A stretch of 64,000 nt of DNA, taken from contig CAMPDV010000111.1 of NCBI GenBank assembly GCA_946699065.1, positions 186,001 to 250,000 of the forward strand, given 5' to 3'. Positions 1 to 64,000 of the stretch are shown piece by piece; position 1 is the stretch's first letter, and every line of letters starts with the position of its first letter. Below the pieces are notes generated by a model. The model did not search any database. It was not told where the DNA came from and saw only the letters and a program-made list of their open reading frames with translations. Both the position numbers and the translations under genes were made by a program. This stretch comes from Loxodes magnus. Taxonomy: Eukaryota; Ciliophora; Karyorelictea; Loxodida; Loxodidae.

Positions 1-487
1 ATTAAAACGAATAAATCAAAAATCCAAATCCAAGCCTTTATAAATTTAGTACCTACTTCTTGCTATTTTCATACCAAGCATTATTCTAATATAGCATTGC
101 ACTAAAGCACGATCACAATAAAATAGATTATGAAAGATTTAAGCAAATTTAATCCTAACTAATTTCCTTCTAAAGTAAAAGACCTATGATCTAATATAAC
201 ATTCTTTCTATCTTAATTATATTTTCAAACCTTCTTTGATCAAAAGTGATAGATAAATTTAAAAAAGAAAGGAAAAGATAGTAACTAGTAATAGTTTGTA
301 TAATGGTGCTAAATATTTATTTAACAGATTAAAAAATAAAGATAGGTGTATAAGTTAATTACGCTAATGAAAATCTAGAATTTATGAGTAGCTTTGAATA
401 TTATTTATTGAGATAATTAAAAATCATACATTTCATAACAATTATTCATTTACAAAGGCTTTCTGCTTTATACTTTATAAATTAAAA
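1..487. other. AT-rich non-coding lead-in
   Basis: No frame in this stretch has a motif, a paralogue in the window or raised GC content. It is treated as the upstream region of the gene beginning at 488. Confidence 0.45.
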
Positions 488-1036
488 ATGGAATATAGTG
501 AGAGTATGATTGCTATAGGCGTTAAGCCAATGAATTAAAAGAGGCCGTAATATGTATGCAGTAAAGGATAATAACAGAACTAAAAGTTGAAGAGAAATAA
601 GCATTTGCTTAAAGTCTCTAACGATTTAAAAATACGGTATAATAACCTAGACAAAATTGAATAAGATAGACAGAGTTCCATACCATTGTTGAATTTAAAT
701 GAAAGCCCTTTAATTGTTAGAAGACAGCATTAAATGAAAACAACTATTTCTTTCATCCATTGCAAAGATTAATTATCCCCTATACAGTATACACATAGAA
801 AAATGCCTCTGAAAAAAAGTTAATATGTTTAGGAAGCAGATAAAGCTGCAACAAAACTAAGGCAATATCAGCAAGTAGATATTCATATAGACCATAAAAA
901 TATTCAAAAGGATGTATTTAAAGATTACAATAGATACAAAATGCTAACAAGCGAGTATTTCGTTTGGGTGATGTTTTTCTCCATGTTATCGATTTACAAA
1001 ATTTACTATTATATACCTCAGGCATTGCAGCTATGA
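488..1036 (+). CDS. Small tail-anchored protein, family A, copy 1
   Basis: Read with TAA/TAG as Gln, this frame runs from ATG to TGA and gives 182 residues. I do not recognise the family, but three relatives lie in this window (28214, 43468 minus, 48462). Shared landmarks are a central block of the type S-x-P-x-L-N-L-x-x-S-P-L-I-x-R-R, a Gln/Lys-rich linker, and a C-terminal block ending in DYNRYKMLTSEYFVW that leads into one hydrophobic segment of about 20 residues. Only about ten residues follow it, so it looks like a single-pass membrane protein anchored by its C-terminus; this is inference. The N-terminal third is diverged from the copies at 28 and 43 kb. The ATG is chosen because it aligns with theirs. 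Many in-frame TAA/TAG codons make it invisible under the standard code. Confidence 0.72.
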
Positions 1037-4000
1037 ATGACTATTTCATTTTTTTAAATGAATAATAATTTTTATTGCTGATAATTTTGTCTCTTTGCTT
1101 ATATTAATCCTATAAACTTATTAATTAAAATTAAATAAAATGTAATTAAATTTTTATAATACTTAGTGACTCTCTGAAAATAAGTTGTGGGACTTAGATA
1201 TCTGAGTAGATAACCATTAAATTTTAAGGCCAATATCCTTAAATTTAATTGATTTAATTTAAAAGAATAAAGTTAGTGCCAAGAAATAAACTCAATCTGT
1301 TTTTATATGAATAGAGCTAAATCTTTTAAATTATTAAGGCGATTTATCAAAATCTTAGATTTATCCAAGAAATCAAAAGTTTTTGGAGCTAACAAATTTT
1401 AGATAAATTAATCTGGAAAACTAAAAAGCAGATAAAGAATGCTTCTTAAGCAAACCTTAAGCAAGTTTATTTCTAGTTTAGCAAACAAGAAAAAATAATT
1501 TTTTTCTTAAAGCTAATACCTCAATACTCGTTTATTATAGCAACTTTAGAAATAACATTTCAAGTTAATTGGGCTCATTGCTGTATTATTTGATAAATAC
1601 TCCGTTTGCATTCAATTCTAGTTTTTAAAAGATTTTAAATTTTTGTGATGAGAACTTAATATCAGTTAATAAATCTGTATATATAATTATTAGTTTCCTA
1701 GAATAAAGTAGATATTTTAGAGAAAACTAAATATATTTCTCTAAAATTAAAATGATGATATAGTATTATATGAGTATTATCATTGAGCAGAATAAATATA
1801 AAGAATGTCTTTACATATAACTAATTAATAAATAGAAAAATAATAATAAATAAAGCTTTTATCTACAGTTCTCCTAACTCACTTCATTGCAGATTACTTC
1901 TTAGTTACAAAATTTTATATCTGTTTCTAGTAATGAGATCTTGGAGTAATGGAATGGCTAAAAATTTTAGAAAAATCAAGGTACAACATCTAAATTAGAA
2001 TTATTTCCAAATAATTATTTTTAAAATATATAAAGCTTATTTATATCTGCTCATATAAATGCGACTCAGCCTGTAATTAAAATCTAACGAACATTTAATA
2101 TTTTTAAAGTTCTATTCTTTAAATTTTTGACTATCACAAGTTAATTAGCCAATTTTTTAGTTTCTGAGCTGAAGAAACTAATTTTAATATTAAAGAAAAC
2201 TTTTAGCTATTTTTATTGACTTTGGAAATTTTCTCTTTACTGTTTTGATGTTTTCTCTTTAAAAAGCTTCTAATATAAAAATAGGTATATCCTAGAGTAG
2301 ATTATAAGTAAGAAAAATAAAATTATTTAATATAAGTTTTAAAATAAAAGGGAGCTTATAATCATAATAAATACAATTTCATTAATTAGATTTAAACTTA
2401 ATAAATTTTAGTTTGGTTTGAGAATAAAATGCTAAATTTGACTTTAGCATGGGATATAAGCTTATATCTCCAGATATTAAGATAAAAAAATTAAAATGGT
2501 AGATATAGCAAATTCCAGATAAAAGAACGAGCTGCAAATATAATATTTCAATTAAAGCTAAATAATTAAATAACTCTAAAAGTTTCATAAGTATAGTAGA
2601 AAATATAGTCCCCTTTTTAAAAGTTTAGATTTAGGAACAGTATTATTTAGCTTAAATAATCTTAAAATATGCTTAAGGTAATTATTAATTTATTTCAAGC
2701 CATACTCATAAAAAATGAAAATTAAGTTAAAATTAAATGAAACTGCAGTGTTCTTAATAACTAAAAGCTTTTTCATTAACTTTCTATATTTTATAATCAG
2801 CTGCTTTATGAATTTCTAAGTTGTTTTTCTTTAATCTATTAATAGAATGGATTTAGAGTAAATAGTAAAAACAAGGGTGCTAAAAGATTATTAAATTAAA
2901 TTCTCTTAACTAAAAGGTTTAAATTAACTTGGATAAATGCATTAATTATACCAATACTTTAGAAATAGAAATTCTTTTAGAATAAATTTACTAAGATTAA
3001 CTTTTATTTTTTTAAGCTTCTTTTAAATATCTCAATAACTCAACAAATTATAACTATTCTAAACTTGAAAGTAGATAGTTTTGTCGCATTTTGAGAAAGT
3101 TTAATTTTTAAAAAAATTAAAAGATTAACTATCTATTTTTATGAAGTCCTGAGATATCTAAACAAAATTAAATTTATTTCAAATATAATCTTTTATGAAT
3201 ATTAATTGAATAATTAATTAATAGTTATTTTAGATATGAGAATAGTTGCAACAAGTTTTATAGGCTTTTAATACAAAAATTTTAAGATGTAAAATTATAA
3301 CGATATAACTTAAAAATAAGTGATTGTATATACCTTTTAGAAAATAAAAGTTTATTTTAATGTTTACTATTTTTTAATTAAGAAGATGTAGTATTTAATT
3401 TCGAATTTTTTAATTTATCTAATGAAAGATAAATAATAAAGAACATAGGAAAGTTATTTAAATTTATTTAATAATACTTAAAATAAGCGAAATTAATATA
3501 CTTCATTAACTTGAATTTTAATTATATTCTTTTTATTGTTTAAAAAAATATAGCTTCTTCTTAAATAATTATCAAATAATAAGACTTTTTGATAAAAGAT
3601 TTATTGTTTGCATTATAAATAAAAAATTTTAATTTAAAAAACATAATAAATAACTATTAAATTTCATTATTATATTATTTTAATTAATATTGTAGATTTG
3701 TAAAAATCCTTTTTTTAATTATTAGTATTGATTTAATTCGAAAGAAAGGTAGGGGAATGAAAGATAAAAAATGAAATGTAGATAAATTATAGAAACAGTA
3801 AAATAATAAAAAATAAAGTTATTTTTATAAATATTTAAATTATTTTAATTTTAATTATCAAATGATAAAAAAGTAAAATTTAAATATCTCTCTAATTTTT
3901 AAATTTTAATAAGAATTATTTTTTTATATTTTTTTTTCTATTTTTACTTTTTATAATTTTTTTACTTTTTTTAAATATTTTATATAAAGAAATTAAGGTT

Positions 4001-4489
4001 GCTAGAAAAACTAAGATTCTAAGGATAAGGTAATGATGAAAAAATTTAATTTAATTCTAATTTCTATATAAATTTAAAGAAAGAATAATTTACAGGATTA
4101 GCATAAAATGAAATAAATTTGAAGCGGAAAAAATTAAATCTTTTATAAGAATAAAAATTCGATAAATATTTTATTAATTATCTGACAATAAAATCAGGGA
4201 TAATTAATAAATAATTTTTAATAGATAAAAAACAAAGAGAATTTAAAATTATATAGTTGAAATATTATTTTTATAATAGCTAAAGAAATACAAAAAACAA
4301 TAAAGAAAAATTTTACTTCAATACCTTTACATTTGAGTTGGATTTACGTAAATTCAGAATAAAAGAAAAAAACAAAATTTATTACCAATTATAATTATAA
4401 TAATAGTCTGAAAAAATTGAACAAGTTAGTTTTAGATTATTCTACTATTTTATAAAATAAAATTTAATTTATTTAAAATTATTGGTGAT
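1037..4489. other. AT-rich intergenic tract
   Basis: About 3.4 kb of very AT-rich sequence. I found no family motif, RNA gene or paralogue. Open frames are uninformative here because no codon is an unconditional stop. Confidence 0.45.
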
Positions 4490-5185
4490 ATAAAAAAATG
4501 TAAGGATTCTAAAGATGTTTCTTCACCACCTCCAAAAAGTTGGAGAGGAAACCTGAATCCAATCTTGCCATTCGTCTTTTTCTTAACCTTAACCTTAACC
4601 TTCTTCTTAATCTTAGCAATCTGGAGTTCAAGCAGTTATGACAAGCAGAAGAAATCCTAGAAAGCGACTCACGTAATAAGTCCTAAATCGGAGGAGGAAA
4701 ATCCAAAAAAGTAGATGAAGTTTGCTCCTCACCAGGAGGCGTCAGAATTTAATCCTTCTAGCAAGAAGAGCATAGAGTAGATCATCAAAGTGCTATTGAA
4801 CCACCAGGAAGACGTTAGCAAACCGAGAATGAATAATGAGAAGCTTATGGAGCAACTCAGCCTAGCGGAAGGAATAGAATCCAGTCTTATGTCCTAAGAA
4901 AGAGAACTAAGCACTTTCTGAAACATATCCTAAGACCAGATAAATTAATCCTAAAATTAGCTTCAGAAACAATCTGATCTGAGTAGCAGACTAGAAAAAT
5001 TAGAAAAGAAGCTAGGCTAAGAAAGGGGAGATCCAATAATGATTGAAGAGACCAAAATGAAGACTAAGGTAAAACTACAAAAAGTAGTGAAGAATTGTTA
5101 CTACTGCAATCCTGAAGGCGATGTTCACAAGAGAAAAGATAACTCAATAATGAAACTAATTTTAACAAGACCCTAAAGTAAAAGA
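4490..5185 (+). mobile_element. LINE-like element fragment, 5' part with ORF1 remnant (E1)
   Basis: A GC-richer island opening with a short A-run, ATG and the leader core CACCACCTCC, as in the elements ending at 20275 and 13480 on the minus strand. The frame around 4715-5170 encodes a coiled-coil protein. Its heptad region (LAEGIESSLMSQ ... QINQSQNQLQKQ) is clearly homologous to that of the 19.3-20.3 kb element. In the shared motif F-W-N-I-S this copy has TGA where the other has TGG, independent support for TGA as Trp. A decayed zinc knuckle follows (CYYC, with later His/Cys positions changed). The Gln/Pro-rich upstream part lies in another frame, so the copy is frameshifted. No endonuclease or reverse transcriptase follows. 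It is probably a dead copy of a LINE ORF1 region. Confidence 0.65.
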
Positions 5186-6082
5186 AGACAATGCTTAAAA
5201 CTTATTTTATACTTCAAATAAAATCTGTTGTATATTTTTATTAAACTTAATTTAAAATCATCAGCATTTTATTATTAAAGATTTAAAATAAAATAGATAT
5301 TTTAAAATAAATAAAAACCAAGTAATAAAACAGATTAATACTTGTTTGTAAATATAATAATTTAAAAAAAATTAAGAAATAAAAAATATCTAATATACTG
5401 AATACAGACAATAAATCTGTTATTCTTTTTAAAGTTTATACATCCTATATCAAGAAGCATAATTAATTTCTAGGATTTTATGCTTCTTTAAAAGAAATTT
5501 AATATTGCAAAACAAAATAGTTTAAAATATTTAAGCAAATTATCAATTTAGAAAAATCAATTTGTTTGGACTTTCAGTAAAGGTTTGGCTTATTATCCTT
5601 TCAGTATGAAAGAACTTAAAAACTAAGAAATAAAAAAATATTTAAAAAAAATTATAAAAAGAGAATTTTAGCAATCAGAAAAACTCTTATTTTTAAATAA
5701 GTAATAAAGTAAAGTAGATTAGATGAAAAAAAGGATAAAACCTAGAAGAAAAAATTTTTTGATCGAATAACAATAAAGCTTTGAATAAAATATATAGAAA
5801 CAAAATTAAAAAACTTTGCGAGAAGTAGAAACTATAAATAATAAAAAAATAAAAAAATAAAATAGATTATATTTAAAAAAAAACTTTAAATCAAAAGTGA
5901 ACATAGAGTCTAAAAAGACAATGCAACAAAAATAAAAAAAAAACGTATCTAATATCTTTCAATAAAAAAAGATAATTAGTGATATTGTTTTAAAATTTTT
6001 GTTTTTAAAGATAGATTTTTTAATTTATTTTTAGCAACAATTATTTTATCAAACTTATATAAATTTTAAATTACGTTTAAAA
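5186..6082. other. AT-rich intergenic tract
   Basis: Nothing supportable. Poly-A and AAT-rich stretches dominate. Confidence 0.45.
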
Positions 6083-6553
6083 TCAATTTCCTAACTAAAT
6101 TTTACTTTCAGATTTTATTCTTTCTCGAGTTTACATTAAAGCTTTACCCAAAAGATTCTTTCCACTTCCATTTCCTCCATCTCCTCATATTTTATCTCCC
6201 TTTGTATGTTCGAATATCTGTTTGTGTTTAGTTTTTAATAGAATAAAATTAAAATTCTCATTTTAAGTAAATTTTGTATATAAAGCTTCAAGCATTATGT
6301 CGTATTTTATCTACTCTCAATCATTTCGAATTTAAACTTTCCTTGTTTGTCCTAATTTCTTAGCTTTACCAGGAGTAGAAGCTTTCCTTATAGTTTCTTC
6401 ATATTCTGTTCCTTCAAACTTCATAGCCTAAAAGTAATGCTCAACAGTTGGCCATTATTTTTATTTAAGAGTTATCTCACAAGCATAAAAGTTAGAAAAC
6501 TCAGGAATATCCCCATTTAAGCCATGGAAGTATATATCTTCACTACTAACCAT
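6083..6553 (-). CDS. NADAR-domain N-glycosidase (YbiA/DUF1768 family)
   Basis: A 156-residue protein from ATG at 6553 to TGA at 6083, the usual size for a free-standing NADAR domain. The family fingerprints appear in order: FSNFYACEI near residue 20, WPTVEHYFQAMKF near 35-47, a K-x-L-G segment, NDWEQIKYDIM, and the C-terminal KIWGDGGNGSGKNLLGKAL. The tryptophans of NDW and of KIWGDG are encoded by TGA, and Gln is encoded by TAA/TAG at several sites. Characterised members hydrolyse the N-glycosidic bond of early, reactive riboflavin-pathway intermediates, or act in ADP-ribose/NAD-related metabolism; the substrate here is inferred only from family membership. It stands alone, with no neighbouring riboflavin gene. 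No intron or signal peptide is visible, so a soluble cytosolic enzyme is likely. Key residues appear intact. Confidence 0.9.
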
Positions 6554-7372
6554 TATTTAATTTGCTTTGTCTGCATATTTATAAATACTTCTTATCAGAA
6601 GCATTCATCAATCTGTTAAATTCTTGTTTTTAAATAATTATTATAAGAGAAAAAATTTAAAATAATTATATTTTTCATTTACTCAATTTAAAGCTTTAGA
6701 CTATAAGGTAAAGCTTTACCATTGCTTAATTACTTATCAAATAAGTAAAAAATTATATCTAAATCAAAAGCTTATTGTTTTCTATGCATTTTTATGAAGT
6801 TGCAAGTACAATTCTTTCAATTATACTTAGTGTTTAGCAATTATAAATATCACTATTTGATTACTCTTTTTATGTTCAAACTTATCCATAACACAGTAGT
6901 TTTAGAAAAGTCACATAAGTACAAGATGAACGGTAGATGACAATATTTACTAAATTTCTCAAAACCTGATAAAGTAGTAAAAGATTCCTCATTTATAGTA
7001 GTCTAAGCCTTTCTCATAGAAATTAATATTCTAAAAACGTTTTTTCACTTAATGGTAAGCAAATATTTGTGGTATACTTATAATGCTAGCAAATTTAATT
7101 TATTTCTAGTTATAAATAATTTTTTAAATTCAAAACTTTTTGATTTGCTTTTAACTTGAAAAAACATTTATAAAATTTAACGATTATCATGTCGTTAAAA
7201 CACGGTATTTTACATTGTGCTTACTAATTAAGAAGCTTCAATTAAATTTTATGAAGCTAAACTTATTATTTTAGGATACTAATAATTTAATTTTATAAGT
7301 AAATTCTTCTTTTAAATATAGTTAAAATTGTACTTCCAATTAGTAATTTTATTATAAGCATACCTATTTAAA
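6554..7372. other. AT-rich intergenic tract with a weak minus-strand coding-like patch
   Basis: Around 6790-7020 the GC content rises slightly and one minus-strand frame is richer in Ser, Thr, Gly and Cys than expected. It has no recognised motif or paralogue, so I do not call a gene. Confidence 0.35.
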
Positions 7373-7630
7373 ATGGATTCTGGTTTCTAACTGACCGACT
7401 AAATATTTCGATGCAGTCATGTCTGTATTGCCAGTACTCTTGCAATAGATTCCACCACAAACAAATAAGGACGGGCCCTTTGTTTGATAAACCTTACTTG
7501 TTTGAGGGTTCTCTTTATCGGTACGACTTAAGGAAACCAAATCCAGATCTTAGAGTTTTCCTGATTCTACATGTCGCTATTCTGATTATTAATTTAAAGA
7601 TAACAAAGATATGGCTAAGATCAAAATAAT
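7373..7630 (+). pseudogene. Frameshifted copy of the small gene at 21343
   Basis: This GC-richer stretch aligns along its length with the 86-codon ORF at 21343-21603. The peptide CLYCQYSCNRFHHKQ corresponds to MLYYQQSRNRYHHRQ there. After that point the match jumps to a second frame (NLTCLRVLF against SLTYSRVLS), then to a third (SFPDSTCRYS against NFPGFTYHQP). At least two indels therefore separate it from an open frame, and it is best read as a pseudogene. The function of the parent is unknown. An uninterrupted frame under the standard code exists (7411-7629) but covers only part of the homology. Confidence 0.55.
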
Positions 7631-7950
7631 TATTACTTTGAAGAATTAACCTAATTGAGCTATTTGACATTAATATTGAAATGTTTTCTAACACCCTTCT
7701 AACTCCAGCCTTTTGAAAAACTACAAGAGTTTGAAGAGTGAAGGCAATAAATTTTGATTATAATAACGGAGAGAAGAAGACAAGAAGCAAAGAGACCAAA
7801 TGAAGCTACAAACATTCTAGCCTATTATTAATAACTAAATTTGGTTTCTTTATTTTTCGTGATGAACCAAACAATGACGGTACGACGCTACATTATTTAA
7901 TTTATTTATAGTCTTTTTCATTAGAACTAGTTTATTTCACCAAAAATTTT
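7631..7950. other. Spacer between the pseudogene and the LINE 3' end
   Basis: Moderately GC-rich around 7660-7870, with no recognised protein or RNA. It may be further decayed sequence belonging to either neighbour. Confidence 0.35.
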
Positions 7951-7983
7951 ATAAATAATAATAATAATAAATAAATAAATTTG
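7951..7983 (-). repeat. Microsatellite tail of the LINE (AAT and AAAT units)
   Basis: On the plus strand this reads as ATA/AAT units passing into AAAT units. In LINE orientation (minus) it lies directly after the 3' hairpin, so it is the element's tail. Simple-repeat tails instead of poly-A are known for several non-LTR clades. The same tail-hairpin unit recurs at 52857-52923. Confidence 0.65.
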
Positions 7984-8033
7984 ATTATAGAGCGCGTAGC
8001 ACCTCGTTGGTGCGTAGCTCTTTAATAAATGTT
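7983..8033 (-). repeat. LINE 3' UTR hairpin
   Basis: In element orientation the RNA would fold as GAGC, a small internal loop, GCACC, loop AACGA, GGTGC, internal loop, GCTC, directly before the microsatellite tail. The truncated copy at 52.9 kb keeps the fold, with its outer stem extended to seven perfect pairs (AAAGAGC with GCTCTTT). Such 3' stem-loops are what many LINE reverse transcriptases recognise; that role is inferred. Confidence 0.65.
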
Positions 8034-11000
8034 TCAATACATGTCTATTTCTTCAAGTAAGCCTTCAGGTAATAGAAATTCTTCTCTTATTAGTTCCATA
8101 TCTTCATCATTTTCTTCTTCATTATCTCTTGTTCTTCTGTCTTCTATCTATCTACGTTTTATTGATTCTTTGTTACAAGCGTCCATTATTTTTTTTACAT
8201 ACTTTGCTAATTTTCGTTTCTAATTCTTTTCTTCTTAATCAAGCTTTTATAAACTCATAAAAATTATCCTTTTCCTGCTCTATAGTCTTTTCCTATTTCT
8301 TTTTTTCAATCAATTTTCTTTTCTAATTATCCTTTTTTTCTTTTTTTTAATATGTTTTTGATATAATATTTTATTATCAAGTCAGTTTTAGCTCTTTTTT
8401 ACTCTTCTTAGATTCTAATGAATTTTTCGAATTTGCTGTACCTCATATTATATCAAATAGTTCTATTCCTTGTTTCTCTACTCCTATTGTTCTTAACTTT
8501 CAAATACATATTTATCTACTTTCTTTGTATTCTGAGAATTTTTCTATGATATGCCTTTCGTTTTCTCTTGCATCACTACAGAAAGGGAATTTGCTTGTCA
8601 CAACTAGGTGTCTTTCTTTTAAACAATCCTGACTCCCATTACATCTCGTTCTTATTCTAAATATGTAGCAAATTTCTTCTTTTCTATTTTTATTGTATCT
8701 CAGGTAGTTGGGTGATCCTACTACATATTCATCAAATCATGTTATTCTATACTGTAGAGTTGTTATTATTTACTCCATTCTTTCTCTATCTTCTATGCAT
8801 ACTCTATGATCTCAAATTGCACGATTAATGTTTTTCTTCCCTTTTTGGTTATTATTACCATCATCTATAAATATATCTTTGTCTTCAATTTTTAATTCTA
8901 ATTTTATTGTCGTGCAATATTGTTCAAATATAAAGTTCTCTTTTTTACTTAGGTCGAACATTAATCCATCTACTGCTTTTTCTTAGTTACCTATTAATCT
9001 GCCTCTTAATCTCAGCGTTTTCTGCCATAGGTAATGTTTAAATTTCATAAACTGTAACTCGTGTTCTAGCATCTCATTTTACACTTAGAAAGGGGCAACT
9101 ATGATTGCTCGTAAAGATCTTCTCTATATTATTTCTAATTGCTCCATCACTTATTTTCCTACAAATTATTCACAATATGGGATAACTTCTGTCCCATAGC
9201 TGAATACTGAGCTTACGAACGTTTTTATCATTATTCCTGCATTATATGGTGTTAATCCCTTATTTATTGTTATTTTACCCAGTATTCATGTTTACATCTT
9301 TTATGCTGCTTCTAGTCTATTCTCCATGTGTTTTTCAAAAATGATGTTCTCTTCTATTATATGATCGAGATCTAAAAGGCCCTTACTCTTTCGATCCTTA
9401 AATTTTCCACCTCTATAGTATTTCCAATATTTTCTCAGTTATTATTTTCTGCTAATTTTCATATCATTCATTTTGTTTTATCTGCAATTTCCAGTTTGTA
9501 TTTTTCTGCCCATGAGGTTAAATTTTTGATTACTTCCTCTAATTATTATCATTCACTTATTAAGGCTAGGTCATCTGCATATGCAAAACATCCTGCATAT
9601 ATTTCTTGTGTTCATCCCTCTTCGTTTTTAAAGTCTATCGCAATTCCTAGCTTTTAATCTTCCAAGTTATGGAGGAGTCTTGCTATTATTAAGTTAAATA
9701 GTCTTGGCGACGTTATGCTTCCCTTTTTTATTCCTTTATTTGTCGCAAATGATTTTGCTATTTATTCTTTGATTTTAAGTTTAATTTCTTCTTCACTGTA
9801 GAAGTTTGCTAGGAGTTTAATTATCTATTCCGGTACTTTTAGATCGTTTAGGATTTATCATGTATCTTTTCTTTGCACCGAGTCGTACGCTTTTTTAATA
9901 TCAACAAATATTACGAAAACATCTTTTTTGTTCCGTATTGATCATTTCTATACTGTTCTTAGGTTGAAAATTTATAGTGAGCATGATTTTCCTTTTTTAA
10001 AGCCATATTAATATTCGCTTTCATCATTATGCAGATATCCTTATAGTTGCTAGAAAATTCATGCATCTACTATTTTTAAAGCATGATTCAGTAAAGAAAT
10101 TGGTCTATAATTCATCGGGTTCATCTGTCCTCCTTTTTTGTATATTAATATTATGTATTATTATTTCATCTCTTAAGGTATTACTCCCTCTTAAATCATC
10201 TTAGCTATCATTTTACATGCTACTTCTGTTAATTTTTTCCCGCCTGCTAATATTTTACCTACTTGTATTTCATCAGGTCCTGCTGCTTTTCATTTCGCCA
10301 ATTAGTTTATGTTTTCTCAAATTTCATATTCGTTTACCACTATTTATCTCTTGTTTAAGAATTTAGTTGGTAACGTATTATCGCCATCTTCATACAGTTT
10401 CTACCATTCATCCCTAAAAGTATTAACATCTTCTTTTGATAAGGGTACTTATTAATTATTTCTTCTATTAAGTAAGTTTTTTAGTTTCTTCCACATATCT
10501 GTTAGACTTCCTTTATTTACATTGTCCATAAATAGGTTTAGTTAGTTTCTTTTATCTTTTTTCTTGATTAAATGTATTCTTATCTTACTCTTTGGTATTC
10601 TCTTTGATTCTCGTTTTATTGATTTTCATTTATTTGCTCTCTATTCTTTACCCTTTATTTTAATTGTTTGCTGCATTTTCTAAAGATTTTATTACACTAT
10701 TTTGTTGTTTCTGAATATTTATATATCTTAAAGTTTTATGTTTTAAATTTTCCACATACCATTTAAACTCCTTCTTATATCTTTTTTTTTCATCATTTAT
10801 AAGTCTATGTGCCGTTTAGGTTATCGAATTCTTCTTCTTAGAGATCTTCTTGTATAAATCTTTCAAATTTTTCTTATATCTCTTTTTTCTTTAATAGTAG
10901 GTAATTTATTTTTGCTATCTTTTATGGCTTTCTTACTTCTTTACCCATCTTTACCTATATAATACCAGGCCTATGGTCTCCTATTACGTATGAGTAATAA

Positions 11001-13354
11001 AAATCACTTTTTATCACCTTTTCTCTCATTCTCTCTTCTATTAAAAAGTAATCTATTTTATACTCATTGTTTTAGTGAATAAAGATACCTATTTCAGTTG
11101 GGTCTAGGCATATTAAATTATTCTGTTCCATAAACTGTGTCATTCTCTTTCCTGCTGAGCTTGTTTTCTTTGGCAGTCATTTTTCTATGTGCGCATTTCA
11201 GTCTCCTATTATCATTATATTAAATTCTTTTTCTATTGCTTATAATTTAAATTCATTCACTAAATTATAGAAAGGCTCATAATGTTCGTTGTCGTTTGCT
11301 GCAGGAGCGTAGACATTTACTACTGCTAGTTATTTCATTATTTCTATTGCCATTACTCTCGCTTCTCCAAAAAGCGTCATTTGGTTTACTTCATTCTATA
11401 TCTCTCTGACCTCCTTACATATGTCGCTTCTACTATAGAATGCTACTCCTTTTCCTTTTTTTTATCTCACATTTATTAAGTTTTTATATCCTGCTATATT
11501 ACACATATCATTTTAGTCTTCAATCTAAATTTCTTATATTGCCATTATGTGGATACTTTTTTGAGTCATGAATTTGGATAGTGCCTCTTTTGCACTTCTT
11601 ACTCCCCTAACATTTGCTGTCCCTATTTTTATGACTTATTCTTAATCTTTTTTTACACCCATTCCCTCTACTTCCTCTTCACCTTATTCTTCTTTTTATT
11701 CATCTTCCTTCTCCACCTTTTCTTCTTCTTATCTATCATTCTATGCTTCCATATTATTTTCTTTATTAGTTCTTTCCCCTTTTTTATCTTTTTCATCTCA
11801 TTATCTACCTCTTCCTTCTTCTTATCTATTCTAATCTTCTTCTTCTTTTTCCTTTTCCTATTAGTTGAAGTCGGATAATTGTTCATTTTTGTTTTTCTGT
11901 TTCCTAGCATAGTACATTCTAATTGAAGTTTGCTTCAATTTACTTCTTTCTTCTCACTTTTATCTTGCATCTTATTCTTTTTCTTCTTGAGTTTGCTCTA
12001 TTTCTTTTTGCTTTTTTTCTTTATTTACATTTTTCCTGACATACTACATTATGCTATTTTGTTTTTTTCTTATTTCTTCTGTTAGGTTTTAGTGTTTTTA
12101 CCATCACCTATCCTATCCTTTTCTCTAATTTGCTTTATGGTATATCTTATTATTTAGTTGATTGTTTTCTATTTTATTTAATTATTTGAACATTTCTCTA
12201 TCCCTCTGTCTTACATATGTCTTATTCCATTTTGATGAAAAATAATTTTTATTTATTCTTTTAGCATAAAAAACTTTTTATTATTTAATTGCTTAGTTGT
12301 TTTAATTATTTTTCTATTCTCCCCATTTTATTTCCTTCTCTTCTTCCCTTGATTCCTCTATAATAGATTATTCTTTTTCTCCAGTTATCCTCTTATTTGC
12401 TTGATTTGCTTCAAAGTCTGGTTTGTTTATTGTTAAAATAACTTCTCCTTCAAGCATCTCTAATTCTCTTGTATGTAGCTTTTTCCTTTTTGCTGCTTCC
12501 ACCCTTCTGCATTGCTGGTCTGTGTGCCCTTTCACTTTACATAGGCAGCAGATAAAATTTACTGGGTGTTATATTCTCATTTTGTTTCCATTCAAATCTA
12601 TTACTTCTGGTATCCTCTTTGCTTCGTCTACATCCTTTAAATCTAGGTAGACTACACTGCTCCCTGTTAGCATTGTTGTGTTTGGATATGTATGCTATAT
12701 CTCTCCTATTGATTTTCCATATTATCTTATTATTTCCATTACTTCCTTCATATTTGAGTATTCGTTAATTATGAAGTAAATTGGGTAGTTATGAATGCCA
12801 AAATATTCCAATTAGTTTCTAGCTTAGATAGGAATTCTAACTCCTTTGAATGTTCATTCCCTGAATTAAGTGAAATGTTAGTATCTTTCTTCATTTTTAA
12901 ATACCAAGTATACAATTCCGTTTTATTTCACTATAAACTTCTCCACTGCTTGTCCGTAATCCTTCCATATTTGATTTCTAAACACTTGTATGACTTCTTA
13001 GTCTTATGCCTTTTTCTCTACTAAATCAGTGTTTTCCAAGTAATGGTTAAAGTAAATTGCGGCCACCATTTCTGATAAATCATCATAGGCATTTTAGTAG
13101 ACCCTTTACATTTATTCTTCAGGGACGTTGGCTGAAATGAGTTGTTCATTATTTTGTTAAATTATTACTTAGGTTGTTTACTTTTTTTGCCACATTCCTT
13201 TCTTATTTTGTGCTCCTCCTTTTAGTATAGTTCGACCAATCATGGGTATATTGCTATTTTTTTTCTATTATTCGTTCTATTATTTCGTGTTCGTTCGGTC
13301 AGTTAGTTTGGTCCTGCGTAGTCTGAGGTCTTGCATTATTAGTCTGGTTTCCAT
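8034..13354 (-). pseudogene. LINE polyprotein: RRM-like and CCHC, endonuclease, reverse transcriptase
   Basis: From ATG at 13354 one frame runs through an RRM-like region (EYFGIHNYPIYFII ... VVYLDLKDVDEAKRI), a CCHC knuckle (CCLCKVKGHTDQQC, near 12510-12550), a long Lys/Glu-rich linker, and straight into the endonuclease. Endonuclease motifs are KIGTANVRGV, IMAIQEIQ, NVYAPA, IIGDWNAHI, YKIDYFLIEE and GDHRPG (about 11640-10970). After a run of nine A on the minus strand (10782-10790) the frame shifts, and it shifts again near 10660. The reverse transcriptase then shows WKAAGPDEI, MNYRPISLLN, GFKKGKSC, FVIFVDIKKAYDSV, GIKKGSITSPRLFN and the catalytic CFAYADDLALI (about 10300-9560). A further shift precedes the C-terminal region with RTRCNGSQDC ... 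H ... C ... H near 8530-8650; the acidic C-terminus ends at TGA 8036-8034. Gag-like and pol parts seem joined in one frame; an ATG at 11662 could start a separate ORF2. Confidence 0.82.
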
Positions 13355-13480
13355 GCATAATAAAGAAGGTTGGAATAATTGAAGCAAAGAGGTGGTAAAA
13401 GAAAGTGCTTCAGGTTTTGTCTCCTACTCTGAGGAGGTGGTATAAAAACCCTTCTTTAAGCTAACCATTTTTTAATATAT

Positions 13481-14370
13481 ATAATACTTTAAGTTTACTT
13501 CGAGGCAATTTTATAAATTAAAATGTAAGTGAATAATTAAAATAGGTTCATATAAATTATTCATAGATTAAAGTTATATTAATATTGCTCACAAATTGAT
13601 TATTTTAAAATTTTTGCTTTTAAAGATAAATTGTATCGCATTTAAAAAACTAAGAAATTTTAAAGTAAAATTTTTTAAGTTAAAAAGGTTTTTAATTCTT
13701 TTGACTCATGTAATATTAAAATAATTTTTTTTTAAATGATTTTTCAGTTTAGTTTAAAAAAACTTACTTTGAGCTTGTCAAATCAGACTTTTTGATGGAT
13801 AAATTTTTTAAAAAATTAATTTTTAGAGGAAAAAAATTTTTTTTCTATATTTATTACTTTTTCAAATATTTTTTAGCTTGATATCATTCATACATTTGTA
13901 TTACCTTTATATCGCTTTTAGAATTTTTTAATATTTTTACTTTAGAAGAAAAAAGTTCGTAAAGTGAATCTTTTATATATTTTTTTTATTTTATATTCTT
14001 TTTTTTACTATTTTTGCTTTATTTTATTTTGAAGTTCGCAAATTTTAAGTTCTGAAAACTGATTATTTAATTTATTGTCTTAAATTTATAAATCTCTTTT
14101 ATTATTCTTAGTTTCTCTTACATTTTTTACGTTATTTATATTTTTACCAAATTTTTCGATAGATCTCACTAGCAATATTTTTAGCAGTTTTAAATATGAT
14201 TTAAATTCATATATAAAACCATAATACATACTTTTTAAATTTTTACCTAAAATACCTATTAATTTTTTATTTCTTTTATTTTTTAATTTAAATTTTTTAA
14301 TCTAATTTATTGAATACTTTTTTCAATTTTTGTAGATTCCATAAAAATTATTTTATTAATTAATTTCAAC
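13481..14370. other. Very AT-rich spacer
   Basis: Mostly T- and A-runs between the LINE 5' end and the GC-rich island. No gene or RNA seen. Confidence 0.5.
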
Positions 14371-14375
14371 TTAAA

Positions 14376-14657
14376 GAGTTTTGGATTACAACTTCTTGCA
14401 ATTTAACGACTCCAAAACTCCCTTCATGGGATAACGGGGATATCCTGTTGCTTTCGAAAAGCAGCTGCCAGGGAGCTCCATCGCTATGGGCAGCTTGCTT
14501 CAAGCCCCTACCAGGAGGGGATAATCAAAAGGAAGGCGTTCCCTTGCAAAGGTTGACTTTGACCAGGGACTTTCTCAGCGACAGGAAAGGAACTTGTTCC
14601 TAGCCATAAAACCAGAAAGTATAATTCAGAAGGTCAATCTCAGCTCCCACCATCTTT
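14376..14657 (+). ncRNA. GC-rich structured island, possible non-coding RNA
   Basis: About 280 bases near 45-50% GC in a surrounding of perhaps 20%. It opens with a perfect 10-base inverted repeat (GAGTTTTGGA at 14376-14385, TCCAAAACTC at 14411-14420). Further complementary pairs are AGCTGCC with GGCAGCT, GCTTT with AAAGC, CCCCT with AGGGG, GGAAC with GTTCC, and the distant GGGAGCT with AGCTCCC. On the plus strand it ends in a run of five T just after the last stem, which would suit an RNA polymerase III terminator. I could not match it to SRP RNA, RNase P, U-snRNAs, tRNA or telomerase RNA, and I saw no clear A or B box. A minus-strand frame starting ATGGTGGGAGC also exists, so a SINE or gene fragment is possible. 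The strand is a guess. Confidence 0.35.
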
Positions 14658-14660
14658 TTA

Positions 14661-16613
14661 ATTATTAAAAATTATTTTATATTTTTTAAATAAAACCTTA
14701 AGAAATTTTAATTCTTTAATTATCTAAAAATAGAAAATTAAGATTTAGATAATTTATTAAATTAGCTTTAGGAAATAATTAACTAAAATTAAAAATATCT
14801 AATTTTTAGTATAAACAAAAGAACTAAGCATAAAATAAAAAAGGGGCTACTATTAAAAGAATCGTTTTTTATCTTAGGATAAAGATTAGATTTTATTATA
14901 TTTATTTACAAATTGGATGCTCTAACTTTTTTAAATTTTTTATATTTATAGAAGTTTTTCTCTTTATAAAATATTGAGAAACAAAAATCTACATTCTGAA
15001 AATTTAAGCTTCTAAAGAGTATTAAAAATGCTATAAAATAAAAATAATTTCTTTATATTAATGTACTTATATTTTTTATTTATTTTTCAAAGATTACTTA
15101 AATATTAGAATATCATAGAAAAAATTATAATAAACTTATTTAAGACTTATAATTTGTTATAATAAATTGCTCTAAGACAAATATTTTTACAATTTTAAAA
15201 CTTTTTTATTAAACAAAAAATTAATTTTGGATATTAAATCTTAAAAGTTTTAAGATTATTAATAAAAATTATTTTACTAATATTTTTAAAAGATAAAAAG
15301 GTTTTTATTAGGTCTGAAGCATTCTGCTTTATAATGATATAATAATGCTAAAAATTTACTTAACTTTTTATAAGTTTTTTATATAATTATTTTCAAATAA
15401 CCATAGAAAAAGGCTAATCTTCTCTGTTATTTTTGAATTTATTCTTTTGATCCTTCTTATATTTTTTATAATAAAAGTAAATAATTTTTAAGAATGAGAT
15501 GAAAATAAACCTGGATATACTAAAAGTTTATAAATTATTGATTTTATTCTTAATCTTTCAATTTTAGATTCTTCTTACTAAAATTTTAGTGTATTTTAAA
15601 TATAATATTGGAGTTTCACTTAAACTTCAAAAGATATTTTTAATATTATAAAAAAATGTTTAGTATAATAGAAATTCCTAGATATTAATCTTTGCTGAGA
15701 CTTGTAAACTATAATAATTTTAATTTTTCTTTTTAAATCAAAAAATTCCTTAACGCTAAAAAATAATTTATCTCTGCCTGATTTATCCAAGCAAAAAGGA
15801 TCATTCGCATGCATAATTTTTTAATTACTCGTATCAACTCTAGGTCTAACCTTTGTTTAGATCTGTATCTTATTTATTCAACTTTATATTAAATCTAAAT
15901 CTTTAGTCTAAAGAAAATATTTTGAAGATTAAATAGAATATATTTTTTAAACATCATATCTTAAGTTAAAATCCAGAAATATCTGATGAATAGTTTACAG
16001 AATTAAGCTTATTTAGAAAGAAAAACTAGCTTAAATTATGATAATATCTATTTATGCTTAAAAATGATGTAATATCTATTCAAACTAGTTCAAATATTTT
16101 AAGATATATCGCCTCAAACTTAAAAAATTACTAGATTTGGAAATTGAGCGGTTCAAAATAAGAAATTGGCTTTTGTTTTGCAAATATAAGTGAAAGTTAA
16201 AATATCAAAATATCCATTTAAGATAAAATTATTTATCCATACTTTAATCATGCTAAATTAAAGGATCCTAATCTAAAATATCATAAAGCTTCCAAGCAAA
16301 AAATAAAATTTCTAACTTTAATTAAAATTTAAAGTTAGGAAGATAAAATCAATAAAAATAGCTGAGAACACTTTAAGATTATATGACATTTTTTCATATT
16401 ACCTTGTCTGTGAAATTTTAGAGTACGTAATTTCGAAAGAAAAAATTTGAAATAAGTTCGTAAAAAAATAATTAGCATTAGGTAATAAATATGAGTAGTA
16501 TGAGATGAATTTTTAAATTAATTTATTCATTTATGGTTATTAAATTTTCGTATAATGTGTAATTTTTAGAGCTTATGTTTAAATTAAAAGCTTAAAGTAC
16601 CAATTTTTTAAAA
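14661..16613. other. AT-rich intergenic tract
   Basis: One minus-strand frame beginning ATGCATGCGAATGAT (15814 downward) runs more than 200 codons without TGA, but its composition is what random AT-rich DNA gives apart from the first 25 codons. No motif supports it. Confidence 0.4.
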
Positions 16614-18424
16614 ATGGGAAGCAATAATTGCTCTAGTTAAAAGTGCGAATATTTTAACTGTTTTAGTTCTAAATCAATTCAAAATCAGAGTCAGTAGCAA
16701 TAAAAAATCGATGAAATAGCAAAATAAGTAGAAATAACTCAGACTCAACTAGAGACGACAAATATCGAGCAAGATCAAATAAGAATTAATGAAAATAATT
16801 CTAGGAGAGAAAACTAATCTTGAATAAGACACTTTAAAGCTAAATAAATTTTAGTCTAAAACTATAGTTGTAATTAGATTCCAAAAATAGAATTTACAAA
16901 GCGAGAATAAAACAATAAATTTTCTATTAATGATTTCAGCTACCAAAAAATCATAGAATCTCCTTTACAAGCTATCATTACACGAAACAAGTCTCAAGAA
17001 ACAGTTCAACTACAAATCTATAGTTCATCATATATCTTCACAAATGAGAAAAAATTTGAAGATGAATACTCTTTTTAAAAATAAATTGGAGAGGGAAGTT
17101 TTGGTAAAGTTTTCCTAGCAAAAAATAAAAAAAATAATAAATTATTTGCTGTAAAAATTATTAACAACCAGGGTAAAAGAGATCTAGATCTGTATGAGTT
17201 TTAAATACTATAATAGCTTGTAAGTTTTAATTTTAGAATCATCCTTATATAGTAAAACTCTATGAATTTTACGAAGAAGGAGAGTAAACTAAATTTATTG
17301 AAGAATTTATCCAAGGAAAAAATTTAGGCGAAATTCTAGAAAAGGAAAAATGAATCGACGAAAGACGAGTGAAGATAATTATAAAATAGATTCTTTAAGG
17401 AATTTCATACTGTCATAAAAAAGAAATATTGCATAGAGACCTAAAGCTTGAAAATATTATCTGTTCTCACTTTGAAGATGTAGAAAAATTAAGAATCAAA
17501 ATAGTAGATTTTGGTCTTTCAGTCAGTTTAAAATCGGCTAAAGGAAACGAGGTTGTCGGAACTTTAGTCTACTTAGCTCCAGAGTCTTATTAAGGAGTAT
17601 ATTCGAATAAAAGCGATGTTTGAAGTATAGGAGTTATAATGTATACTCTACTAACGGGACACTTTTCCTTTAAAATACCTGAAAAAGAAGATTTAATAAA
17701 AAGATAAAAGTATAGAAAAATATTTAAAGTCAATTAGCATTAATTGATCTTAAATAAAATATCTAATGAAGCACAAGATTTAATCTAAAAAATGTTGAAC
17801 TCAAATCCAAAAGAAAGACTAAGTGCAGAATAATGTCTTAATCATGAATGGTTTTAAAGCTAAAAACCTTAAAAAGCAGCAAAATGCAAGAAATGCTTGG
17901 AGAAGCTATTAAGAGTAAAATCCTTTAAAAAAATTTAGATTCCTTTTAGGCTATTTTGCGTTTCTAAATTTGTTGATTTTTAGCATAGATAGCACCTAAA
18001 AGAAGTATACTCTTGAATAGATAAAAATTAAGATGATAAAATTACCCAAAAAGACTTATTAAGAGTTTTTAAAAAATTAACCAAGTATACAGTAAACGAA
18101 AAGGATGTGATCTAAATTTTTACTTCTTTAGATATCCATAATAATGGATTTTTATAATATTAAGAGTTCTAAATTGCTTATTATAAACTAATAAAAGATG
18201 GGCAGCCTTCTTAAGCATTAGACAAAGCTATTTAATGCCTTAATTAAGAAAATGATTAAATTATAAAAAAGTAAAATATCCTCGAATTTTTCAGCGGAAA
18301 AATAAAAAATGAATAAGTTGATGAAATAATTCAAGAATTAGAATTTGATAGTCAAGGAAATATAAGTGTAGATAAATTCAAGAGAATTATATTAGATGAC
18401 GAAAGCACAAAGCTCCTTAATTGA
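16614..18424 (+). CDS. Calcium-dependent protein kinase (kinase domain plus EF-hands)
   Basis: 597 residues in two exons, 16614-17219 and 17237-18424. The start MGSNNC offers Gly2 and nearby Cys, suggesting myristoylation and palmitoylation and hence membrane attachment; this is inferred. After a Gln-rich leader of about 150 residues the kinase domain shows IGEGSFGKVF (158-167), AVKI with Lys181, HRDLKLEN with Asp270, DFG at 293-295, LAPES and SDVWSIGV. The Trp of SDVWSIGV (331) is a TGA codon. The C-terminal half has EF-hand loops: DKNQDDKITQKD (464-475) and DIHNNGFLQYQE (501-512) look calcium-competent; two further ones look degenerate. This order is that of CDPKs, Ser/Thr kinases activated by calcium in plants, apicomplexans and ciliates. 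Four TGA codons are read as Trp and the last TGA (18422) is taken as stop. Dozens of TAA/TAG are Gln. Confidence 0.93.
17220..17236 (+). other. 17-base spliceosomal intron
   Basis: The sequence GTAAGTTTTAATTTTAG interrupts the kinase frame in phase 0 after codon 202. Removing it joins FQILQQL to NHPYIVKLYEF, the expected kinase subdomain IV. Keeping it shifts the frame and destroys the kinase. It has GTAAG at the 5' end and TTTTAG at the 3' end. Confidence 0.9.
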
Positions 18425-19321
18425 AGAAAAGTTAAACTCTCCTAATTTTAATTTGATTTATTGTTTTTTTCGCTTATTTTTAATTTTATACTAAGTTTTG
18501 CAATTTCAATTTTTTTAAATAGCTTATGTGAAACTTTGATTAATACTGATAGAGATGACCAGGCTTGGATGATAATTTTCGCTTTTTATTATTTAAAATA
18601 AAAGATAAAGTTCTTACATTTTTGCCCATTCTAAATAAATTAAAACTTTTGAGATAGATTAATAAACTTTATTTTATAGTTAATTCTATAGAAAGTTAAA
18701 AATTAAGGAAATACGAGCTTTTCTTTGTCGCTTACCACTGATCAAAAAACTTACATAAGCAGAATAAAGAAAAAATTCTATCATGAAGGAAAATTTTCTT
18801 ATAAATTTAAATATAATACTTAGATCTAAATCTTCATATAAATCAAATATATTCTATTCTTGGTATCTCTAATATATATCTTTTAGTAAATTTTTTATTA
18901 ATTTCTTAATAATTTTGAAGAAAATTATATAATCATTATCATTTTGAGCAGCTTGAACAATTGAATTCTATAGATATATACCTTAATAAAATCAATAATT
19001 ATGCAATTTGACTATGAAATTATTTTTTATCTAATAGTTTCAATTCTCAATAATGTTGATATACTAAAGCATTATTTCTTTTAAGAATCTAATAAGTTGA
19101 AGTTGAAGGATGATCTTTAATTTACATAAAATCCATCATTACTCTTTGAAAATTCTCACTATTTATAATATACCAAATAGCTATTTTAAATTCTTTAAGA
19201 TTTAAAGACTATACAAATCTCTATTAAAAATAAGAGTAAGAAATAGAGTAAATATATTACTTAAAAAATTAGAAAGCATTAATTAAAGCAATGAATGTAT
19301 ATAATAATAATATTAATTTTA
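18425..19321. other. AT-rich intergenic tract
   Basis: Downstream region of the kinase. No further EF-hand or other motif is recognised. It contains short T-runs and nothing else supportable. Confidence 0.45.
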
Positions 19322-20275
19322 AGTTTTCCGTTTTAGGGATTTCCAACCCCGTCAGGAAGACAGCAATTCATGCTCCCTGCTGTTAAATATAAAAGTTCGG
19401 GTCGCCCAATTTTAGCGAGATTGGGAACTCAGATTTTTCCAGGTTTTCCCTCCTTTAACTTGCCTTGATTCCATCTTAATCTTTTATATTGATCCATCCG
19501 GGTTGCAATGCATTCTTTTCATTCTTGCTTCTTCTTTTTTCTTCTTTTTTTTTGTTCTTTTATCCAATAGTTTCTTTATTTCTATTAGAATTTCTAACAC
19601 TTCCGATAAAAATGTCATACGCTTCCACTGCAGAAACATTTCTTTTTTATTTTTAATTATTTTCCTTGATTTGTTTGCTCTTCCTAGGCTTCGATTTCCA
19701 TTTGTATAGTTACAGTTTCGCTTTACTCTTTTTTAAAAGTTTACAATTTCTCTTCTACTTTTCCGAGTCTGTTATCCATTTCAGTCTGTTTCTAAAGCTA
19801 ATTTTAGGATTCGTTAATCTGACTTTGTGAGATATTCCAAAAGGCGTTAAGATTTCTTTTCTAGGACATAAGTCTTGACTCAATTCCTTCTGCTAGGTCT
19901 AGCTTTGCAATCAGCATATCATTGTCCTTCTTCAATCTCTTGAACTCTTCCTGGAAGTTCAGTACCACTTTGATGAGCTACTCCATGCTCATCTGGCCAG
20001 AAGGGTTGAACTCTGATACCTCCTGGTGGAGAGCAGACTTCATCTGTTTCCTCGGTTTCTCGCTTGAGGTTGGAGTTTCCGTGTGTATATTCTTCAAGGT
20101 TGGCTTTCGTTCGTTTTGTTAGATTCCAAGTTGTTAGTTCAGTGTTGGTTAAGGTTGTGATAGAGAAGATTGTTAAGATTATTAAGACTTGGTTTCTTGC
20201 TTCCTCCCCTTCCTTTTTGTCTTAGGAAGAGGTGGTATAGAAGCCTCACTTGAAACCTTCAACCATTTTTTTAAT
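19322..20275 (-). mobile_element. LINE-like element fragment, 5' part with ORF1 (E2)
   Basis: Read on the minus strand it starts with an A-run, ATGGTTGAAGG and the leader TATACCACCTC, as in the 13.48 kb LINE. A Gln/Pro-rich N-terminus (SQPQPTLNQQLG) is followed by a coiled coil that aligns with the 4.5 kb element: LAEGIESRLMS, FWNISQSQINESQNQLQKQ. A Cys/His cluster (CFCSGSVWHFYRKC, with TGA as Trp) resembles a shifted CCHC knuckle, then comes a strongly basic stretch. The far end (19325-19425) is GC-rich and reads as GKIWVPNLAKIGRPELL in the same frame. No endonuclease or reverse transcriptase follows. The coiled coil differs from the RRM-like ORF1 of the full LINE, so this is a different subfamily. 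Confidence 0.65.
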
Positions 20276-21342
20276 TTAAAGTAATGAATGTAAGGTTTCA
20301 GTTTGCTGCTATTGTATTTTTTAAATAAATTTAGAGATATTTAGAAATAACAGATTGAAATATTAATTAGAAATATAGCAATATACATTTTTCTTAGTAA
20401 TATTTAAATTTATTTTAAAAAATATGGGTATAAGACTTTATTAAGCATAATATCTAATGTATGTTTTTACTTTTTAGAGATTTGACTATATCTTTTAACA
20501 AAACCGAATGTAAATCTTTAATTGTAATGCAATTCGCTTTATTTAATGATTTGTCTTCAATCACTTTCAATTATTTTAAAGTGAGTCATTTATTTTGTGA
20601 TTTGCTTTAATTATTATTTTCATTCTTCTTTATTTTTTAAATTTAATGTCATATTAAATAAAAATAATTCCTTTCTTATAATTCAACCAAAGTTTTCATG
20701 CAGCTTGCAATACTTTAGCAAGTTTTCGATTTCTCATTTCTGAAAATCACCAAAATATTTTTTAAAGTATACCAACTTTCACTAGAAAGTTTTAGCTTTA
20801 ATTTGGATTTCATTAACTTAGCACTTTATTCGTTTTACTAAGTATATTATGAATGCATACATTAAAAATATCTAATTATAAATTAGATATTATATCAAAG
20901 TTCAAAACTAAAGAAAAAGGATTTAGACTTTGCATCATTCTGAAATTAAAGAAAGAATAAGCCTTAGCATATATATTAAGAAATAAAATAGAAATAGTAA
21001 CTTTAAATATACCAAAATTAATTATTCGGATGCTTAATATTACAATATATAAGATAAAAAATCAAAGCATAGTGACTAGTAGAATCTAAAAGGATTTCTT
21101 TAGAAATTTAAATGTTAATTTCTTATAAAAAGGTAGAGTTCTAAACATGTTGCTACTCTTTCGTTTATATTTTGCAATATTTAAATGGTTTTATACATTA
21201 CTAAATGTTTAGTCTTTATGCTTAAATAATTTTAGTTATTCATTTTATAAAAGTTTAGTTTCCTAAGTTTTGAGATATATTACTGGAAAAATCAAATGGA
21301 TAAATTTATTTAAGAAAAGATAATCATTTTATAATATAAAAA
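20276..21342. other. AT-rich intergenic tract
   Basis: Nothing supportable. A short inverted motif near 20870-20890 (TCTAATTATAAATTAGA) is the kind expected by chance at this base composition. Confidence 0.45.
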
Positions 21343-21603
21343 ATGTATGATGAATCATTAGATAGCTTAGTAGGTAATTTGGCAAAATGTATGCTGTATT
21401 ATTAATAGTCTCGTAATAGATACCACCACAGATAAGAATAGATGAACTCTTAGGAGATAAGCCTAACTTATTCAAGGGTTCTCTCTAGTGGTGCGAAAGA
21501 CTATCCAATGATTCTATATTCGTACTTGGAGTAGAAGGGCAAGTTTCAGAATTTTCCTGGATTCACATATCACCAACCGAATGAGGTTGAATATACATCA
21601 TGA
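21343..21603 (+). CDS. Small protein of unknown function, 86 residues
   Basis: ATG to TGA with no internal TGA; TAA/TAG are read as Gln. I do not recognise it. The frame was chosen because it is the one whose peptide MLYYQQSRNRYHHRQ matches the degenerate copy at 7.4 kb, and because GC and Gly/Pro/Asp content are above the background. The N-terminus (MYDESLDSLVGNLAK) is acidic and amphipathic, the middle is basic and His-rich, and the end is FPGFTYHQPNEVEYTS. A second frame (QQIPPQIRIDELLGDKP) also looks protein-like, so the frame is not beyond doubt. No membrane segment is evident. It could be one exon of a larger gene or a fragment of a mobile element. Confidence 0.45.
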
Positions 21604-23119
21604 AATTTGATTGAGGCCTTTTAAAAAAAAAAACTTTATTCAAAAAATGATGTTTTCAAAAGAACTGAATATACATCAATTTCCTTCTCATTCTAAACTC
21701 AGAAAAAATTTAAAGAGTTAAAAATAAAGGAGATAATTAAACTTATGATCTAAAAGCTGAAAAAAATTTATAATTTTAAATCGTGGTATTTCTATTATAT
21801 ATGCCGGATTTTTAGATTTTATTTAATATAATTTTTTTATTTGCTAGGTAAAATAAAATATTTTTGATTTAAGAGGTAAAATATTAAATATAGATATCCT
21901 AAAGGACTATAATATTCATTTAATTATTTTTTTATTTTTATTTCTTTTTAAATAAAAATCATACTTTTTATGAATTTAGTTATGGTATATTTAAATTTAT
22001 ATTCTTAAATGATAAATGTATATGGTTATTTTAAGATTAAAAACGATATATTTAGTAAACTCTTTAGAATATGAAAATACGAGGTGGTAACTTTTGTAAT
22101 ATTAATCTAATAGCCTTCATGGAAATAATATACTAAAATATTATTTAGATCTTTTCTCAATTGAAAAGGGTAAGAATAATACTCGTGCTTTGTTAAATCA
22201 GAAGCTAAAAAATAATATTTTAAGTTTGAACACTTTTTACCTATATAACTCTGTTTTAAAATTAAGATGAAGTTTCTAAAGTTAATCAATTATCAATCTG
22301 AAATGTAATTATTTAATGTTTAATTTAAATATCCCCAATTAAATTAATTGGATATAACTCATAGTAGATATTAACTACCATTATTAGTTTGATAGAAAGA
22401 ATTTATTAATTATTAACATTTTTATTTCTGGAAGAAAAATGTATTATCTTTTTGCTACTTGATGCAAGTTTTATATTTATTAGTATAAAATATCTCGATT
22501 GATTGATGAACTTTATTTACTATCTTCTTAAATTTATTTGAAATAGCTAAGAAAAAATGTAAAAAATATGAATAATAGAACAAATTCATTTTAATATAGA
22601 TTCGAGAATCCTAAGTATAATTATTTAATTTTTCTATTTAAACTTTATTTAATTTTCTTAAAAGATTCTAGATCATTAAGGCTTCCAAAAAATAAAAATT
22701 ATATAATCTAATTTTCTTGCATTGGTTATCAAATGAATACTTACCATAAAAATAAGAAAATTTTTAATCTCTTTATGAGAAATTTGTTTGATATTATTAT
22801 TTTTCATCAATCGATAAAAAATAAATAAATTCTGTATAAAATTATTTTAATTATATCTCTAATTAGAATTTATCCATCTTCCTTTATAGTTTTAAACATA
22901 TAGAATTTGTATTTTTATATTTAAAATATCATAATTATATATTAAATCTTTATTTTAGTTTCTTTTATCATTCTACTAAACAAATTTTTTTATTTTATTT
23001 CCCTTCACAAAATTATTTTTAGCTAAATACAACTCTTTTTAATTTAGATTTAATTATAGCAATTTATTTCTAAGTGAAATGTTTAATAATTTATTTATTA
23101 AACTATGAGAATAAAATAA
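21604..23119. other. AT-rich intergenic tract
   Basis: No motif or paralogue. The frame ATG 22289 to 22107 on the minus strand is short and compositionally random. Confidence 0.45.
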
Positions 23120-23190
23120 GGCTACTGAGGGGATCGAACCCTCGACCTTTTGATTACAAATCAAACGCACTACCACTATGCTAAGCAGCC
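23120..23190 (-). tRNA. tRNA-Thr(UGU), copy 1
   Basis: A 71-base cloverleaf. The acceptor GGCTGCT pairs with AGTAGCC. The anticodon arm is TTTGA-TTTGTAA-TCAAA, giving anticodon UGU (reads ACA). The T-arm is GAGGG-TTCGATC-CCCTC, with a good B box. No intron; CCA is not encoded. The sequence is identical in all five copies. The 3' flank on the minus strand is TTATTTTATT, a weak terminator. Confidence 0.95.
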
Positions 23191-26100
23191 TTCTTAGATA
23201 TCTTGTTATATATTTCTTTAATACCTTAAAAATGTACCAATTTTTTTATTTCTTAAGACTTTGATATTTCAATTAAATATATTAACCTCTAGATAGAGAA
23301 AATAAAGATATTTTAAATGATAAACTTCTAGAAATCTTTGAAATTAGATTTGATTATACTTTAAAGTGATTAAATAGCACAAAGGATTTTTACTGTTTAT
23401 CTGAAAATAATAATTTTGCTTATAAAATTTTTCTTAAATACTTTAATTGTCATTGCTGGGTTTACCTCTAATTTAATGTATGATATTTTATCTATTCATA
23501 TAGCAACTGCTTAGAAATTTTAATTATTTATCTATATAAATTAAGATTTTTGGATGCAAATATAATGTAAAAAATTATATTAATCTTTATTTATTTAGTA
23601 CTAAAATCCTAGAATCTTCAGAATTATATTAATCTATTAATTAAAATAAAAAGTAGAATTAAAAATATATAGGGGGACTTCATTATCTAAGTTAGAAGAA
23701 ATAAAATTACTAGTTAAAGTTAAGAAAAGCTACCTTACATTGTCTTTTTTAAATATTAAAGAAATAAAAGCAATTTGTAGCTTGATAGAAAATAAACTAT
23801 ATAGGTATATTTAGTAGGATTTTAAAATATTAAGAGTAAGTTCTATCTTAAATAGGTTAAAAATAGGATAAACAACAAATGATTTTCAAATTAAAAAGAT
23901 AAATAAACTATGCTAAGAAATGATTGTGCTTTTGTAAAATAATTTTTATCTAAAATAAAATTAGTTGGATTTAATTCATTATTTTATAGGCTTTTGCTTT
24001 TAACAGTGAATTAAAAAATAATAAACTTTATTCTTAATGATTTGGAATTTAATCTAATGTTTTTTCTTTGTAGGTTGTAAACAATACAGCTTTAATTACA
24101 ATTTAAGCTTAATCTTCATTTTTTATTATTTTAATGAAGATATATCAATTTTATATTTTTCAATTTCTTTAGATTATACTAGCATATTAAAGTTTCTATA
24201 TCTTAAAACTTAATGTTTTTAGCCTAATATCAAAAACCATTAAAAATATGAAGATTAAGACCAGACAATTTTATCAAAATCCAATAAATTTTATTTTTTC
24301 ATACAAAATGAACTTTCATGAAATTTTAAATTTAAAAAGAAAAATCTTTAAGGATTTAATAGAACAAATAAATGTTCTAAACAATCATAAGCACTTAGTT
24401 TAGTAGCATCAAAGAGGCTATTTTAAATAAAAACATCGTAATAAATTGTATTTGCATTGACTTTTTAGTTTAGCTGGCTAGCAAGAAAATTACGAATATT
24501 AAATAAATCTAAAATATAAGATATGGATAAAATTTAAAATTTCATTCTGATTCACATTTATTTTTAGTAGTTTCGAATTCATAAATTTCGAATTTTTTGC
24601 TTAATTTAAGATAATATAATCAAAAAGCATATAAAATCATTTTTTCTTAAGTTTTAAGATAAACTTATCTACTTAATAAAACTAAATAATATCAATGTGT
24701 TTTCCTAAAACATTTGCAATAGTAATGATTTGCTATAAATAGAGTAAGCTTCTTTTTAGAATTTAAGAATTTTAATTTTTTAATATTATATGCTTCCTTC
24801 CCCCATTTTCTATTTGTATAGCAAAAACAGAATCATGCATAACTTGCTTTAAAAATTTAGGAATATAATAATTTGCCTTTCAATTAGCATTATAAGCTGA
24901 TTAAACAATGAAAGTAATATCACCAGGCTTCGAGAAAAATTCCATTATCATATGAGCTCCATCAGCAGATTCAAAGTCTTTATTTGATACAATTAATTTT
25001 TTTCGCCTTATTTCATAAATAGATTCTTCGAATGAATTAATGAGTTTCCTACTTGGCTTATTTAAAATAGAAATAAAAATTAAGCATAGAGTCCAATTAT
25101 CCAAAGGCACTTCAAATTATTTAACTTATTTCACAATAACTTTTATAGATGAGTAAACGAACAATTTTCATGAGAATAAATTGGTAATGAACACTTCGTA
25201 AAATTATCTCATTTAGCTTATAAAAAAAGGATATTAAAATTAAAAATTTTAGGAGCTAAATAGTTTAATATTAGCTTAAGGGAACGCTTATTTGTAATAT
25301 GCACTCCAAATCTGTCATTTTTTAGTAGATTAATTATGATCTAAATAATTCCGTCTTAGAAAATTGGATCTGCCTTTCATAATTGATAAATAAGAGAATT
25401 TAAATCTTTATCAAAGTAATCAAATTTAAAATGTATAATTTTAGGTGATTTAGGAGAGATATTTAGATAGAAATCAAATATTTCTTTATTATTTATTGAG
25501 TATGAAATTTAAATTAAAGCTAAGCCTAAGGAAAAATTTAGGTTCAGTCTAAAAAAATAACAAATATCTTTAATCTAATATAATCACCTATAGATTCTTC
25601 CTGCTATTTCTTCTAAGTGTTAAAAACTAAGACTTAGTTTTTTCTTTTATCATCAAAAAATTTATATAATTTCCTTTGAAAGATTTCTATTAACATTCTT
25701 CTTTTAACTCTATAACTAATATGATTTAACTAGTTAAATCAAATTTTAATAGTTATAAACGTAAAATGCTGTAAGGTTTAAATAAATATTCGGAATACAG
25801 CCTGAAGGTACTTAATCAACTTTTTCTTATCTAGCTCTAAAAGCCTTAGAGAATCATTTAATTTTACCTTAAATAAAAAGATAAAATAATAGAATAAATT
25901 AACTATTTATAGAGTGTTGTCTTAGATGACATATTTTCTTCTATATATTAAATAGATTCTATAGTGAAAGAGTATTCCCTTAGTATATTTAACTTGCTAA
26001 GACTTATTATTAGTTTGAGATATATTAATGGAAGTTTATTATAAATATAATGCTATTATCTATTATCTGTTTTATTGAAAATATTTAATTATAACTTTCT

Positions 26101-28213
26101 ATTTTAAAAGTAGGAATATACTGCATATAAATCTACCTTAATTAATATATCTATTCAAGCTTTTATTTAATTGATAAAAGTCATTTAAATATATCTTTGA
26201 AATATTTAGATAAAACCTGTCTCTGATCTAGATATTTCTTATATTATGTTTATCTAAGTCATCTTAACTTTATTTATTTCAAGATTCCTTTAGAAAACAA
26301 TTTATACAACCGAAGCTTTAGCATTATTAGTCTGCACTATCAAAATTTTAATCTTAATAACTAAAAAATTAATTTTGCAAGATAAATAAAATTTAACCAC
26401 TTTGATTATTATCTATTGAGAGTAGCAAATTTAAATTTTAACTCCATAAAATACCCTAAACCACTAATAACTTTCATCTAAGTGATAGAAGTAATAGAAA
26501 TAATATTTTATACTAGAATTTTTGTAACTACTAAATATGAAATTAATTTAAAGTCTCTTAATTTATAAAATAAATCCTAATATTTTAAATTTCTAGCCTA
26601 AATTTAATTTTTTCTATTTTACTTTATTTTACTCATTCTTTTAATTTCTAAATTATTAGGTTTAATTTTAATTAATAAAGGCTATTGATAATTTAGATAG
26701 TACTAATACTTGCTAAGCTTTCTAGATATAATCCAACTAAAAGAGAATTAAAAGATAGATATTAATCTATCTTAAAGCTATTATAATATGATTGCAACTG
26801 GTTATTATAACTCCCTCTCTTTACTTATTTTCCACCTTTTTAGAAAATATTTTAACTACAATTTTCTAAAATATATCACAGAAATAAAAACAAAGCGCTA
26901 ATATTTGGGGTAATCTAATTAAAAGGGAAATAATTAATTAATAATGCAGTCAGATTTAATAGATATAATACTCTGTATTATATCAGTTGTCTAGCCTATT
27001 AATATAAGTTTAATAAATGATTCTTATATTTTATTTTAGATATTAAAAGCTTAGGATTATCAATTCAAACTTTTTGAATTTACATGATTATAAATTGCTT
27101 TAGAAGTCTACAATTTTCTTTCTTAAGCTATCGATGAAGAAAAATTTAAGAATGAAATTTTAGATTTTAAGCTCAATTAAATTTAATTTCTCATTCGAAT
27201 GGAAAAGTTTAAGCTCTTATTTGAATGAAACTATTATATATTAAATATCATTCAAGAAATACAATTTGATTATTAAGAAATTTTATTATCATATCAATAA
27301 CCCTTGGAATAATAAATGCATTAAATTGATATAATTACATAGAAGCAAAATGATATACATTTAATGACTATTAAAACTAAATCATATTAACATTAGAAAA
27401 CCTAGAATGTAGTTTTAAATTTAGATAAGAGGTAAAATTAAAAATTAAGCTAGTTTAATTATCTTAATATCGTCTTTAAACTAATTCAACTTTTAGCTTT
27501 AGCTTTAGGCTTATTTTGATAATAATAAAGCATACAAAGCATCTATCTAGTTTTATATCTTATTCTCAATAACTTTAACTAGCTAGTATCACCTATTTTC
27601 TTATATTTTAAACAGGATTGCAATTTATTTCCTTCAACAGAGAAATATTTAACTTTAATCTATTTTAAGACGAAATAATAAAAGAGAGGACTTTTTCAAA
27701 CTCGGTACTTTATCTTCAAAGCATCATAACTCAACATAAAATTAAAAATACCTAAAATGATGATATTACCCAAGAAGACATAAGAGAGCTAACGCATACC
27801 ATATATAAATAGAGTAATTAAGATAAAGATTTAATGGTATAATCTTAATATTAGCTTTTATTTATATAATATTCATTCTTTCTTGTTTACACGTAGCTCT
27901 TATTCCTACTTACCTCATTCATAAAACTCAATACAAATTGTCTTAGCATTCTAAATCTACTTGCAAGAGTAAAGCAAAATAAAAAAGCAGTGTCTAAGAG
28001 ATTTGTAAATAGTTTAAAAATAAAAGGGAAAAGTTTATTGAATCATATAAATAAAGATCGACTATGTAGAGATAAATTTTCTAATTTGAAAATAAAAAGT
28101 AGAATAATATTGCTTAGCTATATAATCATTTAAGTTAAATAGTGAGTAAATCTCTTTGTTTAATAATTAATAATCACTTAAGTTAATTTCATTTTTCTAA
28201 TTTATAATTGAAA
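23191..28213. other. Long AT-rich tract with weak coding candidates
   Basis: About 5 kb without a certain gene. Two patches stand out: 24600-25128 on the minus strand (listed separately) and 27600-28145 on the plus strand. In the latter one frame reads KNTQNDDITQEDIRELTHTI and ends TAG TGA just before the gene at 28214. Neither has a recognised domain. The rest looks non-coding. Confidence 0.35.
24600..25128 (-). CDS. Possible exon or decayed gene, unknown function
   Basis: One minus-strand frame here is richer in Pro, Asp, Gly, Ala and Glu than the surroundings (for example PLDNWTLCLIF, FESADGAHMIMEFFSKPGD, AIQIENGGRKHII), and local GC is near 30%. Two TGA codons are read as Trp, one in YNANWKANYYIPKF. 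No ATG start or clear stop is visible. Continuing upstream needs a frame change near 25140, where several GT...AG candidates of 16-23 bases exist. I see no family motif. It could be an exon, a degenerate gene or chance. Confidence 0.25.
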
Positions 28214-28765
28214 ATGGATCATCCAGGCAGCTCGCTTGATTAAAGTGTTAAAAGCAGCAATCTAAAGAGAATTTATAACTTTCGTTGTAAAGAGAGTGAC
28301 CAGAGCAATAGATTTAAGAGATAGGAGCACTTAATTAAAATTTCCACGGAGGGAAAAATCCGCTATATAAAACTCGATCTGATTGAAAATGAAAGAAAAA
28401 ATTCAGTGCCTCAGTTGAATTTACTAATGAGTCCGCTTATTCTTAGGAGATAACTTCAAAAGAATCGCTAAATAAGTCCTACTTTCCAGTTAAAATAAGA
28501 AGATATCTCTCAATAGAAAGAATGAAAGAGTTTCCCTATTAAAAGAAGTAAATATGTGCTAGAAATTGAGAAATTTGCAATAAAATAGCAGGCATCTCAA
28601 CACGAAAAGACTCTAAGGATGTAATATTAAATATAATAAGACGCATTCAAAGACTATAATAGATATAAAATGCTCACTAATGAACATTTTGTATGGCTGA
28701 TTTTTATTGTCCTAGTAATTTTTTACAAGATGTTCTGTTTTTTCCTTTAAGTTCCCCTGCTTTGA
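28214..28765 (+). CDS. Small tail-anchored protein, family A, copy 2
   Basis: 183 residues from ATG to TGA. The N-terminus (MDHPGSSLDQSVKSSN) and the block ISTEGKIRYIKLDLIE are nearly the same as in the copy at 43.5 kb. The shared centre NSVPQLNLLMSPLILRRQL and the C-terminal DYNRYKMLTNEHFVW, followed by a hydrophobic run LIFIVLVIFYKMFCFF, define the family. One internal TGA (KEWKSF) is Trp. About eight residues follow the hydrophobic segment before the TGA, which sits at the same position as in copy 1 and supports that stop. Topology is inferred: cytosolic domain with a C-terminal membrane anchor. A tRNA-Thr gene follows 1.3 kb downstream. Confidence 0.78.
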
Positions 28766-30045
28766 TTTAAGTAATTTTTCCATGCAAAATAAGATTTTCT
28801 TCCTTTATCAATTACTATCTTAATATATTTGCTTTAACTAATATATAATAAAGGTTAATGAAGCTTTAATACTAAAAGGGTTATAATTTTAAATTTCTAT
28901 ACTGTAAAATAAGTAATTTCGATGCTTTGTAATAATTAATGAAATATAAGGATTTATTATATTTAATTTTAAGGAAATATAGCTAAGCATTTATTAAAGC
29001 ATTCCCATTATATCCTTCTAGAATTATAATTAAACATCAGACTTTATTAAGCATTTCGAAGCATTCAAAATGAATCTTTTTCAATAGTTTTATTTCTGCT
29101 TTCAAATAATCTCTAAGTTAATTGTTTTGTCTAATTTGCTTATAAAAATACCAATGTAATAAGTAAAAATAATAGAACTAGTAAAGCATTTATTAAGCCT
29201 CTAGCTTGAAGACCCCCTTTAGTAAATCTTTTAGTTAGATTTTTATTTTTTGAGGAATTGCTAGGTTATTTAATTTTATTTCCTTAGAAAAAAAGCAAAT
29301 TAAATAAAGTAAAATTTGAGTTTTAAAAGTTAGGAGATAAGCTAAAGATATAAATTTTAATATATCATAAAGAAGCAAAAGTTTCATCTAGTTAGATTTT
29401 AGATCTACTATCTAGTTTTATAAATAAGTGAAATTTAATCATTAGGAAAATTAAAAAAGCTTTAGTAAATTTTAATTTAAGACGACTATACGTATATTAT
29501 AGGATAAAACATAATAATTAATCTTAGGGTTTCTTTATCTTATGTCTTATTATATTTGCCTTAAATTAAATTTAATAATACATAAAGTAAACTTATCTAG
29601 TTTAAATTAGAACATAGATTTATCGAAATGCTATTTTGGTTCTTATAGCAGTGCTTTATAAATATTTTTATTTATCTTAAAACTTTAATTTTATTATGTT
29701 AAAACTAAATAATTACAAAGACTGAAGCTATTCTTTAAATTGATTAAATAGATTTTATTTAATATTTGCTATTGGAAGTAAAATTAGATGAAATAGATAA
29801 TTCTATTAAGAAAGAAATTCATAAAAATTGAAAAGAAAGAGAGATACTTTGATTTGAGGAAAAAAGTTAAAGTAAGTTAGTAAATGAAATTATAAAAATA
29901 AATATCAGAAAGAAAGATTGGCTAGATAATAATAAAAACCTTCTTTTGTTTAAATTATTGATTTCCAGGCTTTTGAGCTTATTTGAAAATGATAATGTAC
30001 TTATTGGAATAATATTTAAGGAAGAAATGAATTACCTTTTAAGAA
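28766..30045. other. AT-rich intergenic tract
   Basis: Nothing supportable between the family A gene and the tRNA. Confidence 0.45.
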
Positions 30046-30116
30046 GGCTGCTTAGCATAGTGGTAGTGCGTTTGATTTGTAATCAAAAGGTCGAGGGTTC
30101 GATCCCCTCAGTAGCC
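30046..30116 (+). tRNA. tRNA-Thr(UGU), copy 2
   Basis: Identical in all 71 bases to the other four copies. The upstream flank TTACCTTTTAAGAA resembles that of the 57.3 kb copy (ATACCTTTTAACAA), suggesting those two arose from one duplication with some flank. It is followed by TTATTTTT. Confidence 0.95.
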
Positions 30117-33100
30117 TTATTTTTGTCATTCAAATTTGTATTTAAACTTTTTATTTAGCTTAAACATTATTCATTTATCATATCAATTATAATGTTTCTT
30201 TAAGCTATATATAAAAAGGAGAATAAATCTAGAGATTTTAGATTAAAATAATTTTCTTATTATGAGACATCAAACAACGAATGACTTTTTCCATTTTCTA
30301 GAATTTTAAAATTTAGCTAATATTTTAAGACTTGGTATACTTCTAGATCTAAGATATATAATAATTTTAAAACTACTAAAGCAGAAATTAAAGTCCAGTT
30401 ATCATATAATTAAAAAAATAATTGAAGCATTATAAATTTTTTTAATCTTAATTGAAGCTTTTTTCATTGTAAATTTATCTAAACATTTCTTTAAATTTAG
30501 TTAATTTTTTATCTTCTAAACTTCATTTTTTTATCATTTTAAATTAAAGAGGAAAATAATTTTAATACTTGTTGCTTTTATACATAACAAATTCAAAAAT
30601 TCTCTTATATTTATTCATAAATGCCATGTTGATCTGATTTTTTTGAAGAATAAATAATTCATATTAATAAGAAATATAGGTACAGGAGGTAATCATAAAG
30701 GTGTTTTTACTATTATGAGCAGACTCTTTTACAGTGATATCAAATTTTAAAACAAGTATCAATAACTTCAAATTTCGTATCTCTTAAACCTCTATTTTAT
30801 AATCTTTAGCCAATTTAGATAAGAAAATTAAAAATTCTAGCCTTATTTTATAATTATATCTATAAATTTCAAACCTAATAAAACTTTATAGCTTAAAGAA
30901 CTATTTATTATTATGTTTAATTAACTTTTTACCGAATAAAAAGAGATAAATTATAAATAATAAAAGCTTTAATCATTAGACTGCTTATATTTATTATTTT
31001 AGATTTAGTTAATAAATAAATCACAGCATTCTTGCTATAAAATTAATAATATTTATGTATTATTATAATTTGTTCTCGCTAACCCTTCTAAATAGCTTTA
31101 ATTATTTAAAGTATTAAGTTTTCTTTTATTTAATTGCTCTAAATAAAGTTTATATTTTCTTCTTTGCTCATTTAATTATCCTTACTTCTCCTTTTTGAAA
31201 AGCTTTTTAACTTAAAATTTTGACTTTTAATTTAAAGCTTCTTTTGATTTTTTATTATTATCATATTAAAACTAAAATATCTTACAATTTTAGTTTTAAA
31301 TTGGTCTTATAAGAGAAGCATACATAAAGAAAATAAAGATAGTTAAGGTATTTAAATTATTGATATAAGCTTTTAATTATAATATCTACAAGAGCTTAGA
31401 ATACATAACAAATAAATTAGTTATACTTTTTATCTTTCAGTTAAAGAAGATAATACATACCTAAGAAATCTAAACTTTTATATATTAATAAATAATTTCA
31501 GCTAAAGCTATAAGAAACTTAGATATTTAAATATGATATTAACTTATTAAGAGTTTTATTCCAAAGCTCTTATTAAAGATAAAATTAATAATTAACTTCT
31601 TATTAGGGAGATAAAAATCTATTATATGCAAATAGAATAATTGTTTATAATTTTGCAAAAAGAGGTAGTTTGCTTTAACTAGGTATAAATGCAATAAATA
31701 AATGGAATATCTATCCAAAAATAATTTAAAATTAATATCTTTTAGTAAATTCTGAAATAATTTTAGTTAGAAACTCTGGAGTATAACTATAATATGATTC
31801 TTATATTTAGAGCCTTGAAATCGTAAAAATACAAACAACAAGTGAATAAAGAAAACTTCTTCTTTAATTTTATTCTAATAATTTAGCAAATATTGCTTCT
31901 TTATTCAGGTATTTAGAATAATTATTATTTAAATTATAAAAGCAAACATAGTTCAGTCTAATTTTTTCCATAACTCTAATAAAATAAATATGCTCTTAAA
32001 ATGATTCTATTAAATAGCTTCTTTTTTAAAAATATCTAGATCTAAATTATGTTAATTATTCTAAAGCAAAAATATAAAAATTAATTTCTAAGATTTAAAT
32101 AACAAAATTTGATAAAATTTAATAAAGTTTGATGAGATTTAAAATAGAGTGTTTAGTAATAGATATAAAGGAGATCTTTAAGGTAAATTTTATGAATAAA
32201 AGACTTATATGGATTCTTAGGTGTTAATTATAGCAGCCAAATATAATTTAATAAATCTTATATATATGTAAATAAATTTGCTTATTAAACATCTTTTAAC
32301 TCTTAAATTAGAAAATTTGCTTATTATATAAGCATTAATTTTCTTTATTCTCACACAGATATTTAAAATTTTGGAAAGTTAATTAAAGTAAAAGGATAAT
32401 GATAAATAGAAAGGCTTATTTACGAATGTATAAGTTTAGGTGTATTTTAAATGTCAAGATAATTTCTTAGCAAGCAGATTTCAAATGTAAGAGTTTCTGA
32501 TAGAATATTTTGTGTTTTACTTAAAGATTTAATTATCCTCCAAAGCTATACTTATATTTTCTTTGATAAAAGGAAACTTAAAAAGAGAAATTACCTTACT
32601 CTTATACTAGGCAATAATTTTAAGCTTTATATTTATTTAAGTTTGCAAGGAATTATTAATCTCATAATAGATAGTGACTTTTTATAAAAGAATTATCATA
32701 AATTGCAAAAGCTTTATTAGCCTAATAGAACTAATTAAATATCTATAAATAGCAACTAAATTTACAATAAATTGCTAATGATGGATTATTTTAAAAGATA
32801 GTAGAACTCATAAACCATTTCCAGATAAATTTAATTTTATTCTTTTTAATATGCTATAAAATTTAAAAAATTAAAGGCTTAGAGATAAGCATCGTTTTAA
32901 TAATTTAACATTGTGACTACAATGAAAAAATATTTTTAATAAATCAATCATTAATTTATAATCATTAGGACTTACTCAACATTAACTAAATTATGGCTCT
33001 TTCATCTTCAATAACTTCTCACAATTTTTTTAAGTTTAATAAAAAGTCATCAATAGAACTAAATTACTTAATTTATCTCAAAGAGATTATACATCAATCT

Positions 33101-36010
33101 AAAGCTATGAAGAATATTGAAATAAGTGTAAAATCAAATAAATAAGAATGAGACTAACTCTGTATTTAATGTTAGTAAGAATAAAATTTAGTTTAGCATA
33201 ATGTTTATTTAATTTCTATTAAGCAGCAAAATATATTTGGAATATCCTAAGGCATCATTAAAATCCTAAATTAATTTGCTATTTAGAAAATTCTATCTCT
33301 TCAATTAAAGATTTAGAAGCTTATAAGTTTAAACAAAAATAATAACGTATTCTTCATCAAAGTTATGCTCATTAAATCGAAGAATAATTTATGGAAAGAG
33401 ATAAGATGAATAGCTTTTCACTCTAAACTAAATCATTAAATTTATTTCTTCAAACGAAATTAAAAAAAAAGTAGATATAAATAGATATGCTTTAGAGCTA
33501 GAAATATAATATTTCTTATATAAAGTAGAAAACAATTAAACAATTATTAAGAATATGCTAACGAAGATTGAAATAGTGAATAAGAAAGAAAGCTTTTCTT
33601 TTAAGAAAATTTTTATTAAGAAAACTAGATACTAAATACATTCGAAATCAGTTGCTTATTTTCCCCATAATTTGACTTTATTTTAGGTATTTAGTGAAGA
33701 TTTAATTATTTAAAATCTAAAAAACTAGAAATTTAAATTAGTAAATTGATTTTAAATAATTTCTTCTTAAGTTTAAATCTTATTTTGCAACACAATTAGC
33801 AGACATACATAAATTAAAGTAAGGAAGAAAAAATAATCTATATCAATTACATTATAAATAAATATAAAACATTTCATTCAATCATGCTTTAGTATAATTG
33901 TCTATTAAAACAGGATATTAACTGTTATTGATGTAGACTCAATGGTTTGTATAGATTTATAGGCCAAAATTTTATATAAATTTTAATAATTTAGATTTTA
34001 GCTAATACATCTAACTAATATTTTTTTACTTAAATTAGCTTATTTCCTTCATAACTTTTTAATAAGATTCTTTAACTATTATTTTTATTCTTTTTGCTTT
34101 GAATTAATGTTATAACATCTATTTTTCTAAAATAACTATGTATACCTTCATGGTTTAATTTAACTAGCTAAATAGTTTCAAATGGTGTTATTTGTAATTT
34201 TTTGTTGGTATCTTAGAGTAAATATAATGAGCTTCACACATCTTTTATACTTATTCATTTATTTTTTTGAAATTTTGAAATCTGATGAATGTGCTGACAA
34301 AAGTAAAGTAACGAGAGAGTTCCTTCGGTAGATTGCTAAATAAATAGCAAGATAAAAATTAAAATAAAATTGAACTAGCAAAATAAACTAAAAATTGTAC
34401 TGTTATAGGCTATAAGACACCATCATCAACTCCTTACAAAGATCAAGCCTAGTGCTATAGTATTTATTACTAAGCTAGACTTGATTAATCAATATAATAT
34501 CAACAACAATTGATTATTTTTATCAATAAGTATCATCAAAACGTACATACAAAAATGCAGGCAAATATTATTAATAATTATAAATCTTGCTATTAAAACT
34601 TCGTAATTAAATAGACTGCAAATTTATTAATTGTTCTTTTATTCAAAAATTAATTATGGATAATAGAATAGTTACTAAAACACACTAAATATCTTTAATG
34701 ATAGATATCTAATAAATTTAAATGTTTACAATTTTTAATTAATTAAGCATAAATCTATTATTTTCATGCTGAATAAAGACATAAAGAGCATAGATTTAGC
34801 ATTAAGATAGCTATAAAAGAAAGTCATATAAGCTAGTTATATTATATTATGATATTCATATTTTTATAAAAGAATACATTTTAATTAATTTCAATTTAAG
34901 GCTTATACTCAAATGTGGTTTGATAAAGCAATAAAATATTATAAACTGAGATATATTATAAAATATGAATAAACTATGAAGCAGATAAAACTAAAAACGT
35001 TATAAAAGTTCAGTTTAAATTTGATTGAAAATGAATTTAAGAAGCAAATTAATTTAAATAGGAAATAGAGTAAAATATGAAATTAATATATTTAAATAAA
35101 ATTACCTTTATAAATTAACCCTTTAAGCGAAGTTGTTAAAATAAAGAATATTGCATAAGGAGAATATTTATTGATTTATTGTTCTTAAATGTAAAATAAT
35201 AAGTTGTAAATGATCTTGTAACTATAAAAGTTTGATTCTAAGTTTAAAAAGGATCTTGGAGAGAAATTTAATTATGACAAATTAGTATTTAAACAGATAT
35301 TAAATGAGTTAAATTTAGAAAATTCTAGGATTTTATAATTTAGAGTATTTATCTTTTTTTAGGTTACAATTACCTTTAATCTAATTATTTAATATCATAC
35401 TTATAAATCCATAAACTTGATTGAAAGATTTGTGCTAAATAACTATTAGAGATTAAATAGGCTATTCTTAAGATAATTGAACTTAGTAAGAAAAGAGTAG
35501 GACATAAAAATAATTGTTATAATTTATTAAAATTACCTTATAGGTAAGAATTTATTCGAAATTTAAAGAGCTGCTTAACTAACTTTAATTAATCTTTAAA
35601 TAATAAAGAGTTACATCTGCCTTTTTGATTCCTAAAACATTAAAGAAAGGAGTAAAATTATTATACTAATTGCAATTATTACCAAACCATTTTATATCTT
35701 CTTTTTTCTTCCTTTTTTGATTTGCTACACATTAGTTTATACTTCCTTAGAATTTTAAATATTCATAGCTTAGTCATCAGAACAATTTATATAATCTACT
35801 TTAATTATATCAAGTTATATATCTTATGTTTTAAGAGTTAATAAAGGCAAATCTGGACTTGAATAATTTTATTTTTCTATCTCTAAATCCTAATCCATTG
35901 AATAATTATCTTATAAGTTAATATTTTAATTTTCTTCATTGAGAGCCACTTAAGTTTAAATGCTTTCTTTCATTAAATTTTATTTTATTTAGTTTTTTCT
36001 TCGCTTCATT
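30117..36010. other. Long AT-rich tract with weak coding candidates
   Basis: No certain gene in 5.9 kb. Slightly GC-richer, protein-like patches occur at 30600-30800 (minus), 31440-31900 (plus, GDKNLLYANRIIVYNFAKRG), 33270-33480 (plus, Glu/Lys-rich) and 34227-34370. None has a domain or a paralogue, and competing frames look nearly as good. Confidence 0.35.
34227..34373 (+). CDS. Possible small secreted peptide or first exon
   Basis: A 48-codon ATG-to-TGA frame. The first 18 residues (MSFTHLLYLFIYFFEILK) look like a signal peptide, followed by an acidic then strongly basic stretch (DECADKSKVTREFLRQIAKQ). Local GC is above background. No relative in the window. Another frame downstream (YKTPSSTPYKDQAQCYS) could be a continuation after an unseen intron. 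Weakly supported. Confidence 0.22.
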
Positions 36011-36976
36011 ATGATTGAAGAGTTTACTTTGTCAAATTTCATTATTTTAATATTTTTAATAGGTCTGCAAGTTTAATTTCTCAGTCTTTTTATTTTGAGT
36101 ACTTCTTTTTCTTCTAAAAAGCTTTCAATCTTATTTTCTATAGTAAGTGAATCTGAAATTTACTATTAGAATTAATATAAGTTTGTTATGCATTTACAAG
36201 ACAGAGGAGAAATAATAAAGGAGCCTGGTGATAGCTCTGAGCTAGGAAATTGCTCGTAAAATTTTATCTTACGTTCCAATATTAAATCACCTTATTTAGG
36301 CTATCATTCATCTTTAACACGAATTGGAAAAACCAATTTATTCATTCGCTTTCAATGAAATAGCACTTCTTATACTTTAATATGCTTGCAACTTTCAGCA
36401 TAACAGCTATTAATTTTTAAAATATTTCCAGGATCTTCTAATTAAACTTATTTTTTTCATAAAGACGCTGGAAATGATTCTGCTGACTTTAAATTACGAG
36501 ATATACAACTCGATTCAGAATTTAAATATTATAACTCGTTTTTAGAAACTACTTTAGTCATTTTTGAAGGGGATCTTACTATCTTCTACTAACTTAAATT
36601 TCAGAATATACTCTCTCTCCACATTTTATTTATGATATTTAATCTTAAGCACATACTTATCTTAATTATTTAAAAAATTAAGGGGAAAAATAACAGTAAT
36701 TTAATTTAAATCGAAAGCTTCATTCATTCTTTTTTAAACATATCTCTATTAATACCCCTATAAATAAGTAATATGGTTTTCTTTCACTTGAGATTTTCTT
36801 CCTCAAATATTAATTATAAAGCAAAAAGCATTGTATTTTCAAGCTTAATTAAATAAATTTTCAATTAAATATTTCTTTTATTTTTAAAATCTAAGCTAAT
36901 ATCATTTTGTTTTGGTTATAAAAACTCTTTTCCTTAAAGTCTAAATAGATAAATACATTTGCATTTACATTTTTGA
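36011..36976 (+). CDS. Possible membrane or surface protein, unknown family
   Basis: 321 codons from ATG to TGA with a single internal TGA (FRFQWNST). The N-terminus is hydrophobic (NFIILIFLIGLQVQFLSLFIL), which could be a signal or membrane segment. The stretch 36188-36590 has raised GC and is rich in Gly, Asp, Ser and Glu (DRGEIIKEPGDSSELGNCSQ, KDAGNDSADFKLRDIQL), with several potential N-glycosylation sites (NCS, NST, NQT, NDS). That suggests an extracytoplasmic domain. Beyond about 36600 the composition falls back to background, so the real 3' end may be earlier or involve an intron. No recognised domain. Confidence 0.42.
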
Positions 36977-39900
36977 AATAACACATCTAACTATCTTGTT
37001 TGAATAAAGCTTTCATTTTATTTATTTGGCTATACACTAAAATTATATCAAATACTTTAAAATATAGAAAGGTATGCTTTTATGATAATTGTCAAAGAGA
37101 TATTTTAGATTATAAGTCACCTAATTATACTTTTTAATTTCAACCTATAAAATACTTGGTATAAAATTCATTAAATTTACCACTTTATAGATTTGCAATG
37201 CTAGACAAAATATTGTTAGCTGAATCATAACTATTTGATTATAGAATACTAATCCTTAAAATTATAAGCATTTCATAGCTTTTAATTTAAGTATGCTATT
37301 GGTTTTACATCTATTAAAATACTCCCCATCTGAGAAAAAGCTAATCTTCAAATATTAAGCATAAAGGTTAAAAACTATATGACAAACTAAAATGATAATA
37401 AGTACTTTTATACCTTTTGATGGTAGCTTAAGTCAGAAAATTTTATAATTTAGTACTTCCTTTATAAAGAGCAAGGAGTTTAGCCAATCTTTTTTAACTA
37501 TTCTATAGGAAAACCTATTTAACTTTATTAGTAACTAAATATCATATGCTAGTTGCTAAATTCTTTTAAGAACTACCATAAATTTAAAAATCTTAAGCTT
37601 TAAATGTTAAAATCATATTCCTGGAACAAGTTATCTTTTAAACTGTTTTATTTGTGAAAGCCATAACATAAATAATAGTTAGTAGATATTGAGTGATTTA
37701 AGAAAAATACAATAATTAGACTTATAATAAGCTAATATTTAATAATGACTACTGAAGAAAATGATTCACTCAACACATATAAAACTTATATCAGTTACAT
37801 TTTAATAAGGCTAGTTATTTTTAAAGCTTAATATTTCCTTATAGTTTATTTATGATTTTTAAGAATTTTAATTTGCCTTTAAATAAATATCCAAATAAAA
37901 AGATTGTATCTATTCTAAATTGAAATATAACTATTATTAAGAATAATTAATTAGAAAGTTCAAAATTTAAATTTGAGATATTAAAAAGAAGGATAAATAA
38001 GTAGTTTCTCTAATAAATTCAGATATATTATCAACAAATGAAGCATTTAATATTCTAAGGAATAGAATTAATTTAAAAAACTAGAATTTGTTCTTAGTAT
38101 ATGATATTTAATTTAAATTACAACTTCTTCATATAGCAATTCATTTTATTTGACCAAACTTTACGATAATTATATCTACATGAAGCATTAAAACGGATTT
38201 TAACTAAGATAAATTGTTTGATAAACGAAAGCACAGCATCGGTCATTATTTTATCACAATTTTTCCCTAGAATTTTGCAAAAACACTTATATCTATAAGT
38301 ATCCTTTAAGTTCCTTTTTTATTAGATTTTAACTCTTGAAATTTTTAATTTATTTAAATATAAAATAAGATTGATACATTTTAAGTTAAAGATACTCCTT
38401 ACCTTAATTATATCTCTATTGAAAGATATATTATAAGAATATAAATAATCAAAGCATTTTTCTTATTATGTAAAATAGAAATAATCATTTTTAAAGCAAG
38501 AGACAATAAATAGTTTAATGAAGTTAAATTTTAAGTATTATTACTTTTAAGGAAAGAAAGATTTAACCTTTATATTCTCGAAAATAATTCAACACATAGG
38601 GTTGTCATACACTTTGAAATAGAAATTTATTAGATAAAAATATGCAACTTTTGTACTATCTAGAGAGAAATTCTTATGCTTACTTTATTAATAAAAAATG
38701 TTTATTTTTGAAATTATAGCTTAGACAGTTAATAACTGTATATTCAGTCCTTATAAGGGATTTTTATTAATTTTATTTTATATAATTTCTAAAAATTTGG
38801 TTTGAAATAATATTCAAAATGTTTTCCAAATAATAATGATAAAAATAAATAATTATACTTAGTACTCTAATTCTAATTTTCTTTCAATTCCTTTAAACAG
38901 TCTCAAGACTTTATATTTTACATAAATTTTAAAACAAATTACAATCATTATAGCTATAGTAAGATAAGCATTTATAAATGTAAGTTTTATAAATAGAATA
39001 AAGAATGTAATATAATAGTTAGCTCTATGCTAAGATAATCTAATCTTTTATATAACTAAAAATTAATCTTAATCAAGCTTCTAAACATTAATGATATTTA
39101 ATTAGCCTTTATAATTCATCCCTATTTTTACCTTTTTATATAATTTTACCTTGAGCAGCCATCAGGACTAATTTTGATATTTATTACTTTATAGAGTGAT
39201 TAAGATTCTTGATTTTAATTACTCTAATTTGCTTTTTTCCTTTTTTGAATAAATGAAAAAACTTAATGTCTTCTTTAAATAAATATTTGCATATTTAACT
39301 AAAGAAAAAGAATCTATAATATAAAAAGAATAAAAAGTCTATCTTGTAACAATTAAAGTTAATATCTTTTTATTTATTCAAACTTTTATAAAGAAAATTA
39401 TTCTTATGTAATATAGCTTTTAATTGAAGAAAATTATTAAATTTTCGTGAGAATCATTTCTTTAATTTCAACTTTATAGATAAAAATTATAGCATTGAAA
39501 GCTATCAGTCCTTGCTATTAAAATAAATTTAGCGAAAAATTATTAAATTTCTCTTCTTTCCTCTTCAGTTGTTTGTAACGTATCTTGCGAATGTTTTACG
39601 TAAGCCAAATTTCAATAAGAGTATCCTTATTCCAAATTCTTTCTTTTTAATTTTTAATTTTTAATTAATTGATATTAAATTGAAATAATTTTTTTCCCAT
39701 CTTCTTAAGTATTTCCGAAATTATCTCATTTACAAGATAATCTTCTATTTAAAATTTAGTTTAAGCTTAAATTTTGGAAACTTTCCTTTTCTTATGTCTA
39801 TCAATTAGTGATAAAATACCTTTTATTTTCTACATCTTCTTTTTTAAATCTCACAGCAAAGCTTTATTTTATAACCTTTTCTGTATAAATGACTCCATAT

Positions 39901-42706
39901 CTCAAAGTTTTTAGCTGGCTATAAAATTTAAAAAATTATACCTTCCTCTTTCTTTTTAAAATTACCTAAAATTCTTTTAAATATCTAGCATAAAATAAAC
40001 AAAAGAAAGTGTTATAAATATAATCTTTTTTATTTTTTTCTATAAAGCACTAAATAGACTAAGCTGGTTGAATTAATAGAATATATAAATAAGAAAATTA
40101 TGCATATTAAATTCTAAATTGACAGATAAAATAATAAATGTTCCATATAGTCAAGTGCATAAGTAAAATAAGCTTTACAACTATCATATTCCAAAAATCA
40201 TTTTTAATATAAAATTTATTCAAAATCCATGTATCAATCCTCACTTTTTCACTCGTCATTTTATCATTTTATATAAAATTTTTCTTAGATAAAGTGGAAA
40301 TAAGCTTAATACCAAACAGAGATAATTTTTTCAAATTAAAATACGTATAAAATAAAAAAACTAATCTACTATAAATATCCTAAAGCAAATTATCATAAAT
40401 AAAAAGACAGATATCTCATAATTTAGTAGCATTCACCCCACCTTTATTAAATAAAAGTTATAGTATAAGATAAATATCCTGACTTCACTCTTTTAAAGAA
40501 AAGTATGAACATTTTCTAAATTTATGCCACTTATTTTAAGCTATCAGTAGAAATGCGTTAGAATAAAAAACTTAAAAAAATCATAATGATAAAAAAAGTT
40601 ATTACATAAAATTGCGAAATTGTAATAAAAAGCTAAATTTCTGTAAATTATTTAAGTTTTTAATTTTTTATCTCTGAAGTATTAGACACTTTTAAAGTAA
40701 ACAAAATTAGATATAATAAAGTTAGGAAAAGAATATGAAAAATATATTTAAAATAAAAATAGAAAAATTAGAATTTCTAAAGGATTTTTTATCGTTTTTT
40801 AAAGCTTATTTTAATAAAATATCGTTATTACAATATCATCAACTAATATCTGTGTAATTCATTAATAGAGCTATAGTGTTGATAAGTAAATAAAAAGAAT
40901 ACTAAAAGTAATGAGCAAAATACAGGGAGAACCCAAACTCTTTTTATTAGACTTTAAAAATTTGCGCATCGAGGTTACTATATCAAGGTGTAAAATTAAT
41001 ATTAAATGATGTATTTAAAATAGAGAAAGAAAACTTAACAGGTATATATTAGCATATTTATTGTAAATTTGTTTATAGCTTCAACTTAATATTAACTACA
41101 AATATAACTTAAATAAAAAACTTATAAAATCGTTATTTTCTGGTGATTTATATGATAATTTTGTGGATCTACCCACAACATCTACTTCTTTTAGTGCTTT
41201 TCTAAATTTTAAGTATTTTATATCTTATTACACATAGAATTTCTAAAATTTTACACTTATCTATTTGGTTGATCATTCTTAAGATGTAAATTATCTTAGC
41301 CTAAATCGCCTCATCTAAATATCATAACAATGAGTAACTATTAAGATGATAAAAGATGAATCTTAATTTTATCAATTCTTACTAAAAAAGAAAGAATCTT
41401 GCAATAAAAGTTATGACAACGAAATTTTCTCTAAAAAATGAAGTTATAATAATTTTTAGTTTTTAGTAGCAAGAAATTAAATACCTTAAAATACTTTTTC
41501 TAGTTGTTAATCATTATGATTGAAAGCAATAGACAGAATAAAAAATTTTTAATTTTAATTGTATTTCTAAACTTTTAGCCTTTTTAAAAAATAATCTTGT
41601 TGTAATATATATAACTTTTAATTTTAAAGCTGCTAATTGGAATAAATTTAAGAATTAAATGATTGTTTGGATAGAAAGGTAGTTTAAAAAAGCATAATGC
41701 TTTTATTTATAGGCTTTTTTAATATGCCTCTTGCAGGTTAATAAATTCCTAGCATTAAAATTATTTTTATGAAAATGTGGTTACTGAATTTTTTTAATTC
41801 TTGAAAGAACTCCCAAGCTTATGTTTGTATAGGAGATAATAGATACTGAAAGGGTCAAAATAGATATCATATTTAGATTTGAAAAAGATATATAGGTAAA
41901 TTAGTTTTATACTTAGCTTTAGCATAATTTTATAAATTTAATAGAAGACTTCTAGTAAATCTTATCTTCAAAATTTCTCATTTGCTTGCCAACAAATGCA
42001 GTCTCATAAAGATTCTTAACTCTCAAAAATATAGAATTATTTATTTTAACATCAGATAACTTTCAAGACTTATTAATTTAATAAACTTGCTTCTTATTAA
42101 ATTTATAATACTTTAGAGTATTATATTTAATAGGCATTGTGTAAATATAAAAATAAAGGGATTTATATATTAAATTTGGAAAATATTTTCTCTCATAAGA
42201 TTTTAAGAAATAGTGCTTTAAAAGCGTATTGTAATGATAGTTAAAATAATTATCAAGCATAAGAATATTAAGCAACTGACTTTATTTACAATTTCTAAAA
42301 TTTTAATATCTCAGTTTTTAAGAAAGTTTCAAAGAATTATATTATGAAAAATCATTTAGAAAATAAAAACAGTGTAGAGTAAATAATCTAAGAAGAAACT
42401 CAAAAAATCAATGTATTTATGTAAAATTGAATAAGGATTTATTTCACTTCAACGATTAAATAATTTTCCTTTTTTAATAGTTATTTTTCTTTTGATCTAA
42501 CTCTAGATTTTTTAACCAGAGTTTTTTACTAGCAGCTTAAATTTATATCTATTAATAACTAAGAAATTAAGAGGTTTATTTTTATTATGATATCAATCAG
42601 TAATAATAGAATGATCTGAAATGTTGCAATATTATACATAAAAATTCATTACATTGCTTCGCTTTAATAAGATTGTTTGCTTAATTTAATGCTAGCCAAT
42701 CTTATT
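36977..42706. other. Long AT-rich tract
   Basis: No certain gene in 5.7 kb. The only local peak of GC is near 40911-41009, where a 32-codon ATG-to-TGA frame (MSKIQGEPKLFLLDFKNLR) occurs. It is too short to call. Confidence 0.4.
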
Positions 42707-43468
42707 TCAAATTAAATACAATAAAGGATATATCCCATAGAATAATTTGAAGTATAACTAATTAATTTTGAATATTTTATCCTTATAAATTTAACAGGCT
42801 ATTTAACTATTTTATTTGCATAAAAGATTGGCTATTATAATATTCATTAAATGAAAGCTTCTTTACCAAAATATGATGAAGAAAAGCTAAATAATCATAA
42901 AATTAATATATTAAGGTAAAAATTATTAAGTTTAAAATGTAAAATAGCAAATCTTGTACAAAATTACTCCTACAATAAAAATCATCCATATAGAATGTTC
43001 ATTTGTAAGCATTTTATATCTATTGTAGTCTCTGAAGGCATCTTTTTATATTTCACATTATTCCTTTAAGGTTGTTTCATTTTGAGATACCTGCTATTTC
43101 ATTATAGCTTAATCAATTTCTTACACATATTTACTTCTTTTAATCGGAGAGTTAGATTGGATTTTATTTTAAGAATTACTTTCTGCTTTAAACAGGATGG
43201 TAGAATTTATTTTAATATTCTTTTGCAACTTCCTTCTGAGAATAAGCGGACTCATTAATAAATTTAACTACGGTACTGAATTTCTCCTCTCTTTTTCAAT
43301 TAGTTCAAGATTGATATATCGAATATTTCCCTCCGTGGAAATTTTAATTAGACGCTACTATCTCTCAAATCTATTGCTCTGGTCAATCTCTTAATAACGA
43401 AGATTATAAAATCTCTTTCGGTTACTCCTTTTAACACCTTAATCAAGCGAGCTGACTGACTGATCCAT
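42707..43468 (-). CDS. Small tail-anchored protein, family A, copy 3 (stop displaced)
   Basis: ATG at 43468; closely related to the 28.2 kb copy at both DNA and protein level (MDQSVSSLDQ, ISTEGNIRYINLELIEKE, NSVPQLNLLMSPLILRRKL, DYNRYKMLTNEHSIW). The homologous part ends at a hydrophobic segment near 42932, about residue 178, where the DNA reads TAA ACT TAA TAA. The TGA stop of copies 1 and 2 is missing. If only TGA terminates, the frame runs on to TGA 42709-42707 (253 residues) through sequence of background composition. Either the protein has gained a tail, or it is a decaying copy, or the TAA cluster acts as a stop near a transcript end. The first 178 residues are well supported, the tail is not. 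Confidence 0.65.
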
Positions 43469-44924
43469 TTTTATTATGAATTAGAAAATAAATAAAAAGT
43501 AAGTGATTGCTATTTTCTATATAAGTGCATTTATTAATATTTATACTTGTTTATTTCATTAATACTCATAACTATCCTCTAAATTGTTATAAAGAACTAT
43601 ATATCTACTACTTTATTTCATACCTAGATTTAATTTATACTGCTTGCTACTTCTAAGCTATATAACTAAAAATAGTTTTGAAGTATGCTAGTAACTGATT
43701 TTTTGACTTTAATAAGCAGAAAATTATGAGAATGGTTATCACTAAGAAACTAATTTTTACTTAGAATTTGATTATTTAAATTGTACTAAATTCTCAATAA
43801 ATTTATGGATTTTTAAACTAATACTTAAAATTGATAGGCTACTCTACTATACCAATAAACAGAAAATTTAGGTATGAATTTAATTTAGAAACAATTTAGG
43901 ATTCTTATTTTAGCTTTATCCTAAATTTCAATTAATTTTGATTCAATAAGTTAAATTAGTTACCATTAGATGCTTATAATTGAGCTATTTAAATTCTCTA
44001 CAATTATACCTATTTCTCATTTTTTCTCTCTTAATTCATATCTTCTTATTATATCCTTTTTTCTCTCAAAACAGATTTAATCATCTGTTAAAGTATAACG
44101 ATATCCGAAAACCATATACCTCTTTAAATTGACGAAATGTATGTTTTTCTTTATTTCTTTTTAACTTCTTCATATCTTTAGATAAGTATAGCATTAAAAC
44201 GATTATCATTCTTAGGTTCAAAGTGAAATTAAATATAATTAAAGAAAAGCATAAATGTGTTTTTAAGATACTTATTATATACAGATATTTTATAGATAAG
44301 TCTAGATATTTTTATTAAAAATAAAGCATTAAATATATTAAGTTTTTCTCTTTTGAAACATATTTATTTTTATTTTTAATTTCAATTATTAGAACTCCTA
44401 CAATGTTTTGTTCTGAAATATTGTCTTTCTTATGTGGTTAAAATATTAGATAATAAATAAATATGTTTCTTAGTTAATGATGAATTATAAAGCTTTGAAT
44501 TATAATTATGGTTTTATATTTATTATTTCTATCTTTTATATTTGTTCATTTTCATTAATGCTTTATAATTTTATAGTCTTATAATCATAATTTCACTTGG
44601 CTTCGCAATTTCGTTTAAAAAGCTGCTTTAGAAAGCTTTTGAAGGCAATTTTATTTTCATGTTATATAAATGTTTTAGATTTATTTTGTTAATGCTTTCT
44701 TAACTTGCCTTTCATTCATACTTACTTTTTTCTATGGTTTATTATTTATAAAAATAAAAAAAATGTATAATGGTTCTTTTTATTTGATTTATATTCCCTC
44801 AGTAAATAACTTAGTTTAATAATTTCTTAATTTATCTTTATAAATTTATTAGCATTTTACTTTTTATGGAATTAAATCTATTATCTTTATTAATTTAAGG
44901 AATATATGCTAAGATAAATAAGAA
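43469..44924. other. AT-rich intergenic tract
   Basis: Presumed divergent upstream region between family A copy 3 (minus) and the tRNA (plus). Nothing else seen. Confidence 0.45.
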
Positions 44925-44995
44925 GGCTGCTTAGCATAGTGGTAGTGCGTTTGATTTGTAATCAAAAGGTCGAGGGTTCGATCCCCTCAGTAGCC
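44925..44995 (+). tRNA. tRNA-Thr(UGU), copy 3
   Basis: Identical 71-base gene followed directly by a run of six T, a typical RNA polymerase III terminator. Confidence 0.95.
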
Positions 44996-47900
44996 TTTTT
45001 TATAATTACGAGTAATTTAACTTTAAGAGGTTTTATAGTGTTTCAAGCTTAATTTAAATTAAATAAAGCTAACTATTTTCTAACTTAAGTAATTAAATTA
45101 GAAGAAACTTGATTATTAATAAAAAAAAAATTTTATTCACGAAAATAAAGAATTTAGTATAAATCCTATAAATCAAAAAAGACTGCTAAAAATATTTTAT
45201 AGATATTACATTCTAAAATTAATTAAATAAAGAAAGCTACTACGAAATCTATTTGTATCAAGAATTAAATTATTTAGAAAAATGATCTAAAATGCTTAAA
45301 TAAAGGGTTAATCCTGTATTTAAGTCTCTTTTTTTAAATCTAAGTATATAGATATCAGTTTTGTCTTTATTGTGCAGTCAAAAGATCCATATCTTTAGAT
45401 ATTTCGAAATAAATTGAAATATTTTCTTAGCATTTTCCAACAAGTTTTAGAAGATACCAAAATGTTCCTTTATGCTTAGATTTTTGCTCTTTATATATTT
45501 TTATTAGTTAACATTCTCAACAATCTTTTAAATAGGTCAGAAAATAATTATAAATCAAGCTTAGCTTATTTAATATATATAGCGAAGAATACAATTATTT
45601 AATTTCTAAATACTCTATTAATTTTATACTTTTCAAGAAAAAACCTTAAATATTAGTACAAAATTGAAATATCTTTATGATTGAAAACTTAAACCTTTGA
45701 ACTTTTAATAAGCTAAAACTCTTATTTTTAAAGAATTTTCTAATTTTAATTTTTTAATTAATTTCTTTTATTTTTATTCGAATTCAAAAATTTAATTAAT
45801 GAAAGAGATCTCTTTCTTTAATTTAATGGATACAATTGAAATGATTAAATAAATTGTAATACCTATATATCAAATTTTTCATTATATGAGCACGACTCTT
45901 TGCATAAGAAATTAAATGATGATTTTAGAATATATTAGAGCTAGTTAGCCTAAAATAGAATCTGATAATTTTAAATATAGATATCATGTTAAATTATATA
46001 CGACAATAAGCATATGATATAATCTCATATGGTATGCTTTATAATTTATTATTTCCTTTTTTAGAAACATAATATATATAACAACTTAAATTAGAATAAG
46101 ACTTAATAGATTTGTATTATTCAAAAATTAAATAGTAATTCATTGTAAAAAGGAAGAAACTAAATGAGTAAGGATATCTAAAGTTATTTAAATTGAAAAG
46201 CTCTATTATAATATTATATGCACAATCATATCTGGAATCTTAAAATTACTCCTTTAAGAAATTTTTTTATTTAAAAAGCTAAGGAATTTTACATAAAAGG
46301 ATAATGGTAAGCAACTATGCATTTTATCGTATTAAAAGTAAATCTGTATTTAGATGAGTAACCCTGAAATAATAGAAAAATAAAGGTATTATAAAAAAGT
46401 CAAAAATTACTTAAATAGATAAAAGAAAAATTCTGAAAAGGTTAGATTTCATTGCTAGATACTTCTTTAAGTATTAAAAGAGTTATATAAAAGATAAAAG
46501 ATTAATAAAGAAGCTAATTTAATAGCAATCAAATTTACATAAAGAGATTTATTAAATTCTATTTCTATTGCAAGTTTAAAAAATGGATTTTGTACAGTAG
46601 TTTTAGTTTATTTTCAATCCTGAAATTTAAAAATATTATTACTTTTTCTAGATATTCTTTGCCTAAAATGAGCGAGCAAGGTTGCATTTAATTTATTTTC
46701 ATTCAAGAATATAATAAAGATAAAATTCTAAGACCAAATATATCTAACTTTTTATAAAGAAAATGTTATTTATTTCATAGCATGCTAATGATATAATTTA
46801 GTAGTCATAAAAGTCGTAGATTTATAACAGAAGATAACCCTTTTTATAAATTAGTTGAAATAATATGAATCATCAAAACTTAAATTCAACTTTAATTATT
46901 ATTTATGCTATCGAAAGAGAAAATCTTTAAATCTATTTTTATTTATAGGCCTTTTTTAGAAAAGGTTGATGTAAGCGTGCTAATGAAATAAAGTATTAAA
47001 TTTAAAAGGATTTTAATTATTTTTTTATCAATTTAGAATGTGATTAAGCGCAAATGTAAATTAATAGTCACTCTTATATTTAAATGGATTTTTATCCAAT
47101 TTAAGCTTCCTCAACTATGTAGAAATTCACTTTTTAGTTTCTTTCTCTTTAATTTTGTATTTTCATGGTTATTTATGAACAAGGTAAAGAAAAGTAATCT
47201 CCTTTTTTATAAATTTGATTTATTCTTAAATTTATTTCTTAGTTAACTTTGTTATTCAAATATCGCTAAAACTTTCATTAATCTCTTAAAACTTTAATCA
47301 ATTGTTTTTAAATTCACTAATATTCCTAAAACTTGATTTTATCGTAATACAAACACTTACTTTAAATAAAGCTCTTAATCATAACTATGAAGAATTATTA
47401 AGAAATTAAAGTTGATTTTAATTATTTATTTTATAAGTAGAAATAACTAAAAATGTCTGTTATTTATTAATTTGCTAAGGAAAATTTCCCCTATTTATTC
47501 AATTAAAAGAATTTGCTTATACTCCAGCTTTTTATAAAATAATCAATTTATACCAAAGTTATTAAGAAGAATCTTATCTTCTTTTAATATAGTTCAAGTT
47601 GCTAGATATTCTTTTAGTTCTAAAGTGTTTCGAAACTTTTTTGAATTTCCAAAAAATCATTTTAGTATATTAGCTTTTTATCTTAGTTTTCTAGCGTAAG
47701 TTTGCTATTAAGTATAATTTTATGAAAAAATAATTAAAAAAGTTAAATAGATTTTGAGTAACTAGCTATGTGTTTTTATTTTATACTTAAAACAAGGAAG
47801 CTTCCTTTAAGTTAATATTTTTCTGTTAAATATAGCATTCTTCTTTAATTTTAGGATAAAATATTATATTTCTAGAGAATGCCATTTGAGATAAATAAAG

Positions 47901-48461
47901 ATTCATAAGATTTTAAATTTCTTAATTAATGCAAAGTTTCATCTTAAGCTTTTAATCAATAAAAAACATTGAACATATATGATTCTAATTGTAATACTTA
48001 TTTCTTATATCTCTTCAGATATATTACATTTAAAATAAAAAATAATTAAAGTTTAGATATTTGTAAGATACTTAGCAGTATTAAATAACACTCTTCTAAA
48101 ATCTATTTTCAATAGACTTCATATAAATCAGCTAATAACAAAAACCAAATAAGTATTGACAATTAAAAATTATAAATCAGGTTTAACTTCTAGATTGTTA
48201 AATCATTTCTTGCAAAATAATATAAAGCTAATCACATATGTAATTAGATATATCTAACTTAAACAGGTTATATACATTTAAAAGATAGAAATGCACATAA
48301 CTATGTAACTTAATTTATTATTTCATCTATTTAATTATCATAGCCTAACATCTAGATATTATAAAGGTAAATTAAATCTATTCTTATATGAATTTTTATT
48401 TAATTAAGATAAATATGGATTTATCACTAGTAACTAAGCTTTTTATTATAATTGTTAAAAA
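44996..48461. other. AT-rich intergenic tract
   Basis: No motif, RNA or paralogue recognised in 3.5 kb. Confidence 0.45.
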
Positions 48462-49136
48462 ATGGATGAAACATAGGAACGCAAATTCATGGATAATTAA
48501 TAAACTTTAGAGAGTGACTAGTTAGCTTAGAGCAAGACTCAATTATAGAAATAGAATACTTTTTAGGAAAGATCTTTTAATAAGATGAAGTAAGAAAAAA
48601 TTCAGAAGTACAAAACTTTGGAAATTATTAGCTAGAAGAAAATTTAAAACGCTCCTAATCTTAATATTAAGATGAGTACAATAAAGATTAGAAGAAATCA
48701 AAATTCCCCATAAAATTCATTAAATGAAAAATCATCTTGGAATTAAGAGTTTGCTAGTGAAAATAAAAATTTTTACACTGAGACATAAGAATCTTAATAC
48801 TTTTAGACCAAGTATTAATAAAAAGACTTATATAAGGAGAAATAAAAAAAATTTAGAAAAGCAAGCATAATGTGTCTTAAAATCCTGATAGAGAATGATT
48901 TTTATGTGGATACTTTATTGTTATCAGGGTTAATTATCTGCAATATCTTCATTTTTTTTCTGCAAAAATTCTTTTAAAACAACTAACATTTTAATTTTTC
49001 TTTATAATAATTGAATAAATATCTATTTTTTCAAATCTCTTAGTTAATCAATCTGCAAATTGTGTTCCTTCCTATATGTTCTATTATTAATTAATATCTT
49101 AGCATTGTCTTTAGTTAAGATTGCGTGCTTTAGTGA
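48462..49136 (+). CDS. Tail-anchored-like protein, family A, divergent copy 4
   Basis: 224 residues from ATG to TGA without internal TGA. It is AT-richer than the other copies, but NAPNLNIKMSTIKIRRNQ matches the family centre (NSVPQLNLLMSPLILRRQL). The C-terminal part, LKILIENDFYVDTLLLSG then a hydrophobic run LIICNIFIFF, resembles the YKMLTNEHFVW-plus-membrane-segment block. The linker is Gln/Lys/Glu-rich and longer. After the hydrophobic run come about 60 more residues of background-like composition, so the true end may be earlier. The relation to family A is inferred from motif order and is weaker than among copies 1 to 3. Confidence 0.55.
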
Positions 49137-52100
49137 TAATTTTCCTACTATTTAATTTCATTTTGTCTATTCATATCAGATACATTTTTTTAAGTTTAAT
49201 GCTTAAATTTTAAATTTAGGTTCCTTATTAAACTGATAGAAATTTATATGATAATAGCGGAATAATTAGAACAGCAGTGAGTTCATAAACAAATTGCTAA
49301 CAAATTTGAGCTATAATATTATAATTTAGAAAGGTGCTATAGAAGAAAGAAGCTAATATAGTAATAGTTATATATAAGAACTTAAATTTTTAAGGTTTAT
49401 AAGAAGATCATATTTTCTCTCGTTATGTAGGCATATCTTTAAAAGCTTGAAATATTTAACATATTTAATATACTCTTTTGCCAATATCTAATATAATAAT
49501 TTTCTATTAATAGTTTCAATATCTGTAAATTAGAAAGCCTCTAATTATATTAAAATTAGCATATTATTAATTATTAGCCATATATGAGAAAACTTAGGTA
49601 TTTTAATAACAACCTATCAATTAAAAAAATAATATCCATAATTTTGAAATATGATTAATTAGTTCTAGACAGGAAATCGATAGTAATACATCACGACGTA
49701 GCTTATCTTCATTCATATCTTTTTATTTTTAAATATATACATTTTGTAGTTATATATTTAGCTCTTATTAGCAAATATCATTATAAAGTTATAAATTTGA
49801 TATAAATTAATATCATAGTGATATTAGTTATCATTCTAACATCAAACAGAAGTCTTATTATTCGATGTAATTAAAACTCTGCGTTAGAGATTTAAGATAC
49901 CATTCTTCTATTACTTTAAAGGAAATAAATGTATTATAATCTATGTTTATTATATAGATTTTCTAGTTAAGTCAAAATTATTTAATGAATTAGAGGAGAA
50001 AAGAGTATATTAAATAATTTGAAAGGATTATAGAAAAGTATTTTAGAATAGAGGATTATAGCGAAGAATAGATAAATTTATAAATAATGGTTTTTATTTT
50101 AGCCTTTTAGTTAGAAATTATATAAATTAAATTAAAAAGCAGAGTATTTATATATTTGGGAGTATATAATCCAGTTATTATTCCTTTGTTTTTCCATTTA
50201 ATCTTAATTTTATAATTAATTTATTTCTTTATTTTATCTAATTTCATTAGAATTTAAGATATGAGATGTTCTTCAATCATGAGTATAAAGTTAGTCCCCC
50301 TTAGGTAAGTTTTATTAATTTTAGGTTTCTATCCCATTTACCCTTTAATTATATTATGTCCATCATTTTATTTATTCCCAATAAATACAATAAGCTTGTA
50401 AGACTTAAAATTACACTAAAGAAACATTATTGAAATGAATTAATACACTTATCAAGCACTTTTGATTGTCTTTTTTAATTTATCTCTAATAGCTTCAAAA
50501 TTATAAAAGGTTTGGCTAAACTACATAAGTAAATTATATAGATATATTCTAGTAGTAAGGATATTCCTATAGAAACGTTTGCAGAACTCTTTAAAATTAT
50601 TTAGTTTTTTTATATTAAGAAATAGTATAAAATAGATATCTCTAAACACATTAAATATATTAAAATTCTATCTATTTTATTATTCATCTACTATTTCAGT
50701 ACTCCTAAAATAATAAAGAGCAATTTTAAATATAGTAGTTCCTATTTTTTTAACAGATCATGTACATTGAACTTCTGAGTTGCAGTATATATACCAGCTT
50801 TAACTTAATTTAAATTATGAAATCATAGTGATAGTATAAATATAATTGTATCTATATCAATTTATTTGCTACAATCATCTAAAACTTATTAAATAGTATT
50901 TTAATAACTTTAAACATTTTAGAAGTCTCCATTTGGTATATAGCAAGTCAATTAAAGTCTATTTTAATTTGGACATGATTTCATAATAATAAAGCTAAAA
51001 ATAACTTAATAAACATTCTTAATTTCTTAATTTATTTAATTCTAATTTTACTATCTATTTGAATAAAGGAAATAGACACAATTTCACTCTTAATAAAATA
51101 GTTTTAGAAGAAAAATGATTTTTGCTATAAGTGTATTGATATATTTTAGAAATGCTATTAATTTTTAAAGGAAGATATTTCATTCAAATATTAGATTAGA
51201 AACTTTTAGTTGCTTCTATTTTATTAATCCTGTGGTTGGACTTTTCAATTTTTATTTGAATATATCCGTCTAATTTTATATACTACTTAAAAAATAAAAT
51301 AACTATAAAGCAATCTACCTTTATAGAAAGGATAGCGAATTTAGCATTTCATAATATCTTTAATCAAACTTAAACACAATTTTTGTGGTAGATTCTCTTA
51401 AATTGAAATAAACTAAAATATTTATTAAAAACATCAACTTAAAACTAAAAAATTAATAGTTTCTTATATAAGTTTATTATCCCATCACTATCTTACTATC
51501 TTTTATTGTAACCAACTTTAGGAATTCCTTCAATTTGCTATCATGAAAATTATATTGATTACCTTTATAGATTAAGAATTTTATAAAAAGCTAAGTTTAT
51601 CCTTTTAATGCTTTTATGGATAAATAATGAATAAAGCAGCATAAATAATATTATTATAAATTATATGGATTTAATTAAGATAATAAAATAAAAGCAACTA
51701 GTTTATATAATAGAATGCTATTAGTTTTCAGATATTGAAAGAAATAAAAATAAATATTATAATAATTGTATTTTAATATACTTTATTAGGAAATTATCTG
51801 TTGCTTAAAATTATTAGGATTTAGAATAAATTAATAGCATTATTTTTCCAATTATTTAGGAAAATAACCATCTAAATTTTAGATAAAGTTTAGAGAAAAA
51901 TTAAAGTTTTTAAATTTATGGGTAAACACTTAGTAGAAAATAAATTAAATAGATTTTAGCATTTATTTTAGAAAAATTTATCAAAATTTTTGGAAAAAGT
52001 ACTTATGAGGAAAAGTAGAGTAATTATATTAAAAAAATGTAAGGTTTTTTTCGATTTTAATAAATTAAATTAAATTACTTGAGATTGTATAAAAGATAAA

Positions 52101-52856
52101 ATAACTTGATCTTGAGCAAGTTATATTTGAAGTTGATTTTAAATATAAAATAAGAAATTTGCTTGGTATTATGTTATGAATCATTATTACATTCTCATAA
52201 TAATTTCAATTAATTAAAAATCATTTTATTTTGCAAATAATAATTAATATAAGTCCAAGGAGCGCGTACTTTTTGACTTAGCTAATAAGAAAATTTAATT
52301 TAATATATATAATTATAATGTATACAGCATAAAATGATTATAAAGCTTCTTCCAAATTTAAGAAAATAAATAGGAAAAAATTAGTCAAAATCTCTTAATT
52401 TATTGAAAGTAAAAATCAATTGGGATTCCATAAATTATCATATAAATTTTTATCTCTTAGACCCTTTTATTACTTAAGACAAGTAGCTTTTAAAAAGAGA
52501 TAGTAATAACTTTTAATAAGATTTTAAATACTCCTTCATAAAATATTTTTTAATTTAATTATAAGAGTAATTTTAACTATGTAATACCATATATATTCAA
52601 TGGGGGAGGTGTTATCTTAAATATATCATCTTCTTTAAGCCAAAAAAATGTGTTAAGCATTTATCCTATTTCAACTTTAATATAGTTTATTCTAAGTTAG
52701 ATAAATTTATAGTTATAATATGCTATAAATCACTATTTTTTAATAATATTTATATTATTAAATTGATTTTATCTGAAGAATATCCTCTCTATTATGATAT
52801 TGATATTTTTCTTACAGTAGCTGATTTAATGGTTTAGTTAATAAAGCATCATAAAA
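49137..52856. other. AT-rich intergenic tract
   Basis: No gene, RNA or repeat recognised in 3.7 kb. Confidence 0.45.
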
Positions 52857-52923
52857 AAATAATTAATAAATAAATTTGATTATAAAGAGCATAGCACCTC
52901 GTTGATGCGCAGCTCTTTATAAT
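52857..52923 (-). mobile_element. 5'-truncated LINE copy: hairpin and tail only
   Basis: On the minus strand this is the last 60 or so bases of the 8-13.5 kb LINE: AAAGAGC, hairpin loop AACGA, GCTCTTT, TAATCAAATTTATTTATT. It differs from the full copy by several substitutions that keep the stem paired. Everything 5' of the hairpin is missing, as expected for reverse transcription aborted just after priming. A target-site duplication is not clear. Confidence 0.75.
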
Positions 52924-53715
52924 AATCTAACCATTTATCATATGATTCACTCTTTTTTAGAGTTTTTATTTGTACTAAAATTTTAAAAAATATCGTAAAA
53001 ATAAAAATAATTATATCAAGACAATGACTCTTTAATTAAAGAATTTAATGCTAATAGTACCACACATATGTACTATTATTTAAATATTTTAAAATTATAT
53101 AAATTAAAAGTTTATAACTAGTACCATAAAGATAAGTTAATTTCATCTAATAAATAAAGAAACATCTAGTCTAAAAAAGCATAAAGTTAAACATCTTTTA
53201 TGATAGTTGAATGAAATAAAAACAAATGTAAATATTAGCTGCTATTTAGAAAGAAACAAAAAGCTTTTTAATTAATTTAGAAACAAAAGTACTAATATGT
53301 TTGAAAAAGAGTTAAGATGCTTTTATTTAGAAATAAAGTTAATTTATATGATGTATTAATTTTTTAATGTAATAACGTATTAAGTGATAGGTAGAATCGA
53401 GAAACCTAATTGAAATTAAAATTGTTATTTCATAGATTTATTATAATGAGAATAAGCTAAATTTCTATATCTTTAGTTTAAAAAATAATTTTGAGACAAC
53501 TAAGTATCCGATTGAGGTATTAATGTGTTGTAAGAAAAGCTAATTATAGATAAGAAACGAATAAAAGAACTAAAGATAAAAATAATAGCAGAATTGGGAG
53601 CAATTTTAAATAGATGAGGTTCGCTATAATTGAAAATAATTAACGTTTTTATAGAATCTCTAAAAATTTAACGAAAAATATATTATTTATAATTAAAATT
53701 ACTTACAATTTTAAA
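52924..53715. other. AT-rich intergenic tract
   Basis: Short spacer upstream of the family B gene. Nothing supportable. Confidence 0.45.
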
Positions 53716-54648
53716 ATGTGGAAAGGCAATTTAACACGAGTTATGAGTTAACAAAAAATTTAAAGATCTACCTCTAAACTTAGCAAAGTCGTATCAAAAA
53801 GTTAGTTAGAATTAGAAAGATAAGAGGATACTTAAGATTATATGGATTTAAAATATTCCAAATCTCTAAAAGAAAACAAAAATTGCAATTAATTTTAGCA
53901 AAGTATATCTTACAATGAGTCAGTAACTCGAAGCAAGAGTATTGATACTATAAAACATTTAAAAGTGGAAAAGGTGCTAACTCAATGGCACTAAATGTAG
54001 AGGTTTAGTAATCCAATACGTGTTAAAGACTCTGAGTAACCAAAATATGGAGATTTGAAGATCGAACATATAAAGAAATTCAATTCACAGATTTTTGGCT
54101 CAGAATAATCTTCTAATCTCTTATCTTTTTCTCCTCAGTCAAGTTAAAGCTTAGCATCTTTGAGAATTTATAATTAGCAAGAAATAAGAGTTATTTCATA
54201 AAAAAATTCTCAGTCCAAAACACAAGATAAAGAAATACTAAGAGTAAAGCAGCTAAGGAATTAGAACTGTAGGCCCATAAGAAATATGGGAAATCTGAAA
54301 TTTGAGAAATCTTAATCTTCACTTCTATTGAAAAGAAAGAAAGAAAAATGCAGCACATAAGCCTGCTAGCAAAATTAATTAATTACAAATACCTCTCAAG
54401 ATTAAGATAATGCGCTCTGCCTGTAATTAAATAAGGAAGTCTAAAATAGTTTTTCTTTTTTGACTAGACAAAATGGACTAAACAAAGTTTTCCTCGATTC
54501 ATTAAATGAAGAAAGCACAAATGTTCTATCAAATGAAAAGGAACCTTTAAATGACGTTCAAGCAGCACATAAGGATAATAGACAGATAATATCTCAAGTA
54601 AGCTAAGATAAGTAACTTATGAGTGAAGGAAAAGTATAGATGAATTGA
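53716..54648 (+). CDS. Family B protein, copy 1 (unknown function)
   Basis: 310 codons from ATG to the first TGA, with TAA/TAG as Gln and no internal TGA. Not recognised, but clearly paralogous to 60348-61391: shared blocks are KRSTSKLSKVVSK, RVKDSEQPKYGDLKIEH, GSEQSSN, EILRVKQLRNQNCRP and KSQSSLLLKRKK. The protein is Ser/Gln/Lys-rich and probably largely disordered, with conserved basic motifs. The C-terminus is uncertain. DNA homology with the paralogue continues past the TGA in another frame (ITSIIFSQLFLP against IASIISYLFSS). A 17-base GT...AG segment at 54623-54639 would restore that frame, but its 5' end GTGAAG is atypical. A decayed or alternative end is equally possible. Confidence 0.75.
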
Positions 54649-57339
54649 TAATGAGCATCACAAGTATAATATTTTCATAGCTTTTCTTACCTACTTTGGT
54701 GATTAAAGTTATGAAATGTAGAAACTCTCATTTTTAAATGCATGAAATAAAAGTAGCCTTATATTTTAAAAGAAGCATTAATTTTTCCTTTTTCGCCTTA
54801 TATCTTCACATGCAGAATTAAATAATAAGCTTAAACTCCTTCAAGAAATAAATATAGATAAATCTCTTCTTTTATTAAGGAGAAATCTCTTAGAATTTAT
54901 CATTTAAATGAATTTTATATTCATAGAAAAAGAAAAAATTAGGCTGCTCCAGTTTATTATATAAAATAATGATGTAATTGAAATATTTTCCCTTCTAAAA
55001 ATAATTTTTATCATTTTATCTATTTTTCTCTAGAAGTTTATATACTTCTAGTCTTTTATTTTATTACTTAAAAATAGAGGAAAAATTAAATAAAACTTTA
55101 GTTTAAAAGGTTAAGAGCAGGATAATCTAATCCCTAATTAAAATTAATAAAAAAGCCAAAAATACATTTATGTTAAACATGTAAGGCTTTAAAGCCTATT
55201 TTGAGCAAAAGGTTTGCTTTTACTAAGGATTTTAAATCTAAAAGTAAAATTTCTTTAACTATCTTTAGAATGTTAAGATTAGAAATTAATTAGTTAATAA
55301 ACCAACAAATAATAAAATCATTATAAAGTTCAAGTACTTTAAGATAAACAGTCATTTTATCAATTATCATAAATAATAACTTTATCAAAGTTATAAGAAA
55401 TCTTGAACGAAGCACTTGCTTATTTAATATCAAATGCTCTAAATACATGATGAATGATATTTATATTTATATTAATCTTTAAGGAAAAATTTAAAATAAA
55501 CCAAGTATGATGAAAAAAGAAAATTTAATATAAATAATCAGAAGCAAAAGCTTAAGCTACCTTATAAGCTTTTTCATATCTTAGTACTTTATCTTAATTT
55601 TATTATTAAATAAATTAAAGCTTTCTAGGTATTAAAATAAAGCAAAAGAATATCTCAAATATAAAAAGCAATATAAGCATAACTAATTACTAATATTAGT
55701 TTTGAAAGGCTTTTCTAAAAATGTATAATAATGCCTGATTTTATGAATTTCATTTAACACAACTAGTTAATTTAAATATAATGTGACTACTATAAATTTT
55801 AATTGAAAAAGACTAGCTAGCTTTTATAACTTAACTATAAACTTCTATTTAAGCCAATTAGGATAAATATTCCTTTAATTTTATTTCAAGTCTATTAACA
55901 TAAGTTTTATATCTTTTTAATTAACTTAAATCCCTTGTCTAAAATAATTTCACTAAGTATTATAAAGAACAATGAAATACTTAGTGATATTATAATAGTT
56001 AAAGTTAATCTATTAAAGGGAATATCGATCTTTTTTAAGGAAATAGAGGGATTTATAAATTCCTTTTTATAAATAAAATAAATCTTGATTTTTAAACCTC
56101 TTTATATCTATATAACTTACCTTGCTATTAAAATAAATTTTAGATATTAAAAGAAAAAGAAATAATTAATAACTTTTTCCACGGGAACAAATAAATGTTA
56201 GATTAGAAGCATAAATTAAATTCTAAATAGCTATTTCAGCTATCGAAATGGTATTAATATGTGTAGTCCCTCTCATTCAAATTTTGCGAAACTTATTGGT
56301 AAGAAATTTATAAAAATAGAAAATTTAAATTAAAAAAAGTTTTAGTGACCTAAAATGAATTAAGGAGCGAAAATTGCTAAAAAACTTAAAATATAAAGCA
56401 ATAAAAGATTTACAGTACTTAAATACATATTTTATTTAAGATGCTGGATATTCCAGATATAGGTATAACTAAAAGTTATTTTCATCTTAATAGCTTGAAA
56501 TTAATAATTTTAATGCCTCATTTTATGAAATAACTAAATTGAAATATTGCATTAATACATTTCTATGATTTAAGATTGGCTTATAATATTATATGTCAGA
56601 ACAATCATTAAAATCAACTTAAGCTTCTATGGTATTTTTAAATTTTTCTTTTTTTAAATAACAACAATTTGAAGGATTACTAAGTAAGAACTTACCTATT
56701 TTATAAGTGAATACTAATATGAAAATAATTAATAATTAATAGTTATAAGCTAAATGTAGCTTCTAAAAAAGGATATAAAAGGCACTGAGAAATAAACAAA
56801 TCATTAAAGAAATAATTTGTTTTTATTCTCACTATTTTTAAATTTATATTAGCTAAAGAATAGCTACTAAAGGATTAAAATCCTTCTTTATAAGAAATAA
56901 TAAGCTTTGGACAGATTTAGTCATGATAAAATATTTAAAATAGCTTTCAAATTACATGGGAGTAGTTCTTTAGTAGTTTAGTGTTATAGGATTTAATTAT
57001 TAGTAAATTATATTTAAGGTTTAGTAGTAAAGTTTAATTATCTAATTGAAATGCCTTGGAGATTTGAAGCAAAACTCTCTCTTAATTTGATATTTTAAAT
57101 AAAAAGCATACAAAATGATTTAGATATATAATCTTTAAACTTATCAATAAATTAAAAGCTTAGCTTTATTTAATATAAGCATCATGATAAAACTGAAGTA
57201 GTTGCCTTTAAATTTAAGATTATAATAAAAGCACATAAAATAGCATCCAAAATGTCAGTAATAAAAGAGTATGATGATTTCTATTTTTTTTTAAACTACA
57301 ATCTTATATTAAAGAAAGTGATAAAATACCTTTTAACAA
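54649..57339. other. AT-rich intergenic tract
   Basis: 2.7 kb between family B copy 1 and a tRNA. The first 100 bases may still belong to the family B reading frame if the candidate intron is real. Confidence 0.45.
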
Positions 57340-57410
57340 GGCTGCTTAGCATAGTGGTAGTGCGTTTGATTTGTAATCAAAAGGTCGAGGGTTCGATCCC
57401 CTCAGTAGCC
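57340..57410 (+). tRNA. tRNA-Thr(UGU), copy 4
   Basis: Identical 71-base gene with a run of six T immediately downstream. Its upstream flank resembles copy 2 at 30.0 kb. Confidence 0.95.
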
Positions 57411-60347
57411 TTTTTTAATATAATTTATAGACTATAAAGCTAAAAAATAAATTAGATTGTATTTATAAAATAAGAAATTAAACTAAGTTAAATAACTACC
57501 ATCTAAATTCCTAAGATTTAGCTTTTGCCCTAATTTTAACTTAAGTTATAAAATTGTATTTCTTCTTTCATTACCTTTCAATTTACCTTTTTATATGATA
57601 TTGGTTGATTATTAGATAGGATTAATATAAAATTATTTCAGAATCTCTAATTATATCAATGATAGATACCTATAAAAATATTTTTTAGTATAAGCGTAAA
57701 AGGCATTTAGATTGAAGAAGAAAAGTTCCATGGAAAGCAATTTTTAAATAATAAAATTGCATGCTATTTATGTTTTTATGCAAGTATAATTATTTAATTA
57801 AGCAGATGAAATAAATTCTTAACTTATAAAAAAGTCAATAAGACTGACTTGTAAAATACAAAGGAACGCTTTAAAGTGGATAGAATAGCTTTTTAATCTA
57901 TTTCTATTTGACTTTTAGGGAATTCAATTTTTTAATTAATCACAAAGATGGTTATTTTACCTCTAAAAAAGATCTTCGCACGAAATTTTATGGAGATATA
58001 GTTTTCTTTAGTCAATTAAAAAAATTATTTAGGATGGATGTGCAAAAGGTTATATGAGTTTATATTATAAAAAACATAGGATTTAGTAATAAAGCTTATA
58101 TAATAATTTAAAAAGGTAGCTTTTTATATAATCAATTATAATCATTCTAAAATAAAAGCAAAGATATTTAATTTTTAGTTAGAATCTTTCTTATTCCTTA
58201 ATTTTTAATTTTCTACATCAAATAATTTTTAGTATAATTATCAAGCTTTTTATCTAAGACTAACATCATTAAATGATTTAAATTAAAAGACTCTAAATAA
58301 GTGTTAAATTAAGAATTAAATACCAAACTTAAATTTTAAGAATTTGAAAAATGAGCATTGAGCTATATTTAGAACATCAACCACTCCTTTAAATATCTAA
58401 TAAGACTAACTGTTCGTTTATTACATCGATTAAGCTATTATTTAAGATAAATAATATGAATTTTTAAATAAAGAGATTCATCAGATATCCTTTAACTCAC
58501 TAATAATTAGAAGAAGAGATTTCTTTTTTAATTGTTTTTTGTAATCCTCTAGAAATTAATGAAACATTTTAAATTTTATATAGCAAAGCACATTAGCTAC
58601 ATTAGATAAAATTTTATGAAAATGTAAATCTAAATTCATCTTCAAGTTAAAAATGTATATTTTCAATAATTTTAGACAAGTTGAACTTTTTAATAACTAC
58701 TATACTATAATTAATTGAAGTAATATAATCTTTAAATATAAAACAAAATAAAGATTCTTATAATTGATGTAGACACTTTAGTAATTATAAAATAGATATA
58801 TAATCCTTCTTTATAGAATTGTTTATTTTCTTATGAAGCTAATTTTTTTAAATGTATATACTTTATGATATCACTTTTTATTTAAAAATTATTTATTTAT
58901 ACATATCAAGAACTTTTTTAATTTAATACTAGTTTCTAAGCTTTAAGAAAGATTTCTAATCAATATTTGAAGCATTTTGACAATTATTTGTTTTTTCTTA
59001 CTTCCTTTAAGTGTTTCTTTATAAGGATATATAGCTATTAATAATGCCTTATACCACTATACTATATCTTATTTCTCTCTTTAGATATCATTTAGCAATT
59101 TTTTTAATTTTGCTTGAACTTATTAAATATGGTTTTATTATTTCTAAGACTTTTGTTTAAATATCTATAATTAAAGCTAAAAATATAAGCAAATTATAAT
59201 AAATAATTTTTAAAGCCAGTACTAGGATCTTTTTTGATTAAAGACTGAAAGAATAAACTAGGATATATAAAATTAACCTTTATTAAAAGAGCAAATTTAT
59301 ATTAAATTTAGTTAATAAGATACAACTATAGCATCTACCGTCTTCATGCTGATTACATTTCATTTATTAGAAACTAAAAGAAACTAAATGTTTAAAACTT
59401 TCCCTAGCAATGTATTATTTACTTCTGTCATCGCTTCCATGATTTCTTCATTAAATATTTCTGAACTAATACTTGAGTAATAAAGATTCTAATAATTAGT
59501 TATAAAATTAGTAAAACTGGATGGAAATTAAAAGTGAATATATTAGAGCTTTCATATAGTAAAAGAAATATCTAAAGAGCATTTATTGTTGAATTTCTTT
59601 TAAATAAACTATAAAATAATTAATTGTTTAGTAGTTAGTATTATCTTTAAGGTATAATTAAAAAACCTTTAATATTGTTATATTTACACTACATATGTAT
59701 TAGATGAGTTTAATTACCTTATTAATATAAATACCATAATTGAATCTGCTTAGATTAGATTATTAATATTTTAATTCATTCTTGAAATAAGCTCCTTGCT
59801 AATTTAAATTTAGTCGGAATAATATATGAAAGCTCTTTTCCAGGGGATAATTACATAATTTTGGAATTTTTATTTTTTTCGACAGAGCATTTGAAATAAG
59901 CTCAGTGAAAAATACTTTAATACTTTTAAAAATTTATAAATAAAATACTGATCCATGAACCAATGCATAAGCTCTTAAATTAACTTACTAATTTTATTGA
60001 AGCTATTTTAAAATCAATAATCAACAAGATGCTTTGCATCTGATTTATTTCTTCAGTCCAATAAAAGAGATTTAGCATATAAAACTATTACTCTTCTTAC
60101 TTATCATTTTTGTCTTAAACTTTAATTATTATGATACCCTTCAACAACCTAATATAGACCTTAATTAAATATTCCGTATCTCATTTATATAAATTAAGAA
60201 AATAAACCAGGTTTATTTAACTGAATCTGAGTATTTAGATCTTGTAGATTATTTAAAATAAACGACAAAATACTTTAGCGTCTGTTTTTCTTAAAACTTT
60301 AACGTAAACTACTTTATTTAAATAGCTTAAACGCTTATAATTTATAA
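57411..60347. other. AT-rich intergenic tract
   Basis: 2.9 kb with nothing supportable. Confidence 0.45.
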
Positions 60348-61391
60348 ATGTGGAGAAATAATATAACACATAATTTGAGTACCTTATAAGTTAAAAGATC
60401 TACCTCTAAACTTAGCAAAGTAGTGTCTAAGAATCAGTTTGAAGTATGTAGTTAAGACTCTACTTTATCTTCTTATAGTAATAGGAATCCAGAATCTCCT
60501 TTAGTAAATTAGGTTTATGTTTAAGTTAGCCCTAATTTATATTGTAATGATTCTGTAGTTAGAAGTAAAAGTAATGACACTATCAGAAATTTTAGAGTTG
60601 AGAAAGTTTTAGTTAGATGGTAATAAATGTAGAAATTTGCTAGTCCAGTACGTGTCAAAGACTCTGAATAACCTAAATACGGAGATTTGAAGATTGAACA
60701 TTTGAAGAAATTCAGTTCTAAGTTATATGGCTCTGAATAATCTTCTAATTCCTTATCTCCTTCTCTTCAGCCAAGCTAAAGCATATTGAATGTAAAAGAT
60801 CTTAATTAGTAAACTAAGTATGTTATTTCAATTAATAACTCTCCTAATTAAAATTTAGGCAAAGAGGTTTTAAGAGTAAAGCAACTCAAAAATTAGAACT
60901 GCAGGCCTTTAAGAAGTACGGAAAATCTGATTTTTTAGAAATCTTAATCTTCACTTTTACTGAAAAGGAGTAAATAAAAGAGTAGTTCAAATATAAGTTC
61001 AAGGAGTGAAAGCAGTTAGCTCTAGATAATTAATAATTAATTAATCAGAAGCAATAAATCAACTTAATCTTGGATTTTAGGAGCTTTTTTTTTTGAGACA
61101 GAAACAGTAAAAATTAATTCTACTTCATGTCTTTCTTTACCTAGCGAGAACACAGAAAGCAAAAGTTTATCTGACATAGATGGTGAAGAAAATGTTCCAG
61201 AATAAATTACTCAAGAAGTTTAAATAAGTAACAAACAGACTAAGCAGCATAATCTTAAACAAATTAAAGAGAAAATAAGCGAAGCGATTGCAATTTTGAG
61301 GGAAAAGATAAATTAGGATTAGTAGATAATAAATATTGCAAGTATAATATCTTATCTTTTTTCTAGCTTTATAAAGTTAGGAATGAGATGA
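60348..61391 (+). CDS. Family B protein, copy 2 (unknown function)
   Basis: 347 residues from ATG to TGA, no internal TGA. It shares with the 53.7 kb gene the start MW, KRSTSKLSKVVSK, RSKSNDTIRNFRVEKVL, RVKDSEQPKYGDLKIEH, EVLRVKQLKNQNCRP and KSQSSLLLKRSK. The acidic region (LSDIDGEENVPEQITQEVQ) is followed by a helical Lys/Gln-rich segment and a hydrophobic C-terminus (IINIASIISYLFSSFIKL), a possible membrane anchor. The conserved basic and Ser-rich blocks look like short linear motifs, perhaps phosphorylation or binding sites; this is inference. It lies on the same strand as its paralogue, 5.7 kb downstream, with a tRNA between. Confidence 0.78.
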
Positions 61392-62625
61392 AGCGTAGAA
61401 AAACTCTTCGTATTATTTATAATAAAAGAAATTTGTAATAAAATTTCCTTCTTTAAACTTAGATTAATTTTTCTAGTTTGATAACTAATTTAGTAATCAG
61501 TCTTTTTCCAGATTCAATTATAAATTTTAATTCGGTTTATTTTTTCCCTTTTAATCCTTATTAATAAAAACTAAATTTTAATTCAAGATAGCCATAAAAA
61601 CATTTTGACTGTCGAACTTTGTTAGTGAAATAAAAAGGAGATGATTTAAATATTTATATGGTTAATTTAGATTTCTTAGGAAATTTAAAAATAAAATGAA
61701 GAAAAGGTTAAAAATTGAAAATAAGCTAAAGAAACATACTAAGAACTAATCTTTTAGTAGCTTATACATAAGAACATTTTATAAAGTTATTGAATTAAAG
61801 CAAGAACAACGGTATATTTTTTCTTATTGTTATTAAGCATATTTAAGCTTAGGAATTAAAAAGTATGAAATAATCATTAATATGAACAAAGAAAATAGAC
61901 AGACTGAAGTGTTTATAATATTATAAAATTTAAGAAAGAATGATTTATTAAAATAATTTATATAAAACTAAAATATTTAGGTGATGACAACCTATTTTAT
62001 TAAATTTGTTATAGGTATGGAATAGCTTAAATTTACTTTTTATAATTCTGAAAAAGATATTGATTTCGTATTTTATATATGTAGAAATAAATCTTTTTAT
62101 AGATTATTACAGTTGCTTTTTATATGATATAAGATGTAAAACTAAACTTTTTTTAAAATTAAAGAGAATATAAAAATTAAATTTATTTTAATAGACATAA
62201 TAGTTCAATTATGCTAGTTTGAACAAAATGTAATACTAGTAATTTTAAAAAGCTATTAAAGTTATGTTTGCTAACTTAAATAACTAATTTAAAAATAAAA
62301 ATAAAATCAGCGAATTTAAGATTTAATACTAGAGATAGTGATTTTAATACTTATCTAATATTTCTAATACTTTAAACTTTTTTATATACTTATCCTTGAC
62401 ATGAAGTTTAATAATCTAGCTTCTATAATTAATTTCCTTTAATAATTCCTATAAAAATAAAACTCTAAGTAAATATAAAGAGCTTTCTTCAGTTAAAAAT
62501 ATTTATTTAATAGACTTATTAAAGCATATTAGTTAATTTAAGTTTAAACTATTTAAATTAATAATTTTCTGGCTTATTTTAAGATTGTATAAAGCACTTA
62601 AATCTAATTCTAATGCTTAAAAAAA
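61392..62625. other. AT-rich intergenic tract
   Basis: Nothing supportable. Confidence 0.45.
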
Positions 62626-62696
62626 GGCTACTGAGGGGATCGAACCCTCGACCTTTTGATTACAAATCAAACGCACTACCACTATGCTAAGCAGCC
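62626..62696 (-). tRNA. tRNA-Thr(UGU), copy 5
   Basis: Identical 71-base gene on the minus strand, followed in its own direction by a run of seven T. Confidence 0.95.
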
Positions 62697-64000
62697 TTAT
62701 TAAAAATATTATCATTCTCACAACTTAAATTGATTTCCTTTAAACTAAAAGTAATTGTACAAAACATTGGTAAGATTAAACTATAAGTCTTCATCTATCA
62801 CTATACTTTTAATGTTTTATTTATTAAAACCATAATATGATTTTTATAAAGAATATTATATTTCAAATATTACATCTAAGCTCAATTTTTTACATGGATG
62901 ATTTAATAGGATAATATATTTTATTTTATATACACTACAAAATTTTAATTTAAAAAAAATAAAAAATAGATGGATTAAATCTTTTTAAAATTAACTTAGA
63001 AAATAAAAGTTCAAGATTAAAGCAAAGCCATTAAGAAAAAAAGAAATTATTTAAAGTAAAAAATATAAATTTAGAAGGGATATAGCTACTACATTAAATT
63101 AAGCATTTGTTTAAAAATATTAAAATTAGTTAATTTTAATATAAATAACTTAATTCATCGATAACAATTTAAATAAAAGAAAGATTTTAAATTTTACGTC
63201 TACCAAATAATTGATAGGTTTATTATATTAAATTCAGCAAAATAAAAAGGCTATAATAAAATATTAAAACTTTTTAATTGTTTTAATCTAAGCTAAATGT
63301 TTTAAGTTTGAATATAACTTTTACATTATGATTTTTTTTATTTTAGTATTTTTCATTTATTTAAAAGAAATTTGCACTAAGAAAGAAAAAATTTATTTAG
63401 GAAAAATTATTTGAGTGAAATAAAATAAAATTTGAACTATAATTAACTCTCTATTTATAACCATAATGCTTTATCTATTTATGATTTAAAAAGAATTTTT
63501 AATTTTACAAAATGGTTAATTTAGCGAAAGTGATATACCTATTGTGATTTTATTAACTATATAGCACTAAATTTTAGTTCAGTATATTTATCTTTTTTTC
63601 TATTCTAAAGCAAAATTTTTGAGTAAGTTAATGCTAAAATTAACTTAGATGGGCTTTATTATTTTTTCAAGTCTTGCTAAATAAAGCGACAATTTTAACT
63701 TATTTATATAGCATTCAATTTATTTCTAGGTATCATATTTTATGAATTTAACTAAAGCTCTAATAATCAAGCTATAATAAATTCATAGTTCATCTAAAAA
63801 ATTAACTTTTTTGTTTAAAAACCTGATACATTAAAACTAGAAGCAAGGAAGAATTGACAAAATTTAGAATAGTTTGCTAACCTGTCAAATTTAGCGATGA
63901 AGATATACTTATTACTAGTTTCATAAATCACATTTTATTATATTTTGAGTTATTTCTTTACCCTTAAATTTAAACTATTTGTATTATAAAATAAATTATT
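62697..64000. other. AT-rich tract to the window end
   Basis: No gene, RNA or repeat recognised. Confidence 0.45.

Follow-up and report, generated by a model that had tools for sequence, protein, structure and literature searches.

Genes and repeats of the window

The DNA analysed here (termed the window) is a stretch of 64,000 nucleotides, corresponding to positions 186001-250000 of contig C111 in the Loxodes magnus assembly, which, as scanned here, consists of 705,730,643 bases in 7843 contigs; for the L. magnus macronuclear assembly a size of 706 Mbp is given in the portion of PMC11441545 available. The following features lie within the window (position 1 being its first letter):

4630..5193, forward strand: ORF1-like copy, with a TGA in the motif F-x-N-I-S at 4916-4930
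6083..6553, reverse strand: NADAR-domain gene (Pfam NADAR, E 4.1e-36), with a terminal TGA at 6085-6083
7994..13354, reverse strand: copy of a non-LTR retrotransposon (LINE), with limits taken from a weak coding-score segment
16614..17219, forward strand: kinase exon 1, with a sense TGA at 16821
17220..17236, forward strand: putative kinase intron of 17 nt (GT..AG), the removal of which restores the frame
17237..18424, forward strand: kinase exon 2, with sense TGAs at 17351, 17621 and 18014 and a terminal TGA at 18422-18424
19325..20221, reverse strand: second ORF1-like copy, with a TGG in F-W-N-I-S at 19842-19828
60348..61391, forward strand: copy 2 of repeat family B, with 347 TGA-free codons and then a TGA at 61389
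23118-23191 (reverse strand), 30045-30118 (forward), 44924-44997 (forward), 57339-57412 (forward) and 62624-62697 (reverse): tRNA-Thr(UGT) genes

The kinase gene (16614-18424, forward strand) is of the CDPK type, combining a kinase domain with EF hands. When all of its stop-type codons are masked, its top PDB match is 4ysj (E 4.6e-59) and its best relatives are calcium-dependent protein kinases; a comparison of its DNA with a phage collection yielded no match. The gene forms one open frame only when nucleotides 17220-17236 are removed; the unspliced frame departs from the kinase after position 17219. Its presumably spliced form contains four internal TGA codons, 32 TAA, 8 TAG and a single TGG, in addition to the terminal TGA. 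The length of this intron, the only one found, equals the mode of 17 bp reported for L. magnus in the available text of PMC11441545, which also states that about 95% of heterotrich introns are 15 nt long.

Within the NADAR gene, internal TGAs at codon 79 (6319-6317) and codon 123 (6187-6185) both fall on a conserved Trp, and a TAG at codon 42 (6430-6428) falls on a conserved Gln. A comparison with YbiA (2b3w), using masked letters, gave an E-value of 4e-32 and placed both internal TGAs opposite Trp. The gene has 90 phage relatives, each less than 60% identical to it. Relatives on viral contigs were found at 19 loci, of which three were dropped due to identical aligned sequences; within the 16 distinct relatives that remain, the three sites are occupied by Trp (15/16), Trp (14/16) and Gln (16/16), respectively, where the retrieval words, having been built from the W/Q reading and covering columns 40, 77, 79, 95 and 139, introduce a bias at the first Trp site and at the Gln site, both of which they touch, but not at the second Trp site (column 121), which is in none of them. 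(The PDB comparisons, by contrast, were fully masked.) The remaining TAA and TAG sites of the gene are variable. YbiA and the viral-contig relatives thus agree with the original prediction that TGA encodes Trp in this gene.

The rest of the features are repeats or tRNA genes. The LINE copy harbors an endonuclease (about 11623-10967) and a reverse transcriptase (10139-9462) in separate frames, so that the copy is either broken or frame-shifted, and its frames contain TAA, TAG and TGA alike. LINE domains occur both in the window and in another stretch, L057, and their combination here (Exo_endo_phos_2 with RVT_1) matches that published for L. magnus, for which the accessible part of PMC11441545 counts about 2,700 RVT_1 and 1,200 Exo_endo_phos_2 copies. 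The five tRNA-Thr(UGT) genes, which have equal Rfam scores, are spread across 40 kb with members on either strand, and a sixth is located in the flanking stretch L040.

The two ORF1-like copies (the term ORF1, like the designation of its product as a coiled coil, comes from the original prediction) do show the predicted exchange of TGA for TGG within F-W-N-I-S; because these are diverged repeat copies, however, this single G-to-A change is weak proof of a codon's meaning. Two further repeat pairs were defined, namely pair A (28214, forward strand, and 43468, reverse strand) and pair B (53716 and 60348, both forward). The members of pair A (28214-28750, forward; 43468-42932, reverse) are diverged copies encoding a short protein with a C-terminal hydrophobic stretch, and 118 of their 176 aligned residues are identical. 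Their first in-frame TGAs occur at different positions--at codons 104 and 184 in copy 1 and at codon 254 in copy 2; in pair B, TGAs occur in copy 1 from codon 311 onward, and the counterpart of copy 2's TGA lies past an alignment gap. The claim that the stops of two 'family A' copies align was therefore not reproduced with these pairs, which could not be matched with certainty to the families as named in that claim. Pairs A and B were also considered as evidence on codon meaning and rejected as too diverged: few of their stop-type codons face CAA or CAG, and at least as many face AAA.

Stop-type codons at conserved sites

To read codon meanings in a code-agnostic manner, all TAA, TAG and TGA codons were masked as X in six conserved genes, which were then aligned to solved structures (PDB), and the facing residues in the top PDB match were scored with a BLOSUM62 model. 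The six genes are the kinase and NADAR genes of the window together with four genes from elsewhere in the same assembly; they were divided into seven segments, for each of which only the top PDB match was used and gap columns were dropped. The outside genes derive from 20 stretches of 10 kb, with 20 chosen segments scanned with Pfam as W/Q translations. Codon-usage scores, which were tried as a gene finder and found to be too weak in the AT-rich DNA analysed here, served only for picking stretches because of this unreliability, and LINE copies were excluded from code inference because they are broken. Two of the genes found in this way encode alpha-tubulins (coordinates are those of their own stretches):

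L053, 2183-832, reverse strand: diverged alpha-tubulin, with two TGA-Trp sites
L054, 9630-8266, reverse strand: canonical alpha-tubulin, ending at TGA

The tally leaves out the L054 tubulin, which has no in-frame TGA, as well as Pfam matches to a cupin (L047), a papain-like protein (L058), an EF-hand (L046), START and other domains on L044, a helix-turn-helix (L049) and an endonuclease (L057).

At the 12 aligned TGA sites the facing residue is Trp nine times, Arg twice and Leu once, for which the model assigns 30.7 nats to Trp and 4.3 to Tyr, the runner-up. At 77 TAA sites (20 Gln, 11 Glu) Gln obtains 24.6 nats versus 8.4 for Glu, and at 32 TAG sites (10 Gln) it obtains 12.3 versus 1.9 for Arg. 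TGG faces Trp at eight of nine sites, and, among control codons with at least four sites, 52 of 55 were correctly recovered, the misses being ACC, GTC and GCC. The predicted meanings--TAA and TAG as Gln, TGA as Trp--are thereby recovered without presupposing either, and they are read directly from conserved sites. The nine TGA-Trp sites are distributed over tubulin (W21 and W346), the NADAR gene (two), a CHD/SNF2-type helicase (two), an SWR1-like helicase (one, within the shared DWNP motif) and two kinases (one each).

For the window's kinase, the TGA at 17621, in the motif SDVxSIGV, is opposite Trp in all five of the chains shown by the masked search, as had been proposed for this motif, though these chains are mutually close relatives. 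The TGAs at 17351 and 18014 are opposite Arg in the top PDB match, and the one at 16821 lies outside of the aligned part. The likewise proposed placement of TAA and TAG at many Gln-compatible sites of the kinase fits both the 40 such codons in frame and the tally, in which Gln scores best for each.

That three of the 12 aligned TGA sites lack a Trp in the top PDB match counts against reading TGA as Trp. Another explanation would be the ordinary ciliate code, in which UAA and UAG specify Gln and UGA is a stop, so that TGA-bearing genes would be pseudogenes or mutated repeats. Indeed, the LINE copy changes frame, the ORF1 copies have diverged, and the L053 tubulin, which contributes two of the nine TGA-Trp sites, itself shifts frame within a run of As. 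Yet nonsense mutations would not favor Trp positions amid an otherwise conserved remainder, and here TGA falls on a conserved Trp at nine of 12 sites within well-conserved domains of several unrelated proteins. Moreover, the same reading in Condylostoma is backed by mass spectrometry and ribosome profiling, as published in PMC4967479 (cited here from part of its text). The pseudogene explanation consequently deserves almost no credence, and TGA within genes is taken here as Trp.

Gene ends and the choice of code

All four of the gene ends examined are TGA, and none is TAA or TAG; those of the two tubulins are decisive and those of the kinase and NADAR genes less so. In the L054 tubulin, TGA directly follows the acidic tail and the next TAA or TAG is the 22nd codon on; the L053 tubulin ends in TGA-TTC-TGA, with the next TAA or TAG 16 codons farther. 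UGA clearly terminates both of these genes. As predicted, a terminal TGA is present in the kinase and NADAR genes as well; a TAA, however, lies seven codons past it in the former and two codons past it in the latter, so that, on sequence alone, read-through to that TAA is possible and these ends are not decisive. UGA probably terminates these two genes also. The generalization that UAA and UAG would never serve as stops rests on few genes.

The last 35 sense codons of the kinase are free of TAA, TAG and TGA. When the kinase, NADAR and L053 tubulin genes are pooled, stop-type codons account for two of the 60 codons within the last 20 of each gene and for 70 of the other 1143 (Fisher p = 0.58), few genes being set here against a published depletion of UGA and UAA upstream of stops.

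These ends bear on a second possible code, that of the Condylostoma type (NCBI table 28), in which all three codons are ambiguous and UAA and UAG are the usual stops. Here too each of the three codons has a sense meaning at numerous sites, and the TAAs behind the terminal TGAs of the kinase and NADAR genes are where such a code could place its stops. Both tubulins, however, end at TGA, and reading through (16 and 22 codons) adds residues missing from aligned tubulins; in addition, the 17-nt intron is of Loxodes length, as opposed to the 15-16 nt of heterotrichs. Of four genes, one lacks sense UGA and the other three have it at 0.4-1.3% of their codons, versus 0.042% in C. magnum, though this is a weak point because the karyorelict Parduczia has only 0.120% (both values from the accessible part of PMC4967479). 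Judging from that same part, the Condylostoma system resembles the present one in that all three codons can be sense and termination depends upon context, but differs in that there all three codons were inferred to be stops, whereas here TGA stands at all four ends, two of them decisive and two probable. A table 28 code thus appears very improbable, and the interpretation that favored a karyorelict code over Condylostoma usage is supported by the intron length and by the tubulin ends.

The window is therefore best explained as karyorelict nuclear DNA of Loxodes magnus, using that organism's published ambiguous code, NCBI table 27 (probability roughly 0.96). In table 27, UAA and UAG specify Gln, and UGA means Trp within genes and stop at gene ends. 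The original prediction was therefore mostly right, both in its codon meanings and in its TGA ends; what did not hold up is the alignment of the 'family A' stops. The code of L. magnus is itself known and already published: the available text of PMC11441545 describes Loxodes as using table 27, with UGA as the sole stop and also as Trp, and contains no feature that was found to differ from those seen here. A comparable nuclear code is that of Blastocrithidia, in which, according to the consulted portion of PMC12153298, UGA is likewise Trp and all three codons are sense, one of them doubling as a stop; there, however, UAR is Glu and it is UAA that doubles.

The two alpha-tubulin genes lie on the same contig, with about 16 kb between them, and do not use codons alike: L054 has nine CAR and five TAR codons and three TGG and no TGA, whereas L053 has one CAR and 16 TAR and no TGG and two TGA (Fisher p = 0.0012 for the Gln codons, a comparison picked after inspection of the data). 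Such a pattern hints that well-expressed genes may avoid reassigned codons. The frame change within L053, at about position 1830 (reverse strand), reflects either an assembly error or a pseudogene.

A candidate decoder of sense UGA

A tRNA-Trp(CCA) lacking the top pair of its anticodon stem is described as the UGA reader of several lineages in the available parts of PMC13092985 and PMC12005148, both of which list Loxodes as a carrier of this 4-bp-stem form. A tRNA-Trp(CCA) pattern was found at 163 places in the assembly, versus 44 for a reversed-pattern control. Among the 100 matches listed of these 163, 48 copies form a tandem array on C67 (482324-491201) with a spacing of 182-195 bp, and, again among the matches listed, at least 35 occur on C148 (155465-165278), namely 34 in an array with a spacing of 241-242 bp and one beside it. 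The matched letters are identical throughout the at least 83 tRNA-Trp(CCA)-like copies on these two contigs.

Eight small stretches were read, seven of which are tRNA-Trp(CCA) and one of which, on C12, is not a tRNA. The two copies read from C67 have A.C as the top anticodon-stem pair and the three read from C148 have U.C, but both of those read from C110 have a paired U-A; hence the stem is of 4 bp in 5/5 of the C67 and C148 copies read (out of at least 83), whereas the C110 copies (2/2) keep 5 bp. Because all five of the array copies read have an unpaired top pair, these sequences suggest that the 4-bp-stem class is the amplified one. Compared with the published 4-bp tRNA-Trp(CCA), for which the accessible part of PMC13092985 denotes the top pair as 26C.42U, there are here two different mismatches (A.C on C67 and U.C on C148) beside two 5-bp genes. 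Amplification as such is not peculiar to tRNA-Trp, since on C78 tRNA-Lys(UUU) and tRNA-Ala(UGC) also occur in regular tandem copies, spaced by about 1753 bp. Regular tandem matches to the tRNA family likewise occur on C103 (527 bp) and C158 (1752 bp), with a score equal to that of tRNA-Lys. The available text of PMC11441545 considers low-complexity repeats of the L. magnus assembly to be partly misassembled.

The U.C pair of the C148 copies also occurs in the dinoflagellate Amoebophrya sp. ex Karlodinium veneficum, whose 4-bp-stem tRNA-Trp(CCA) the consulted part of PMC12005148 equates with that of C. magnum. The same source considers UGA to be Trp, and UAA and UAG to be Gln, in this lineage, which thereby exemplifies the possibility that the window comes from another lineage with equal sense meanings. 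Its assembly, however, has 48 contigs as opposed to the 7843 here, and the 17-nt intron and LINE DNA of the window likewise speak against it, so that an origin of this kind is hardly credible.

Returning to the table 27 code of Loxodes, UGA is probably not decoded here by a tRNA-Trp(UCA), the type that the original prediction proposed to look for; on anatomical grounds, the 4-bp-stem tRNA-Trp(CCA) would be the better candidate: given its lost top pair and its tandem arrays, this tRNA could read UGA as Trp. As the literature implies, a UGA near the poly(A) tail of an mRNA would be taken as a stop, and one farther upstream as Trp; the median length published for 3' UTRs is 41 bp. One speculative elaboration is that sense UGA depends on tRNA dosage, with a scarce 5-bp tRNA-Trp(CCA) serving UGG and the tandemly amplified 4-bp class serving UGA. 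It is conceivable, though rather doubtful, that sense decoding of UGA would in this way beat the release factor except near the poly(A) tail. Equally tentative is the corollary that well-expressed genes would shun UGA and UAR and that weakly expressed paralogues would accumulate both.

More generally, a codon that specifies both an amino acid and a stop provides a test of how cells keep the two meanings apart. What is added here to the published code is a code-agnostic check on a few genes and a candidate for the decoder. The tandemly arrayed tRNA-Trp genes with a 4-bp stem, the most useful lead to emerge from the analysis, make the balance between tRNA and release factor testable.
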